Numbered from the stretch's first letter, positions 1 to 46,211 are shown. The stretch is DNA of 46,211 bases from a virus (IMGVR_UViG_3300024520_000124:1-46211); one strand, 5' to 3'. Numbers and translations are program-made. Notes: generated by a model from the letters alone, not told the origin.

Positions 1-84
1 ACCCCCCCGCCCACAACCCAGACGGGGGGGGGGGGCTTCGCGAACGCCGCCTCCGCACCCACTGATGGATCCAACCAGACATGA
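1..84 (+). CDS. 3' fragment of the helix-turn-helix protein gene (second copy of its end)
   Basis: Read from base 1, this encodes the last 27 residues of the protein whose full gene is at 45321-46151. It includes the four glycines from the G tract and ends in a TGA at 82-84. It is a duplicate view of one gene created by the terminal redundancy, not a separate gene. The stop overlaps the start of the next gene (ATG at 81) as ATGA. Confidence 0.85.
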   Translation, partial: TPPPTTQTGGGGFANAASAPTDGSNQT

Positions 85-144
85 AATTTTCCCCAAAAGT
101 CACTCATCCCGCCCTCCGGTTCATACACGAGGTTTACGAGCTCC
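1..144. repeat. Terminal direct repeat, left copy
   Basis: These 144 bases match 46068-46211 except at positions 3 and 18 (C here, A there). The match shows the contig closes on itself, giving a unique length of 46,067 bases. Both mismatches fall at third positions of Thr codons in the gene that crosses the junction. They could be sequence variants or errors beside the 12-G run at 24-35. The overlap may be an assembly overlap of a circular or circularly permuted genome rather than a physical terminal repeat. Confidence 0.95.
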
Positions 145-815
145 TGGATCGCGCCGTCGACCGCAGCCACCCCCTTGCCGACAACCTCTTCGACAATTTC
201 GTCGCGCTTCAAAAACTGGCCGCCGAAAAACGGCCGCCGAAAAACGGGCCGGAAAAATGGGGCAACGAAAATGACGACCCCGCAAAAAGGACCGTCTACC
301 GCACGATCGAGCAGGTGCCGTGGCTCACCTTCGACCACAAGGAGGAGGAGGTCGCCCGCTGGCTGGGACTACCCCGCACCCTCCTGGCCAAGACGAGACG
401 GCTCAATTGTAGCCTGGCACGCGCCCGCCATTGGGAGGTCGTCAACAGAAACGTCAAATACACCGCTCAGGGCGTCGCTGTGCTCTCCGAGCTGCTCGGG
501 GTCTCCAACCCCCTGGACGTTCTGCCAGCGCCTCAGCAGGACCCCGTGGCGACGCCGAATCCAGCCGCCCCGGGCCAGGTCGTAGAGAAAATGACCCTCG
601 TCCGCGCCAACTGGGGATCCACCGGCTCAAAAGTCGTCGTCCAGGCCCGCCGGCCCTCCGGGGAAATCGTCACCGTCCGAGTCCACTCCAACGCCAACTT
701 CGTCGTCACAATGGCCAACGGCCAACCCATGACATTTCACGCCATGCAAAACCCCCATAGCCCTCAATTCTGGACCCTCGTCGGCCGCAGCCCACGGTGG
801 AAAGGTCGATGGTGA
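81..815 (+). CDS. Hypothetical protein with a small HTH-like segment, 244 aa
   Basis: I do not recognise the family. The N-terminal 60 residues look helical. Residues about 88-112 (after Glu-Glu-Glu-Val-Ala-Arg-Trp-Leu-Gly-Leu) have the spacing of a short helix-turn-helix. A Pro/Ala-rich linker (about 148-165) leads to a beta-rich C-terminus of about 75 residues. After circularisation its ATG overlaps the TGA of the upstream HTH gene as ATGA, so the two are probably translated together. It stands at the head of a run of small unknown genes, and a DNA-binding or regulatory role is only a guess. The 5' end of this gene is also present as a fragment at 46148-46211. Confidence 0.8.
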   Translation: MKFSPKVTHPALRFIHEVYELLDRAVDRSHPLADNLFDNFVALQKLAAEKRPPKNGPEKWGNENDDPAKRTVYRTIEQVPWLTFDHKEEEVARWLGLPRTLLAKTRRLNCSLARARHWEVVNRNVKYTAQGVAVLSELLGVSNPLDVLPAPQQDPVATPNPAAPGQVVEKMTLVRANWGSTGSKVVVQARRPSGEIVTVRVHSNANFVVTMANGQPMTFHAMQNPHSPQFWTLVGRSPRWKGRW

Positions 816-819
816 GATA

Positions 820-978
820 ATGGCCTCCGACTACCTGCCACCTGAGGATCTAATGCACTCCGGAAAGTTTGATGAAGTCCCTGATGTCGAAGACGACGAG
901 GTGCCCGAGTACCGCCGCCTGGTGCGCTGGCTGATCGAAGGGCAATGGGAAGAACAACGAAGACAAGACCAAAAATGA
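820..978 (+). CDS. Small acidic hypothetical protein, 52 aa
   Basis: A short gene starting 4 bases after the previous stop and ending in an ATGA overlap with the next start at 975. The product begins MASDYLPPEDLMHSGKFDEV. It has an acidic middle (Asp-Val-Glu-Asp-Asp-Glu-Val) and a C-terminal amphipathic stretch rich in Arg, Trp and Gln. The tight fit between neighbours and the gene-like amino-acid make-up are the support. I recognise no family. Confidence 0.65.
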   Translation: MASDYLPPEDLMHSGKFDEVPDVEDDEVPEYRRLVRWLIEGQWEEQRRQDQK

Positions 979-1454
979 AGATTATCGATAACATTCGAAG
1001 AAGTTGGGGCCAGTTGGTCAGACACCACAACAATTTCATCAAGCCACCGTATGACCCGCTCGGGGCCGGGGACCTTTGGGGGATCATCAACGAACAGGAG
1101 GAGAAGTTCGAGAAGGGGGGAGATTCCACGCCCGCTGCGGCTTGCCAGGAGGACTTTGATCTGGGAGTTAGTGTCGGCGTGAAGAGGGGGAGAGAGTTCG
1201 CCCTTGGTCTTTTACGGGAGGCAGTATGGCACAAGGACGATGCCGAGCTTGTCGCGGAGATTATGGGCAAGCTCCACTACTGGGGGGGAGATTCTGACCC
1301 CTCAAATGACCCCCCGAAACCGCACGGGATGTTCGAACTGGTGACGAGCATCGAGGCGCACCTCGCGAAACTTGCTGGGTGCGTCGAGCCGAACAAGAGG
1401 AACTTCGGGCACAGAAACTACCTCGCCACAGGCACCTGGAACGACGGACCCTGA
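975..1454 (+). CDS. Hypothetical protein carrying two GGDS repeat units, 159 aa
   Basis: I chose the ATG at 975 because it overlaps the previous stop as ATGA and follows the A-rich leader gaccaaaa. An upstream in-frame start at 945 would run back into the neighbouring gene. The protein contains two short Gly-Gly-Asp-Ser units (about residues 49-52 and 104-107). Each is encoded by a near-identical G-rich motif that recurs twice in the gene at 1727. Between them is a helical segment (Gln-Glu-Asp-Phe-Asp-Leu-Gly to Met-Gly-Lys-Leu). Function is unknown. The shared units suggest this gene and the 1727 gene exchanged or duplicated a module. Confidence 0.75.
   Translation: MKIIDNIRRSWGQLVRHHNNFIKPPYDPLGAGDLWGIINEQEEKFEKGGDSTPAAACQEDFDLGVSVGVKRGREFALGLLREAVWHKDDAELVAEIMGKLHYWGGDSDPSNDPPKPHGMFELVTSIEAHLAKLAGCVEPNKRNFGHRNYLATGTWNDGP
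1115..1127 (+). repeat. G-rich repeat unit 1 (GGDS motif)
   Basis: Six Gs followed by AGATTCC, one of four dispersed copies (others at 1282, 2026 and 2200). All four are read in the same frame as Gly-Gly-Asp-Ser. Confidence 0.8.
1282..1294 (+). repeat. G-rich repeat unit 2 (GGDS motif)
   Basis: Seven Gs followed by AGATTC, then T instead of the second C of the other copies. It also encodes Gly-Gly-Asp-Ser, preceded by Trp. Confidence 0.75.
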
Positions 1455-1462
1455 CAAACCCC

Positions 1463-1663
1463 ATGAGCGATAAAAATCTTATAGCCCTTGTGCGAAAGCG
1501 TATTAAGCAGGCAGACGCCTCTGTTGACAGGTCGCAATCACCAATCATGCAGGCGGCCAAGTATCGGATCGCCTTGAAGCTGATTGACAGGGAGTTGGCG
1601 GAACTTGAGCAACCCAGCCTTGTGTCGCATCCCAACTGCAACATCAACGGACACAAAGCCTGA
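1463..1663 (+). CDS. Small hypothetical protein, 66 aa
   Basis: The product begins MSDKNLIALVRKRIKQADAS and is mostly helical and charged. The start at 1463 is preferred because it lies 8 bases after the previous stop. The longer in-frame version from 1379 would overlap the neighbour by 76 bases and adds an Arg-rich tail typical of an out-of-frame shadow. I recognise no family. Confidence 0.6.
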   Translation: MSDKNLIALVRKRIKQADASVDRSQSPIMQAAKYRIALKLIDRELAELEQPSLVSHPNCNINGHKA

Positions 1664-1674
1664 GAATTGAGAAA

Positions 1675-1722
1675 ATGATATTGCTCCTCTCAGGCGGGTT
1701 AGATTCAACGGTGCTGCTATAA
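1675..1722 (+). pseudogene. QueC-like N-terminal remnant (15 codons)
   Basis: The open frame reads MILLLSGGLDSTVLL and then hits TAA. Ser-Gly-Gly-Leu-Asp-Ser-Thr is the PP-loop signature at the start of QueC (7-cyano-7-deazaguanine synthase), where it follows a short hydrophobic strand, as here. The rest of a QueC protein of about 220 aa is missing: after the stop the next gene begins at 1727 with unrelated sequence. The likely reading is a deletion remnant of a queC-like gene, or a short coincidental peptide. The exact placement right after an ATG favours a remnant. Confidence 0.45.
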
Positions 1723-1726
1723 CCCT

Positions 1727-2221
1727 ATGAACGATAAAATATCCGACAACGTTTTGGAGTGCCCAGTTTGCAAGCTGCTATGGCTGGAGCGTTTCAATAA
1801 CGATGAATGCCCGGTTTGCGGCGCTCGCAAGGAAGCCAAAGCCATGATCGTTTCCGCTCATAAGGACGGACTTAAGGAGGGCCGTCTAAACATAACCTCC
1901 GTAACGCGAAAGTGCATAGCTGCTCTCGATGCCGAGATGCACCACCCTCTACACCTACGCATGCACCACGCGGGAATCATGCGGGCTAAGATAATACTTG
2001 AGGAGCTGGAGAAGGAAGCCGCAGCGGGGGGAGATTCCAGGGACTGTGCATGTGTCGAGATACAGAAGTTCGTAGCGCGAAAGTTCGTGGAGTCAGTCGA
2101 GGAGGAGCTGAGAAGCTCCGGTTTCAGTTGGCGAAACCAATGCGCCATCTCCGACATCCTTCGCATGGAAGCAGGGATGAAGGTGAAGGAAGCCGCAGAG
2201 GGGGGAGATTCCAAGACATGA
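1727..2221 (+). CDS. Zinc-ribbon hypothetical protein with two GGDS repeat units, 164 aa
   Basis: The N-terminus has a clear zinc ribbon, two Cys-x-x-Cys pairs at residues 12/15 and 28/31 (both CPVC). It is followed by a His-rich helical stretch (Met-His-His-Pro-Leu-His-Leu-Arg-Met-His-His). Two 29-base near-identical repeats encode Lys-Glu-Ala-Ala-(Ala/Glu)-Gly-Gly-Asp-Ser, one mid-protein and one at the very C-terminus. The segment between them is Cys-containing and helical. The pattern looks like an internally duplicated cassette. The gene is GC-poorer than its neighbours. Function unknown. Confidence 0.75.
   Translation: MNDKISDNVLECPVCKLLWLERFNNDECPVCGARKEAKAMIVSAHKDGLKEGRLNITSVTRKCIAALDAEMHHPLHLRMHHAGIMRAKIILEELEKEAAAGGDSRDCACVEIQKFVARKFVESVEEELRSSGFSWRNQCAISDILRMEAGMKVKEAAEGGDSKT
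2011..2039 (+). repeat. 29-bp direct repeat, copy A
   Basis: It matches 2185-2213 with one mismatch (C at 2025, A at 2199). It contains the G6-AGATTCC unit and encodes Lys-Glu-Ala-Ala-Ala-Gly-Gly-Asp-Ser. Confidence 0.9.
2185..2213 (+). repeat. 29-bp direct repeat, copy B
   Basis: The second copy of the repeat at 2011-2039, ending 8 bases before the stop of the same gene. The 145 bases between the copies could be lost by recombination without changing frame, because the 174-base spacing is a multiple of three. Confidence 0.9.
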
Positions 2222-2277
2222 AAAACCCACCTGTAGAGTTGATCGATTCCGAATTTAACCCCGAAAAGGGGGGTTAA
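2218..2277 (+). CDS. Possible 19-aa leader peptide
   Basis: An ATG overlaps the previous stop as ATGA and reads MKNPPVELIDSEFNPEKGG to TAA. Its last codons are the hairpin at 2255-2277. The position, directly before a second palindrome and the next gene, is what a leader peptide or attenuator would look like. The peptide may equally be meaningless. Confidence 0.3.
   Translation: MKNPPVELIDSEFNPEKGG
2255..2277 (+). promoter_or_regulatory. Stem-loop before a small-gene start
   Basis: TTAACCCC (2255-2262) pairs perfectly with GGGGTTAA (2270-2277) across a 7-base loop. No T run follows, so it is not a standard terminator. It lies 7 bases upstream of the 26-base palindrome at 2284-2309, and the pair fill the gap before the gene at 2321. 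Confidence 0.55.
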
Positions 2278-2283
2278 GAGAAA

Positions 2284-2309
2284 TGTTCGCGATTTCGAAA
2301 TAGCGAACA
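2284..2309. promoter_or_regulatory. 26-bp near-perfect palindrome, operator-like
   Basis: The outer arms TGTTCGC and GCGAACA flank a perfect inner ATTTCGAAAT (2292-2301). Only one base pair (G2291/A2302) breaks the symmetry. It stands 11 bases upstream of the ATG at 2321. The size and symmetry fit a dimeric regulator's operator. The ribbon-helix-helix protein at 45107 or an HTH protein in this genome are candidate binders, but nothing in the sequence assigns one. Confidence 0.55.
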
Positions 2310-2320
2310 AAACCAAAAAC

Positions 2321-2659
2321 ATGAGTAACGAACAAACACCGCCGGAAGCTGGCAACGCCAGTGAAGAAACCGCAGTAAACAACAAATCACCGTTGCCGCC
2401 CGAAGAGAACCTGCCCGAAGCGACGCAAGAGGCTGCGGCGCCGGAGCCCAACCCGAGCTGCCCCCATGATTCGCCTTTCCAACTGGTCAGCGAGGACAAG
2501 GACGAGCACAACACCCTGCGCCGTGTGCTGGCCGCCAGGATGGCTGGGGGCGTGCTGGTCAGCATCGAGGTCGAGCAGCAAGGATCACCTCCCATGGTGG
2601 CCCTGGCCTTCGTCACCAATGGTCGCTTGTCAGATGACAACCCGCCCAAAATCAGCTGA
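2321..2659 (+). CDS. Hypothetical acidic protein, 112 aa
   Basis: The first 50 residues are low-complexity and rich in Glu, Pro and Ala, and probably disordered. The remainder (about 52-112) looks like a small alpha/beta fold (Val-Leu-Ala-Ala-Arg-Met, then Val-Leu-Val-Ser-Ile-Glu-Val). The leader is A-rich (accaaaaac) with no Shine-Dalgarno. It is the first gene after the double palindrome and could head the replication transcription unit. It overlaps the next gene by 26 bases. I recognise no family. Confidence 0.75.
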   Translation: MSNEQTPPEAGNASEETAVNNKSPLPPEENLPEATQEAAAPEPNPSCPHDSPFQLVSEDKDEHNTLRRVLAARMAGGVLVSIEVEQQGSPPMVALAFVTNGRLSDDNPPKIS

Positions 2660-2858
2660 GCCGTGGAACAAGGTGCCCTTCACCCGCATCGTGCAGATGA
2701 CCCAGGTCGAAGGGTACCGCTGGGCCCGCGTGGGTGCCCAGCTCTTCCTCGAGGGAGAGCTGGGCGAACGGTTCCAATACAAGCTTCGTGGGGGTTCATA
2801 TCTGAAAAAGTCGCCAAAAAAAGTGACAAATGACGAACAAAATTCCGTATCCAATTGA
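2634..2858 (+). CDS. Small hypothetical protein, 74 aa
   Basis: It begins MTTRPKSAEPWNKVPFTRIV and ends in a Lys-rich tail. It overlaps the upstream gene by 26 bases and the replication gene by 29, which is within the habit of this genome. A middle segment (Tyr-Arg-Trp-Ala-Arg-Val-Gly-Ala-Gln-Leu-Phe-Leu) resembles a short beta-hairpin. Function is unknown. The basic, aromatic character would suit nucleic-acid binding, but that is inference. Confidence 0.6.
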   Translation: MTTRPKSAEPWNKVPFTRIVQMTQVEGYRWARVGAQLFLEGELGERFQYKLRGGSYLKKSPKKVTNDEQNSVSN

Positions 2859-3747
2859 ATTTAATTCACTATTTGCAGACCCAAAAGTGATGGCAATGCC
2901 CGCAAATGTGGCCTGGGGTTACCTACATTTGCTCGGTCAAGCTTGGGATCAAACCCCTTGCGGGACACTGCCTAACGACGACGAGCTACTTTCAATCCTC
3001 GCTCAAATGGAGCCGCTCAACGGCTTGACCAAACTACAATATTTTATCCAAGAAAAATTCAAAATCCTATCGCCTTTCCGACTGAACGCGAGGGACGATC
3101 GGTGGCATAATAATGACATGAAAAAAGTTGCGGCAAGGGTCCGCAAAGTTCATAAAGCCCACGTAGACAAGGGGAAGCGCGGCGCAAAAGCCCGATGGTC
3201 CAAGCATAGCCCAGCTAATAGCTCAGCTTCTAGTTGGGCCAATAGCCCAACGGTAGCTATTAGTACTCTCTCTCTCTCTACTAACGCGCGCGCGCGTGAG
3301 GGAACCAAGGCACCGTCTGGATCCGGCGCCACTTCGGTGTATGGCCCCCCGCTCGATCGCTGGCTCATCTCCGCGAACTCTCTGGGCATCGGGTCCGACT
3401 TCGCAGCAGAAAAATGGCACGCCATGAACCAGGTGGATTGGAAGGGCGGTCAGGTCAACCCCGAGGCCTACCTCGATCGCGTCGCATTCTGGTGGGCCAA
3501 GGAGGTCGCCAAGACCGTGCAGCCGGCTTCATCGACCCCGGGCTCAGGGCCGGTGGTGGTGAAAAAAAGCGGCGGTGAATCCACCTGGGGCATCACTCAG
3601 AAAATCCGCGCCCTCGAGGAGGAGCTCCCCGCCCATCCGGGCAACCCGCGAAACCGCACCGGCATGCAGCAGGCCTCGGCCGAGGACCGTGCTGACTTCG
3701 CGGCAATCGAAAACCAAATCAAAGACCTACGGCGTCAAATGCAATGA
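2830..3747 (+). CDS. YdaU/DUF1376-like replication initiation protein, 305 aa
   Basis: The N-terminal 95 residues (Phe-Asn-Ser-Leu-Phe-Ala-Asp-Pro-Lys-Val ... Trp-Gly-Tyr-Leu-His-Leu-Leu-Gly-Gln-Ala-Trp ... Gly-Thr-Leu-Pro-Asn-Asp-Asp) follow the pattern of DUF1376/YdaU and phage replisome-organiser proteins. These sit upstream of a helicase or helicase loader and are thought to act at the phage origin. A basic stretch (Lys-Gly-Lys-Arg-Gly-Ala-Lys-Ala-Arg-Trp, about 113-124) leads into a low-complexity Ser-rich linker. The C-terminal part holds a second small domain and a Glu/Arg-rich coiled tail. The linker DNA carries nested inverted repeats and dinucleotide tracts, so the origin may lie inside the gene as in lambda O. 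It ends in an ATGA overlap with the next gene. Confidence 0.65.
   Translation: MTNKIPYPIEFNSLFADPKVMAMPANVAWGYLHLLGQAWDQTPCGTLPNDDELLSILAQMEPLNGLTKLQYFIQEKFKILSPFRLNARDDRWHNNDMKKVAARVRKVHKAHVDKGKRGAKARWSKHSPANSSASSWANSPTVAISTLSLSTNARAREGTKAPSGSGATSVYGPPLDRWLISANSLGIGSDFAAEKWHAMNQVDWKGGQVNPEAYLDRVAFWWAKEVAKTVQPASSTPGSGPVVVKKSGGESTWGITQKIRALEEELPAHPGNPRNRTGMQQASAEDRADFAAIENQIKDLRRQMQ
3215..3263. other. Candidate replication origin: nested inverted repeats
   Basis: CTAATAGCT (3215-3223) pairs with AGCTATTAG (3255-3263). Nested inside, TTGGGC (3234-3239) pairs with GCCCAA (3245-3250) around a 5-base loop. AGCT occurs four times (3213, 3220, 3225, 3255). The block lies in the linker of the replication-initiator gene and in locally AT-richer sequence. 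That is where lambdoid origins sit, but function is not shown. Confidence 0.4.
3266..3296. repeat. (CT)7 and (CG)6 dinucleotide tracts
   Basis: Seven CT units (3266-3279) are followed by ACTAA and then six CG units (3285-3296). Alternating CG can adopt Z-DNA, and both tracts are prone to slippage. A slip in either would shift the frame of the replication gene, unless changed by three units. Confidence 0.85.
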
Positions 3748-4052
3748 ATGTTTCAAAATGCACCTCCTGTGGCGGGATTTACTCCACCAAGGAACCAAGG
3801 AAAGGCCTCTGTCCGGAATGCCGGATCCTGGCCACCAAACAGGCTACCGACATGGCCCTCGAGGCCGGCAACGCCAAAGGCTACGTCACTCTGCCCGAAA
3901 AGGGCTTCGATCGACTCGAGCTGGAGAGCCGCAAAATGGGCGTCTCCATCGATCGTGCCGCGATCATCCTGCTCTGCCCGATCCTCCAGGATGATGCGCT
4001 CTACGCCTCCTATCTCGCGGGCAAAAAACCAACCGAACCAAAAAAAAGCTAA
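3744..4052 (+). CDS. Small zinc-ribbon protein, 102 aa
   Basis: Its ATG overlaps the end of the replication gene (ATGA). Residues 6/9 and 23/26 form a two-pair zinc knuckle (CTSC ... CPEC). The rest is helical, with a hydrophobic segment near residues 71-82 (Arg-Ala-Ala-Ile-Ile-Leu-Leu-Cys) that is too short and interrupted to be a sure membrane span, and a Lys-rich end. It is one of several small zinc-ribbon proteins here. Its place between initiator and helicase suggests a replication-accessory or regulatory role, unproven. Confidence 0.7.
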   Translation: MNVSKCTSCGGIYSTKEPRKGLCPECRILATKQATDMALEAGNAKGYVTLPEKGFDRLELESRKMGVSIDRAAIILLCPILQDDALYASYLAGKKPTEPKKS

Positions 4053-4056
4053 ATCT

Positions 4057-4323
4057 ATGGCAAAAGAACTCGAAGTGAGACACGGTGTGACCGGCGAAAT
4101 TCGCCGATTCAAAGAGAAACTGGACTGCGAGAAATGGCTCGACGGAACCAAGGGTTACCTGGTGGGCGTGCTCGAGACCGATCCGAAGCAGCAACCCGAA
4201 TTGCGCATGAGCGAGGGCCGCGTCATCGCCCCGAAAATGGCAGGGCCAGTCTCCTGCCCGGTGTGTGGGCGGGTGGCGCCAAGAGGCTACTGCGCCCACT
4301 GCTGCAGGAAGTGCGGACTGTAA
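4057..4323 (+). CDS. Small protein with C-terminal zinc ribbon, 88 aa
   Basis: It starts at ATG 4057, 4 bases after the previous stop. The N-terminal part is a charged alpha/beta segment (Glu-Val-Arg-His-Gly-Val-Thr-Gly-Glu-Ile-Arg-Arg). The last 22 residues hold Cys67, Cys70, Cys79, Cys82, Cys83 and Cys86, a compact zinc-binding end. Longer in-frame starts upstream would lie wholly within the neighbour and are rejected. Function unknown. Confidence 0.65.
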   Translation: MAKELEVRHGVTGEIRRFKEKLDCEKWLDGTKGYLVGVLETDPKQQPELRMSEGRVIAPKMAGPVSCPVCGRVAPRGYCAHCCRKCGL

Positions 4324-4344
4324 GCGATCGCGGATCAACCGTGT

Positions 4345-4521
4345 ATGACTAAGTGTGTTCCACATGGAACAAAAATGAAGTGGCGCTACTGCAAGACTGA
4401 CGAAGAGCGCGCCTGGCGCAAGCGGGAAGCCGTGCGTCGTTACAATTCAAGCGCGCGCGGTAAAGCCGCTCGCCGCAACTACATGCGCAACCTCAGAGAC
4501 AATCATGGCTACAAAAAATAA
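4345..4521 (+). CDS. Very small basic protein, 58 aa
   Basis: ATG at 4345 follows the previous stop by 21 bases, and the gene overlaps the next by 17. The product starts MTKCVPHGTKMKWRYCKTDE and is strongly basic, with about a dozen Arg, and Tyr and Asn in the second half. Cys-x-x-His and a later Cys could bind metal. Basic character suggests nucleic-acid binding. I recognise no family. Confidence 0.6.
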   Translation: MTKCVPHGTKMKWRYCKTDEERAWRKREAVRRYNSSARGKAARRNYMRNLRDNHGYKK

Positions 4522-4753
4522 CTGGGTGGTCAAGTGGCAAGGCCGCTACTACCGCCTCACCAGTGAATCCCCAGACTCAAACTGGGTCTTCGGTTCACTC
4601 AGCAAAGCGGATCGGCTCACCGAGCGCTCCGCTCGCGCCATCGCCGCAGAATTTGGATCCTGTTTCGAAGCGAAGTGCCTCGATGAACTGCAGGGTCCCG
4701 AACAAACGAAAAAAACAGACCAAAATGACAAAAAAAACACTGGAAATCCGTAA
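4505..4753 (+). CDS. Small hypothetical protein, 82 aa
   Basis: It begins MATKNNWVVKWQGRYYRLTS, with two short beta-like segments rich in aromatics (Trp-Val-Val-Lys-Trp, Arg-Tyr-Tyr-Arg-Leu). A helix (about 35-55) and a Lys/Gln-rich disordered tail follow. It overlaps its neighbours by 17 and 29 bases. It belongs to the row of small genes between initiator and helicase. No family recognised. Confidence 0.65.
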   Translation: MATKNNWVVKWQGRYYRLTSESPDSNWVFGSLSKADRLTERSARAIAAEFGSCFEAKCLDELQGPEQTKKTDQNDKKNTGNP

Positions 4754-5216
4754 CGCTTACCTGGAAGGGCAGAACAAGAACCTTGGCGAGGCCAACAGAG
4801 GCCTGGCTAAATCGTTGAGCGAACTGCGGGATAGCGCGCTCAACACGGCCGTGGGCCGGCTCACCCGCGAGTTGCAGGGGAAAATCGACGAGCTCGCCAC
4901 CACCACCGAGGAATGCCGGCACTTCCGGCAGGAAGCGCACTTCGCCCAGCAACGACTGGAGCAGGAGATGCAAGAGCACCTCATCTGCCGCCGGCAAATC
5001 GACCAGGCCTACCGCAGTGAATCGGGCTCACTCGTTGTGGAAGGCTCGCGCAAACGTATCGTCGAGCTCACCACCGAGCTCATGGAACAGCGGCGTGAGA
5101 CGAACCGGGTAATGGAGCTGGCCAGGAACATCGGCCATCTGGCGCTGATTGTCCCCGCTGTGGTCCCGGTGGGCCTATCGCCCGACAACGTGAACGGCAC
5201 CCGACTATCGCGATGA
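4725..5216 (+). CDS. Coiled-coil protein, 163 aa
   Basis: The ATG at 4725 follows an A-rich leader (cagaccaaa). The longer in-frame start at 4563 lies inside the upstream gene. Almost the whole chain is charged heptad-like sequence (Glu-Gly-Gln-Asn-Lys-Asn-Leu-Gly-Glu to Met-Glu-Gln-Arg-Arg-Glu-Thr-Asn-Arg-Val), so an extended coiled coil is likely. The last 25 residues turn hydrophobic (Leu-Ala-Leu-Ile-Val-Pro-Ala-Val-Val-Pro-Val). It ends in ATGA with the next gene. Function unknown. Confidence 0.7.
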   Translation: MTKKTLEIRNAYLEGQNKNLGEANRGLAKSLSELRDSALNTAVGRLTRELQGKIDELATTTEECRHFRQEAHFAQQRLEQEMQEHLICRRQIDQAYRSESGSLVVEGSRKRIVELTTELMEQRRETNRVMELARNIGHLALIVPAVVPVGLSPDNVNGTRLSR

Positions 5217-5986
5217 GCGACACCGTTCTCTACACCGTCGACCTGGATAAAGTGATCCGCACATGGAAGGTCTACACCGACGCCAGAGGCAGTGCGGGCC
5301 TCATCTGGGGTAAGCTCTCCGATAAGTATTTCGGGGATCCAACCTGGTTCGCGACTCACCCGGTGGAGGTGTGGGCCTTGGTGCACCGCACCGAGCTGCC
5401 GCTGCATCACCGCCTGGTGCTCTCGATGACGATGGGTCGCGCGATCGTCGAGCACAACTGCCTGGGGACAATGGCAGAGCACCTGCGCCGCTTCGCGCGG
5501 GACTTCGAGTGCCAAGGCACTCACCTAACAACGTTGGCCGATGACTTCGAGTCGTTGGCTAATGAGAAGAACCTCATGGGCGTTTGCTTCCACATCACAA
5601 CCGCCAAGAAGAACCCGTGGTTCACTCACGACGAGGACACCGACGCAATGGTGCCCTACAACTTCAAGCGCAAGGGACCTGCCCCGCACTTCTTCGTGTT
5701 CGCTGAACAAAACGATACCCTGCCGGAGTTCAGCAGCTACAACTCCGCGCCGCTGTGTCCCTGGTGCGGTAGCAAGTGGCCGGGAAATACCCTGCTGATC
5801 AACGAGAACGACGAACTGGCCTGCGGCTCTTGCCGGCGGCCATTCGTCATTAAACTAAGATACCTGCCGCCACTGGTGGCTACCAAGAGGAAAGTGAATG
5901 AAAAAGCAAAAATCAAAACCACACAAGAACCAGAACAAGCGGGCCCGGCGGCGGACGGCCAGGAATTCAAGGAGGCGCAATCGTGA
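5213..5986 (+). CDS. Hypothetical protein with a zinc ribbon, 257 aa
   Basis: It starts by ATGA overlap at 5213. Residues 182/185 (CPWC) and 204/207 (CGSC) form a zinc ribbon after a helical N-terminal domain of about 110 residues. The C-terminus is Lys/Glu-rich and disordered. Just before the stop its coding sequence contains AAGGAGG (5969-5975), the ribosome binding site for the helicase, whose GTG overlaps this stop. Translation of the two is therefore probably coupled. The family is not recognised. A helicase-loader role is possible by position only, and I see no AAA+ motif. Confidence 0.65.
   Translation: MSDTVLYTVDLDKVIRTWKVYTDARGSAGLIWGKLSDKYFGDPTWFATHPVEVWALVHRTELPLHHRLVLSMTMGRAIVEHNCLGTMAEHLRRFARDFECQGTHLTTLADDFESLANEKNLMGVCFHITTAKKNPWFTHDEDTDAMVPYNFKRKGPAPHFFVFAEQNDTLPEFSSYNSAPLCPWCGSKWPGNTLLINENDELACGSCRRPFVIKLRYLPPLVATKRKVNEKAKIKTTQEPEQAGPAADGQEFKEAQS
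5969..5975 (+). promoter_or_regulatory. Strong Shine-Dalgarno that fixes the GTG start of dnaB
   Basis: AAGGAGG lies 7 bases upstream of GTG at 5983. It is one of the few full Shine-Dalgarno sites in the genome and supports the GTG start. Confidence 0.8.
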
Positions 5987-7335
5987 GTGATCCTGACGAT
6001 CAACTGCCGCCCTATTCAGGGCCGAGCGAGGAAGGGGTATTGGGCTGCCTCTTCCAAAACCCCGACCTCCTGGTCGAGGCGGCGCCGGTGCTGCGCACCC
6101 CGATGGTCTTCTTCGACCTGCGATGTCGGCATGTCTATGAGGCGATGCTGTATCTGCAGGAGGAGAAACTCGGGATCGACACCCTCACGGTCCACAATCG
6201 GTTGAAGGAAATGAAGGTCGATATCGACCTCATGTTCCTCACCGGCCTGCCCGACGCCGCGCCCGTGGCCGATAACCTCGGGGGCTACATGAAAACGGTG
6301 CATAGCCTCTACCTGCGCCGTTGCCTGCTCAAAGTGGCGGGCGAGATCACGACGGCCGTCTTCGCGGCCGGTGATGACGACGACATCCATGAGCTGTGCG
6401 ACTCGATCGAGAAGAAGGTCATGCAGGTCTCGGAGATGCGTAGCGCCAAGTGTGAGGTCACCATCGGCGAGATGCTTGAAGGCACCGCCGAGGTGCTCGA
6501 TGGCTACGTGCGCGGCACTGGCACGGCAACCGGTGTGAGCACCGGCTACAACTACCTGGACAAGATGATCTGCGGCCTCAAGCCGGCCGAGATGATCACC
6601 ATCGCCGGCCGGCCAGGCATGGGGAAGACCAGCCTGGTGATGAACGTCATCGAAACGGTCGCCTGCAAGAACAACATCCCCACGGCCGTGTTCAGTCTGG
6701 AAATGACCGCACAGGAACTGGCGAACCGGTTCCTCTTCTCCTACGTGTCGGGAGATTTCCAGCGGTTCCGCACCGGGTTCCTGACCAACGACGACGTGCC
6801 GCACCTCTCCGCGGGCATGGCCGAACTGAGCCGGAAACCGCTTTACATCGACGATAGCCCGGGCCTCTCCATCGGAGACGTTCGCACCCGGGCGCGGCGC
6901 ATGCGCAGCCAATACGGCCTGGGCCTGATCGTGGTCGATTACCTGCAGCTGATGGTCGGCACCCGCCGCGAGTACTCCAACCGCGAACGGGAAGTGGCCG
7001 AGATCTCCGTGGGAATCAAAAACATGGCCAAGGAACTCAAGCTGCCCGTCATTGTCGCCGCGCAGTTGAACCGCGAGTTCGAACGTAACCCGAACCGCAA
7101 ACCGCAGCTAAGTGACCTGCGTGAGAGCGGTAGCGTGGAACAGGATTCCGACGTCGTCGGCTTCCTCTATCGTCCAAAGGACCGGCCCGAAGACGCCACC
7201 GCGGATTGGTCCGACCACTCCAGTCGCGTCAACCTGCTCATCGCCAAACAACGCAACGGACCCACCGGAGATGTCGAGCTGCTCTACCGCAAGAGCTGCA
7301 TGAAATTCACCGACTACCACCGGGTGCGCGAATGA
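5983..7335 (+). CDS. dnaB: Replicative DNA helicase, DnaB family, 450 aa
   Basis: This is the ring helicase that unwinds DNA ahead of the phage replisome. The N-terminal DnaB domain (about 10-110, starting Glu-Glu-Gly-Val-Leu-Gly-Cys-Leu-Phe) is followed by a linker and the RecA-like domain. The Walker A motif GRPGMGKT lies near residues 209-216. Walker B is near 313-322 (Leu-Ile-Val-Val-Asp-Tyr-Leu-Gln-Leu-Met). Next come the Asn-Arg-Glu-Arg-Glu-Val box and the Ala-Gln-Leu-Asn-Arg / Asp-Leu-Arg-Glu-Ser-Gly-Ser-Val-Glu-Gln-Asp motifs. Length matches the family (about 450-470). The GTG start is set by a strong Shine-Dalgarno, and the 3' end overlaps the next gene as ATGA. Confidence 0.95.
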   Translation: MSDPDDQLPPYSGPSEEGVLGCLFQNPDLLVEAAPVLRTPMVFFDLRCRHVYEAMLYLQEEKLGIDTLTVHNRLKEMKVDIDLMFLTGLPDAAPVADNLGGYMKTVHSLYLRRCLLKVAGEITTAVFAAGDDDDIHELCDSIEKKVMQVSEMRSAKCEVTIGEMLEGTAEVLDGYVRGTGTATGVSTGYNYLDKMICGLKPAEMITIAGRPGMGKTSLVMNVIETVACKNNIPTAVFSLEMTAQELANRFLFSYVSGDFQRFRTGFLTNDDVPHLSAGMAELSRKPLYIDDSPGLSIGDVRTRARRMRSQYGLGLIVVDYLQLMVGTRREYSNREREVAEISVGIKNMAKELKLPVIVAAQLNREFERNPNRKPQLSDLRESGSVEQDSDVVGFLYRPKDRPEDATADWSDHSSRVNLLIAKQRNGPTGDVELLYRKSCMKFTDYHRVRE

Positions 7336-7544
7336 TCAAGATGCACCGAATCGTGCGGGTGATGGCCATGGGAATCGATGGCATCTTCACCCGCGATGAG
7401 CTCTGCGATCGCACGCGACACGGGATCTACCGGCACACGCCCAGACCTCAAGTGCTCTCAGCGGTGAACACCACCCTGCGCCGACTGAAAAACGAAGGTA
7501 AACTGCGCAAGCTCGACGACGGCTATTGGGAGGTGGTCAAATGA
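7332..7544 (+). CDS. Small winged-helix-like protein, 70 aa
   Basis: It starts in an ATGA overlap with dnaB. The pattern Gly-Ile-Phe-Thr-Arg-Asp-Glu-Leu-Cys-Asp-Arg-Thr, then a second helix (Val-Leu-Ser-Ala-Val-Asn-Thr-Thr-Leu-Arg-Arg-Leu), then Gly-Lys-Leu-Arg-Lys-Leu-Asp-Asp-Gly-Tyr-Trp, is that of a minimal winged helix-turn-helix. Lengthening it upstream would only add sequence antisense-like to dnaB. It could regulate transcription or help terminase or helicase. Family not named. Confidence 0.65.
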   Translation: MIKMHRIVRVMAMGIDGIFTRDELCDRTRHGIYRHTPRPQVLSAVNTTLRRLKNEGKLRKLDDGYWEVVK

Positions 7545-7870
7545 GCGACCCATTCGGACCCTCGGCCGGCTCCGGCTACGGTAGCGCATTCGAGGTCCAT
7601 TGGGCGCGGGGTTCTACCACCGGTGCCATGCACGCGTTTGGCGGCTGGGACCGACAGACGCGGCTCAAGCGGGTCGCCAACATGATGAAGGAGGCCGGCC
7701 GGCTCGGCATAACAGTGAGACTCTTCCGGGAGGCCGGAGGGAGAGGGCTCGAGGTGAAGTGCGACCGCAAAACAATGAAGTTCCACCAACGCCGGATGGA
7801 CGGTCCCTTGGAGCTGTGGGAATACTTGGCAGACGCAATCGAAAGCGGAATAGAAAGGTTCAAATTATGA
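7541..7870 (+). CDS. Hypothetical protein, 109 aa
   Basis: ATGA overlap start (MSDPFGPSAGSGYGSAFEVH). A Gly/Ser-rich N-terminus leads to a basic alpha/beta middle (Arg-Leu-Lys-Arg-Val-Ala-Asn-Met-Met-Lys-Glu-Ala, then Val-Arg-Leu-Phe-Arg-Glu-Ala) and a helical end. Unknown function, between the winged-helix protein and the RyR-domain protein. Confidence 0.65.
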   Translation: MSDPFGPSAGSGYGSAFEVHWARGSTTGAMHAFGGWDRQTRLKRVANMMKEAGRLGITVRLFREAGGRGLEVKCDRKTMKFHQRRMDGPLELWEYLADAIESGIERFKL

Positions 7871-8208
7871 AACGAGTAGAACAAATCGCACAAATCGCAC
7901 ATGAAACCAACCGGGCATATTGCTCGACAATCGGCGATAACAGTCAGGTGCCGTGGGCAGCGGCGCCGGAGTGGCAACGCAACAGCGCAATCGCGGGGGT
8001 GGAGTTCGCGCTCAAGAACCCCGATGCCACCCCGGCGGATTCGCATGAATCCTGGCTGGCTGTCAAACGCAGCGAAGGCTGGAGCTATGGCGCAGTCAAG
8101 GATCCGCAGAAGAAGGAACATCCCTGCTTCCTGCCATACGAAGAGCTGCCAGGGGAGCAGCGGCTCAAGGACAGTCTCTTCCAGGCGGTAGTGCGAGCGA
8201 TGGTCTGA
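7867..8208 (+). CDS. RyR-domain protein, 113 aa
   Basis: Nearly the whole protein (about 5-110) fits the RyR domain first seen in ryanodine receptors and common in phages and bacteria. It shows Ala-His-Glu-Thr-Asn-Arg-Ala-Tyr, Val-Pro-Trp, Pro-Glu-Trp-Gln-Arg, Gly-Val-Glu-Phe, Ser-His-Glu-Ser-Trp, Gly-Trp-Ser-Tyr-Gly, Lys-Lys-Glu-His-Pro-Cys and Tyr-Glu-Glu-Leu-Pro. A nucleotide- or ligand-binding role is suspected for the family; its job in phages is not settled. AAAGG precedes the start, and the stop overlaps the terminase ATG by one base (TGATG). That coupling may point to packaging or regulation. Confidence 0.85.
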   Translation: MKRVEQIAQIAHETNRAYCSTIGDNSQVPWAAAPEWQRNSAIAGVEFALKNPDATPADSHESWLAVKRSEGWSYGAVKDPQKKEHPCFLPYEELPGEQRLKDSLFQAVVRAMV

Positions 8209-9956
8209 TGTCCACTGACTTCGCGGAGCACCTCACCACCGAAGCGGGCTACCACTCGCTCTTGCGGCTCATCAAGCCGCCCTATCACCCACTGCTCCCG
8301 GTTCCAACCCGGGAGCAGTGCCAGCATAAGGTCTATACCGCCGGCGACCAGGCCCTGCTCGATGTCTTCGAAGGCCGCTCGGCCGCCATCACCCGCGAGA
8401 AAGCCGATCCCTACGAATACGGCTACGACCCTGACTTCTGGGCCGACGCCGATCGGATTCTGGCGCTGAAGAAAGACATCTGCGTGCTGGGCGGCAACCG
8501 CTCCGGCAAATCCGAATGGGCCGCCAAGCGTTGCGTCCAAAAAGTAGTCAAAAAAGAGGGCGCCCAGGTCTGGTGCCTCTCCACCTCCAGCGATACCTCC
8601 AAACGCGATCAACAAAAGCTGATCTACAAATACCTCCCGCTCCACTGGAAGACCGCCAAGCGCTCTGAAATCTGCCGCATCACCTACAACATCAAGGACG
8701 GCTTTGCCGATGGCACCTTGGTCGGCCCTAACAGTTCAGAAATCCATTTCCTCAACTACAAGCAGGACCGCACCGTCATCGAGGGCGGCCAGGTCGACCT
8801 CTGGTGGGCTGACGAGCTCATCCCCATCGACTGGGTCGTCACCCTGCGCGGCCGCACGGTCGACCGCATGGGAAAAGGCATCGTCACCTTCACGCCCGTC
8901 AACGGATTCAGCGCCACCGTGGGCGAGTACGTCACCGGCGCCACAGTCGCCGCCTACACCGACACCTCGATGGAGGATTTGAAGGTCACCAAGAACTGGC
9001 CAGGCCTCGAGCCCGGTCAGGTCCCCTACATCCTCGAGTGCCTGGACGACAGCTACGGCGTGATCTTCTTCCAGCCCGAATGGAACCCCTACATCAGCTT
9101 CGAAGAGCTGCGCAAACTCTGGAAGAACCGCTCAAGCAAAGATCAGCTGATCCGGATCCACGGCGTGACCCGCAAAACCAGCGGCACCGTCTTCCCGCGC
9201 TTCGGCAAACACAACGTCATCCCGCACGACTCCATCCCGCCGGCGAGTGAGGGCACCAACTATCACGTCACCGACTTCGCCTGGCACCGCAACTGGGCCA
9301 TGCTCTGGGCCCGCTGCACCGAATACAAGGGTCGCAAGCGGGTCTTCATCTATCGCGAGTGGCCCGATTTCCAGACCTACGGCGAGTGGGCCATCAACAG
9401 CGAGAAGCCTGATGGCGAGAAGGGACCTGCCCAAACCTCCATGGGCTGGGGGATTAACGACTACAAACGCGAGATTCTGAGGCTGGAGGGTCACAAGCAG
9501 CTGCTGGCCTCCGGCGACGTCGATGCCGAAGTGGTCGAAACCCGCTACGGCGATCCGCGCAGTGGCAACGCCGAATCACTGGCCGATGAAGGCGCCACCA
9601 CCATCTTCCTGCAGCTCCTGGGCGATGTGGGCGCCCCCTCGATGGATATCCTGCCTGTCGTGGGCAAGGCCAACCGCGCGCTGATCTCCGAGGGGATCAA
9701 CCTGATCAATGTCTGGCTCGAATACAACGAGGACAAGCCGCTGGGCATCGAGAACGAACCGGAATTCTTCGTCTCCGAACGCTGCGTGAACCTGATTTCC
9801 TGCATGAAAATCTGGACCGGTGTCCTGCCCACAGGGGGTTACAACGAGAAGGGAGCCAGTAAGGATTTTATTGACTTGCTACGCTACCTCGCGGTAATGG
9901 ACATCAGTTATCTGGATCCGAACCGAAAAAGAAGCCGCGGGGGCGGGGCTTACTAG
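8208..9956 (+). CDS. terL: Terminase large subunit, 582 aa
   Basis: This is the motor and nuclease that packages DNA into the procapsid through the portal. Walker A GGNRSGKS is near residues 95-102, and Walker B with catalytic acid is near 196-203 (Asp-Leu-Trp-Trp-Ala-Asp-Glu-Leu). The C-terminal RNase H-like nuclease shows the expected spaced acids: Asp356 (before Phe-Ala-Trp-His), Asp449 (Tyr-Gly-Asp-Pro-Arg) and Asp553/Asp556 (Lys-Asp-Phe-Ile-Asp). Length is slightly above the usual 450-550. No small subunit lies next to it. The HTH protein at 45321 is a candidate by fold only. Confidence 0.93.
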   Translation: MSTDFAEHLTTEAGYHSLLRLIKPPYHPLLPVPTREQCQHKVYTAGDQALLDVFEGRSAAITREKADPYEYGYDPDFWADADRILALKKDICVLGGNRSGKSEWAAKRCVQKVVKKEGAQVWCLSTSSDTSKRDQQKLIYKYLPLHWKTAKRSEICRITYNIKDGFADGTLVGPNSSEIHFLNYKQDRTVIEGGQVDLWWADELIPIDWVVTLRGRTVDRMGKGIVTFTPVNGFSATVGEYVTGATVAAYTDTSMEDLKVTKNWPGLEPGQVPYILECLDDSYGVIFFQPEWNPYISFEELRKLWKNRSSKDQLIRIHGVTRKTSGTVFPRFGKHNVIPHDSIPPASEGTNYHVTDFAWHRNWAMLWARCTEYKGRKRVFIYREWPDFQTYGEWAINSEKPDGEKGPAQTSMGWGINDYKREILRLEGHKQLLASGDVDAEVVETRYGDPRSGNAESLADEGATTIFLQLLGDVGAPSMDILPVVGKANRALISEGINLINVWLEYNEDKPLGIENEPEFFVSERCVNLISCMKIWTGVLPTGGYNEKGASKDFIDLLRYLAVMDISYLDPNRKRSRGGGAY

Positions 9957-9969
9957 CACCATGTGAACC

Positions 9970-10317
9970 ATGACAGGATCAACCATCATCCGAGGCGGCG
10001 ACGACACCGCCAATGCCAACGACGTCAACGAATTACTGGTCGTCGCCGGCAAAGCTAAACTCTACAGCGTCAAGTGCTACAACGGCAATATCGCGGCGCG
10101 CTGGCTCCAGATCTTCAACGCAGCAACCGCCCCGACCGATTCAACGGTTGTGCCCTTGATCGTCTTACCACTGGCGGCCTCCGATGGCGGGGAGCTCAAT
10201 TTTCCTGAGGGCCGCATCTTCACGGCCGGAATCTATTTCTGCACCGCTGTCTTGGATGTTCTGAACGTCAAAGGCGCTGCGGATGCCATCTTCGACGCGA
10301 CCTACGAGATCCTCTAA
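9970..10317 (+). CDS. Small beta-rich virion-type protein, copy 1, 115 aa
   Basis: It is clearly related to the next gene. Both share Lys-(Leu)-Tyr-x-(Val/Ile)-(Lys/Arg)-x-Tyr-Asn-x-Asn-(Ile/Leu)-Ala-Ala-Arg-(Trp/Tyr) and a closing Gly-Ala-Ala-Asp-x-(Ile/Leu)-Phe-Asp-(Ala/Val)-Thr. The pattern of short beta strands suits a small beta-sandwich. Position between terminase and portal suggests a head decoration or fibre-type component, which is inference. Confidence 0.7.
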   Translation: MTGSTIIRGGDDTANANDVNELLVVAGKAKLYSVKCYNGNIAARWLQIFNAATAPTDSTVVPLIVLPLAASDGGELNFPEGRIFTAGIYFCTAVLDVLNVKGAADAIFDATYEIL

Positions 10318-10322
10318 AGCCT

Positions 10323-10673
10323 ATGAATGTAATCAAAACTCGAGGGGCAGACCGCGTGGCCAGTTCAACTGGGGCGGCGGCCAGCCTGATCGCGCTCACC
10401 GAGAAAGGTCGGCTCTACGGCATCAGGGTCTACAACAGCAACCTCGCCGCACGCTACGTCCAGCTCTACGACGCCGCCACCCTGCCTGCCGATGGCGCCG
10501 GCACCGAGCCGCTGGTCAGTAAATCGATTGCGGCAACCTCCTACGGCGAAATTCCCTTCCCGGAGGGTCGCCGCATGACCGCCGGCATCGTTGTCTGCAA
10601 TTCCACGACCGGCCATCAGAAGACCATCGGCGCGGCCGACATGCTCTTCGACGTGACCTTCGCCCTCACGTAA
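10323..10673 (+). CDS. Small beta-rich virion-type protein, copy 2, 116 aa
   Basis: A tandem duplicate of the 9970 gene, with about one third of positions alike by eye. It has the same length and the same placing of the Tyr-Asn-Ser-Asn-Leu-Ala-Ala-Arg-Tyr box, the Phe-Pro-Glu-Gly-Arg box and the closing Ala-Ala-Asp-Met-Leu-Phe-Asp box. It overlaps the next gene by one base (TAATG). Two diverged copies side by side may build a hetero-oligomeric head or tail part. Confidence 0.7.
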   Translation: MNVIKTRGADRVASSTGAAASLIALTEKGRLYGIRVYNSNLAARYVQLYDAATLPADGAGTEPLVSKSIAATSYGEIPFPEGRRMTAGIVVCNSTTGHQKTIGAADMLFDVTFALT

Positions 10674-10888
10674 TGCCTGTCCTGATGCGCAGAGCGCAAG
10701 TGGCCCACATGACCGGGCTGACTTGCGAGGCCATCACCGAACTCGCGAACAGCAACCAAATCATGGCGCTCTACCCCAACAAACCAAAAGCCGAAGGTGG
10801 CCGAGCCTACTTCACCACCCGATCGGTTAAGGCTTATTGCGAAGGACAATCCAAATGCCAGCCCCAGTTGACGAAGAGCAATCCATAG
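10673..10888 (+). CDS. Small MerR/excisionase-type HTH protein, 71 aa
   Basis: Residues 3-60 match the small winged-HTH pattern of MerR-N, helix_turn_helix_17 and Xis-like proteins (Met-Arg-Arg-Ala-Gln-Val-Ala-His-Met-Thr-Gly-Leu ... Gly-Gly-Arg-Ala-Tyr-Phe-Thr-Thr-Arg-Ser-Val-Lys-Ala-Tyr-Cys). It starts by TAATG overlap and its 3' end overlaps the portal gene by 34 bases. An excisionase would normally lie near the integrase, 30 kb away here. A packaging role such as a minimal small terminase is an alternative, since it sits between terminase and portal. Confidence 0.6.
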   Translation: MPVLMRRAQVAHMTGLTCEAITELANSNQIMALYPNKPKAEGGRAYFTTRSVKAYCEGQSKCQPQLTKSNP

Positions 10889-13182
10889 CCCGCGAAAACA
10901 AAGAGTCCAACGTCGAACTCCTGCGCAAGTATTATCAGGACGCCGGCACCACCGGGTTCTCAACGGAGCATGAGACCAGCGAAAATACCCGGCTCTGCAT
11001 CTGGCCCTACCAAGCCCGCGACGGCCGCAAATGGGATGAGAACTTCCCCGACGATCGCGGCGCCTTCCCGTGGCACGGCGCCTCCGATGTCCGACCCTTC
11101 CAGGCCGATGGCGTCTGTAACGAACTCGTTGGCACCTGCGAGCTCGCCTTCTGGCACGCCCAAACGCAGATGGGCGGGTTGGACCTGGGGGATTCGGAGG
11201 ACGCAGCGGCCGCCACGCAATACCTTGATTGGCTGGTCAACAACAAGTTGCTGGGACAGTTGACCACCGAGGTGGAGCTCCTCGCCCAGTACGGCATGGG
11301 CAACCGCTGGACCGCCCTTCACATCACCTGGGAACGAGAGGTCTCCTACAAGCTGCAGCCGGTGGAAATGCGTGGCCTCATCGCTCTGGCAGAGGAAACC
11401 GTGCGGCAGGATCCTCAGTTCGATGATGAAATCACCGAAATGCTCGTCAAGTTTCCCGCGATGGTGAAGGATCCCGTGTTCGAGGAAGAAGCCATCGCCG
11501 CCGCCCGCTTCGTCTATCATCGCTTCGCCATGGCAGGCATCACCGAAGACCTGCACGAGACCGAAATTCCGGTGCTCAGCCCAGCCGAGGCGCGCAAACT
11601 CGTCAAGGACCTGCGCAAACGCGGCAAGAGCGAAGTGCGCATGCCTTTCCTCTCCCGCAACCGCCCCTGCTTCGCCGCCCTGGAACCGTGGGTCGATATC
11701 GTCGTGCATGGCGACACAACCGACATCCAGCACGCTGAAGCGATCTTCATCCGGGAATGGTATTCCGAAGCGCGGCTGATGAGCATGGAGCTCACCGACG
11801 ACTGGGATCCGGAATTCATCGCCGCCGCCATCAAGACCAAGGGCCATGTCTCACATTGGAAGAATGTCGGCCTGGCCAGTGCGCTGGACGAAACGACCTA
11901 CGAATGGGAGCCGCTCCAAGGCAACCATCACATGATCGAAATCCTGCATGCCTACTACAAGCAGGTCGATAAGCATGGGGTCTCCAGCGTGCATCGCACC
12001 ATCTTCAGCCCTCACTTCACCAGCAATGAAACGGGCACAAAAGACCTGGTGGGCAGCCACGGTCTCATCAACTATCCCCACGGCGAATACCCGGTGAAAG
12101 TGTTTCGGCGCGAGAAACTCGGTCGCGCCATCAATCGCTGCCGCTCCGTGCCCGAATTGCTCATGACCAGCCAGATGGAGGAGAAGGTCCAGAGCGACTC
12201 GATCGTCGACCTGACCTCCATCGCCGTCGTTCCGCCGCTCAACTACCCCAAAGGGATCGCGCACGGCGAATACCGCTTCGGGCCGGCCGTGCAGAATGAA
12301 GTTCAGCCCGGGCGCGAACCCAAGATGATGGATATCCCCACCAAAGGGGCGCCGATTGCCTTCAGTCTGCTGGATTACATTCGGCACCGCAAAAACCGCT
12401 ACTTCGGCCTGATGGATGAGACTATCCCGCCGCAGGTCTCCCAACTCCTCCAGTCTCCGCTGGCCCGCAAGTTCCTGGTCTGCTGGAGCGAGGCGTTTCA
12501 GCAGGCCTGGCAGCTCTGCTTGCGCTTCTCCCCTGACCAGATCGAGCGCGTCACCGGCACCCGGCCGGCCGCGGTCGATAACGTGGCCGAGATTGGTGGC
12601 GAATACGATTTTGTGCTCCGCTTCGACGTCGCCCAACTGCAGCCCGACCTGATGACGGCCAAACTGGCGGCCTACAGCGAACTGCTACCCGAGGATGAAG
12701 GGGGCGTCATCGATCGCAGTGCCTTGACGATTGCCAAGGCGCGCATGATCGATCCGCACCTGGCCAAGCAGCTGGTGATGAACACGGGCAGCGCCAGCGA
12801 CAAGCTGCGCCGGGAAGTCTCCAGCGATATCATGGGCATGAAAATGGGCAACCCAGCCAAACTGCCCGACGCGTCCAACGACGCCACCGCACGCGGCCGG
12901 CAGCGGTTTGCCAAGGAGATTCTCGCAGCCAACGATCAATACATCCAGGTGCTCGACTCCAAGGTCATTGGTGAGATCTTCGGCCCCGAAGCCGCCAACC
13001 AGGTGGAACAGGCCAAACGCGAGGAACAATCCAACCAGGGCGGCCAGCCTGGCCAGGGCGTCGACGCGAAGTTCAGCCAGCTCATTGCGGACTACTTCAA
13101 GAATATCAACCTGGCAGTGGCTCAGCAGGACAATAAGCGCGTGGGCCGAATCGGTGTGAACCAGAATAAGCCCCAGCCATGA
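10855..13182 (+). CDS. Portal protein, 775 aa
   Basis: This forms the dodecameric ring at the capsid vertex through which DNA enters and leaves. The call rests on position between terminase and scaffold/capsid and on length. The sequence also fits large P22/N4-type portals: an N-terminal Trp-Pro-Tyr-Gln ... Trp-His-Gly-Ala-Ser-Asp-Val-Arg-Pro region, a wing and stem region, and a Gln-Leu-Gln-Pro-Asp-Leu-Met-Thr C-terminal helical barrel. The ATG at 10855 is preferred over a TTG at 10837 because GAAGGA lies 8 bases upstream. It ends with a Gln/Gly-rich tail and ATGA overlap. Confidence 0.8.
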   Translation: MPAPVDEEQSIARENKESNVELLRKYYQDAGTTGFSTEHETSENTRLCIWPYQARDGRKWDENFPDDRGAFPWHGASDVRPFQADGVCNELVGTCELAFWHAQTQMGGLDLGDSEDAAAATQYLDWLVNNKLLGQLTTEVELLAQYGMGNRWTALHITWEREVSYKLQPVEMRGLIALAEETVRQDPQFDDEITEMLVKFPAMVKDPVFEEEAIAAARFVYHRFAMAGITEDLHETEIPVLSPAEARKLVKDLRKRGKSEVRMPFLSRNRPCFAALEPWVDIVVHGDTTDIQHAEAIFIREWYSEARLMSMELTDDWDPEFIAAAIKTKGHVSHWKNVGLASALDETTYEWEPLQGNHHMIEILHAYYKQVDKHGVSSVHRTIFSPHFTSNETGTKDLVGSHGLINYPHGEYPVKVFRREKLGRAINRCRSVPELLMTSQMEEKVQSDSIVDLTSIAVVPPLNYPKGIAHGEYRFGPAVQNEVQPGREPKMMDIPTKGAPIAFSLLDYIRHRKNRYFGLMDETIPPQVSQLLQSPLARKFLVCWSEAFQQAWQLCLRFSPDQIERVTGTRPAAVDNVAEIGGEYDFVLRFDVAQLQPDLMTAKLAAYSELLPEDEGGVIDRSALTIAKARMIDPHLAKQLVMNTGSASDKLRREVSSDIMGMKMGNPAKLPDASNDATARGRQRFAKEILAANDQYIQVLDSKVIGEIFGPEAANQVEQAKREEQSNQGGQPGQGVDAKFSQLIADYFKNINLAVAQQDNKRVGRIGVNQNKPQP

Positions 13183-13457
13183 CCGAAACCGAACGCACTA
13201 TGCATATGACCAGTCTTTCCCGGCCGCAACGGGAAGCGCTGCTCCTGACCATGGAACAGAAAGAGGCGCTCGAAAGCGACGGCAGCGCGCTGCCTGGCGT
13301 CGGCACCGAGGGACGCCACTACCAGGCCGGTCGGTTGGCCATGTCCAAGGACGCCAAAGATCACTTCAAAGCCCTGCTCGACTCCACTGATGTCCCCGGC
13401 GATCGCACAAAAGAGATCAATCGCACCCCTCCTCCTCAGCAGCATCCCGCTGTCTGA
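13179..13457 (+). CDS. Small hypothetical protein after portal, 92 aa
   Basis: It starts by ATGA overlap with the portal gene (MTETERTMHMTSLSRPQREA). It is helical, charged and has no obvious domain. It is the last gene before the strong terminator at 13519-13555, so it closes the packaging transcription unit. Function unknown. Confidence 0.65.
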   Translation: MTETERTMHMTSLSRPQREALLLTMEQKEALESDGSALPGVGTEGRHYQAGRLAMSKDAKDHFKALLDSTDVPGDRTKEINRTPPPQQHPAV

Positions 13458-13468
13458 CCTTACCTTTT

Positions 13469-13493
13469 AAGCCCGCCTAAGCCCGCCTAAGCC
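13469..13493 (+). repeat. Tandem AAGCCCGCCT repeat, 2.5 units
   Basis: Two full 10-base units plus AAGCC in the gap after the portal unit. Each carries GCCCGC, the complement of GCGGGC in the 3' arm of the terminator downstream. The repeats could therefore compete with the terminator hairpin. Confidence 0.85.
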
Positions 13494-13495
13494 AG

Positions 13496-13513
13496 AAATC
13501 CTTGAAAGGATTT
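13496..13513 (+). promoter_or_regulatory. 8-bp stem-loop upstream of terminator
   Basis: AAATCCTT pairs perfectly with AAGGATTT across GA. It lies between the tandem repeats and the terminator. A two-base loop is tight, so the end pairs probably open. Confidence 0.6.
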
Positions 13514-13518
13514 CGATT

Positions 13519-13555
13519 GCCCGCGTTCTTGAACACCGAACGCGGGCTTCTCTGT
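13519..13555 (+). terminator. Rho-independent terminator after the portal unit
   Basis: GCCCGCGTTC (13519-13528) pairs perfectly with GAACGCGGGC (13538-13547) over a 9-base loop, and a T-rich tail (TTCTCTGTTT) follows. It separates packaging genes from scaffold and capsid. The remaining stretch to 13630 holds no gene I can support, only a weak AGCTG/CAGCT inverted repeat near 13568, and could contain the promoter for the capsid genes. Confidence 0.85.
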
Positions 13556-13630
13556 TTCTGAGCCCTGAGCTGAAAAGGACAGCTTCAATCAGATGCGGAA
13601 ACCGAACGTGCAGGGTTGAAGCACGGAATT

Positions 13631-14722
13631 ATGCCTGGAACGACTACGGCGGCAGCGGAAACCGCCCCTTTGGAAACCGCGGACGACATAGCAGGAACGA
13701 TCGACGATCTTCTTGGACCTGCACCCTCGGATGAGGGGGGGGAAGAGGGGAAATTAACCGATGATGATTCAGCGGGGTCTGATCTTTCTCATACCGATGA
13801 CGATGATGATGGGGACGCGGGCGAGGCTGCCGCCGATCCGGATTCGACAATCACGCAAGCCGACATGGACCGGGCCGTGCAACGTAAGCAGGCCAGGATC
13901 ATCAAGCTGCGGGATGAAAACGCCACGCTCAAAGCTCAGTTGGCTGACAAGAAATCGGCCGACAGTGAACAAACCGACCCTGATGGTGAACAGGATGACG
14001 AGGATGACGATGAATCCTCGTCTGATGGTGAACAAGAGGGGGAGGAAGGTGAACAAGCGGCGGTGGGCGAAGATGTCGAACCCGAATTAGCAGAGGCCGA
14101 CACACGCGGCCCCCAACTGCAAAAGCAACTGGAGTATCACCAGGGCTGGAATACTCGGGCAAATGAATGGCTCGCTCGCTACGAGGATGAGCCCGATGCG
14201 GTCATAGCCGAGATCAAAGCCGAAGCCAAAGCGACTGTGGATGAGGCCGGCCTCAAAAACTGGCTCACCCGGGTGGAGAAACGTTCGGACCGCGAGGTGG
14301 ACCGAACCCAAAACCGCCTGGACGCCCACCAGGATCGCATGGCCGAACGGGGTGCCCATCTGCGCACTGCCAACCGGGCAAAAGCGCTGAAGGTCTATCC
14401 CTGGCTGGCGGATAAGAAGTCGCCCGAGTTCAAGGAAGCATCCGAACTCATGGCAAGTGCTCCAGCGGAGTTGCGGCAGATGCCTGACGCCCTCTTCCAT
14501 ATCTGTGACGCGGTCATGGGCCGCCGAGCCAGAAAGGGAATCAGGACGCGGACAGTGCCCGGCAAACCGAAGCGGGCAGCCAAACTGCCAGCTCGACTGC
14601 CAGGTCAGCCGCGCGCCGCGCAAACCGCCAAAGTCAAGGGAGTCAACCTTGACATCCTGCAGGGGAAAATCGCCGCCGGAGATGAGGACGCAAGGGCAAC
14701 GCTGGTTGAGTCACTGCTCTAA
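13631..14722 (+). CDS. Acidic scaffold-like protein, 363 aa
   Basis: It lies directly before the major capsid gene. The N-terminal 145 residues are extremely acidic, with Asp/Glu runs near residues 50-65 and 115-145. A helix-rich basic half with heptad character and a Lys/Arg-rich end (about 300-350) follow. Acidic start, helical middle and basic capsid-binding tail are the usual design of tailed-phage scaffolds, which guide procapsid assembly and then leave. ATG 13631 is chosen over TTG 13616. A Thr-Ile-Thr-Gln-Ala-Asp-Met-Asp-Arg-Ala-Val segment near residue 75 resembles that seen in many scaffolds. Confidence 0.7.
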   Translation: MPGTTTAAAETAPLETADDIAGTIDDLLGPAPSDEGGEEGKLTDDDSAGSDLSHTDDDDDGDAGEAAADPDSTITQADMDRAVQRKQARIIKLRDENATLKAQLADKKSADSEQTDPDGEQDDEDDDESSSDGEQEGEEGEQAAVGEDVEPELAEADTRGPQLQKQLEYHQGWNTRANEWLARYEDEPDAVIAEIKAEAKATVDEAGLKNWLTRVEKRSDREVDRTQNRLDAHQDRMAERGAHLRTANRAKALKVYPWLADKKSPEFKEASELMASAPAELRQMPDALFHICDAVMGRRARKGIRTRTVPGKPKRAAKLPARLPGQPRAAQTAKVKGVNLDILQGKIAAGDEDARATLVESLL

Positions 14723-14748
14723 CAAGAGCGACAAACCAAAGAAAAGTT

Positions 14749-15756
14749 ATGCCAGCACTAATTGAACCCAACCAGGTGGGTAAGCGAGAGGCTCTCGCCG
14801 ACACCATCACCACCGCGGACGAAAAGGATCGGCCTTTCAGTGCCATGGTGCCCAAGGAGAAGGCGCGCGTCAAAAACATGCGCCTCGATTGGCAAGCCGA
14901 CAAGTTCGACGCGCCAAACACCTCCGGGGTCGCCGATGGCGTCGATGTCGAGAACTTCGAGAACGCGGCCAAAGACCGCCGGCTCCTGTCGGTCTATGCA
15001 CAGAAATTCAGGCGCACCGCCATGGTCGGCGATGAAGCCGAACATGTCAGCACTGTCGCCGGGGCCCCATCGGAACTGGCGCGCGCGCTCTCCAAGAAGC
15101 TCGAGGAGATCGGTCGTGACATCGAGGGCGCGCTCTGTGGCGACAACGTCACCGTGGCGGAGGTGGACAAGAACACCCCTTACAAGCTGCGCGGTCTGGG
15201 CGATTGGCTCAACAGCTCGGCGCAAACCACGCTGCCGGTGCCTGCGGCCTACCTGACGCCGGCCGCGAGCCTCGAGGATGAGGCGTCGGCCACCTTCACT
15301 GAGGATGGCCACTTCCGGCCGGTGCTCAAGAGCGTCTACACCGAGCACGGCAAGATGGAGTCGATGACCTTGATCTGTGGCACCACGATGAAGGAAACCA
15401 TCACCAACTTCACCCGCGCGCAGCTTGCGACGCCGGACGCCAACACCTTCCGCAGCATTCGGGCGTTCAACCAGAACATCTCCGAAAAGAAGGTCACCAG
15501 CTGCATCACGGTCTACGAAGGGGACTTCAACACCGTCCATGTCATCCCCAGCCTCCTGCTGGACACCGACGGGGACGACGGTGTCTACCGCGGCTACCTC
15601 CTGCCGATGTCGATGTGCCGGCTGTGCTACTACCGCCTGCCGCGCGTGCGACGCCTCGAGGATCGGGGTGGTGGACCGCGCGCCTACGTCGACGCCATCC
15701 TGGCGCTGAAGTATCTCAACCCGCTGCGAGGCGGGAAATTCCACGGCACCAGCTAA
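14749..15756 (+). CDS. Major capsid protein, DUF5309/SU10-like, 335 aa
   Basis: It follows the scaffold gene after a 26-base gap with an A-rich leader. The protein has the layout of DUF5309 capsid proteins: Arg-Glu-Ala-Leu-Ala-Asp, Asp-Arg-Pro-Phe-Ser-Ala-Met, Arg-Leu-Asp-Trp-Gln-Ala-Asp, Arg-Arg-Thr-Ala-Met-Val, Leu-Glu-Glu-Ile-Gly-Arg-Asp-Ile-Glu-Gly-Ala-Leu-Cys. A later Val-Tyr-Glu-Gly-Asp-Phe-Asn-Thr-Val strand pair corresponds to the HK97-type P domain. Length is in the usual 300-350 range. Six Cys residues are unusual for a capsid protein. It forms the icosahedral shell. Confidence 0.8.
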   Translation: MPALIEPNQVGKREALADTITTADEKDRPFSAMVPKEKARVKNMRLDWQADKFDAPNTSGVADGVDVENFENAAKDRRLLSVYAQKFRRTAMVGDEAEHVSTVAGAPSELARALSKKLEEIGRDIEGALCGDNVTVAEVDKNTPYKLRGLGDWLNSSAQTTLPVPAAYLTPAASLEDEASATFTEDGHFRPVLKSVYTEHGKMESMTLICGTTMKETITNFTRAQLATPDANTFRSIRAFNQNISEKKVTSCITVYEGDFNTVHVIPSLLLDTDGDDGVYRGYLLPMSMCRLCYYRLPRVRRLEDRGGGPRAYVDAILALKYLNPLRGGKFHGTS

Positions 15757-15801
15757 GCCGGCTCGCCGACATCGACGTAACAACAAACGAAAGAAAAAAA
15801 T

Positions 15802-16248
15802 ATGTCTACTCGAGCTCAATTCCTGGCGACCGGCGAAGCCGCGTTGGGGAAGTACAACTATCAGGCACGTCATTACCTGGAGGATCTGCAAGGGTTCACC
15901 AGCGGCACTGGCGAAAACCTGCTGACCATCCCGGCTGGGGCGGTCGTGCGGGAGGTGTTGGTTAAGACTATCACCGCCTTGGCGGGGGCGGGTCCGCTGA
16001 CCGCGGCCACCGGCCAAATCGGTGTCACTGGCACCCTGGAGAAGTACATCACTGCCCTCAACTGGGATCTGTTCGCCGCTGGCGACACTTACGTGTTGTG
16101 GGATGAAACAGCGCCGGATCTGTTCACCACTGCCAACCTTATGATCGTGGAATACACCCTCACGGGTGGCACCTGCGCTCAGCTCACGGCCGGGGAAGTG
16201 ATTGTCTTCGCTGACATGGTCAACATCAACGACCTGTTCAGGGCCTAA
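15802..16248 (+). CDS. Probable head decoration/structural protein, 148 aa
   Basis: The gene right after the capsid gene has its own A-rich leader (gaaagaaaaaaat). The product is rich in Gly, Thr, Ala and beta-branched residues and poor in charge. Alternating strands (Thr-Ile-Pro-Ala-Gly-Ala-Val-Val-Arg-Glu-Val-Leu-Val) suit a small beta-barrel decoration protein. The terminator-like hairpin just downstream would let the capsid and this protein be made in excess. Identity is inferred from position and composition. Confidence 0.6.
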   Translation: MSTRAQFLATGEAALGKYNYQARHYLEDLQGFTSGTGENLLTIPAGAVVREVLVKTITALAGAGPLTAATGQIGVTGTLEKYITALNWDLFAAGDTYVLWDETAPDLFTTANLMIVEYTLTGGTCAQLTAGEVIVFADMVNINDLFRA

Positions 16249-16260
16249 GCGCCATCTCAT

Positions 16261-16300
16261 CCCCTGGCGGGTTACTGTTCCCGCTGGGGGAGTGAGTTTT
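16261..16300 (+). terminator. Terminator-like hairpin that also covers a ribosome binding site
   Basis: CCCCTGGCGGG (16261-16271) pairs with CCCGCTGGGGG (16280-16290), 11 pairs including two G-T wobbles, with an 8-base loop. AGTGAGTTTT follows. The 3' arm contains the GGGGGAG that serves as Shine-Dalgarno for the ATG at 16305. Transcription may partly end here after capsid and decoration genes, and the hairpin would hide the site of the next gene. Confidence 0.6.
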
Positions 16301-16304
16301 CATT

Positions 16305-16706
16305 ATGATCTACGACGTCAGCGATCTGCCGGAGGAGCTCGTCGATGCCCTCCTCAATGAGCGGCACGCGCGAAAGGTGCTCAACGCCGAGCGTGAGATG
16401 CAGGAGTCGATGAAGGCCTGCTCCGAGATGGCCGGTGATCGTCGATCGATCGAGAACCTGGGTCGACCCAGGTTCAGCATTCCGGCCTTCAGCTATCACG
16501 AGCTGGCCCGCAAAGAGGGTACCTACGATTGCTGGAATGATGAGAGTTTCAAGCGGAGCTGGGAGACCAAGAACCCGCAACTGGCCATCAAGGCCGGCCC
16601 CACCAAGCCCACCAGCGGCTGGACCACTGAAGTCAACTCCGGTTGGAGTCTGTCCGTGCCTCGCGCACCTGCGGGCACAGTGAAGTTCACCAAGAAATAC
16701 GCATGA
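16305..16706 (+). CDS. Hypothetical virion-region protein, 133 aa
   Basis: It begins MIYDVSDLPEELVDALLNER. The N-terminal half is a charged helix, and the C-terminal half is Trp/Ser/Thr-rich (Ser-Gly-Trp-Thr-Thr-Glu-Val). GGGGGAG upstream is a good Shine-Dalgarno but lies in a hairpin arm. The coding sequence contains a perfect 22-base palindrome (16454-16475) whose coding need is not obvious. Position between decoration and connector suggests a small head-completion or scaffold role. No family recognised. Confidence 0.65.
   Translation: MIYDVSDLPEELVDALLNERHARKVLNAEREMQESMKACSEMAGDRRSIENLGRPRFSIPAFSYHELARKEGTYDCWNDESFKRSWETKNPQLAIKAGPTKPTSGWTTEVNSGWSLSVPRAPAGTVKFTKKYA
16454..16475. repeat. 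Perfect 22-bp palindrome inside a gene
   Basis: GAACCTGGGTC (16454-16464) is followed directly by its reverse complement GACCCAGGTTC, with no loop. It is preceded by the self-complementary TCGATCGA at about 16442-16453. A site of this length is unlikely by chance in 46 kb (roughly one in a hundred, by a random-sequence estimate). It could be a protein-binding or recombination site. Confidence 0.9.
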
Positions 16707-16707
16707 A

Positions 16708-17730
16708 ATGGCCGCTGAAACAGTTACCTACAAACGCATCCAGGATGGCGTAGCCGATATCGCCAAGCTGGATAAGGACGCGCTCAGCGGAGAGGATTTC
16801 CGCAAGATCCGAGACTTCCTCAGTCGCAGAATCGAGGAGTGCTACGAACACGAGCTCTGGGATGTCACCCGGGTCACCGAGAAAAGATTCTTCCGCGACG
16901 ACTGGATTGGTGTCGGCGACAACGCCTACGCCGTGGGCGACGAGGTCTACTACCCAGTCACCCGCGGTTACTACCAGTGCATCCGCGCCCATGCCGATTC
17001 CTTCGAAAGCCCAGCCAGTGGCAGTCCGGCCAGCACAAATGAGGATTACTGGGCCGCCGCGGCCGAGAGCTACGAGGGCGACGCCTGGGACAGCTCGGTT
17101 GCCTACGTGCAGGGCAATGTGGTGCTCTACAACGAACTCTTCTGGGTCTGCCACACCGCCACCACCGGGGATTTGCCCACCGACATCACTAAATGGGGTC
17201 AGTTGACTGTCTTCCTCCGTTACGTTCCCTTCGTCCAGTCCGGCAAAACCACCTGGCAAGACGGCGTCGAGGTCTGGGACAAGGATCCGCGGCAAGGTTT
17301 CCGAGCGGCGGCCCTGGCCAAAAGCGAAAGCAGCCTGGGCCTGCATGTCTTCAAGGATGTGCTCTTCGTCTGGCTGGAATGGTATGTGACTCCCCCGCGC
17401 CTCTTCGGCGCTGTCTGGGTCACGCCTGGGCCCTACGCGATCGGCGACCAGGTCTACTACGCCGCTACCGGTCAGTTCTACAACTGCATCGCGGCCGCCA
17501 CCACCGAGCTGCCCACCGACACCGCCAAGTTCACGGTCGTAAATCTCTATCAACATTTCGAGATCGCCATGGTGCGACTCACCGCAGCGGATACTTTGGC
17601 CTCGCAAGATCAGTCCGACGACGCCGTCGGTGAAGAGTACCTGGGTAACCAGGCCCTGACTCGGAAGGTCTTCAGGATGCGACAACAAAAGGGCCATCAG
17701 GGGCGCCCGAATGTAGGGGTGAGAAGGTGA
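16708..17730 (+). CDS. Head-tail connector-like protein with three carbohydrate-binding-like repeats, 340 aa
   Basis: The N-terminal 65 residues and the C-terminal segment (about 280-325) frame three repeats near residues 71-117, 127-165 and 241-279. Each repeat follows the pattern Tyr-x-x-Gly-(Asp/Asn)-x-Val-x-Tyr-(x)n-(Tyr/Phe)-x-Cys-x-x-Ala-x-x, ending in Pro-Thr-Asp-x-x-Lys. This is the short aromatic-rich beta module of CBM5/12 (chitin-binding type 3) domains, in which the aromatics stack on sugars. The position after head genes, and a fold interrupted by such modules, suit a connector or tail-accessory protein that displays sugar-binding modules. It overlaps the next start (TGATG). Confidence 0.6.
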   Translation: MAAETVTYKRIQDGVADIAKLDKDALSGEDFRKIRDFLSRRIEECYEHELWDVTRVTEKRFFRDDWIGVGDNAYAVGDEVYYPVTRGYYQCIRAHADSFESPASGSPASTNEDYWAAAAESYEGDAWDSSVAYVQGNVVLYNELFWVCHTATTGDLPTDITKWGQLTVFLRYVPFVQSGKTTWQDGVEVWDKDPRQGFRAAALAKSESSLGLHVFKDVLFVWLEWYVTPPRLFGAVWVTPGPYAIGDQVYYAATGQFYNCIAAATTELPTDTAKFTVVNLYQHFEIAMVRLTAADTLASQDQSDDAVGEEYLGNQALTRKVFRMRQQKGHQGRPNVGVRR

Positions 17731-17969
17731 TGGATAAGGGAAAATTGATACTCGAACTGGCGCGGGCGTGCCCGGTAGGGGTGGCGTTGTTGGCAATGTT
17801 TTGGATGAGTCATCTGCAGATGCGGACCATGCAGACGCACTACGAAATGGTGGAACAACGGCGTATCGATTCCTGCCACGCCGTGTCGGATCAGATGATG
17901 ACGGTGATGAAGGAATTCCGCGACGTGATGCTCGCGGTCAAAATGCAACTTGCTCATGAAGAACCTTAA
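17730..17969 (+). CDS. One-membrane-segment protein, i-spanin- or holin-like, 79 aa
   Basis: It starts with the ATG at 17730 in a one-base overlap; GTG at 17727 is a weaker alternative. Residues about 9-28 (Glu-Leu-Ala-Arg-Ala-Cys-Pro-Val-Gly-Val-Ala-Leu-Leu-Ala-Met-Phe-Trp-Met) form a single membrane span. A helical, Met/Gln-rich tail of about 50 residues follows. The lipoprotein gene overlapping its 3' end gives the arrangement of i-spanin and o-spanin, which together fuse inner and outer membranes at lysis. A class-III-type holin is the alternative. Confidence 0.5.
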   Translation: MDKGKLILELARACPVGVALLAMFWMSHLQMRTMQTHYEMVEQRRIDSCHAVSDQMMTVMKEFRDVMLAVKMQLAHEEP

Positions 17970-18111
17970 GATAATCCTATGCGCGCTCTGCGTGCTACCA
18001 CTACTGGGTTGCTCCACCTTGAAAAAGGGAGTGACGATGAAACAAACCATATTCGGCTACGAAGTTGACTTCAAGTTGACCGCGCCGGCCGAAGAACCAA
18101 CCGAAGAATAG
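17956..18111 (+). CDS. Small lipoprotein, o-spanin-like, 51 aa
   Basis: A 52-codon gene overlaps the end of the previous one by 14 bases. It begins MKNLKIILCALCVLPLLGCS: a basic start, a hydrophobic core and the lipobox Leu-Leu-Gly-Cys with the acylated Cys at 19. The mature part is only 33 residues and ends acidic (Pro-Ala-Glu-Glu-Pro-Thr-Glu-Glu). Short outer-membrane lipoproteins encoded overlapping an inner-membrane partner are the hallmark of two-component spanins. The residue after the Cys is Ser, consistent with sorting to the outer membrane. Confidence 0.6.
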   Translation: MKNLKIILCALCVLPLLGCSTLKKGVTMKQTIFGYEVDFKLTAPAEEPTEE

Positions 18112-18117
18112 GAAGTT

Positions 18118-18384
18118 ATGGCGATAGATCAACAATTCAAAACCGACGCAAACGTCCTCCGGGGCGCGCTCCTGGCCGAATCCAAAAAGGTCAAGGGGCT
18201 CATGAAGCATTCCGTGTTCGAACGGGATGTGGCCGAACAGGATCACGGCGAGATGAGGGCCAACATCATGCTCTCCTACCGTCACCTCGAGGACGCCCGC
18301 ATGCGCCTGGGCAAAGCGATCCAGGCGTTTGAAGGCGGCGTCTCCGTCTACGACAAAAAACCAGGAGAACCTTACCCGGCATGA
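18118..18384 (+). CDS. Candidate Acb2/Tad1-hairpin-like protein, 88 aa
   Basis: GGAAG precedes the start. The protein is almost all helical. The C-terminal half reads Met-Arg-Ala-Asn-Ile-Met-Leu-Ser-Tyr-Arg-His-Leu-Glu-Asp-Ala-Arg-Met-Arg-Leu-Gly-Lys-Ala-Ile-Gln. This resembles my memory of the Acb2/Tad1 helical-hairpin domain (Arg-x-x-x-Leu-Ala-x-Thr-x-Leu-Glu-x-Ala-x-Met-x-x-x-x-Ala-Ile). Acb2 proteins are phage-encoded sponges that trap cyclic nucleotides made by CBASS, and in some cases Thoeris signals. Size also fits (about 90 aa). Without a profile search this stays a candidate; a helical lysis or tail accessory protein is the alternative. It ends in ATGA. Confidence 0.4.
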   Translation: MAIDQQFKTDANVLRGALLAESKKVKGLMKHSVFERDVAEQDHGEMRANIMLSYRHLEDARMRLGKAIQAFEGGVSVYDKKPGEPYPA

Positions 18385-18602
18385 TTCTGGATTTCGCCGT
18401 CATCACATGGAAGAATTTCAAGCGGCTTATCGTGAAGGAGAAGCTTGTTACCAGTGATGACGTGCGAATGAGTAATGCCCGCACGCCCACGGCTCACACT
18501 CACCCCTCCGGTGACCTGAGCGATATCGACATGCTTGATCGCATCCTCACCAACGGCAACGATGTCCTGGTCCACTCCGACGGGCATGTGCTCTGGAAAT
18601 AA
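18381..18602 (+). CDS. Short tail-fibre-type protein, 73 aa
   Basis: ATGA overlap start. The segment Val-Thr-Ser-Asp-Asp-Val-Arg-Met-Ser-Asn-Ala-Arg-Thr-Pro-Thr-Ala-His-Thr-His is a motif seen at joints of phage tail fibres. It is followed by Pro-Ser-Gly-Asp-Leu-Ser-Asp. It lies 2 bases before the large fibre gene and is probably a small fibre-attachment or joint piece. Confidence 0.6.
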   Translation: MILDFAVITWKNFKRLIVKEKLVTSDDVRMSNARTPTAHTHPSGDLSDIDMLDRILTNGNDVLVHSDGHVLWK

Positions 18603-18604
18603 TC

Positions 18605-20485
18605 ATGTCACTCCACGTCATCGAAGCCGTAGTCGACCCCACTGCAGCGCCGACTGAAGTCGGCCAGCTCTGGGTCAATACCGCCACCAAAGCGCGCTGG
18701 GAATCGGTGGGCACACTGGTGGTAGCGGATTGGCTGCTCGAGGGTCACGGCAGCGCCATCAGCATCGGGCTGCCAGTCACCGGCGCCACCGATGGGGCGG
18801 TACTCTTCGTCGACGGCGGCCTGCTGGCAGAGGATCCCGCACAATTATTCTGGGACAACACCAACAACCGACTGGGCATCGGCACTAACTCGCCCAATGG
18901 CTGCTTGGGATTGAATGGCGGCGTCGCGGCTACCGATGTCGCCATCCTCGAGGGGACGATCACGATGAATAACGCCGGGGTGGCGTTCTCACTGTTGAAG
19001 CTCGACGTCACTGACAACGCCAGCGACGTCGAGAGTCTCATGGTGGATATCCAGGTCGGGGCCAGCCTGCTGTGGGGCGTGCGCAAGGACGGTGCGATCG
19101 TTGCTCCAACAGTCGCCCTGCAGGCCGATAGCCTGATGCACTTCATGATCGACGCCGATGCCGATTCGGCGACGCAATATTTCCGGTGGGCAACGGACAC
19201 GGCCACCATCGGTGGGGGCACCGAACTGATGCGCCTCGATGAGGCTGGCCTGCTCAGCTTCGGCGGTGTCACCTCCAGTTTCCCGGCACTCAAACGCTCG
19301 GGGACCTCGGTCTTGATCCGTCTGGCGGATGATTCGGGGTACGGTAACTTCATCGCCTCCATCGGCCAGGCCACCACCTACTACACCTCGGCTGTAGGTT
19401 CGGCTGGCGCGCCTGCCTATCAGTTCTCCACTGCGGCAACTTATGGGATGTATCAGACAGGGGTGAATACTGTCCTGTCTGCTGGTGGCTTTGATTCGGT
19501 TATTGCGGGATTTCTCGCGGTCGACCTCTGCTACTTCGGGTCGGCGAAAGTCCGGGTGGATGATGCCACCCTGCACATGGACTCGGCCTATTCACTGGGT
19601 TGGAGCAGTGGCGCCGTCGGGTCGGTTGATCTTAGGCTCTATCGAGGCGCCGCCGGCATCCTCGAGCAGAGTAACTTAACGACCACCCAGGAGTTGCGGG
19701 TCTACAAGACGACGGACGGCGTCGCCGGCAGCCACACCAATTACGAGCGGCTCGCAATCGGGGTGGCGTCCAATCGCTGGACCCTCGCGAGTGAGGCGGG
19801 CGGCACGGGCACCAAGCGCGACATGGCCTTTGGCGATGCCACCGCCGGCACGGCCTTGCGCCTCTCTCCAGTGCAGGAGTGGGTGATGCTCCTGGCCGAG
19901 GGCAACATCTACTGGCACATCGACAGCGATAACAACGCCAGCGGTAAGTTCTTCGAGTGGGCGCACAACTCGTTGTCGGCCGGCGCCGGCACTCAGCTGA
20001 TGAAGCTGACCGACGGGGGTGTGCTCACCCTCAACTCCCAGGTGCTGGGCCCGACTGACCTGGGTGAGGTTTACCTCGCCAGCTCCCTCGCCATCACCGT
20101 CGCCTCCACCGCCGTCTGGTATGTGGTGGAAAGCGCCAACATCACACTCGGCGGCCGCGAGGTGAACTTCGTGAAGACCAGCAACCGGCTGGCCTATGAT
20201 GGCGCCGACGTCAAGACAGTGCTGGTCAATGCGAGCCTCTCTTTCACATGCGCATCCAACAACCAGCTGGTCCACATGCGAATCGCGGTCAATGGCGTTG
20301 GAGTCACCTCCAGCGAGGTGACTCGATTGGTGGGCACCGGCGCGGACGTGGGCAACGCGGGCCTGTGTTGCCTCGCGTCCGTCTCCAACACCGATGATAT
20401 CGTGGTGGAGGTGCGCAACGCGACTGGCACCAACAACCTCACGATCGAATATATCAACATCAGCGCCGCGGCCTTTGCGGTCTAA
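18605..20485 (+). CDS. Large tail-fibre-like protein, 626 aa
   Basis: The sequence is rich in Gly, Ala, Thr, Ser and Asn. It holds repeated short beta motifs such as Asn-Asn-Arg-Leu-Gly-Ile-Gly-Thr-Asn-Ser-Pro and Leu-Met-(Arg/Lys)-Leu-(Asp/Thr)-(Glu/Asp)-(Ala/Gly)-Gly, typical of trimeric beta-helical fibres. A region near 160-215 (Phe-Met-Ile-Asp-Ala-Asp-Ala-Asp-Ser-Ala-Thr-Gln-Tyr-Phe-Arg-Trp) recurs in diverged form near 430-470, showing internal duplication. The last 100 residues look like a compact C-terminal beta domain. Host recognition is the likely role. Confidence 0.75.
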   Translation: MSLHVIEAVVDPTAAPTEVGQLWVNTATKARWESVGTLVVADWLLEGHGSAISIGLPVTGATDGAVLFVDGGLLAEDPAQLFWDNTNNRLGIGTNSPNGCLGLNGGVAATDVAILEGTITMNNAGVAFSLLKLDVTDNASDVESLMVDIQVGASLLWGVRKDGAIVAPTVALQADSLMHFMIDADADSATQYFRWATDTATIGGGTELMRLDEAGLLSFGGVTSSFPALKRSGTSVLIRLADDSGYGNFIASIGQATTYYTSAVGSAGAPAYQFSTAATYGMYQTGVNTVLSAGGFDSVIAGFLAVDLCYFGSAKVRVDDATLHMDSAYSLGWSSGAVGSVDLRLYRGAAGILEQSNLTTTQELRVYKTTDGVAGSHTNYERLAIGVASNRWTLASEAGGTGTKRDMAFGDATAGTALRLSPVQEWVMLLAEGNIYWHIDSDNNASGKFFEWAHNSLSAGAGTQLMKLTDGGVLTLNSQVLGPTDLGEVYLASSLAITVASTAVWYVVESANITLGGREVNFVKTSNRLAYDGADVKTVLVNASLSFTCASNNQLVHMRIAVNGVGVTSSEVTRLVGTGADVGNAGLCCLASVSNTDDIVVEVRNATGTNNLTIEYINISAAAFAV

Positions 20486-20490
20486 AAGTT

Positions 20491-20760
20491 ATGGCACTTA
20501 GAAGAATCACAATCGACGATTCGGTGGGCGATCGCGCGGAGGGAATCCGCTACGTCACTGAGCTAAGGAACTGGCGTAAGCCACCGGGGCAGCTGATCAC
20601 TGAGCAACAGTACCTCGAAGAGGCGCTCACGAGGGCCGTCGCCGATTACGTGAGGCAATGGCACGAGGCCAACGCGGATGAGGTTGGGCGGGCCTACCGG
20701 GATGGCAATGCCGCCAAACGCGCGGCCGTCGATAGCGAACTGGGTCGGACACCACTATGA
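20491..20760 (+). CDS. Small hypothetical protein, 89 aa
   Basis: It begins MALRRITIDDSVGDRAEGIR. An N-terminal beta segment is followed by helices (Glu-Glu-Ala-Leu-Thr-Arg-Ala-Val-Ala-Asp-Tyr). It lies between fibre and propeller genes and ends in ATGA. Possibly a chaperone or minor virion part. No family recognised. Confidence 0.65.
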   Translation: MALRRITIDDSVGDRAEGIRYVTELRNWRKPPGQLITEQQYLEEALTRAVADYVRQWHEANADEVGRAYRDGNAAKRAAVDSELGRTPL

Positions 20761-21110
20761 AATTACTCGAGGTTCAAGAATTGTTGGGCGCCATCAATCA
20801 GATTGGCAAACTCAAGAGCGCACCCAAGGCCGTCTATGGCCTGGCGCGCAATTTCGCCAGGCTGCGAAGCCTCATGAAGCCCGTGGAGGAGGCGCGCAAA
20901 ACCATCTGGGCCGACCACTTCGGTGAGGACGGTGAGATCAAGCCAGGTGATGAGCGGGTGCCGGCCTTCCAGAAGGAATTCAACGAGGTCCTCGAGGAGG
21001 AGGTCGAGTTCGAGCCATACACGTTCACGCTCGAGATGCTCAACCTCGATGAGAACGAAATGGATCCAAAACTCTTGGGCCTGATCATGCCCTTGATTGC
21101 TGATGGCTAA
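20757..21110 (+). CDS. Hypothetical protein, 117 aa
   Basis: ATGA overlap start. A helical N-terminus of about 45 residues precedes an acidic second half (Glu-Val-Leu-Glu-Glu-Glu-Val-Glu-Phe-Glu-Pro-Tyr-Thr-Phe-Thr). It ends in hydrophobic residues (Leu-Gly-Leu-Ile-Met-Pro-Leu-Ile-Ala). The sequence Leu-Asp-Leu-...-Asp-Pro-Lys-Leu-Leu-Gly is not one I recognise. It overlaps the propeller gene by 8 bases. Confidence 0.65.
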   Translation: MKLLEVQELLGAINQIGKLKSAPKAVYGLARNFARLRSLMKPVEEARKTIWADHFGEDGEIKPGDERVPAFQKEFNEVLEEEVEFEPYTFTLEMLNLDENEMDPKLLGLIMPLIADG

Positions 21111-23706
21111 TCGCCGACCAAGACAGCGCAGTCGCGCCAAGCAAGACGTCGCCCAGCCCGCGGTGGGGGATGTCGAGCTGGGTTTGCTGGGGGTCTCCAT
21201 GCGCTCGGAGCCGCATACGCTCCCGCCTGGCCTGGCGGTATCCGCCATCAACATGCGCTTCACCGAGGGCGTGCCCGAAACCCGACGGGGCACCGTCAAA
21301 CCGCCGTGGGTCAACAAGACCGTTGCCGGCGACGTGCAGCCGTGGGGCACCATCTACGGCGCCGGCGAGTTCAGCGATCCGGTGCTGCTGCAGGCCTACG
21401 GCATTATTGCCGCCGATGGGGCGGTCTACTTCACGCAAGAAAATTCCGGGGCGGTCTCCATCCCGCTGCCCGATGGGGTCTCCATCACCTACCCGGTCAG
21501 GTTTGTGCAGTGCTTCGATGTGCTCCTGATGTTCCGCAGCGAGGATGGCACCGAACGCACGCCGCTGCGCCTGACCTCCATCACTGGCATCTTCGAAGAG
21601 GTGGTCCAGACCACCGTTGCCATCACCCGGGCGGTCAAGGAGGTCGGTGACACAGAGATTCTGGTGACGGTCACCACCTCGGCCAAGCATCGCCGGCTCA
21701 CCAGTAACCGCGTGGAAATCGGCGGGTGCGACCAGGTCGCCTACAACGGTGATTTCGTTATCACCAAGGTCAGCGACTACGTCTTCACTTACACCATCGA
21801 TGCCGACCTGGTGGAGGAGAATTCCGACGATGATGAAACCGATCCCGTGCCGGCGCGCGCCGCCACCGGAGATGACATCCGCATCGATGACAACGGCACC
21901 AACATCATCCCCAATGGGAAGTATGGTCTGTTCTTCCAGAACAGGCTCTTGATCCCCAACGATGCCGATGAAGTTATTGCTTCCGATGAGGGCGACTACA
22001 CCCGCTACGTGCCGGTCCACCGCGAGTTCCGCATCAACCAGGGCAGTGCTGATAAGCTGGTTAGCGTCGACAAATTCAATGACGTGACGGTTGTGTGCTG
22101 GAAAGACCACAGCATCTCCGCGGTGCTCAATATCTATGGCGACCTGAGCGCCATGCAGCAGGATACTCTCACCCGCGAGTTCGGGTTGGTCGCCCAGCGG
22201 AGCGTGGCCCAGGTCGGCAACGAACTGTGGGGCCTCACTGACTGGGGGATCATGGCGGTGCGGCAGACCGATCTGAACAAGCTCCAGGTCAGTCGGGTGC
22301 CGGTCAGTGATGAAATCAAGCCACTCATCGATCACATCAACTGGACCCATGCGAGCGGCGCGCGGGCCGTTCTGCACGACTCCAAGTATTACCTGGCCGT
22401 GCCGCTGGATAGCGCCGAGGTGTTCCGCGATGAGCTCGCGGCCCATCGCACAACTGACGCCAGTATGGATGCGCTGGTGCGAGGCCTGGTGGTGGGTGCC
22501 TCCTATCGCTGGGAACCGCTGGTTGCTGGATCCAGTGGCAGTCCGGATCAGAGCATTAACTTCGGATCCGGCACCTTGACGGTGGCGGGAACGTTTGTGG
22601 CGACGCAGGAAAACTGCACCATCCGGGCGGCCGCCGGCGGGACGCCCTTTCTGACAACCTTGCAGGGCAGTTTGCGGCGAGTGTTCATTGGCGTGAACAA
22701 TGCCATCCTGGTCTACGATCTGTTGACCAAGAAATGGGCCGGGCACGATCAGTCGGTGGGCGTGGAGGTCGTGGAGTTTGTGATCTTGACTTACAAGGGG
22801 CGACGGCGGCTCTTCGTCATCAATCCGGAAGGCTACATCTGGCTCTACGAAGACGGCTACGAAGATGAAATCTCCGAGCCTTACGCCGACCTTGAGATTA
22901 TTGCTACGCCGGTGACCAACACCACCATCACGCCTGGGGTTGGCAGTGCGTTGGTGACCACCGTAGTTGCGGCCGGGAACGGGGTGAACCAGTGGCATCT
23001 GGGGGCATCTCAGGCAGAGGCGGCGCGGTGGGCGTGGGGGAGTCCGGTGCAAGGCAGTTACGGGTGGAACCAGCAGCAGACCAATCCATGGGTGCTCTCC
23101 AATGTCCGCTCTGTCCCCTTGGCCAACGGCGTCAGATTCTATGGGTCTAATGGGGTGTTGCCCAAGATAACGCTTGGAGGGGTGGATACCTCCTGGCTGC
23201 GGGTGACTGAAGTGAGTCAGCAGCCCATTGAGTGTGAGGTGACTTTCCGCGGCATGCCCTCGGCCTACGCCCAGGTGCTGCAGCGGGCTGAGTGGGTCGG
23301 GCTGGACATGGAGACCTGGTGGCCTAAATACAGCGTCTCCATCATTACCCCGGGAGTCGGGGAGGCCACCGAAGTGGTCACCGACCGCACCCGCAGCCGC
23401 GTGGCTTATACGCGGCCCTTCGACGCGGCCGATTGGGATCCGCTCAACACCAACGACGATCACGGCCAGGCACACCGCGAAGACTATGCGTTGCTGCTGG
23501 GTGGCGCCGAGGGTTCGGCCTCGCTCTTGATGGGGGCCAACGGTCTGGATTACTCGTTGCATCAGGAAGTGCGGGACACTATCAAGATTCGGGAGTATGG
23601 GCGAAATGTTCTGGTCAAAGTCACTAACAAACGGGGCCGGATCCGCGTGATGGGATTGCATTACGAGGGCAAGGCGCGTATCAGTCCTGCGGGAAGGGAA
23701 ACATAA
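21103..23706 (+). CDS. Large beta-propeller-like tail protein (nozzle/stabilisation type), 867 aa
   Basis: The start (about 20-75) has Leu-Pro-Pro-Gly-Leu-Ala-Val-Ser-Ala-Ile-Asn-Met-Arg-Phe-Thr-Glu-Gly-Val-Pro-Glu-Thr-Arg. This 'list of variables, then remove the background' pattern occurs in tail proteins of podoviruses related in role to T7 gp12 or P22 gp10. Beta-strand-rich blocks with Phe-Gln-Asn-Arg-Leu-Leu-Ile, Trp-Lys-Asp-His-Ser-Ile and Glu-Leu-Trp-Gly-Leu-Thr-Asp-Trp-Gly follow, as blades of a propeller. The C-terminal 200 residues are another beta domain. I start at the ATG at 21103; a TTG 6 bases earlier is possible. Confidence 0.6.
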   Translation: MANRRPRQRSRAKQDVAQPAVGDVELGLLGVSMRSEPHTLPPGLAVSAINMRFTEGVPETRRGTVKPPWVNKTVAGDVQPWGTIYGAGEFSDPVLLQAYGIIAADGAVYFTQENSGAVSIPLPDGVSITYPVRFVQCFDVLLMFRSEDGTERTPLRLTSITGIFEEVVQTTVAITRAVKEVGDTEILVTVTTSAKHRRLTSNRVEIGGCDQVAYNGDFVITKVSDYVFTYTIDADLVEENSDDDETDPVPARAATGDDIRIDDNGTNIIPNGKYGLFFQNRLLIPNDADEVIASDEGDYTRYVPVHREFRINQGSADKLVSVDKFNDVTVVCWKDHSISAVLNIYGDLSAMQQDTLTREFGLVAQRSVAQVGNELWGLTDWGIMAVRQTDLNKLQVSRVPVSDEIKPLIDHINWTHASGARAVLHDSKYYLAVPLDSAEVFRDELAAHRTTDASMDALVRGLVVGASYRWEPLVAGSSGSPDQSINFGSGTLTVAGTFVATQENCTIRAAAGGTPFLTTLQGSLRRVFIGVNNAILVYDLLTKKWAGHDQSVGVEVVEFVILTYKGRRRLFVINPEGYIWLYEDGYEDEISEPYADLEIIATPVTNTTITPGVGSALVTTVVAAGNGVNQWHLGASQAEAARWAWGSPVQGSYGWNQQQTNPWVLSNVRSVPLANGVRFYGSNGVLPKITLGGVDTSWLRVTEVSQQPIECEVTFRGMPSAYAQVLQRAEWVGLDMETWWPKYSVSIITPGVGEATEVVTDRTRSRVAYTRPFDAADWDPLNTNDDHGQAHREDYALLLGGAEGSASLLMGANGLDYSLHQEVRDTIKIREYGRNVLVKVTNKRGRIRVMGLHYEGKARISPAGRET

Positions 23707-24089
23707 TGGCAGCAACAGTTTTAGTCACAGCGGCGAAAACCTGGGCGGAAACAGAGGATCCGATTGACGCCTCCAAGCTCAATCTGACGGCCACTCCGAC
23801 AGTGGTGGTGACGGTGAACATGTCGCAGATCGATGACACCAACATCACTGCGCCCGACGACAAGGCGCCCTTCGTCTATGACAGTGCCTCTGGCAAGTGG
23901 ATCGATGGCATCGTCGGCCAAGAATTCATTGAAGCCTTCACTGGCGCTGGCGCGGCGGCCGGGACGACCGGTGGTGTCCCTGCACCTGGTGCGGGAGAGA
24001 CCGGGTTCCTCGATGCCACGGGTAACTGGAGTCAGCCCACCGGCGCACAAACTTCCTCCAATCTTTACAACAACCGCAACTTCTTCTAA
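23706..24089 (+). CDS. Small fibre-region protein, 127 aa
   Basis: TAATG overlap start. The pattern Ala-Lys-Thr-Trp-Ala-Glu-Thr-Glu-Asp-Pro-Ile-Asp-Ala-Ser-Lys-Leu-Asn near the start, with a Gly/Ala-rich second half and a Tyr-Asn-Asn-Arg-Asn-Phe-Phe end, is common for phage tail-fibre or appendage pieces. It may be an adaptor that links fibres to the tail. Confidence 0.65.
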   Translation: MAATVLVTAAKTWAETEDPIDASKLNLTATPTVVVTVNMSQIDDTNITAPDDKAPFVYDSASGKWIDGIVGQEFIEAFTGAGAAAGTTGGVPAPGAGETGFLDATGNWSQPTGAQTSSNLYNNRNFF

Positions 24090-24097
24090 GGAAAGCT

Positions 24098-24499
24098 ATG
24101 GCCAGTACACCAGCATTTGCAGCCACACCCCGCAGCGGGCAAGGCATCACCCCGGGCGCGGAAACCAGTCGCGCCACCCCGGTGGGTGCCGGAGTGAAAA
24201 TCTTCACCGCCGGCGCCAGCGGTGCGATCATCACCTGGATCCACCTGCAGAGCGTTGTCACCACGACAGCGGGCTGGGCGGGCATCTTCGTCTACGACGC
24301 CGGCAACACCGCCTACATCTACTGGGAGGAGGTGCTTGTGCCTGTCGTCGCCATTGCCTCGGGAGTCGCTCCCTGGAGCGCCTTTGCCGCTAACGTTACA
24401 CCGCAGCGCCCGATCAACCTCGAGGCCAGCTGGGAGATCTGGGTCACGCGCAACGCGGCGGAGGCGCTGCATGCGGTCTGCAGCGGAGGTGATTTCTAA
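24098..24499 (+). CDS. Fibre-region beta protein, family A copy 1, 133 aa
   Basis: AAGGAAAG lies just upstream of the ATG, a better ribosome binding site than most here. The middle (Ile-Thr-Trp-Ile-His-Leu-Gln to Trp-Glu-Ile-Trp-Val) lines up with that of the next gene (Leu-Trp-Trp-Ile-His-Phe-Gln to Lys-Gly-Val-Trp-Ile), so the two are diverged tandem copies. The composition is beta-rich. Probable appendage or receptor-binding component. Confidence 0.7.
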   Translation: MASTPAFAATPRSGQGITPGAETSRATPVGAGVKIFTAGASGAIITWIHLQSVVTTTAGWAGIFVYDAGNTAYIYWEEVLVPVVAIASGVAPWSAFAANVTPQRPINLEASWEIWVTRNAAEALHAVCSGGDF

Positions 24500-24909
24500 T
24501 GGCTGATAAACCGACATTCGACGTCACCAGCAAGTTCGCCAGTCAGATCATGACGCTGCCGCGCCAGGGATCATTGGCTTCCCCGGGTGTCAATACGGTG
24601 CAGTTAGGGGCGTTCAGCGATCTGATCGGAACGTTGTGGTGGATCCACTTCCAAGCCACCGCCGAAACCACCGGCAGCGATATTGCCATCTGGCTCGAGG
24701 TCAAAGGGCCGGCAGTGGATTCATCGGTCTATCGACTCTTGGAAGTGGTCCAGGTCCCTGCCAGGTCCCTGCCCTCGCCATGGGCGGGTAAGAGTGTGGT
24801 GATCAACCTGGATAAGCCGTTGCGTTTTGGCAACGAACTCAAGGGCGTTTGGATCGGCAACAGTATCGCCGAGTCGATCGCCGGCATCCTCCACTACAGC
24901 ACACTGTGA
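24499..24909 (+). CDS. Fibre-region beta protein, family A copy 2, 136 aa
   Basis: TAATG overlap start. It is the tandem relative of the 24098 protein: the same Trp-Ile-His strand, then two acidic strands and a closing Val-Trp-Ile strand. The identical order over about 75 residues is what supports common origin. It ends in a GTGA overlap with the next gene. Confidence 0.7.
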   Translation: MADKPTFDVTSKFASQIMTLPRQGSLASPGVNTVQLGAFSDLIGTLWWIHFQATAETTGSDIAIWLEVKGPAVDSSVYRLLEVVQVPARSLPSPWAGKSVVINLDKPLRFGNELKGVWIGNSIAESIAGILHYSTL

Positions 24910-25811
24910 ACCTGGGCACGTTCAGCTGCGGTAATCCGGAACGAACGCGGCCGGCCATTGGCCTGCAGCGTTGGGAGAATCTCTCTGTCTACGCCAACAC
25001 CACGGTCACCGGCAGCAATAGCCCCTCTCAATACATTCGCTTGTGGGCCGATCGCATGCTCTTGACTGATGACCTGGGGCGCGTGCGGGAGGTCAAGGAC
25101 GTCGGCTCGGGCCAGTACCGGCGCCGCACGATCGGCGCCTCGGGTGAGCAGACTGATTTCCTGCAGATCGACTGCCAGATCCAGGGCCTGGGTGGTGTGA
25201 TTGAAACGGTGGGGGTGATTCACCGCAACTGGTATTATCTCTGGGTGGTGTGTGATGAGTCGGGCGAAGAGGTGGAGGCGTTCCTGAGCACTCAATACGA
25301 AGATCCGCCCATGCCGGCGGGCTTCGTGTTCAAGTGTCGCTGCAGCGCGGTGCGGACGCCTTGGAGCATCACCATCGATGGGTTCGTTGAATGCTTCTAT
25401 CAGAAGAACAATTTCATCTTCCACAACCGGTTAAAGACGCTCGAAGAGCTGTACACTGGCGGCACTGGCACGTCTGGCTTGGCGTGGGCGGTCTTGGCAG
25501 CTTCGCCCTTGGTGCAGTATGGGACCTTGGTGCCGCCGGTGCCGGTGGCCAAGGCGGTGCGCTTGTGGCTGGGTCGCAAGGGCAACTTGGATGGTCACTG
25601 GTCGGTAGCGCCCGAATACCACAGCGCCAGCACGCCGGTGGGGGTGCAGATGGTGGGCATGAACGCCGTCAGCGCGGCGCCGGATGAGTTCGAGGGGTTC
25701 AATTGGATGCACCAGGTTGATATGCCGGTGGTCGCGGACAACATCTACGTCAAGGCTCACATCGATGGCAGCAGCGAGTACAACATCAGGGTGAAAGGAT
25801 TCTGGATATGA
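24906..25811 (+). CDS. Appendage protein, family B copy 1, 301 aa
   Basis: It starts at GTG 24906, overlapping the stop as GTGA. The N-terminal 130 residues follow a plan shared with the next two genes: Asn-x-(Ser/Thr), a Leu-Trp-Ala-Asp-Arg-Met-Leu-Leu-Thr-Asp strand, a Gly-Leu-Gly-Gly strand, then Asn-Trp-Tyr-Tyr-Leu-Trp-Val-Val-Cys. A C-terminal domain has Trp, His and Ser. Three such proteins in a row suggest interchangeable receptor-binding parts or a hetero-trimer. Confidence 0.65.
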   Translation: MNLGTFSCGNPERTRPAIGLQRWENLSVYANTTVTGSNSPSQYIRLWADRMLLTDDLGRVREVKDVGSGQYRRRTIGASGEQTDFLQIDCQIQGLGGVIETVGVIHRNWYYLWVVCDESGEEVEAFLSTQYEDPPMPAGFVFKCRCSAVRTPWSITIDGFVECFYQKNNFIFHNRLKTLEELYTGGTGTSGLAWAVLAASPLVQYGTLVPPVPVAKAVRLWLGRKGNLDGHWSVAPEYHSASTPVGVQMVGMNAVSAAPDEFEGFNWMHQVDMPVVADNIYVKAHIDGSSEYNIRVKGFWI

Positions 25812-26641
25812 TCGGGACGGGTGACCAGAGCCATTCCCGCGGGCCCTACGGGTTCAGCCAGCCTGAGCGCAAGCTGCCACTCATCAACGGCGGCCGACGC
25901 TTCCGCAATCTGCAGATGCAGACCGGCGCCCTGCCGGCCGCGGACAAGACGATCGCCTTCAGCGCCGATGAGCTGGTCTTGGTGGGGCCGAGCGTGATTC
26001 ACCGGCGCGACACGGGCACGATCACGTTGGACGCGGACAAGCCAGGCGTGGGCGGTCGACGGGAAGGCGACCTGAGCGATGACACCTGGTATTACATCTA
26101 CGCGGCGGCCGATCCCAACAGCCCGGCCATCTCGGGATTTGTCAGTACTGACTCGGCCGCCGAGGGCATGGCTGGGTTCGAGTGCGTCTGCCTGCTGGGT
26201 GCGGCCTACTACAATTCCTCTACGGGGTTCTTCAACTCCTTCCTGCAGCGGGAGGATCATGTGATGATTCCGCCGGTCTACCTCTACGAGGGGGACAGCC
26301 CCTACATCGAGACGGAGACTCCCACTGATCATTTGACAGACCTGGCGCCCCTGGTGGCGCCGCCGCCGGTGGGTCGATCGATGGTGTTCCATCTCAGCGG
26401 CAACAGCGCCAGCGCGGATGTAGGCATCCGCATCACCAACCGCACGGTCACCGATGGCATCGTGCCGCGCGAACGGGTGGAGGTGGTCCAGGCGCGCGGT
26501 GGTGGGGCGGCCATTTACGACGGCCAGGTCGGCGGGCAAAGCGGACCCGCAGTGTCAATCCATCAAGCTGGGTTCGGCTTGCGTCACCTCGACAAGGCTG
26601 CCGCCACCCTCAAAATCCTGGGATACAATATCAATGGGTAA
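25808..26641 (+). CDS. Appendage protein, family B copy 2, 277 aa
   Basis: ATGA overlap start. It shares the family plan: Phe-Arg-Asn-Leu-Gln-Met-Gln-Thr, Ser-Ala-Asp-Glu-Leu-Val-Leu-Val, Gly-Val-Gly-Gly-Arg-Arg, Thr-Trp-Tyr-Tyr-Ile-Tyr-Ala-Ala-Ala, Ile-Ser-Gly-Phe-Val-Ser. The C-terminal half (Gly-Arg-Ser-Met-Val-Phe-His-Leu-Ser-Gly-Asn-Ser-Ala) corresponds to a matching block in copy 3. Probable virion surface protein. Confidence 0.65.
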   Translation: MIGTGDQSHSRGPYGFSQPERKLPLINGGRRFRNLQMQTGALPAADKTIAFSADELVLVGPSVIHRRDTGTITLDADKPGVGGRREGDLSDDTWYYIYAAADPNSPAISGFVSTDSAAEGMAGFECVCLLGAAYYNSSTGFFNSFLQREDHVMIPPVYLYEGDSPYIETETPTDHLTDLAPLVAPPPVGRSMVFHLSGNSASADVGIRITNRTVTDGIVPRERVEVVQARGGGAAIYDGQVGGQSGPAVSIHQAGFGLRHLDKAAATLKILGYNING

Positions 26642-27434
26642 TCGAAACGTATTTCCGTTGAGTCATCCCGATCTGGTTCTTAAACCGGTCGGGCTCGCGC
26701 AGGTTGATAACTTGCGGGTGCAGACGACGGCCATCCCCTCGGCCGCCGAGACCTGCTCGCTCACCTGCGATGCGATCGTGCTCACTGACGCCAATGGTGA
26801 GATCATCATCTACGGCCCCCAGTCCATCGCTTTCGATGGCGCCATTGTCGGCTTGGGCGGGATGGACGCCGCAGTCATGAGCGCCTCGGGCTGGTACTAC
26901 CTGTTCCTGATCGGCAACGAATTCAACCGGGAACTGCATGGCTTGATCTCTTCCTCCCGCACAGCGCCGACCCTGCCGGCGGGTTTCACACACTGGGCCA
27001 TGGTGAGCGCGGTGCGTTACGATTCGGGTACCGGCTTCATCGAGACCTTCACCCAGGTCGGCGCCTGGGTGATGCGCGATCAGGTGGCGATCTTCACCGC
27101 TCGCGCCGGCGTGGCGGCCTGGGCGCAGCTGGCCGGCGCCGAACAGACGGCCTTCGAGGCGGCCGTGCCACCGCCGCCGGCGGCACAGAGCTGCTGGATC
27201 ATTGGTGGGCCTTCGGCGAGCACTGATACCGGGCAGAAAGTGGCGGCGCATGTCACGGGCGGGGTGGCCTACGGTGAGCGCTACCTGCACACCGCCACCT
27301 CGGGGCTGTTGCACGATGGTTTCTACGCGGAGACCACGATCGAACAACCGCTCTACGACCATAACATCTGGGTCCAGGCTGAGACGACGGATCTGTTGAC
27401 TTTGCTGGTGACTGGTTTCCGACTGATGCTGTGA
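26634..27434 (+). CDS. Appendage protein, family B copy 3, 266 aa
   Basis: It overlaps copy 2 by 8 bases; ATG 26634 is chosen because longer starts lie inside copy 2. It shows Val-Asp-Asn-Leu-Arg-Val-Gln-Thr-Thr-Ala-Ile-Pro, Cys-Asp-Ala-Ile-Val-Leu-Thr-Asp, Gly-Leu-Gly-Gly-Met-Asp, Gly-Trp-Tyr-Tyr-Leu-Phe-Leu-Ile-Gly and Leu-His-Gly-Leu-Ile-Ser in the same order as copies 1 and 2. It ends in a GTGA overlap. Confidence 0.65.
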   Translation: MGNRNVFPLSHPDLVLKPVGLAQVDNLRVQTTAIPSAAETCSLTCDAIVLTDANGEIIIYGPQSIAFDGAIVGLGGMDAAVMSASGWYYLFLIGNEFNRELHGLISSSRTAPTLPAGFTHWAMVSAVRYDSGTGFIETFTQVGAWVMRDQVAIFTARAGVAAWAQLAGAEQTAFEAAVPPPPAAQSCWIIGGPSASTDTGQKVAAHVTGGVAYGERYLHTATSGLLHDGFYAETTIEQPLYDHNIWVQAETTDLLTLLVTGFRLML

Positions 27435-27862
27435 AAGTGCATATCGATCAACTGGTAGCGTTTCTCAAGGCTTACGGGCCGCCCAAGTGTTACCGCAACT
27501 GGACGGCAATCCGGATCCAGGAGTATCTCACGCACCACGACCAGCAGCGCACCTTGCTGGTGGTCGCAGAGGGGGATCAAGTCCAGGCGGTGGCGGTGGG
27601 GTGGCAGGCCAATGAGAGCGTGTTGCGCCGGCCGCAGTTCATCAACATCCCGTTCACCTGGGAGCCGACCAATCCGGAGGGGGACAGCTTCTACGTGGCT
27701 GAAGTGGTCTGCCGCGGCAATCAGCTGGGGCGGGTCTGGCAGGAGTACTGCGACATGTTCCCGAATTGGACTCAGCTCAAACTTTTCATGATCCGCCACG
27801 CCAAACTGGTGGAACTCTCCGACCAAACCATGTTTAGATGGGACTCACGTTATGCACATTGA
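27431..27862 (+). CDS. Hypothetical protein, possibly acyltransferase-like, 143 aa
   Basis: GTG start overlapping the previous stop. A central beta pair (Arg-Thr-Leu-Leu-Val-Val-Ala-Glu-Gly-Asp-Gln-Val-Gln-Ala-Val-Ala-Val) and a following Phe-Tyr-Val-Ala-Glu-Val-Val-Cys-Arg-Gly-Asn strand, then a helix, recall small GNAT-type folds. No clear acetyl-CoA loop (Arg-x-x-Gly-x-Gly/Ala) is visible, only Arg-Gly-Asn-Gln-Leu-Gly. It overlaps the next gene by 11 bases. Confidence 0.5.
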   Translation: MKVHIDQLVAFLKAYGPPKCYRNWTAIRIQEYLTHHDQQRTLLVVAEGDQVQAVAVGWQANESVLRRPQFINIPFTWEPTNPEGDSFYVAEVVCRGNQLGRVWQEYCDMFPNWTQLKLFMIRHAKLVELSDQTMFRWDSRYAH

Positions 27863-28946
27863 CCAACCAGAAGGCTTTGAGGCACCGCGAATCGGCGATG
27901 TGATCCGGATGGGGTTGCCCTGTTTCGAGAGTGGCTCCAAATCACCGGCAGCGCGGGATCCTGGGCAGGAGCTGCGCAGTGAATTCGAGGCGCGCGACGA
28001 GATTCAGCCGGCGGTGCTGGCGGGCGAGGAAGCCTACCGCCCTGAATACACCCGGCTAGACCTCAAGGACATCGAGGACTACCTCCTGGGTGTGGACGCC
28101 GGCGAGCGCGAGTTCGAGTATGAGACCTCGACTGCGGGCTATCGCAACCTCTCCACCGGCGAGTGGCGCGAGGAGGTGCCGCTCAAGGATCGTTTCGCTC
28201 GCCCCAGGCCAGGCGGGCCGGTCCAGAATCTCTGGGAGCCTTACGTGCAGCGCAGCAAGGAGACCAAGACCATCAACACCGAAGCCCAGCGCGGCTTGCT
28301 CGAGATGATGGAAACCGACATCTTCCCGGCCAGCGATCGGGTGACCGCCCAATCCTTCAGCCGGCAGCGGGAATCCGATATCGCCGATGTCGAGCGGTTG
28401 GGCCCGCGCGCCACCGAGGCCATGAAGCGGGCCAACCCTGACCAGTATGAATTGCTCGAGCTCCTCAACGAGGATGCTCGCGAGGGGATGGAGCGGGGCG
28501 CCTATGTGGATCCCCGGACACGGCGGGCCATCAACGAGAGTGTCAGGTCTGCACAGGCCAGTCGTGGTTTTGGCTACGGCAAGAGCGACCTGGCGGAGGA
28601 AGCGGTTGCCAACACGCTTTACGGTGAGGACCTGCGCGATCGCCGGCGCGCTTTCGCCGGCCAGGTGGTGGGCTACAATGCCCACACGGCCAACGATCCC
28701 TACCAGGCGATTCTCAACAGACCTGGCATCAACCTGACGCAGGGCAACGCGCTGACGGGCAATGCGCAGAGTCAACGGCCGGGGCCCTCGCTCTACGGAA
28801 GCAACATCAACGTCAACGATATCTTCGACAGCAACTTCAACGCGTCGGCAGCCGCGAACATTGCCAGCGCCAACAACAAGGCGGCCACCACCGGGGCAGG
28901 CATCGCCGGCGGGGCAATGATTGGCTCCGCGCTGATCGGACTCTAA
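27852..28946 (+). CDS. Probable internal/ejection virion protein, 364 aa
   Basis: A charged, largely helical body (Glu-Arg-Glu-Phe-Glu-Tyr, Asp-Ile-Ala-Asp-Val-Glu-Arg-Leu, Asp-Leu-Arg-Asp-Arg-Arg-Arg-Ala-Phe-Ala-Gly-Gln) is followed by an Asn/Ser-rich stretch. The end is glycine-rich and hydrophobic (Gly-Ala-Gly-Ile-Ala-Gly-Gly-Ala-Met-Ile-Gly-Ser-Ala-Leu-Ile-Gly). That layout and the place before the giant protein match internal proteins ejected with DNA by podoviruses (roles like T7 gp14). The C-terminal segment could insert into a membrane. Confidence 0.6.
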   Translation: MHIDQPEGFEAPRIGDVIRMGLPCFESGSKSPAARDPGQELRSEFEARDEIQPAVLAGEEAYRPEYTRLDLKDIEDYLLGVDAGEREFEYETSTAGYRNLSTGEWREEVPLKDRFARPRPGGPVQNLWEPYVQRSKETKTINTEAQRGLLEMMETDIFPASDRVTAQSFSRQRESDIADVERLGPRATEAMKRANPDQYELLELLNEDAREGMERGAYVDPRTRRAINESVRSAQASRGFGYGKSDLAEEAVANTLYGEDLRDRRRAFAGQVVGYNAHTANDPYQAILNRPGINLTQGNALTGNAQSQRPGPSLYGSNINVNDIFDSNFNASAAANIASANNKAATTGAGIAGGAMIGSALIGL

Positions 28947-28950
28947 GGCT

Positions 28951-29778
28951 ATGGCAGTTCGCGATAAACTGGCCAAGACCAACCGCATCATCGATGCGGT
29001 ACTCGAGGCGTATAAGAAACCAGTGCTGATGTGGAGCGCCGGCAAGGACTCGATGGTGTTGGCCTTCATCCTCAAGGGCCGCCACCTCTTGCCGCGCATG
29101 CCGGTTGTCTCTCACTGCGAACCCTACTTTGCTAACAAATATCTCTTCATGCAAAAGATCCGGGCGCAGTGGGGGCTCAAGGTCTATGACTGGCCGCCGG
29201 TGGCCATCACGCTGCAGAAGCCGGGCGAGGCGGTCGAGATCGTCAATCACTACCCCGTCTGTGATGGGCGCACCGTGGCGATCCCCAAGAACCTCTACGA
29301 ACCGGTCGGCCTGGGAACGAAGTCCAAGAAGGTCGAGCCCTTCCTCTGTGGCCTGGTCGATTTCCTGCGCCGGCCACTGGGCGGGGTCGTTCAGTACCCG
29401 TGGGATGTCGTGATCCACGGCCACAAGAGCAGCGACGTCGACCCGGGCATGGGTCCGGTGCCGCTTAAGGCGGATGTGGTTCCCAACATCATGGGTCCAG
29501 CTGGAGCATTCCCGCTGCGAGACTGGACCGACGCGGACATCTGGGAATACACCAAGAGCTTCAAGGTGCCGCAGCAGGAGACCCGGTACGACCTGGAGAG
29601 CGGTGAGGAGCTCGAGGACAAACGTCACAACCCGGATCAATGGGCGTGTTGCACGCGCTGCTTCGATCCTGATGGGCCTGGCAGTATGATGTGTCCGAAG
29701 TTGGGTGTTGAAGTCAGTAACGTCAGCAAGCAAGTCGAATGGCGTGAGCCGGAGCGACCTGATTACCTGGAGAAATAG
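28951..29778 (+). CDS. PAPS-reductase-like / PP-loop protein, 275 aa
   Basis: Residues 29-34, SAGKDS, form the PP-loop that binds ATP or adenylylated substrates in the PAPS reductase/adenosine sulfotransferase-like family. The strand Pro-Val-Leu-Met-Trp lies before it and Met-Val-Leu-Ala-Phe after. A Cys-rich C-terminal part (Cys-Cys-Thr-Arg-Cys ... Met-Met-Cys-Pro) may hold a metal. Family members adenylate or reduce sulfur compounds or modify nucleic acids. It sits inside the virion operon between the internal protein and the next structural gene, an odd place for sulfur metabolism. A moron or virion-associated enzyme is possible. Substrate unknown. Confidence 0.7.
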   Translation: MAVRDKLAKTNRIIDAVLEAYKKPVLMWSAGKDSMVLAFILKGRHLLPRMPVVSHCEPYFANKYLFMQKIRAQWGLKVYDWPPVAITLQKPGEAVEIVNHYPVCDGRTVAIPKNLYEPVGLGTKSKKVEPFLCGLVDFLRRPLGGVVQYPWDVVIHGHKSSDVDPGMGPVPLKADVVPNIMGPAGAFPLRDWTDADIWEYTKSFKVPQQETRYDLESGEELEDKRHNPDQWACCTRCFDPDGPGSMMCPKLGVEVSNVSKQVEWREPERPDYLEK

Positions 29779-29780
29779 TC

Positions 29781-31115
29781 ATGCCATACAATCCTGGAGT
29801 CCAAGACAGGAGCGGCGAGATCTTCGCCAGCTACCTGAATAGCGCTGTGAGTTCGATCGCGGGTGGCATCACGCAGGCCGCCGGCGCCATCAAAGCTCGC
29901 AAGGAAGAGGCCAAGAAGATTAAGAGCCTGGGCAACGCCGCCAACTCCATCATCAAAGAGAACGAGTGGATGCTGGGCAAGATCACCAAGGAAGACTGGG
30001 ACCTCAAAGGGCCGCAGGAGAAATGGGATTTCGTCCAGGCCAAGAGCCAGGCGCTCACGATCAAGGGTCTGCACCAGAAAGGGATGATCCAGACCGACAT
30101 GATGAAGTGGGCCGATGAGGTGCGCCGGCCGGGCACGCCGGGCACGCCAGGTCAGCCGGCGGGTGAAGTTCCTTACTACCTCGATCAGTCTCCGCAGACG
30201 CAGGGATCCTATGCGCCGCAGCCTGACATCGAGGCAGCTTACCCGGCGCGTCGGCTGCCGGCGCCTGAGGCTGGCATGGGATTGCCGAGCACCTTATACG
30301 GTTACGATCGGCCGGGGCCAGGGGCCTCTGAGCGGTCGGCTAAGATTGAAGGCCTGGTTGCACGTCAGCCCGAGGGCAAGCAGAGCGCGATACGCTCGTA
30401 TCTCGAGACCAAATACCCGCCCCGGCTGCAAACGGAGTATGGCAAGCGGGCCATCAGTGGTCCTAACCGGGCGAACTACCTCGCGACGCCACCGCCGGCG
30501 ATCGATGGGCCAGTGCAAGGGCCTCGAGCCCAGCGTGCCTTCACTCCAGGTCAAGGCCGGCCAGTGGTGGGTGCGGCGACGCCGGCAACACCAGGTGGAT
30601 CGGTGGCCAGTGCTGATGCTAAATATCCCAACGCGATTCTGCATGATAACTATCTCAAGGCGGTCACGGCAGCCACCGGTGGCACCCAGGACACGCCGCG
30701 CAGTTATCAGGACCCCGAAACCGGCATCAACTACGTCTACTTCGGTAAGTCGATCCTTGAGGCTGGCCAGTCGATGGATGCCTTGGCGAATGAGGTGAAG
30801 CTGAAGGTCGGTCAAGCCTCTGAGATCCTCCTGGAGGACGGCAGCCCCACGGGCAGTGCGCTGGTCAACGATGGCAAGACGATGAAAGTCATCAAGATCT
30901 CTGAAGACCAGGTGGATTGGAGCCCCTACGACTACAACGGCAACGGCGTCATCGATGAGGGCAAAGAAATTCTGGACGCGCGCAATGCCGCTCGCCTCGG
31001 CCACGGCAAACTGCCGACCGTTGGCATGTCGGTCTCGGCTAAGAAGCGGGGTGGTGGTGGAGGTGGCGCTGTAAGCGATCTTCAGAAATGGCGGGCTCAG
31101 CGTGAGGCGAAATGA
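29781..31115 (+). CDS. Virion-operon protein with an EF-hand-like loop, 444 aa
   Basis: The first 110 residues are helical (Ala-Arg-Lys-Glu-Glu-Ala-Lys-Lys-Ile-Lys-Ser). A long Pro/Gly/Ala-rich, probably disordered stretch follows to about 290, then a small C-terminal domain. Near residues 390-402, Asp-Tyr-Asn-Gly-Asn-Gly-Val-Ile-Asp-Glu-Gly-Lys-Glu resembles an EF-hand or dockerin calcium loop, with Lys at position 12 instead of Glu. A glycine run and Lys/Arg end follow. Likely an internal or core protein. It ends in ATGA with the giant gene. Confidence 0.6.
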   Translation: MPYNPGVQDRSGEIFASYLNSAVSSIAGGITQAAGAIKARKEEAKKIKSLGNAANSIIKENEWMLGKITKEDWDLKGPQEKWDFVQAKSQALTIKGLHQKGMIQTDMMKWADEVRRPGTPGTPGQPAGEVPYYLDQSPQTQGSYAPQPDIEAAYPARRLPAPEAGMGLPSTLYGYDRPGPGASERSAKIEGLVARQPEGKQSAIRSYLETKYPPRLQTEYGKRAISGPNRANYLATPPPAIDGPVQGPRAQRAFTPGQGRPVVGAATPATPGGSVASADAKYPNAILHDNYLKAVTAATGGTQDTPRSYQDPETGINYVYFGKSILEAGQSMDALANEVKLKVGQASEILLEDGSPTGSALVNDGKTMKVIKISEDQVDWSPYDYNGNGVIDEGKEILDARNAARLGHGKLPTVGMSVSAKKRGGGGGGAVSDLQKWRAQREAK

Positions 31116-34100
31116 GTGATGTCCTACAGTGGTATCGCGAGACCCGGCCGACTGAGGTGGCGGGTGTCAGCGATCGCGAGCTCTCGCTCTTCCTGGGGGA
31201 GACTCAGCCGGCGCTCCTCCAGGAGGATAAGGAGTTCGCCGCCGAGTATGGTCACTTCCAGGCCGAGGACACCCGCCAAAAACTCTGGGCACGGGAAAGG
31301 GACGTCCACGAGAAGAACCTGCGGGAGCTTCACCGTGAGTTCGGTGCAGAAGAATCCTTCGCGGCCCGCAAAGCGCACCTGGAAGGGAGTTACCAGGCGC
31401 GCCTCAAGCAGTTAGGTGTCACGCGCTTAAATCCGGAGGAACGGCCCCTCGGTGCGATCGGGCAGGCAGCCAGCCGTGGTGGTAAGGTGCTCAAAGCGGC
31501 CTATCATGACGTCGGTGAGATCGCGCTGGGCTTTGAAACCGATGAGGGAGTGCTGCGTAACCTGCGCAGCTACGCCGAAGATCCCGGGGGGCAGATGCCT
31601 ACCGAGGTCATGGTTCACGGCATGGATAGCAGCATTGCCCGCAGTGCGGCCGTCGGTGGCGGTGCGCTGGTGCACATGTGGCCGACCATTGCCACCGCTG
31701 TCACGCTGGGTCGCTTCGGGATGGGCCATAAGACCGCCAACCTCACCGCCATGGGCTGGGATGAGAGCGGGGACTTCAGTCCAGTGGGCGCGCTGGCGGC
31801 CGTCGGATTGCCGGTGGTCGATAAGATGGGGCGGGCGCTCGTCTCCAAGGCAATCGTCAAACGCCTGCAGGCCACCAAACTGGTGGTGAGTCAAGCGGCC
31901 AAAGGTGAGAAGCCGGTGCTCGATGCCATCCTCAACCGGGCGCCGGCGTTGGAACGGGATTGGGTGAGGCGCACCCTCGAGGTCGGCGGCGGGCAACTAG
32001 CCAACAACATGTTCCTGTTGGCAACTCAAACGCCGGGCATCCTTGAGTCCGACGACCCTAACGCATTAGCGGATGCGATCGTATCCAACCTGGCGATGTC
32101 GCTGATGGGTCTTAAGGAGATTGCCAAGGGCGAGTCGGCCTCACTGCAGCTCTTGCGCAAACGCTTTAATGAGGAGGGAGTCAATGTCTTCGACGTCGAG
32201 ACAGTGCTGAGGCCGGGTAAACTGCCTGATGATCAGCCCAATGCCAAGCCGCCGGTTAAGGCTGAAGGACCAGTCATAGACGTGGAGGTGGAACCGGTTC
32301 CATCCAGACCGGGTAAGCCGCCTCCCGCCGAGGACCGGGCGCCGGTTCCAGTGGAAGCTGAGCCGGCGCCTGTAGTCCCGATCAAGCCGCCCGTCTCTGC
32401 CAGGATCACGCCGGCCAACGTTAGCCAGGTGCTCGCGACCCGGCGGGATGGCGCAGACCCTGATGATCCGCTAGTGACGGCGCTCACCCGCATTCAAGGC
32501 GGCTACCGTTATCTCGAGAATGCTCCACCTGATTCGCCGGCCACGCCTGGCATGGTCCAGATGATCGAGGAACAGCTCGCAGTGGTCGACCGCGCGATGG
32601 AAGCGGAGGCCTTGGCACCGGAGAAGCCAGCCGCTGCGCCTGAAAGCGCGGCTCCGGAGGCTGTGCCAAACGTGCCAATCGTGCCAATCGAGCCGGCTGT
32701 GACGCCTGTGACAGACGTGACAGTCGCCCCGAAACCGGCCGTGGCAGCTGATGTGGCGTTGCGAGAGGGTCTCCTGGAATCTTGGCGTCGCCGGCCTGAG
32801 GTGATGACTGAGGCGGAGATCGACCGGGCCCTTGAGCGGGAGACGGAGCAACGGGATGCCTTCTATAAGTGGGCAGATGAGAACAAGCGGGCGATGGTTC
32901 GCTTTGAGGAGAAGAAGACGAACAAAACGGCAGCTGAGGTCGAGCTCGTCGATTTCAGTGATGGCCAGGTTGGAATGCGGTTGCGATTCAGCCGGGGTGG
33001 GGAAGGAGCGGCAGGGCAAGGTGCGCCGTGGGAATTCTTCCCCAATGAGCAGGAAGCCAGGCAGGAAGCCGTCCAGCAGGCGGAGGACTTCGGTAAAGTG
33101 GTCAAGAGCGACCCTCCTTCGGATGTGAAGCACAAGCGGGCCTGGTTGAAGCGATTCCGGGAGGCGCTCAAGCCGGCAGACAGGCCGGCGCACGAGATGA
33201 CGCTCGAGGAGTTTCAAGCGGCCAAGCCGAAGATCATCAAGCGCTACGGCAACAGCACAGGTCGGCGGTTTGCGGCCGTGCGGATGCCTGATGGGACTCG
33301 GGTGGACGTGCCGACGCGTGGGCCGAGTAAGAAGTCTGATCGGGTGACGACTGATCCGGAGGGCATTGGTGAGGAGACGCGGGTGGGTCCAATCCGGGCA
33401 ATGGCGCATCAGCAGGCCGTGGCGCGCGCTGCCAAGGAAGGGAAAGGCGTTCCGGCACCGCCGGCGAGCGGCACTGAATTCCGCGAGGTCGATCGCGCCA
33501 GGCTCCTGGAGTTGGGGACTGAGTCGGAGACCCGAAAGCTGTCGGATCCGGAGCTCAAAGAGATCTACGGATTGGAGGCGTCGTTGGGTCGCCAGGTGGT
33601 GGTGGCTGTGCGGGAGGCTCAGTTTGCTGCCGCCAAAGCGCGCGGCAACAAGCCGATCACTATTCCGGCGAGAGAGAAGGCGCATTTTGCGGCCATCGCC
33701 AAAGCGGTCAGGGCGGCGTTGCAGGGTGGGCGGCGAGTGAAGTCTGGGGGTGCGGTCCAGCGTGCGATCGTTGAGGGAGTGGAGGACGTGGTTGCCTTAA
33801 CGTTATGGGCTGAGGGGACGGGACCGCGGCCGAGGTGGATCCAGCCCAACGCGGTGGGGGAGGCGCAGCAGGTTAGGATGTTGGCGAGTGCCATTGCGGG
33901 TGAGTTGGTGGACACGGGCAGAATTGATTTCCGCGGCAAGGTAGTTAATGGCACGCAGGATATCGCGTTGGTGGCTCAGGCAGCCCGCAATCCGCGCTGG
34001 GAGGGAATGTGGGCGGTGGCGGTGCGGCGGGGTCTGATCGTGGGGCAGCTTGGCAACACCTCGAGGCTGCCGGGATCCACAGGTTTCCCGCTGGCGCTCC

Positions 34101-37100
34101 AGGGTCAGTTCAAGCGGATGATGGCTGAGCTGGACGCGGATGGCTGGTATCTGGTGCACAACCATCCCAGCGGTGACGCGCGCGCGTCTGATGCCGACAA
34201 GAGCTCTACGCGCATGCTGGCGGCGAGTGCTCCGGGGTTTGTGGGGCACGTCGTGATCAATCACGGTCATTACTCGGTAGTCGACAGGCATGGCGGCGCG
34301 CGGATGCACCGGCTGGCTGATGGCAAGGAGATCTCGGAGTTAAAAAGGTCGAGGGAGCAGGCTAAGGCTGAGGCGGGACCGGATCCACTTATCGGCAACG
34401 AGGGCAACCTGGGCTCGAGGATTGAAGCGGCCAAGGATGTGGCGCGGGTGGCGCGTGATTTCGGTGAGATCGGCCCTAATGGGGTGACGTTGGTCTTTGT
34501 CGATGCCTATCAGCGGGTGCGAGGTGTGGGGCGGGTGACCTTGGAGGATATCGCCGGCGAAAACTTCGGGCACGTACTCAGGGAGCAGGCGCGGAGTCAA
34601 GGCGCGGAAGCGGTCCATGCGTACTATCCTGGCAACCGCCGATCGGCTGGGCGGGTGCTGGAGGTGGCGGTGAGTAAGGGGCTGCTGAACCGGGTTGCGA
34701 CAGAGGATAAGGCGTTGAGTGATCTGCTGGCCTTTACTCCAACCAAGGGCTTGTGGGAAGGGCAGCTGGGCACGCAGGAGGTCTACCGCTTCGCTGAGGA
34801 TGGCGGGGAGCCTGAGAGCCCGGCCTACGTCATCGAGGACGGGGACGCGAAGATTCCGGTGAAGCTGGGTGGCATGGAGTATGTGAAGCACCTGGAGATG
34901 CCTGAGATCCTGCGCATTGCCAAGCAGATGATGGAGCACGGTGGCGGGCGGATTGAAGTTCGGCGCTTGCCCAAGAGCCATGGCCTCTTTTGGAGATCGG
35001 CTGATGGCCAGATCGGGATCCGGATTACGCCGGAGATCTTCCGCGACGTGGTTTACGCGGCGCAGGTGTTCGCGCATGAGGTTGGACATCTGCATGACTT
35101 CCTACCGCTGAACACACTCGCGCACGGCAACATCCTGGGTCGCCTGGCGGGCGTCTTGAAGGTATCGCAGGGGATGTATCCCAAGGATCCTTCCATCTCG
35201 CCGAGTCGGATTCTGACTTCCAAAGAGCGTGGGCGGATCCGGCGTGCGGCCGAGGCTGAGGTGGGGACGAAACCGACGAGCACTGACGAGCAGGTCCATT
35301 GGCGCGCGGCGGTGCGGAAGAAGTATGCGGAGATGATCGAGGCCGAGGCCAAGCGGCGCGGGTTGGTGTTGGCCAAGACGGTGCACGCGAGCTTGCGCGA
35401 CCTCTCGTTCTGGTGGCGGCCGTTGCCTGATGCGCCCTCGGCCAACTACATGAAGTATCGCAACAGCGGCAAGGAGATCTTCGCGGACATGCTCAGCGTG
35501 ATGCTCAATGCTCCTGACCAGGTTGCAGCCAGGTCGCCAGAGGCGTTCGACATGTTCTGGAAGTTCCTGGACAACAAGCCGGAGTTCAAGAAGCACTTCC
35601 TGGCGGTGCAGCGGCTCATGTGGGAGGGGCCGGAATCCAAGGGGGCGCAACGTCTGGCCGACCTGCAGGCCGATGGGATGGAAGGGTCACTGATCATCGA
35701 GCAGGCCTCGCTGCAGCGGCAGCGCAATCGGATCAGCTGGCGCGGACGTTTCAACAACTGGCGCCAGGTGTTGCAGGATCAGTACTGGCCGATCAAGCGC
35801 CTGGCGTTCAAGGCAGAGAAGGCGGGGCTGGTGATTCCGATGGAGCACGACCCGCGACGCATCCTCGAGGAGCTGCCGATGGTGGAGAACGATGCGGCGG
35901 CGTTCTGGGAGGATATGTTTGATGGCACGCTCAAGCCGCTGGAGGACGCCGGCGTGCCGTGGCAGGACTTTGGTATCTGGCTGAACATGCGGCGCATTGC
36001 ATTGGGCGATCGCCAGCCGCATGCCAATAATCGCGGGCATGATCCCAACACGGCCGTGGCGATGATCAATCAGCTGCAGGACGGCTGGAGCACTGCCCAG
36101 CGCAAGGCCGTGGCTTCGGCGGCGAAAAACTTCTACGACATGTTCTTCGCTTTGACGACCAAAGCGCAGAAGGCGGACATCATCTCCAAGCAGGTGTTTG
36201 ATGATATTGTTGTCCCCAATCGCGGCTTCTACGCCACCTATGCCAGCCTGGAGCACTTGAGAGACACGTTGCCGGCGGGGATCCAGCAGCAGATCGGCAC
36301 GCTTGATGGGATTGCCAACGTGTTCGAGGCCTCGATGGTGAAGGCAATGGCGATGATCAACCTGATCAAGATCCAGGAAGCCAAGCAATCGGTGGTGCGG
36401 ATGCTTGGAATGAACTTTCCGGAGGGAGAGATCAAGTGGAAGAAGGGTAGGTTCCTGGCGCCGGGTAGGTTTGCCCCGCCCAGGCCTGATGACGGCAAGG
36501 GGATTATCACGGTCCTCGTCGACGGGAAGAGGGCATACGCGGAGGTGGCGGAGGAGATTGCGATCAGCTTCGAACAGGAGCGCTCAGGCCTGTCCCGGAT
36601 GGTGCACCAAACTGTGGGGGCGATGCATTGGCTTTTCCGCCATGGAATCTACCAGAGCTACATCACGCTCAACCTCGCCTTTCATCCGCGCAATGGCGCC
36701 AAGGATTTCATGCGATCGTGGCGCAGTCTGCCCACTGAGACGGCCGAGAGTCGGCCGCCGGCGGGTATTGGTCCGGTGCGGCCGGGGCGCAAGGTGAGTG
36801 ACGCCGAGGCGTTGGCGATCCAGGCACGGGCCTACAAGGAGGCCTGGGATCATGTCATCAATGGAGTGGAGGGCATTCCGGATCCGGTGATCCGCGCCAT
36901 GCGTGACAATTACGCGATCGGCACCAGCCGGCAGACTCTCAACAGCGGGTGGCGGCCGGCGCCCACGGTGCAGCAGCAGATGATCCGCTTCGGCATGAAG
37001 AAAGACTCGATGCAGCACTGGACTGACAAGAACCAGGTGATGGGCAACCTGGCCGCCTTCTATCGTCGCGTCGAGTTCTGGGGCAACGTCGTCGAGCTAT

Positions 37101-38299
37101 CGCCAAAGGTGGCCGGTTGGATCGCTGAGACTGAGCACTTCGGTCTGGATCCGGTGACCGCCGGCATCCGGGTGCGCAACTACAAGGGCACGCCTAACGT
37201 TTTCACCAAGGGAGTGGGAACGGAGATGATCCGCAACTTCATTCCCTTCTTCAATGTGTTCATGCAGGGCTGGACGAAGGATGCGCAGCTGATTGCCGGC
37301 AAGCCGTGGCCGCCGCGGCCGCAGGCGCCCAGCCTCCCGCCGGCCGATGATGCGATCGATGTGGAAACCACCGTGGCGCCCGATCCTATGCCCAAGCTCA
37401 AGTCGGGTTGGTGGTGGCGGTTTATGAAGACCGATGGCCTGTGGGCGATTCTCAGTGCCGCGGCCGGCGCGAACTTCTTCGGCACAGTGCTCAAGGATCT
37501 CTTCGATGGGGTCTCGAGTCACAAGAAGACCAACGCCAACATCCTGCCGTGGGGCTTCACTGATGGGGGCAGCACCAAGTCAGGTAAGCGCGTTATGTTC
37601 TTCGAGGTGCCGCGCGATGAGACTAGCCGGCTACTGGCGGGGCTGACCTATCACGCCGCCAAAGGGATCTTCGAGGGCAACCCCGACCAGGGCTTCAGCG
37701 ATGCGTTTGACTTTGGTCAGACCGATGTGCCAGGCCTCTCCCCCTTGGTCCGGATCCCGTGGATTATCCCCAGGCAGGATCCGATCGATCCTTGGCGCGG
37801 CCGGCACATCCTGAGCGAGGACGAGCGGCGGGCGGGTGCCTGGAGCATGCCTTCGGTATCGCGGCGCGCCAAGTGGGTCTGGAACGAGTTGGGTGGGGCA
37901 TCTTACTACAAGTTCAACGTCTATGCCAACAGCACCACCGAGATGCTCTTCGAGGCGACTCCCAACGTGATCAATGGGTTGGGTGGCATCACTGATTACG
38001 GCTACGTGGAGCGTGGCCGGCAGCAGAAGGCGCCCGATCAGGAGCGTGACGCGAAGATCAAGCTGGGCTTCAACCGTACCGTTCAGCAGGTATCCGCCGA
38101 GTTCAATGCGCTGAAGGCGGCTGGGCGAGACGGCCGCAGTCCGACGCAGGAGGACCGCTACCAGGACCTGCTCAGTTGGCACGGCAGCTACCGTCGGGAC
38201 TTCGAATATCTACGCTTCCTGCGCGATGCAGGCTACAAGGGTGAATTCCGCAGGGTGGAGAAGGAGCTCGAAGCTTTCACCGAAAACTATTCCAAGTAA
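31112..38299 (+). CDS. Giant polyvalent virion protein with RadC-type JAMM and zinc-metalloprotease motifs, 2,395 aa
   Basis: The largest gene, 7.2 kb. Residues 1-370 are helical, with a glycine-rich stretch around 180-230, and a Pro/Val/Glu-rich linker spans about 370-570. Near residues 1016-1029, HNHPSGDARASDAD matches the RadC JAMM zinc motif His-x-His-Pro-Ser-Gly ... Ser-x-x-Asp. A following block (about 1090-1220) resembles a second MPN-like fold. Residues 1322-1328, HEVGHLH, form an HExxH metallopeptidase site with Asp following. The C-terminal third (Thr-Leu-Asn-Leu-Ala-Phe-His-Pro-Arg-Asn-Gly-Ala-Lys-Asp-Phe) fits the LPD38-type large polyvalent proteins. Such proteins are thought to travel into the cell with the DNA and counter host functions; here this is inference. 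Confidence 0.7.
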   Translation: MSDVLQWYRETRPTEVAGVSDRELSLFLGETQPALLQEDKEFAAEYGHFQAEDTRQKLWARERDVHEKNLRELHREFGAEESFAARKAHLEGSYQARLKQLGVTRLNPEERPLGAIGQAASRGGKVLKAAYHDVGEIALGFETDEGVLRNLRSYAEDPGGQMPTEVMVHGMDSSIARSAAVGGGALVHMWPTIATAVTLGRFGMGHKTANLTAMGWDESGDFSPVGALAAVGLPVVDKMGRALVSKAIVKRLQATKLVVSQAAKGEKPVLDAILNRAPALERDWVRRTLEVGGGQLANNMFLLATQTPGILESDDPNALADAIVSNLAMSLMGLKEIAKGESASLQLLRKRFNEEGVNVFDVETVLRPGKLPDDQPNAKPPVKAEGPVIDVEVEPVPSRPGKPPPAEDRAPVPVEAEPAPVVPIKPPVSARITPANVSQVLATRRDGADPDDPLVTALTRIQGGYRYLENAPPDSPATPGMVQMIEEQLAVVDRAMEAEALAPEKPAAAPESAAPEAVPNVPIVPIEPAVTPVTDVTVAPKPAVAADVALREGLLESWRRRPEVMTEAEIDRALERETEQRDAFYKWADENKRAMVRFEEKKTNKTAAEVELVDFSDGQVGMRLRFSRGGEGAAGQGAPWEFFPNEQEARQEAVQQAEDFGKVVKSDPPSDVKHKRAWLKRFREALKPADRPAHEMTLEEFQAAKPKIIKRYGNSTGRRFAAVRMPDGTRVDVPTRGPSKKSDRVTTDPEGIGEETRVGPIRAMAHQQAVARAAKEGKGVPAPPASGTEFREVDRARLLELGTESETRKLSDPELKEIYGLEASLGRQVVVAVREAQFAAAKARGNKPITIPAREKAHFAAIAKAVRAALQGGRRVKSGGAVQRAIVEGVEDVVALTLWAEGTGPRPRWIQPNAVGEAQQVRMLASAIAGELVDTGRIDFRGKVVNGTQDIALVAQAARNPRWEGMWAVAVRRGLIVGQLGNTSRLPGSTGFPLALQGQFKRMMAELDADGWYLVHNHPSGDARASDADKSSTRMLAASAPGFVGHVVINHGHYSVVDRHGGARMHRLADGKEISELKRSREQAKAEAGPDPLIGNEGNLGSRIEAAKDVARVARDFGEIGPNGVTLVFVDAYQRVRGVGRVTLEDIAGENFGHVLREQARSQGAEAVHAYYPGNRRSAGRVLEVAVSKGLLNRVATEDKALSDLLAFTPTKGLWEGQLGTQEVYRFAEDGGEPESPAYVIEDGDAKIPVKLGGMEYVKHLEMPEILRIAKQMMEHGGGRIEVRRLPKSHGLFWRSADGQIGIRITPEIFRDVVYAAQVFAHEVGHLHDFLPLNTLAHGNILGRLAGVLKVSQGMYPKDPSISPSRILTSKERGRIRRAAEAEVGTKPTSTDEQVHWRAAVRKKYAEMIEAEAKRRGLVLAKTVHASLRDLSFWWRPLPDAPSANYMKYRNSGKEIFADMLSVMLNAPDQVAARSPEAFDMFWKFLDNKPEFKKHFLAVQRLMWEGPESKGAQRLADLQADGMEGSLIIEQASLQRQRNRISWRGRFNNWRQVLQDQYWPIKRLAFKAEKAGLVIPMEHDPRRILEELPMVENDAAAFWEDMFDGTLKPLEDAGVPWQDFGIWLNMRRIALGDRQPHANNRGHDPNTAVAMINQLQDGWSTAQRKAVASAAKNFYDMFFALTTKAQKADIISKQVFDDIVVPNRGFYATYASLEHLRDTLPAGIQQQIGTLDGIANVFEASMVKAMAMINLIKIQEAKQSVVRMLGMNFPEGEIKWKKGRFLAPGRFAPPRPDDGKGIITVLVDGKRAYAEVAEEIAISFEQERSGLSRMVHQTVGAMHWLFRHGIYQSYITLNLAFHPRNGAKDFMRSWRSLPTETAESRPPAGIGPVRPGRKVSDAEALAIQARAYKEAWDHVINGVEGIPDPVIRAMRDNYAIGTSRQTLNSGWRPAPTVQQQMIRFGMKKDSMQHWTDKNQVMGNLAAFYRRVEFWGNVVELSPKVAGWIAETEHFGLDPVTAGIRVRNYKGTPNVFTKGVGTEMIRNFIPFFNVFMQGWTKDAQLIAGKPWPPRPQAPSLPPADDAIDVETTVAPDPMPKLKSGWWWRFMKTDGLWAILSAAAGANFFGTVLKDLFDGVSSHKKTNANILPWGFTDGGSTKSGKRVMFFEVPRDETSRLLAGLTYHAAKGIFEGNPDQGFSDAFDFGQTDVPGLSPLVRIPWIIPRQDPIDPWRGRHILSEDERRAGAWSMPSVSRRAKWVWNELGGASYYKFNVYANSTTEMLFEATPNVINGLGGITDYGYVERGRQQKAPDQERDAKIKLGFNRTVQQVSAEFNALKAAGRDGRSPTQEDRYQDLLSWHGSYRRDFEYLRFLRDAGYKGEFRRVEKELEAFTENYSK

Positions 38300-38338
38300 G
38301 GGCTTGCTCTAGCTCGCAGCTTCTGGCAGAAGGAGGTC

Positions 38339-38710
38339 GTGGCCATTGACTACGACGAACTCAGGACAGGTCAAGTTCCGCTCTGTTTCCATTGCGGGAA
38401 CGCGGTAGTTCCGGTGCTGGTCAATAGTGATCAAAAGGGCTACTGCGGCTACCTCAAACTCTTCGCCGGTCATTGCCCGAGCTGCGCGGATTCTATCGCC
38501 TGGAATGTGACGGGAGGCAAATCGCCGTGTTGCGGGGTGCAGCTGACTCACGATCCGGAGGTGGTGATCAAGAATAAGAATCCCTTGGCTAAATGCCCCG
38601 CGTGTGGGACGTGGGTGTGCTTCCTGGTTAAGAAGAACAAATGGATTTCCGCTGGTAAGGCGTTCAGTGCGGAGCAAGGAGGAGAACAGCCTGATGCGTT
38701 TGCAGCGTGA
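38339..38710 (+). CDS. Multi-CxxC zinc-binding protein, 123 aa
   Basis: GTG start at 38339, with AGGAGG only 2 bases upstream, a tight spacing; an internal start is possible but would cut into the first Cys pair. Ten cysteines include C16/C19, C46/C49 and C86/C89, so two or three zinc ribbons are likely. It comes right after the giant gene. Near its end it carries AAGGAGG (38677-38683) that could serve the next small frame. Function unknown. Confidence 0.65.
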   Translation: MAIDYDELRTGQVPLCFHCGNAVVPVLVNSDQKGYCGYLKLFAGHCPSCADSIAWNVTGGKSPCCGVQLTHDPEVVIKNKNPLAKCPACGTWVCFLVKKNKWISAGKAFSAEQGGEQPDAFAA

Positions 38711-38912
38711 AACGGTAATGCGCGGACAGTCATATCCACCGGAGGGGGAAGGCGCAATAGAAGCCCCTCTTGAATTTTGGCAGGAGCCCCGGGTGGGCAG
38801 ACCTGGTGGGCAACGGACGGCCCCCTGCCATGCCATTCCGCGCCCCCGGATGCAGGGGCACTTAGGAACTGCACCGCCCGAGGAATTCGCCTCGGGCGGT
38901 TTGCTGTTATGA
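38694..38912 (+). CDS. Doubtful 72-aa gene over a structured, terminator-bearing region
   Basis: ATG 38694 has AAGGAGG 10 bases upstream, and the frame ends in an ATGA overlap with the gene at 38909. Both facts favour translation. Against it, the sequence is Pro/Arg/Gly-rich with no domain, and its 3' end is a perfect terminator hairpin. If it is not a gene, 38711-38908 holds only the structured region described separately. Confidence 0.35.
   Translation: MRLQRETVMRGQSYPPEGEGAIEAPLEFWQEPRVGRPGGQRTAPCHAIPRPRMQGHLGTAPPEEFASGGLLL
38764..38873 (+). ncRNA. Possible structured RNA before the late terminator
   Basis: The stretch is GC-rich with several complementary short arms: GGCAGG near 38780 with CCTGCC near 38824, and CCCCGGG near 38788 with CCCCCGG near 38843. 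It ends at a strong terminator. This would suit a small RNA or a 3' structure of the late mRNA. No known family recognised; the pairing is by eye only. Confidence 0.25.
38874..38908 (+). terminator. Rho-independent terminator at the end of the late region
   Basis: CCGCCCGAGG (38874-38883) pairs perfectly with CCTCGGGCGG (38890-38899) across AATTCG. TTTGCTGTT follows. It probably ends the virion operon. The start of the next gene is 9 bases on, so the hairpin also affects its leader. Confidence 0.8.
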
Positions 38913-39610
38913 GGGTCCAGGCCGTTGAATTCATGACGCTGGCGAGTCCTCACCGTTGGGGTGAGGTGCAGGGCTGGTTTCCGCCCAGGTGGGAGAATGA
39001 GACGCATCCTGTAGAGCAGGTGGATAACTCGTGGATTGACTTGCGGACACTGCAGAACCTCTCGCCGCAGGGGTATAGTGCGATGTACAGGGTGAGGGGT
39101 GAGGAGGATATGTATCAGTCGGGCCTGAGATTTGCGCGGCGATTCAGCGTGCTGCGCAACTGTGGTGCGCTCCACTCGGAGATGATCCGCTTGCCCAAGT
39201 CAGCGAAGGTCCTCGGGACGTGCGCTCCCATCAACTCGGGGCGGGATTATGAGGAGGAGTTAGTGTTTAAGCTGCGGCCGGCGGAAAGCTTCATGGAGCA
39301 GTGTCTGCGCTTGAAGGATGAGACATTCGATTACTTTGCCAAGCGGAAGATGGGGCAGACACGGGATGCGGTGCTCAAGGAGACGTTGAAGCGGATCCGC
39401 ACGGAGCGGGCCAAGCCGAAGGCGCGGTTGGCCGTGCGTTGGCGTGTCCTGGGTGCTCGGTGGCACGAGGCGGGTATTAATAGCAACCGAGATGTCTGGG
39501 GTGATTATCCCCTCTGCACGCGGGAGAATCCGATGCCGCCGGGTGCGCAAGGCCGCTGGGCGCACAAGGACGCGCGTGGACGTTGCTGGTGGTGTGGGAC
39601 TGACTTATGA
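38909..39610 (+). CDS. Hypothetical protein with a Cys-rich end, 233 aa
   Basis: The start chosen is MRVQAVEFMTLASPHRWGEV at 38909, in an ATGA overlap with the doubtful 38694 frame; the longer frame from 38777 crosses the terminator. A Trp/His-rich N-terminal domain is followed by a long helix (about 130-175: Phe-Asp-Tyr-Phe-Ala-Lys-Arg-Lys-Met to Lys-Pro-Lys-Ala-Arg-Leu). The end is Gly-Arg-Cys-Trp-Trp-Cys-Gly-Thr, a likely metal knuckle. It is the first gene of the post-virion segment. Function unknown. Confidence 0.6.
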   Translation: MRVQAVEFMTLASPHRWGEVQGWFPPRWENETHPVEQVDNSWIDLRTLQNLSPQGYSAMYRVRGEEDMYQSGLRFARRFSVLRNCGALHSEMIRLPKSAKVLGTCAPINSGRDYEEELVFKLRPAESFMEQCLRLKDETFDYFAKRKMGQTRDAVLKETLKRIRTERAKPKARLAVRWRVLGARWHEAGINSNRDVWGDYPLCTRENPMPPGAQGRWAHKDARGRCWWCGTDL

Positions 39611-39623
39611 TGGAGAAAAGACT

Positions 39624-40028
39624 ATGATACTTGACGAACTTAACAATGCGATGAGTGGGGCCGAGCTGGCCTTGGGCAAACTACGTGCGGTGTGGGATCA
39701 GGCGATGGCGGCGGCGGAGGCGGCGGCAAAGGAGGGGAAGCCTGTCGGTGTGGATGGCAAGCGGTGGGACGGCGGGCTGCCGCTGTGCGGCACCAACTGG
39801 CGGCTCTACTACCTTAAGCACAAGTCGGTGATGCTCTCGCCTGACAAGGAGGGTCGGATCGAGCTGCCGAGCATGGTGACGGTCTCGCAGGCCTCAGACA
39901 TCATAGCGGCGGTTGAAACGGCCGTGCGATCCGGAGTGCGCCAGGGGCGCAAGTCGCGCGAGCGTGAGATTGCGGCGGTGGCGCGCATCATCAACGGCAC
40001 GTGGGAGTTCGAGGAGGAGGGCGCATGA
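39624..40028 (+). CDS. Hypothetical protein, 134 aa
   Basis: ATG 39624 has GGAG 8 bases upstream. The upstream in-frame extension covers the end of the previous gene and is rejected. It has an Ala/Glu-rich helix (Ala-Met-Ala-Ala-Ala-Glu-Ala-Ala-Ala-Lys) and a small alpha/beta core (Lys-Arg-Trp-Asp-Gly-Gly-Leu-Pro-Leu-Cys-Gly-Thr-Asn-Trp-Arg-Leu-Tyr-Tyr). It ends in ATGA with the PAPS-reductase-like gene and may be a partner of it. Confidence 0.6.
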   Translation: MILDELNNAMSGAELALGKLRAVWDQAMAAAEAAAKEGKPVGVDGKRWDGGLPLCGTNWRLYYLKHKSVMLSPDKEGRIELPSMVTVSQASDIIAAVETAVRSGVRQGRKSREREIAAVARIINGTWEFEEEGA

Positions 40029-40852
40029 ATCGGCGCGTTACGGTGTTGAGTTTAGGTGCGGGAGTGCAGTCGTCCACGGTGGCGCTGATGGCGGCGGCTG
40101 GGGAGATCAAGCCGATGCCTGACTTTGCGGTGTTCGCGGACGTAGGATGGGAGCCGGCGGCGGTTTACCGGTGGCTGGATGAGTTGGAGAAGTTGTTGCC
40201 TTTCCCGGTCGTGCGAGCGACGCACGCTGATGGTTTAAGGGCTAACATCATGCGCAGCCTCACTGGCAACCGCTGCGCCGGCGCGCCCTTCTACACCACT
40301 AGCGCTGCCAATCCGGATAAAGGCGGCATGCTGCGCCGGCAATGCACCAAGGAGTTCAAGATCGTGCCGATCATAAAAGCCATTCGCACGCGGCTTGGTT
40401 TCGTTCCTGGGCAACGGGTTAAAGGGGTGAAGGTTACGCAGTGGATTGGGATCAGTCTTGATGAGATATCGCGCATGAAAGACTCCATGCACGGTTGGAT
40501 GGAGCACCGGTGGCCTTTGGTGGATCTGCGCATGAGCCGCCATGATTGTCTGCGGTGGATGGAGACGCATGGTTTCCCGCAGCCGCCGCGCAGTGCCTGC
40601 ATTGGATGCCCATACCGATCGAACGCAGAGTGGCGTGCGATTCGAGCTGTGCCGAGTGAGTGGGCGGATGCAGTCGAAGTCGATCGTGCCGTGCGCCAAG
40701 GGGTGGATGGCGAGAGGATGCCGGGGGTGAAAGAGACGGTGTTCTTGCATCGTGATCTGGTGCCATTGGAGGAAGCTGACTTGGATACGGAAGAGGACAA
40801 GGGGCAGCTATCGATGTTCAACAATGAGTGTGAAGGGATGTGTGGTGTATGA
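40025..40852 (+). CDS. Second PAPS-reductase-like / PP-loop protein, 275 aa
   Basis: ATG 40025 overlaps the previous stop. Residues 9-18, SLGAGVQSST, are the nucleotide loop of the phage and plasmid PAPS-reductase-like family; Gly-Ala-Gly-Val-Gln-Ser replaces the usual Ser-Gly-Gly-Lys-Asp-Ser. The core has Phe-Ala-Asp-Val-Gly-Trp-Glu-Pro. Later come Arg-Gln-Cys-Thr-Lys-Glu-Phe-Lys and the zinc-type Cys-Ile-Gly-Cys-Pro-Tyr-Arg-Ser near residue 195. This is a different subfamily from the 28951 protein. The family is common in mobile DNA, often beside DNA-modification genes, but its reaction is not established. No methylase lies nearby here. Confidence 0.7.
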   Translation: MNRRVTVLSLGAGVQSSTVALMAAAGEIKPMPDFAVFADVGWEPAAVYRWLDELEKLLPFPVVRATHADGLRANIMRSLTGNRCAGAPFYTTSAANPDKGGMLRRQCTKEFKIVPIIKAIRTRLGFVPGQRVKGVKVTQWIGISLDEISRMKDSMHGWMEHRWPLVDLRMSRHDCLRWMETHGFPQPPRSACIGCPYRSNAEWRAIRAVPSEWADAVEVDRAVRQGVDGERMPGVKETVFLHRDLVPLEEADLDTEEDKGQLSMFNNECEGMCGV

Positions 40853-41037
40853 AGATAATCAAGAAGGGTAGGAAGGGTAAGGGGTGGCGCACCAAGTGCC
40901 GATCGTGTGACTGCGTCTTCCTGTTTAAGCGGGATGAAATTGTGGACTGGGGTCCGGTCGGTCAGTCGGTGACGTGTCCGAATCCTGATTGTGGGGTGAA
41001 CGTCGTATTGTATGGCAACTGCGAGCTTCAGTCATAA
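40849..41037 (+). CDS. Tiny zinc-ribbon protein, 62 aa
   Basis: ATGA overlap start. Basic residues (Lys-Lys-Gly-Arg-Lys-Gly-Lys-Gly-Trp-Arg) precede Cys17-x-x-Cys20 and a second pair near Cys43/Cys48 (CPNPDC), a complete small zinc ribbon. Nucleic-acid contact is plausible from the basic start. Its end overlaps the integrase start by 26 bases. Confidence 0.65.
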   Translation: MKIIKKGRKGKGWRTKCRSCDCVFLFKRDEIVDWGPVGQSVTCPNPDCGVNVVLYGNCELQS

Positions 41038-42088
41038 GGGGCGCCGGCACACGGTATTCACTCACAACGGCAAATACTATTGCCGCGTGCGGATTGACGG
41101 GCGTCAGGTCAAACGGTGCCTTGACACCAACCTCCTGCCTGAGGCCCGAATTCGCGCGCGGCTCTTTCTCTCTGAGGTTCTGGATCCGAAGTGGGCGCCA
41201 AAGGCGGCCGGCCGGGTCGCCACCATCGAGGACCTCCTCTCCGCTTACAAGAGCCTGGCTCTGATCGCGCCGGAGGTGGCCAAGGGCAACGTGCGGTGTC
41301 TGCGGCGTATCGTCACTGAGTGTGGGATTGGGCACCTGGCGCAACTGCGCCTCGAGGTCGCGGAGGATTACGAGCGCCGCATGTTGAAGCGGGTGCAGGA
41401 TGGCGATCGCGAATTGCGGGAGCGCGCGTTGCGGAGTGCGCTGAGCGTGCATAGGCAGGCCTCCTCGATCTTCACAGCTAAGCTGCTGCGCGCCTATGCA
41501 GCGCAAGGGTTGATTGTGCCGGCGACGTGCCAGGCGTTTGCGGCTGCGAAGCTGGCGGGGCGTATGGCGACCAAGGTTTACTCGCCGCCGGCGGATGATG
41601 TAGTTCGGGCGACGTTTGACGGGATAGGGATGAGGGGTAGAGAGGTGCAGACGCTGTTCTGGTTGGTTGTGGGGGCAGGTTTACGGCGTGGAGAGGCTGC
41701 TGAATTGCGCTGGGGGGATTTGCATTCTTCGGAAGGTCATCTTTGGGTATCTGGTGGGGTGGGCAAGGACGGCCGCGTGATCCAGGTGCGGGTTCAAGCT
41801 GCAGCGGCGGTCTACCTATCTCAGCGCGGTCCTCTCCCGGACTACTGCCTGGCGGGCAGCCGGCGTGCCAGGTTTCGCGAAATTCCGGACCAGCTAAACG
41901 CGTGGCTGAGACTGTTAGGGTGGAATGATCAGAAAGGCATGCATGCGTTGCGCGCCTATGTTGGCGGCCGGCTGTTTGAGCATAGCCCGCGATCCGCTCA
42001 ACAATTCTTGAGGCACAAGCAATTTTCCACCACTGAGCAATTCTATTCCTATTTCGCGCGCGCGCCGATGGCGGTGGAAGTGATTTAA
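41012..42088 (+). CDS. int: Tyrosine recombinase / integrase, 358 aa
   Basis: This would integrate the genome into the host chromosome and help excise it. An N-terminal arm-like segment (Phe-Ser-His-Lys-Gly-Arg-Arg-His-Thr-Val) and a core-binding domain (about 65-165) precede the catalytic domain. Catalytic residues by position: Arg225/Arg226 (Gly-Ala-Gly-Leu-Arg-Arg-Gly-Glu), His311-x-x-Arg314 (His-Ala-Leu-Arg), His335 (Leu-Arg-His-Lys) and Tyr345 after Thr-Thr-Glu-Gln-Phe. Spacing fits the family. No matching attachment site or excisionase is recognised beside it. Confidence 0.88.
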   Translation: MATASFSHKGRRHTVFTHNGKYYCRVRIDGRQVKRCLDTNLLPEARIRARLFLSEVLDPKWAPKAAGRVATIEDLLSAYKSLALIAPEVAKGNVRCLRRIVTECGIGHLAQLRLEVAEDYERRMLKRVQDGDRELRERALRSALSVHRQASSIFTAKLLRAYAAQGLIVPATCQAFAAAKLAGRMATKVYSPPADDVVRATFDGIGMRGREVQTLFWLVVGAGLRRGEAAELRWGDLHSSEGHLWVSGGVGKDGRVIQVRVQAAAAVYLSQRGPLPDYCLAGSRRARFREIPDQLNAWLRLLGWNDQKGMHALRAYVGGRLFEHSPRSAQQFLRHKQFSTTEQFYSYFARAPMAVEVI

Positions 42089-42139
42089 TTTGATTTAGCG
42101 CTTGACGCTATCTCGCACAAGCTCAGAGTAGCCCGCGAT
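42089..42139. other. Integrase 3' spacer
   Basis: A 51-base gap with AGCG/CGCT inverted arms around CTTGA. A TTGACG at 42102 has no good -10 box after it. It could hold the attachment site core or a weak promoter for the next cluster; neither is shown. Confidence 0.3.
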
Positions 42140-42439
42140 ATGACTAACCTAGTCAGCGGTAACACATCGGGCAGTATGGCATTCACCGTACTGCGAAACA
42201 TCCACAAATTCACTGCAGGGCATTCTATGTTCTGCGAACAGTGTCGAACCTGTTTAGATTGTGACGATTCCGTTTCAATCGAATGGACACACACCAAAGG
42301 CACCAAGGAAGGGAGGCGAGTCAGCGCAATCGTTTGCGGTGGCTGTTGGGATGGCAAAGTCAAAGCAAACCTATCAGCCTATGAAACTGAATCGGCGCCC
42401 ATAAATGCGGAATTCATCGACGGGAGGGAATTAGCCTGA
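42140..42439 (+). CDS. Small four-Cys protein, copy 1, 99 aa
   Basis: Shared plan with the next gene: Asn-(Ile/Leu)-His-Lys-(Phe/Leu)-Thr, a Cys32-x-x-Cys35 pair, an Asp-Cys, Val-x-(Ile/Val)-Glu-Trp, a second Cys66-x-x-Cys69-Trp-Asp pair, and a closing Phe-(Ile/Met)-Asp-Gly-Arg-Glu. It is probably a zinc-binding fold. The last codons (gac ggg agg) also supply the GGAGG for the next gene. GC is lower than the virion genes. Confidence 0.7.
   Translation: MTNLVSGNTSGSMAFTVLRNIHKFTAGHSMFCEQCRTCLDCDDSVSIEWTHTKGTKEGRRVSAIVCGGCWDGKVKANLSAYETESAPINAEFIDGRELA
42422..42428 (+). promoter_or_regulatory. Shine-Dalgarno inside conserved DGRE codons, first copy
   Basis: GGGAGGG within the codons for Asp-Gly-Arg-Glu, with GGAGG 11 bases before the ATG at 42439. 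Confidence 0.75.
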
Positions 42440-42723
42440 TGCAAAATCTATTATTCGCGGCAGAGCCTGGCGGAATCATTCGCACGGCGTTGTGTAACCT
42501 TCACAAGCTCACAACCAAGGAAGACGGAACTTGCCACAACTGCGCGCGTGAATTGGATTGTTGGCAGGCTGTGACAGTGGAATGGGTTTATGAGGGCAAG
42601 CGCATAAACGTATCGGTTTGTGCGCCTTGTTGGGACAAGGGCGTTAGACTGGAAGCGATTGCGAATGAACGGTCCGGCTTCATTATTAAAGTTCAATTCA
42701 TGGACGGGAGGGAGTTTTGTTAA
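42439..42723 (+). CDS. Small four-Cys protein, copy 2, 94 aa
   Basis: TGATG overlap start. It is a tandem relative of the 42140 protein with the same order of boxes: Asn-Leu-His-Lys-Leu-Thr, Cys32/Cys35, Asp-Cys-Trp, Val-Thr-Val-Glu-Trp, Cys61/Cys64-Trp-Asp and Phe-Met-Asp-Gly-Arg-Glu. The last codons again contain GGGAGG for the next gene. Confidence 0.7.
   Translation: MQNLLFAAEPGGIIRTALCNLHKLTTKEDGTCHNCARELDCWQAVTVEWVYEGKRINVSVCAPCWDKGVRLEAIANERSGFIIKVQFMDGREFC
42706..42714 (+). promoter_or_regulatory. Shine-Dalgarno inside conserved DGRE codons, second copy
   Basis: GGGAGGGAG, with GGAGG 11 bases before ATG 42723, the same spacing as the first copy. Confidence 0.75.
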
Positions 42724-43142
42724 TGCATTGTAAAGAACCGCACAACCAAGGGCTGTACGAACGAGCGCTTAAATGGGAGCACAACCGCACAATTGGCGGC
42801 ATTCTGACGCATGACGAATTGAGCGGCGCCGACGGTGTACATTTTTGGCTATTTGTTCCGCCCATGCTGAAAGACAAGCGCAAATCGGCGATATCGGAAG
42901 CAAAACACCAACTGTTGAATAGCCGGGATGTAACAGGTTTCACTATTATCAGGCTGCAGTTTGATAGGGTGGAAATCTGCGAATTGAGCATAGAGATTCT
43001 GAGCAAAACCGATGACGGAAATGATCTATCTTCCTTTGAATTGTGGGAAGTAGAACAGGCCGTCAATTTCGATTTGCCAGGCTCGGCCGTCGATATATTC
43101 CTGGCGATCCATGAGAAATACTGTGGGGTGAATGATGCATAA
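42723..43142 (+). CDS. Hypothetical protein, 139 aa
   Basis: TAATG overlap start (MHCKEPHNQGLYERALKWEH). An alpha/beta arrangement with helices (Tyr-Glu-Arg-Ala-Leu-Lys-Trp) and strands (Val-His-Phe-Trp-Leu-Phe-Val, Phe-Thr-Ile-Ile-Arg-Leu-Gln-Phe). It belongs to the GC-poorer cluster. No family recognised. Confidence 0.65.
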   Translation: MHCKEPHNQGLYERALKWEHNRTIGGILTHDELSGADGVHFWLFVPPMLKDKRKSAISEAKHQLLNSRDVTGFTIIRLQFDRVEICELSIEILSKTDDGNDLSSFELWEVEQAVNFDLPGSAVDIFLAIHEKYCGVNDA

Positions 43143-43560
43143 ATCGATAACGACTGCGCGAATTCTGGCGCTACATGAGGATAATGAGATAGGGATGGGG
43201 AGCACGGCGTTGTGCACTACGTGCGGCGCCGAACAGTCTGGACTGGAAACGGATTGCGAGAACGTAATCTGTGAGGGTTGCGGAAATCCGACTGTGCAAG
43301 GCACTCTCAATTTGTTGGTTGCTGTCGATGACTTATCGGAAGCCAATGAATTAGAAGGCAAGCCAGAATTGGCAGAGTTGAGGGATTGCCTGCAGTCATT
43401 GGAGGGCGTAAACAGGAAAACCCTGCAGGCTTTTGAGCGCGAAATTGAGGATATTTGCGAGCAGTTGCGCGCAATCCAAGCGTGGGCGGGTCGGGTTGCT
43501 TGTGATCGTGAACGGCTGGAGGAGAGTCAGGTTCAAAGCCGATTGGAGTTGCTACAATGA
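43132..43560 (+). CDS. Zinc ribbon plus coiled-coil protein, 142 aa
   Basis: Two adjacent ATGs (43132, 43135) are possible. A zinc ribbon with Cys28/Cys31 and Cys47/Cys50 is followed by a charged helical second half (Leu-Gln-Ala-Phe-Glu-Arg-Glu-Ile-Glu-Asp-Ile-Cys-Glu-Gln-Leu), probably a coiled coil. It ends in ATGA with the next gene. Confidence 0.65.
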   Translation: MMHKSITTARILALHEDNEIGMGSTALCTTCGAEQSGLETDCENVICEGCGNPTVQGTLNLLVAVDDLSEANELEGKPELAELRDCLQSLEGVNRKTLQAFEREIEDICEQLRAIQAWAGRVACDRERLEESQVQSRLELLQ

Positions 43561-44234
43561 AGGGCGTTATCTTGTGGCAGAGTCGGACAGTGGTCTGTAT
43601 CGGCACGTTCGAGAGCGCTAACGCCAAAACCGGCAACATGTGCCAGATTTGGGTGTTGGTGCGCAACGCGGATCCGATAGCCGCGAATCATTCCGGCCTG
43701 GATCGTCACAACTGCGGAAACTGCCCATTGCGTGGCATCAAAGGCCGTCGACGGCTTTGCAATGTCGATTTGCGAAACGGCCCGGGTCGGGTGTGGCATG
43801 CCTGGCGGCGCGGATTGTATCCAGAGCTTGCCAGTATTGGGTGGGGCTTTGCTGGTCGAATGATTCGGTTTGGCGCCTATGGTGATCCTGCAGCCGTTCC
43901 GTTGAGAGTGTGGAAGGAATTGGCGGCAGTGGCTGCCGGCTGGACTGGATACACTCACCAGTGGGAAACGGCGCCAGGGTTGAAGCCGTTTATGATGGCC
44001 AGCGCTGACAACGAGGAGGACGCCAGGCGCGCGCAGGCTGCGGGCTGGCGCACTTATCGCGTCCGAGCTATTGGTGCGCCACTGATGGCAGGTGAGATCA
44101 ATTGCCCGGCTAATAAGAAGAACCGTGTGCAGTGCATAAATTGTCGGCTGTGCGGTGGAAATTCTACGGGGGCTGCCGATATATCAATTGAGGCGACCGG
44201 CATTCAGTCCAAGCGGTGGGGTGAATATGTCTAA
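43557..44234 (+). CDS. Conserved-type Cys-rich phage protein, 225 aa
   Basis: ATGA overlap start. Lys-Thr-Gly-Asn-Met-Cys-Gln-Ile-Trp-Val-Leu, His-Asn-Cys-Gly-Asn-Cys-Pro, a Trp-His-Ala-Trp-Arg-Arg-Gly segment, Ile-Arg-Phe-Gly-Ala-Tyr-Gly-Asp-Pro-Ala-Ala-Val-Pro and a late Gln-Cys-Ile-Asn-Cys-Arg-Leu-Cys-Gly-Gly are boxes I have seen together in phage and plasmid hypothetical proteins. Metal binding is likely; function is not known to me. Confidence 0.6.
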   Translation: MKGVILWQSRTVVCIGTFESANAKTGNMCQIWVLVRNADPIAANHSGLDRHNCGNCPLRGIKGRRRLCNVDLRNGPGRVWHAWRRGLYPELASIGWGFAGRMIRFGAYGDPAAVPLRVWKELAAVAAGWTGYTHQWETAPGLKPFMMASADNEEDARRAQAAGWRTYRVRAIGAPLMAGEINCPANKKNRVQCINCRLCGGNSTGAADISIEATGIQSKRWGEYV

Positions 44235-44556
44235 AGAGATGAAACGGAAACTGTTGGGAGACTTCTTAGGTTTCTTAGTAATCGCGTTGGTGTGGCTGTT
44301 GTCCATGCTGGCGTGGGGCGAAAATCAAAGCGAAAGGTTTAACGTGCAATGTGGAATATGTGGGAGTGAACGGTTAGAGCGGTTAGGCGAATTGGCGGGG
44401 CGTCATTGGTATCGATGTCGGCATTGTGGCACCGATGTGAGTATTCAGCCGCCCCGATCGTGTCAGCATGCTGGCACAGTGGTCACCAACCTCGACGGCG
44501 ACGCCTTTTGTGGCTGTTGTGGTGAACAGCTGGCAGAGACTGGGGGTGCGGAATGA
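44227..44556 (+). CDS. Membrane-anchored zinc-ribbon protein, 109 aa
   Basis: ATG 44227 chosen, overlapping the previous gene by 8 bases; the longer frame from 44155 lies inside it. One membrane span near residues 13-30 (Phe-Leu-Gly-Phe-Leu-Val-Ile-Ala-Leu-Val-Trp-Leu-Leu) follows a basic N-terminus, so the zinc ribbons (Cys42/45, 64/67, then Cys79/95/97/98) may lie outside or at the membrane face. It ends in ATGA. Confidence 0.65.
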   Translation: MSKEMKRKLLGDFLGFLVIALVWLLSMLAWGENQSERFNVQCGICGSERLERLGELAGRHWYRCRHCGTDVSIQPPRSCQHAGTVVTNLDGDAFCGCCGEQLAETGGAE

Positions 44557-44783
44557 CTGTTGGCAAGTGTTGTGTCTACTTGGGGCTTGAACGGGGCGCC
44601 CCTTTTAACTGGTCGGCCGGCTGCAGGCTGGACGTGTGGGATGATGGCCTGATAATCGAATCGGGGAGACTGCGCGCCTGGCGCTCTTTCTTTCTGGATA
44701 GAGACGCCTGCAGACTCTGGACTGCGCGCTGGATCCGGGCAAGGCGTCAGGAGCGTTTGAAGGTTTGGAGGCGCAAATCATGA
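44553..44783 (+). CDS. Small hypothetical protein, 76 aa
   Basis: ATGA overlap start. Begins MTVGKCCVYLGLERGAPFNW. A beta-type first half (Asp-Val-Trp-Asp-Asp-Gly-Leu-Ile-Ile-Glu-Ser-Gly) and a very basic, Trp/Arg-rich helix at the end. Possibly nucleic-acid binding. No family recognised. Confidence 0.6.
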   Translation: MTVGKCCVYLGLERGAPFNWSAGCRLDVWDDGLIIESGRLRAWRSFFLDRDACRLWTARWIRARRQERLKVWRRKS

Positions 44784-44803
44784 CGCGTTTTCTAACGCGT
44801 CAT
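44780..44803 (+). promoter_or_regulatory. Hairpin enclosing a start codon
   Basis: ATGACGCGTT (44780-44789), whose first three bases are the start codon, pairs perfectly with AACGCGTCAT (44794-44803) over a TTCT loop. Translation would need the hairpin opened, for instance by ribosomes finishing the upstream gene. Confidence 0.75.
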
Positions 44804-45001
44804 CAACTGCAGGCGTGGTTTGACCTCTACGCGGTGCAAGGTGGCAAGCCACCGCGCGCGGGCAGGCAGTTGTGCGTGGGTTGGGCAACAGACCAGCAAC
44901 CGGGCGCTTTTGCTGGCGCTGTGGTGACAGTGGCGCCAGTCGAGACCACAGCCGGGAAACGGCTGTATCAGCTGAGACTGATGCCACGCCTGGCGGTCTA
45001 A
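44780..45001 (+). CDS. Small hypothetical protein, 73 aa
   Basis: ATGA overlap start, confirmed by the frame. The start codon is the first arm of a perfect hairpin. The product has a helix (Arg-His-Gln-Leu-Gln-Ala-Trp-Phe-Asp-Leu-Tyr) and a beta-rich second half with Thr, Val and Leu. Function unknown. Confidence 0.6.
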   Translation: MTRFLTRHQLQAWFDLYAVQGGKPPRAGRQLCVGWATDQQPGAFAGAVVTVAPVETTAGKRLYQLRLMPRLAV

Positions 45002-45005
45002 TCGT

Positions 45006-45038
45006 GGCGGTGTAGCGGGTTGGATCCGTTACACCGCC
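45006..45038 (+). terminator. Hairpin after the Cys-rich cluster, terminator-like
   Basis: GGCGGTGTA (45006-45014) pairs perfectly with TACACCGCC (45030-45038), and inner CGG/CCG can extend it. The following bases are C/T-rich (CCCGTCTTCTG) but not a true T run, so termination would be weak. CTTCTGT occurs twice just downstream (near 45044 and 45054). The rest of the gap to 45106 has no gene and may hold the promoter for the next two genes. Confidence 0.5.
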
Positions 45039-45106
45039 CCCCGTCTTCTGTAAGCTTCTGTGAGATTCTCCTTTTCGGCTGGGTTTGTTGGGTGCAAAGT
45101 GCGCCC

Positions 45107-45298
45107 ATGACAACGCAAGCGGCGCCAGAGTTAAAGACGGAGCGGATCACAGTGCACTTGACACCGACGGCTGCAGGCCGGCTGCGCGATCGGGCAGAGA
45201 GAGAGGGAGGGAGGCGCCCGGGTGAATTGGCTGCCCGGCTACTGATGCAAGTGCTGGATCCGCTGCCGGCAGCGCAAAGCCTGGCGGCGCGTAAGTAG
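45107..45298 (+). CDS. Ribbon-helix-helix regulator, 63 aa
   Basis: The chosen start is MTTQAAPELKTERITVHLTP at 45107, without the hydrophobic upstream extension. Thr-Glu-Arg-Ile-Thr-Val-His-Leu is the beta strand, followed by two helices (Ala-Ala-Gly-Arg-Leu-Arg-Asp-Arg-Ala-Glu-Arg, then Pro-Gly-Glu-Leu-Ala-Ala-Arg-Leu-Leu-Met). This is the CopG/Arc-type plan of a dimeric DNA-binding repressor. It is the best candidate in this genome for a regulator of the palindrome at 2284. Confidence 0.65.
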   Translation: MTTQAAPELKTERITVHLTPTAAGRLRDRAEREGGRRPGELAARLLMQVLDPLPAAQSLAARK

Positions 45299-45320
45299 CG
45301 GCGCCTTTTCTTCCGCGCAT

Positions 45321-46151
45321 ATGAGACCAGAAGGCAAGATCCCGCCAGAGGCGCCAGAGGATTCTGGGCGGTTGTCACCTATTCCCGGATCCAGTCAGGC
45401 CGAACTATTTGACCCGGCAAGCTTGGATGAGACTGCAGAGCGGGAGATCCTGCTGACTGAAGAGCGGCAGGCCGGCTTGAACTATACCGGGGAACGAGTC
45501 GCCAGGAACATACAGCGCTACCGGGCAATTGCAGACGCGTTGGCTGAGGGATTGTCCTGCAGACAGATCGCCAGAGCGTTCAAGTGTCATCACAGAACAG
45601 TCTATGCTGTGAAGATCCGCGAACAGCCGGCTATAGACTCACAGAAGAGAAGTCTGGCGGCAGTCTTCCAGGAAGCCTGCAACGCGACGGGTGAGCGAAT
45701 CCTGGAAGACATCGACCGGATCCCACCGCAAAGCCTGGCAATGACGGGAGCCTTCTGCAAGACGATCGCGGCAGACTTGCGTGGTGACGCATCGATGGTA
45801 GTTGAGCACCGACACCATCCAAGCCTGGCGGCAGTAAAGTCAGGGCTTGAAGCAAAAGAGATAATAGACGTTGAGACCCTGCCGGCTGCACGGGTTGGTA
45901 CGGGTGGGGGAAACGACAATAAGGGTGTGGCCACTGATTCAGATACACCAGCCACACCCACACCAAACCAGCCACCACAGCCACCGCCAGCAAAGCCGGT
46001 CAACCCCAAGTACCACCCACCGCCAACAACTGGTCGGATCGAGCCGACAGACTACGATCACACACCCACACCCCCGCCCACAACACAGACGGGGGGGGGG
46101 GGCTTCGCGAACGCCGCCTCCGCACCCACTGATGGATCCAACCAGACATGA
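45321..46151 (+). CDS. Helix-turn-helix protein with a poly-G-tract tail, 276 aa
   Basis: A helical body holds an HTH near residues 74-93 (Leu-Ala-Glu-Gly-Leu-Ser-Cys-Arg-Gln-Ile-Ala-Arg-Ala-Phe-Lys-Cys-His-His-Arg-Thr). A second helical domain follows (about 100-170, Ala-Ala-Val-Phe-Gln-Glu-Ala-Cys-Asn-Ala-Thr-Gly). The last 80 residues are Pro/Thr-rich and disordered, ending with four glycines encoded by the 12-G tract at 46091-46102. HTH plus oligomerisation domain recalls a small terminase subunit or a transcription regulator. Terminase large lies about 8 kb on after circularisation. Its stop overlaps the start of the first gene. Confidence 0.65.
   Translation: MRPEGKIPPEAPEDSGRLSPIPGSSQAELFDPASLDETAEREILLTEERQAGLNYTGERVARNIQRYRAIADALAEGLSCRQIARAFKCHHRTVYAVKIREQPAIDSQKRSLAAVFQEACNATGERILEDIDRIPPQSLAMTGAFCKTIAADLRGDASMVVEHRHHPSLAAVKSGLEAKEIIDVETLPAARVGTGGGNDNKGVATDSDTPATPTPNQPPQPPPAKPVNPKYHPPPTTGRIEPTDYDHTPTPPPTTQTGGGGFANAASAPTDGSNQT
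46091..46102 (+). repeat. 12-G homopolymer, slippage-prone
   Basis: Twelve Gs inside the 45321 gene, 12 Gs also in the left copy (24-35). One G fewer would keep the frame open through to position 274 of the left end, adding about 70 residues. One more would stop after about 10 residues. Confidence 0.9.
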
Positions 46152-46211
46152 AATTTTCCCCAAAAGTCACTCATCCCGCCCTCCGGTTCATACACGAGGT
46201 TTACGAGCTCC
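46148..46211 (+). CDS. 5' fragment of the 244-aa gene (second copy of its start)
   Basis: The first 21 codons of the gene at 81-815, cut by the contig end. Part of the terminal redundancy, not a new gene. Confidence 0.85.
   Translation, partial: MKFSPKVTHPALRFIHEVYEL

Follow-up and report, generated by a model that had tools for sequence, protein, structure and literature searches.

A 2,395-aa polyvalent protein of a probable temperate tailed phage carries a RadC-type JAMM module and, directly behind it, a predicted degenerate JAB-like domain. As judged by sequence comparison, the RadC module is one exchangeable cargo in the middle of the chain, ahead of a constant carrier roughly 1,100 residues long (~1230-2370) and made up of a zincin, a helical body and an LPD38-like region. 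Giant proteins of this kind are known; RadC with a dead JAB partner in phage-type giants is new and lies outside the range described for them.

The window, which is the whole stretch of DNA analysed, is a virus record of 46,211 bases in which no terminal repeats were found; like the other viral records compared here it is metagenomic and may be a fragment. The giant open reading frame covers 7,188 of the 46,211 bases (15.6%), in exact agreement with the boundaries of the initial annotation and close to its figure of 15% of the genome. Because the record also encodes a DnaB-type helicase, a large terminase, an SU10-type capsid protein and an integrase, the virus is probably a temperate tailed phage. 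It is probably short-tailed, by analogy of its gene order with podovirus structural blocks. No host is claimed, since all ten loci from the genome collection lie on MAG contigs of scattered phyla. The giant gene is the last gene of the structural block, a place consistent with its earlier description as late. Its ATG shares the sequence ATGA (31112-31115) with the stop of the preceding 444-aa gene, and a GAGG lies at 31104-31107. The relevant features, all on the plus strand, are as follows.

14749..15756, +, SU10-type major capsid protein (PF17236, E 7.5e-36)
28951..29778, +, PAPS-reductase-like gene (phrog_424, E 2.6e-6; PF01507, E 0.0012, below cutoff)
29781..31115, +, 444-aa gene immediately upstream of the giant gene, positional counterpart of the JC1 virion protein gp68
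31112..38299, +, giant polyvalent protein, 2,395 aa (frame open throughout; collinear homologue in the relative L076)
31112..32176, +, N-terminal region, residues 1-355, function not assigned, common to the relative L015 (blastp E 7e-15; 2e-9 as an isolated query)
32192..32791, +, proline/alanine-rich linker, residues 361-560 (18% Pro, 15% Ala)
32792..33811, +, residues 561-900 (no Pfam match and no homologue among the fetched proteins)
33935..34327, +, RadC-type JAMM domain, residues 942-1072 (PF04002; model matching 2QLC)
34001..34003, +, JAMM glutamate E964 (E in 62 of 63 modules, one gap)
34157..34198, +, JAMM core HNHPSGDARASDAD, residues 1016-1029 (H1016, H1018, S1026 and D1029 each in 63 of 63)
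34409..34711, +, predicted degenerate second JAB-like domain, residues about 1100-1200, metal ligands lost (model and profile-profile comparison)
34889..35551, +, zincin-like metallopeptidase domain, residues about 1260-1480, start of the constant carrier (26 aligned relatives; model)
35075..35089, +, HEVGH, residues 1322-1326 (H, E, G and H each in 26 of 26)
35474..35476, +, glutamate E1455, predicted third zinc ligand (26 of 26)
35756..37489, +, helical body of the carrier, residues 1549-2126 (hhalign; model)
37490..37816, +, LPD38-like region, residues about 2127-2235 (PF18857 below cutoff at the equivalent place in relatives)

RadC (PF04002) was the sole Pfam family matched in the whole protein, at residues 1006-1050 (E 1.5e-5; 25.3 bits against a gathering score of 22.1). 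The complete JAMM motif named in the initial annotation was borne out by an alignment of 63 modules, the giant protein's own and 62 from viral contigs. The own copy departs from the consensus just after the JAMM glutamate, with G965 and W967 where most modules have T and R, and it forms a long branch in a module tree that resolves poorly. An AlphaFold2 model (46 sequences) predicted the RadC core confidently, and Foldseek matched this model to crystal structures of RadC (2QLC) at E values of about 1e-6 to 2e-5 and a target TM of 0.68-0.76; residue conservation and predicted fold thus agree for this domain. Because the full-length RadC family TIGR00608 gives 21.7 bits against a curated cutoff of 133.85, the module is classed by sequence as a domain of the RadC type and not as a RadC orthologue.

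The JAMM architecture would also suit an isopeptidase that strips ubiquitin-like conjugates set by a host defence (CBASS- or Bil-like). Foldseek also returned bacterial BubCD and JAMM deubiquitinases for the RadC model, at E 2e-3 and weaker, and L076 matches desampylase and PADLOC JAB models weakly. However, RadC structures outscore every deubiquitinase JAMM by three orders of magnitude in E, and RadC-type JABs have been argued to lack the groove for a ubiquitin tail. An isopeptidase role is therefore unlikely.

The region right after RadC (residues about 1100-1200) repeats, in the model, the RadC order of strands and helices. In profile-profile comparison the two domains align along 70 columns, with scores of 32-36 and E 2.2e-6 one way and 2.5e-5 the other, whereas none of 19 control tiles taken from this protein family scored above 18. 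The likeness was detected by profiles alone, BLASTP of the two domains against each other giving no match. Because the HNHPSG of RadC aligns with AYYPGN in the second domain of the giant protein, the metal-binding histidines are absent from the latter. Sequence and model together suggest that the protein pairs a catalytic-type JAB with a dead JAB partner, a pairing familiar from other MPN systems. The plasmid JAB proteins that match the RadC module appear to reach into the second JAB-like region too.

The carrier begins with the zincin. Seven positions are invariant in 26 divergent carriers (H1322, E1323, G1325, H1326, L1327, D1329 and E1455), so that the HExxH site of the initial annotation stands. 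The model gives a helix, three strands, a helix and a helix, the order described for polyvalent zincins, and the HEXXH helix followed by a glutamate in a second helix, by which a polyvalent-protein zincin is recognised, has its residues conserved in all 26 and its order of elements in the model. Conservation and secondary structure agree on this assignment; in a PDB search with the zincin model, a zincin ranked first at E 0.77, which is not significant. With both motifs conserved and the RadC fold predicted, the earlier description as a polyvalent protein with two putative metal-dependent sites is well supported.

Of the conserved parts, the helical body is the largest. A profile of the 26 carriers was compared by hhalign with the C-terminal parts of six true-LPD38 proteins, JC1 gp69 (see below) and five viral-contig proteins, and aligned over 550 columns (probability 99.8, E 1.5e-28), which fall mostly in the helical body just before LPD38. 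PF18857 (LPD38) matches four relatives at the equivalent place, below cutoff (E 4e-6 to 6e-4), and Foldseek against a viral structure library returned, at E values as low as 6e-19, entries bearing the name LPD38 or 'large polyvalent protein associated domain'. In the giant protein itself, PF18857 gave no Pfam match up to E 10. A direct LPD38 assignment was thus rejected by the Pfam model, and of the domains proposed initially, RadC is recovered by domain search above its gathering score and LPD38 is not. The end can fairly be called LPD38-like, a distant relation suggested by relatives, profile-profile comparison and structural matches. No PDB match of the carrier was significant. Its two weak hydrophobic stretches (1734-1752 and 2109-2127) are insufficient for calling a membrane channel.

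Searches of viral contigs by exact 8-residue patterns returned no close relatives, and tblastn at 1e-5 returned no match among GenBank phages. Weaker matches led to the phage Baldr and to a Nitrosomonas plasmid, both described below. The zincin stretch retrieved 50 viral loci, whose complete proteins are mostly 1,500-4,200 aa long and all carry HExGH; carrier relatives, collinear with residues about 1230-2370, occur in dozens of uncultivated phages. In front of the carrier, a Pfam scan of 17 proteins found SNF2, Eco57I methylase, strawberry-notch helicase, ART-PolyVal, GGDEF, ddrB-ParB and radical SAM domains. RadC was found in one of the 17 scanned carrier proteins, with an E-value identical to that of the giant protein. 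L015 has the first 355 residues and the carrier in common with the giant protein, its middle being occupied by a helicase instead of RadC. Differing cargo therefore stands before one carrier, which is the domain swapping expected of polyvalent proteins, and several unrelated domains (RadC, zincin, LPD38-like body) share one chain on a record that also encodes capsid and terminase.

The idea that RadC accompanies the carrier throughout the family was rejected, as 27 carrier-found relatives gave no genuine match (one sub-cutoff match lay in a 46-residue frame). A separate search with the RadC module brought in L076 and L094, which combine RadC with the same carrier; a two-sequence alignment had found nothing in the RadC scan, and the profile worked once two Treponema plasmid proteins were added. 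Because L076 is collinear with residues 892-2357 of the giant protein at E 6.5e-142, the architecture is not due to chance. The phage encoding L076 (record G038) has a capsid protein 42% identical to that of this phage. RadC is present in 3 of the 26 aligned carriers, on separate branches of the carrier tree. To account for these three proteins, no fewer than two changes must be placed on well-supported branches, which means at least two gains or losses of RadC.

RadC modules were found inside about 60 very large viral-contig reading frames, mostly of 1,000-5,500 aa. In six of 36 records searched, LPD38 scored above cutoff inside the RadC-bearing giant frame itself. Phage capsid genes accompany RadC on G046 (PF13252) and G055 (PF17236), both with RadC and LPD38, and on G038 (PF17236). 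With the queries used, no cultured phage with the module was found among 50,697 GenBank phage records; matches obtained with the query L087 came from another part of that query. This lack may be one reason why RadC in phage giants was overlooked.

The nearest cultured relative comes from Pelagibacter phage EXVC032P Baldr (OQ414636): a protein of 2,329 aa, collinear in zincin and carrier (E 8e-19). It differs in having no RadC motif in its sequence and a marine host, and is annotated as hypothetical. The nearest annotated relatives of the RadC module are plasmid-borne, in at least one case on a conjugative plasmid. WP_107787995, a JAB protein of a conjugative Nitrosomonas plasmid, matches the module at 34% identity (E 8e-14) and also the region after it, but is encoded by a stand-alone 368-aa gene directly after a zincin-like metallopeptidase gene.

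The phage-type polyvalent proteins of Iyer et al. 2017 (PMC5512222) resemble the giant protein in size, multidomain build, zincin-like HExxH, LPD38-like end and exchangeable enzymes. They differ from it in three respects: RadC is described there solely for conjugative-element polyvalent proteins, the text consulted mentions no dead second JAB-like domain, and the Pfam LPD38 family has no direct match in the giant protein. A search of 5.4 million open papers found no report of RadC in polyvalent proteins other than those of conjugative elements.

Gene position and remote homology both suggest a virion location. In the Burkholderia podovirus JC1, gp69 was identified in purified virions by mass spectrometry with 51 unique peptides, the most in the table, and its genome runs from a PAPS reductase gene through virion protein genes to the giant gp69 (PMC9144972). 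The giant gene holds the same position, after a PAPS-reductase-like gene and the 444-aa gene; the 444-aa gene and JC1 gp68 share no sequence match (tblastn of window genes against the fetched JC1 stretch). By hhalign, JC1 gp69 (DarB-like, as is Bcep22 gp75) is homologous to the giant protein in the body up to the LPD38 start, and gp69 has an HExxH-type motif, HEAFH, before this body as well. JC1 gp69 differs in its length (4,515 aa), its lytic transglycosylase, methylase and helicase parts and its full LPD38; no RadC is reported for it, and its methylase/helicase core has no Pfam match in the giant protein. The capsid families of the two phages differ too, SU10 type here and, as reported, DUF4043 in JC1, and tblastn matched none of the window genes to the fetched JC1 stretch; the phage is thus not Bcep22-like.

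Phages of the same capsid family (tf, SCYZ1 and BA6) encode large virion or particle proteins of 900-1,000 aa in the last structural slot. The ejected N4 virion RNA polymerase has an HExxH subdomain followed by a large helical domain (PMC12633501); compared by description and not by homology, it is likewise a giant with HExxH before a helical domain, although the giant protein here is without an RNA polymerase. Because of the JC1 gp69 position, homology and virion peptides, the same-slot particle proteins and the N4 polymerase layout, packaging in the virion and ejection with the DNA are likely.

The particle proteins in this slot, together with the prominence of the helical body, would also suit a mainly structural ejection protein, like T7 gp16 or the helical part of the N4 polymerase, whose carrier forms or docks to a channel while its enzymatic sites are accessory or decaying. 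The JAMM and HExxH residues are, however, conserved far above background, and the cargo domains swap as enzymes and not as scaffolds, so that a chiefly structural role is distinctly improbable. A role in virion assembly, as a prohead or portal maturation protease, would suit a metallopeptidase gene that closes the late structural block, but is very unlikely: the giant protein's remote counterpart, JC1 gp69, has the highest unique-peptide count in the table for mature virions, and the exchange of DNA-directed and signalling enzymes fits assembly poorly.

The reading we favour, and regard as probable, is that of a polyvalent protein whose constant carrier releases exchangeable cargo, here a RadC module that aids the incoming genome. 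The protein would be packed inside the capsid and ejected with the phage DNA. After entry, the zincin may cut the chain and free the cargo from the carrier. Zincin self-processing of this kind, with cargo freed by cutting of the chain, is proposed for polyvalent proteins by Iyer et al. (PMC5512222), and the constancy of the zincin across all cargoes fits this idea. The freed RadC module would then, as a metal-dependent hydrolase, aid survival or start-up of the incoming genome, with nucleic acid, nucleotides or protein conjugates of host defence as the most likely substrate.

Plasmids, on which the module also occurs and of which at least one is conjugative, meet this entry problem too. By this analogy, the simplest reading is a task shared by phage and plasmid at DNA entry, whether survival against host defence or early take-over. 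The RadC module is one of many exchangeable cargoes and recurs on plasmids, its best match being on a conjugative one, which speaks for protection or counter-defence during DNA entry no less than for an attack on the host. The 'anti-host weapon' of the initial annotation accordingly claims too much, also because the zincin is part of the constant carrier and may cut its own chain. A bolder reading, which we hold only tentatively and consider rather unlikely, takes the RadC/pseudo-JAB pair as a widespread virion-delivered JAMM hydrolase, common to uncultivated phages and plasmids, that disarms host defence at entry, an undescribed class of injected counter-defence; it would, for example, process a nucleic-acid signal or remove ubiquitin-like conjugates.

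Giant, probably ejected proteins fill much of many phage genomes, and their cargo is mostly unassigned; separating carrier from cargo makes the cargo readable across the whole family. With RadC found in phage giants, one of the stated contrasts between the polyvalent proteins of phages and those of plasmids falls away. The enzyme, whose role is in dispute even for E. coli, now joins the set that phages appear to deliver at entry, and the function of RadC-type JAMM sites becomes testable in an infection setting.

The giant gene of the window is flanked by two genes with similarity to PAPS reductases, both carried within a single phage record. In the Burkholderia podovirus JC1, the giant gene is likewise preceded by a PAPS reductase. 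The following features were identified around the giant gene and elsewhere in the window:

14758-16260 (-), 500-aa antisense open frame mirroring + strand genes
21085-23715 (-), 876-aa antisense open frame mirroring + strand genes
28951-29778, PAPS-reductase-like gene close upstream of the giant gene, weak match (phrog_424, E 2.6e-6)
38339-38710, 123-aa ORF directly after the giant gene, with only weak zinc-ribbon matches (best E 0.014)
40001-40852, PAPS-reductase-like gene downstream of the giant gene, strong match (phrog_424, E 6e-46)
43557-44234, 225-aa protein matching phrog_2554 in the C-terminal part only (E 8e-61)
45321-46151, gene product with similarity to ParB-like partition proteins (phrog_1033, E 1e-4)

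The 225-aa protein aligns to profile positions 295-518 of 529 and is perhaps a shortened phrog_2554 member. The ParB-like match co-occurs with an integrase in this record, and a homologue lies close to the carrier, the constant back half of the giant protein, in another locus (L012). The genome has a G+C content of 60%, and the two long antisense frames are probably a composition effect rather than genes.

Carrier proteins were also found on ten contigs (L145-L154) assigned to MAGs that include Planctomycetota, Bacteroidetes, Dojkabacteria and Geobacter; these contigs are probably mis-binned or integrated phages.

RadC-bearing giant proteins are encoded at other loci too, among them these two:

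L087:7830-9170, giant protein whose C-terminal 90 residues form a domain after RadC
L094:3897-15209, 3,771-aa giant protein with RadC and the zincin carrier, plus radical SAM and a region resembling ADP-ribosyltransferases

In L094, all four elements lie in a single chain. The C-terminal domain of L087 shares ∼40% identity with sequences from phages F116 and pT24, Caulobacter phages and others; the Caulobacter phage counterparts are annotated as lysis proteins. This 90-residue domain represents an additional swappable module.
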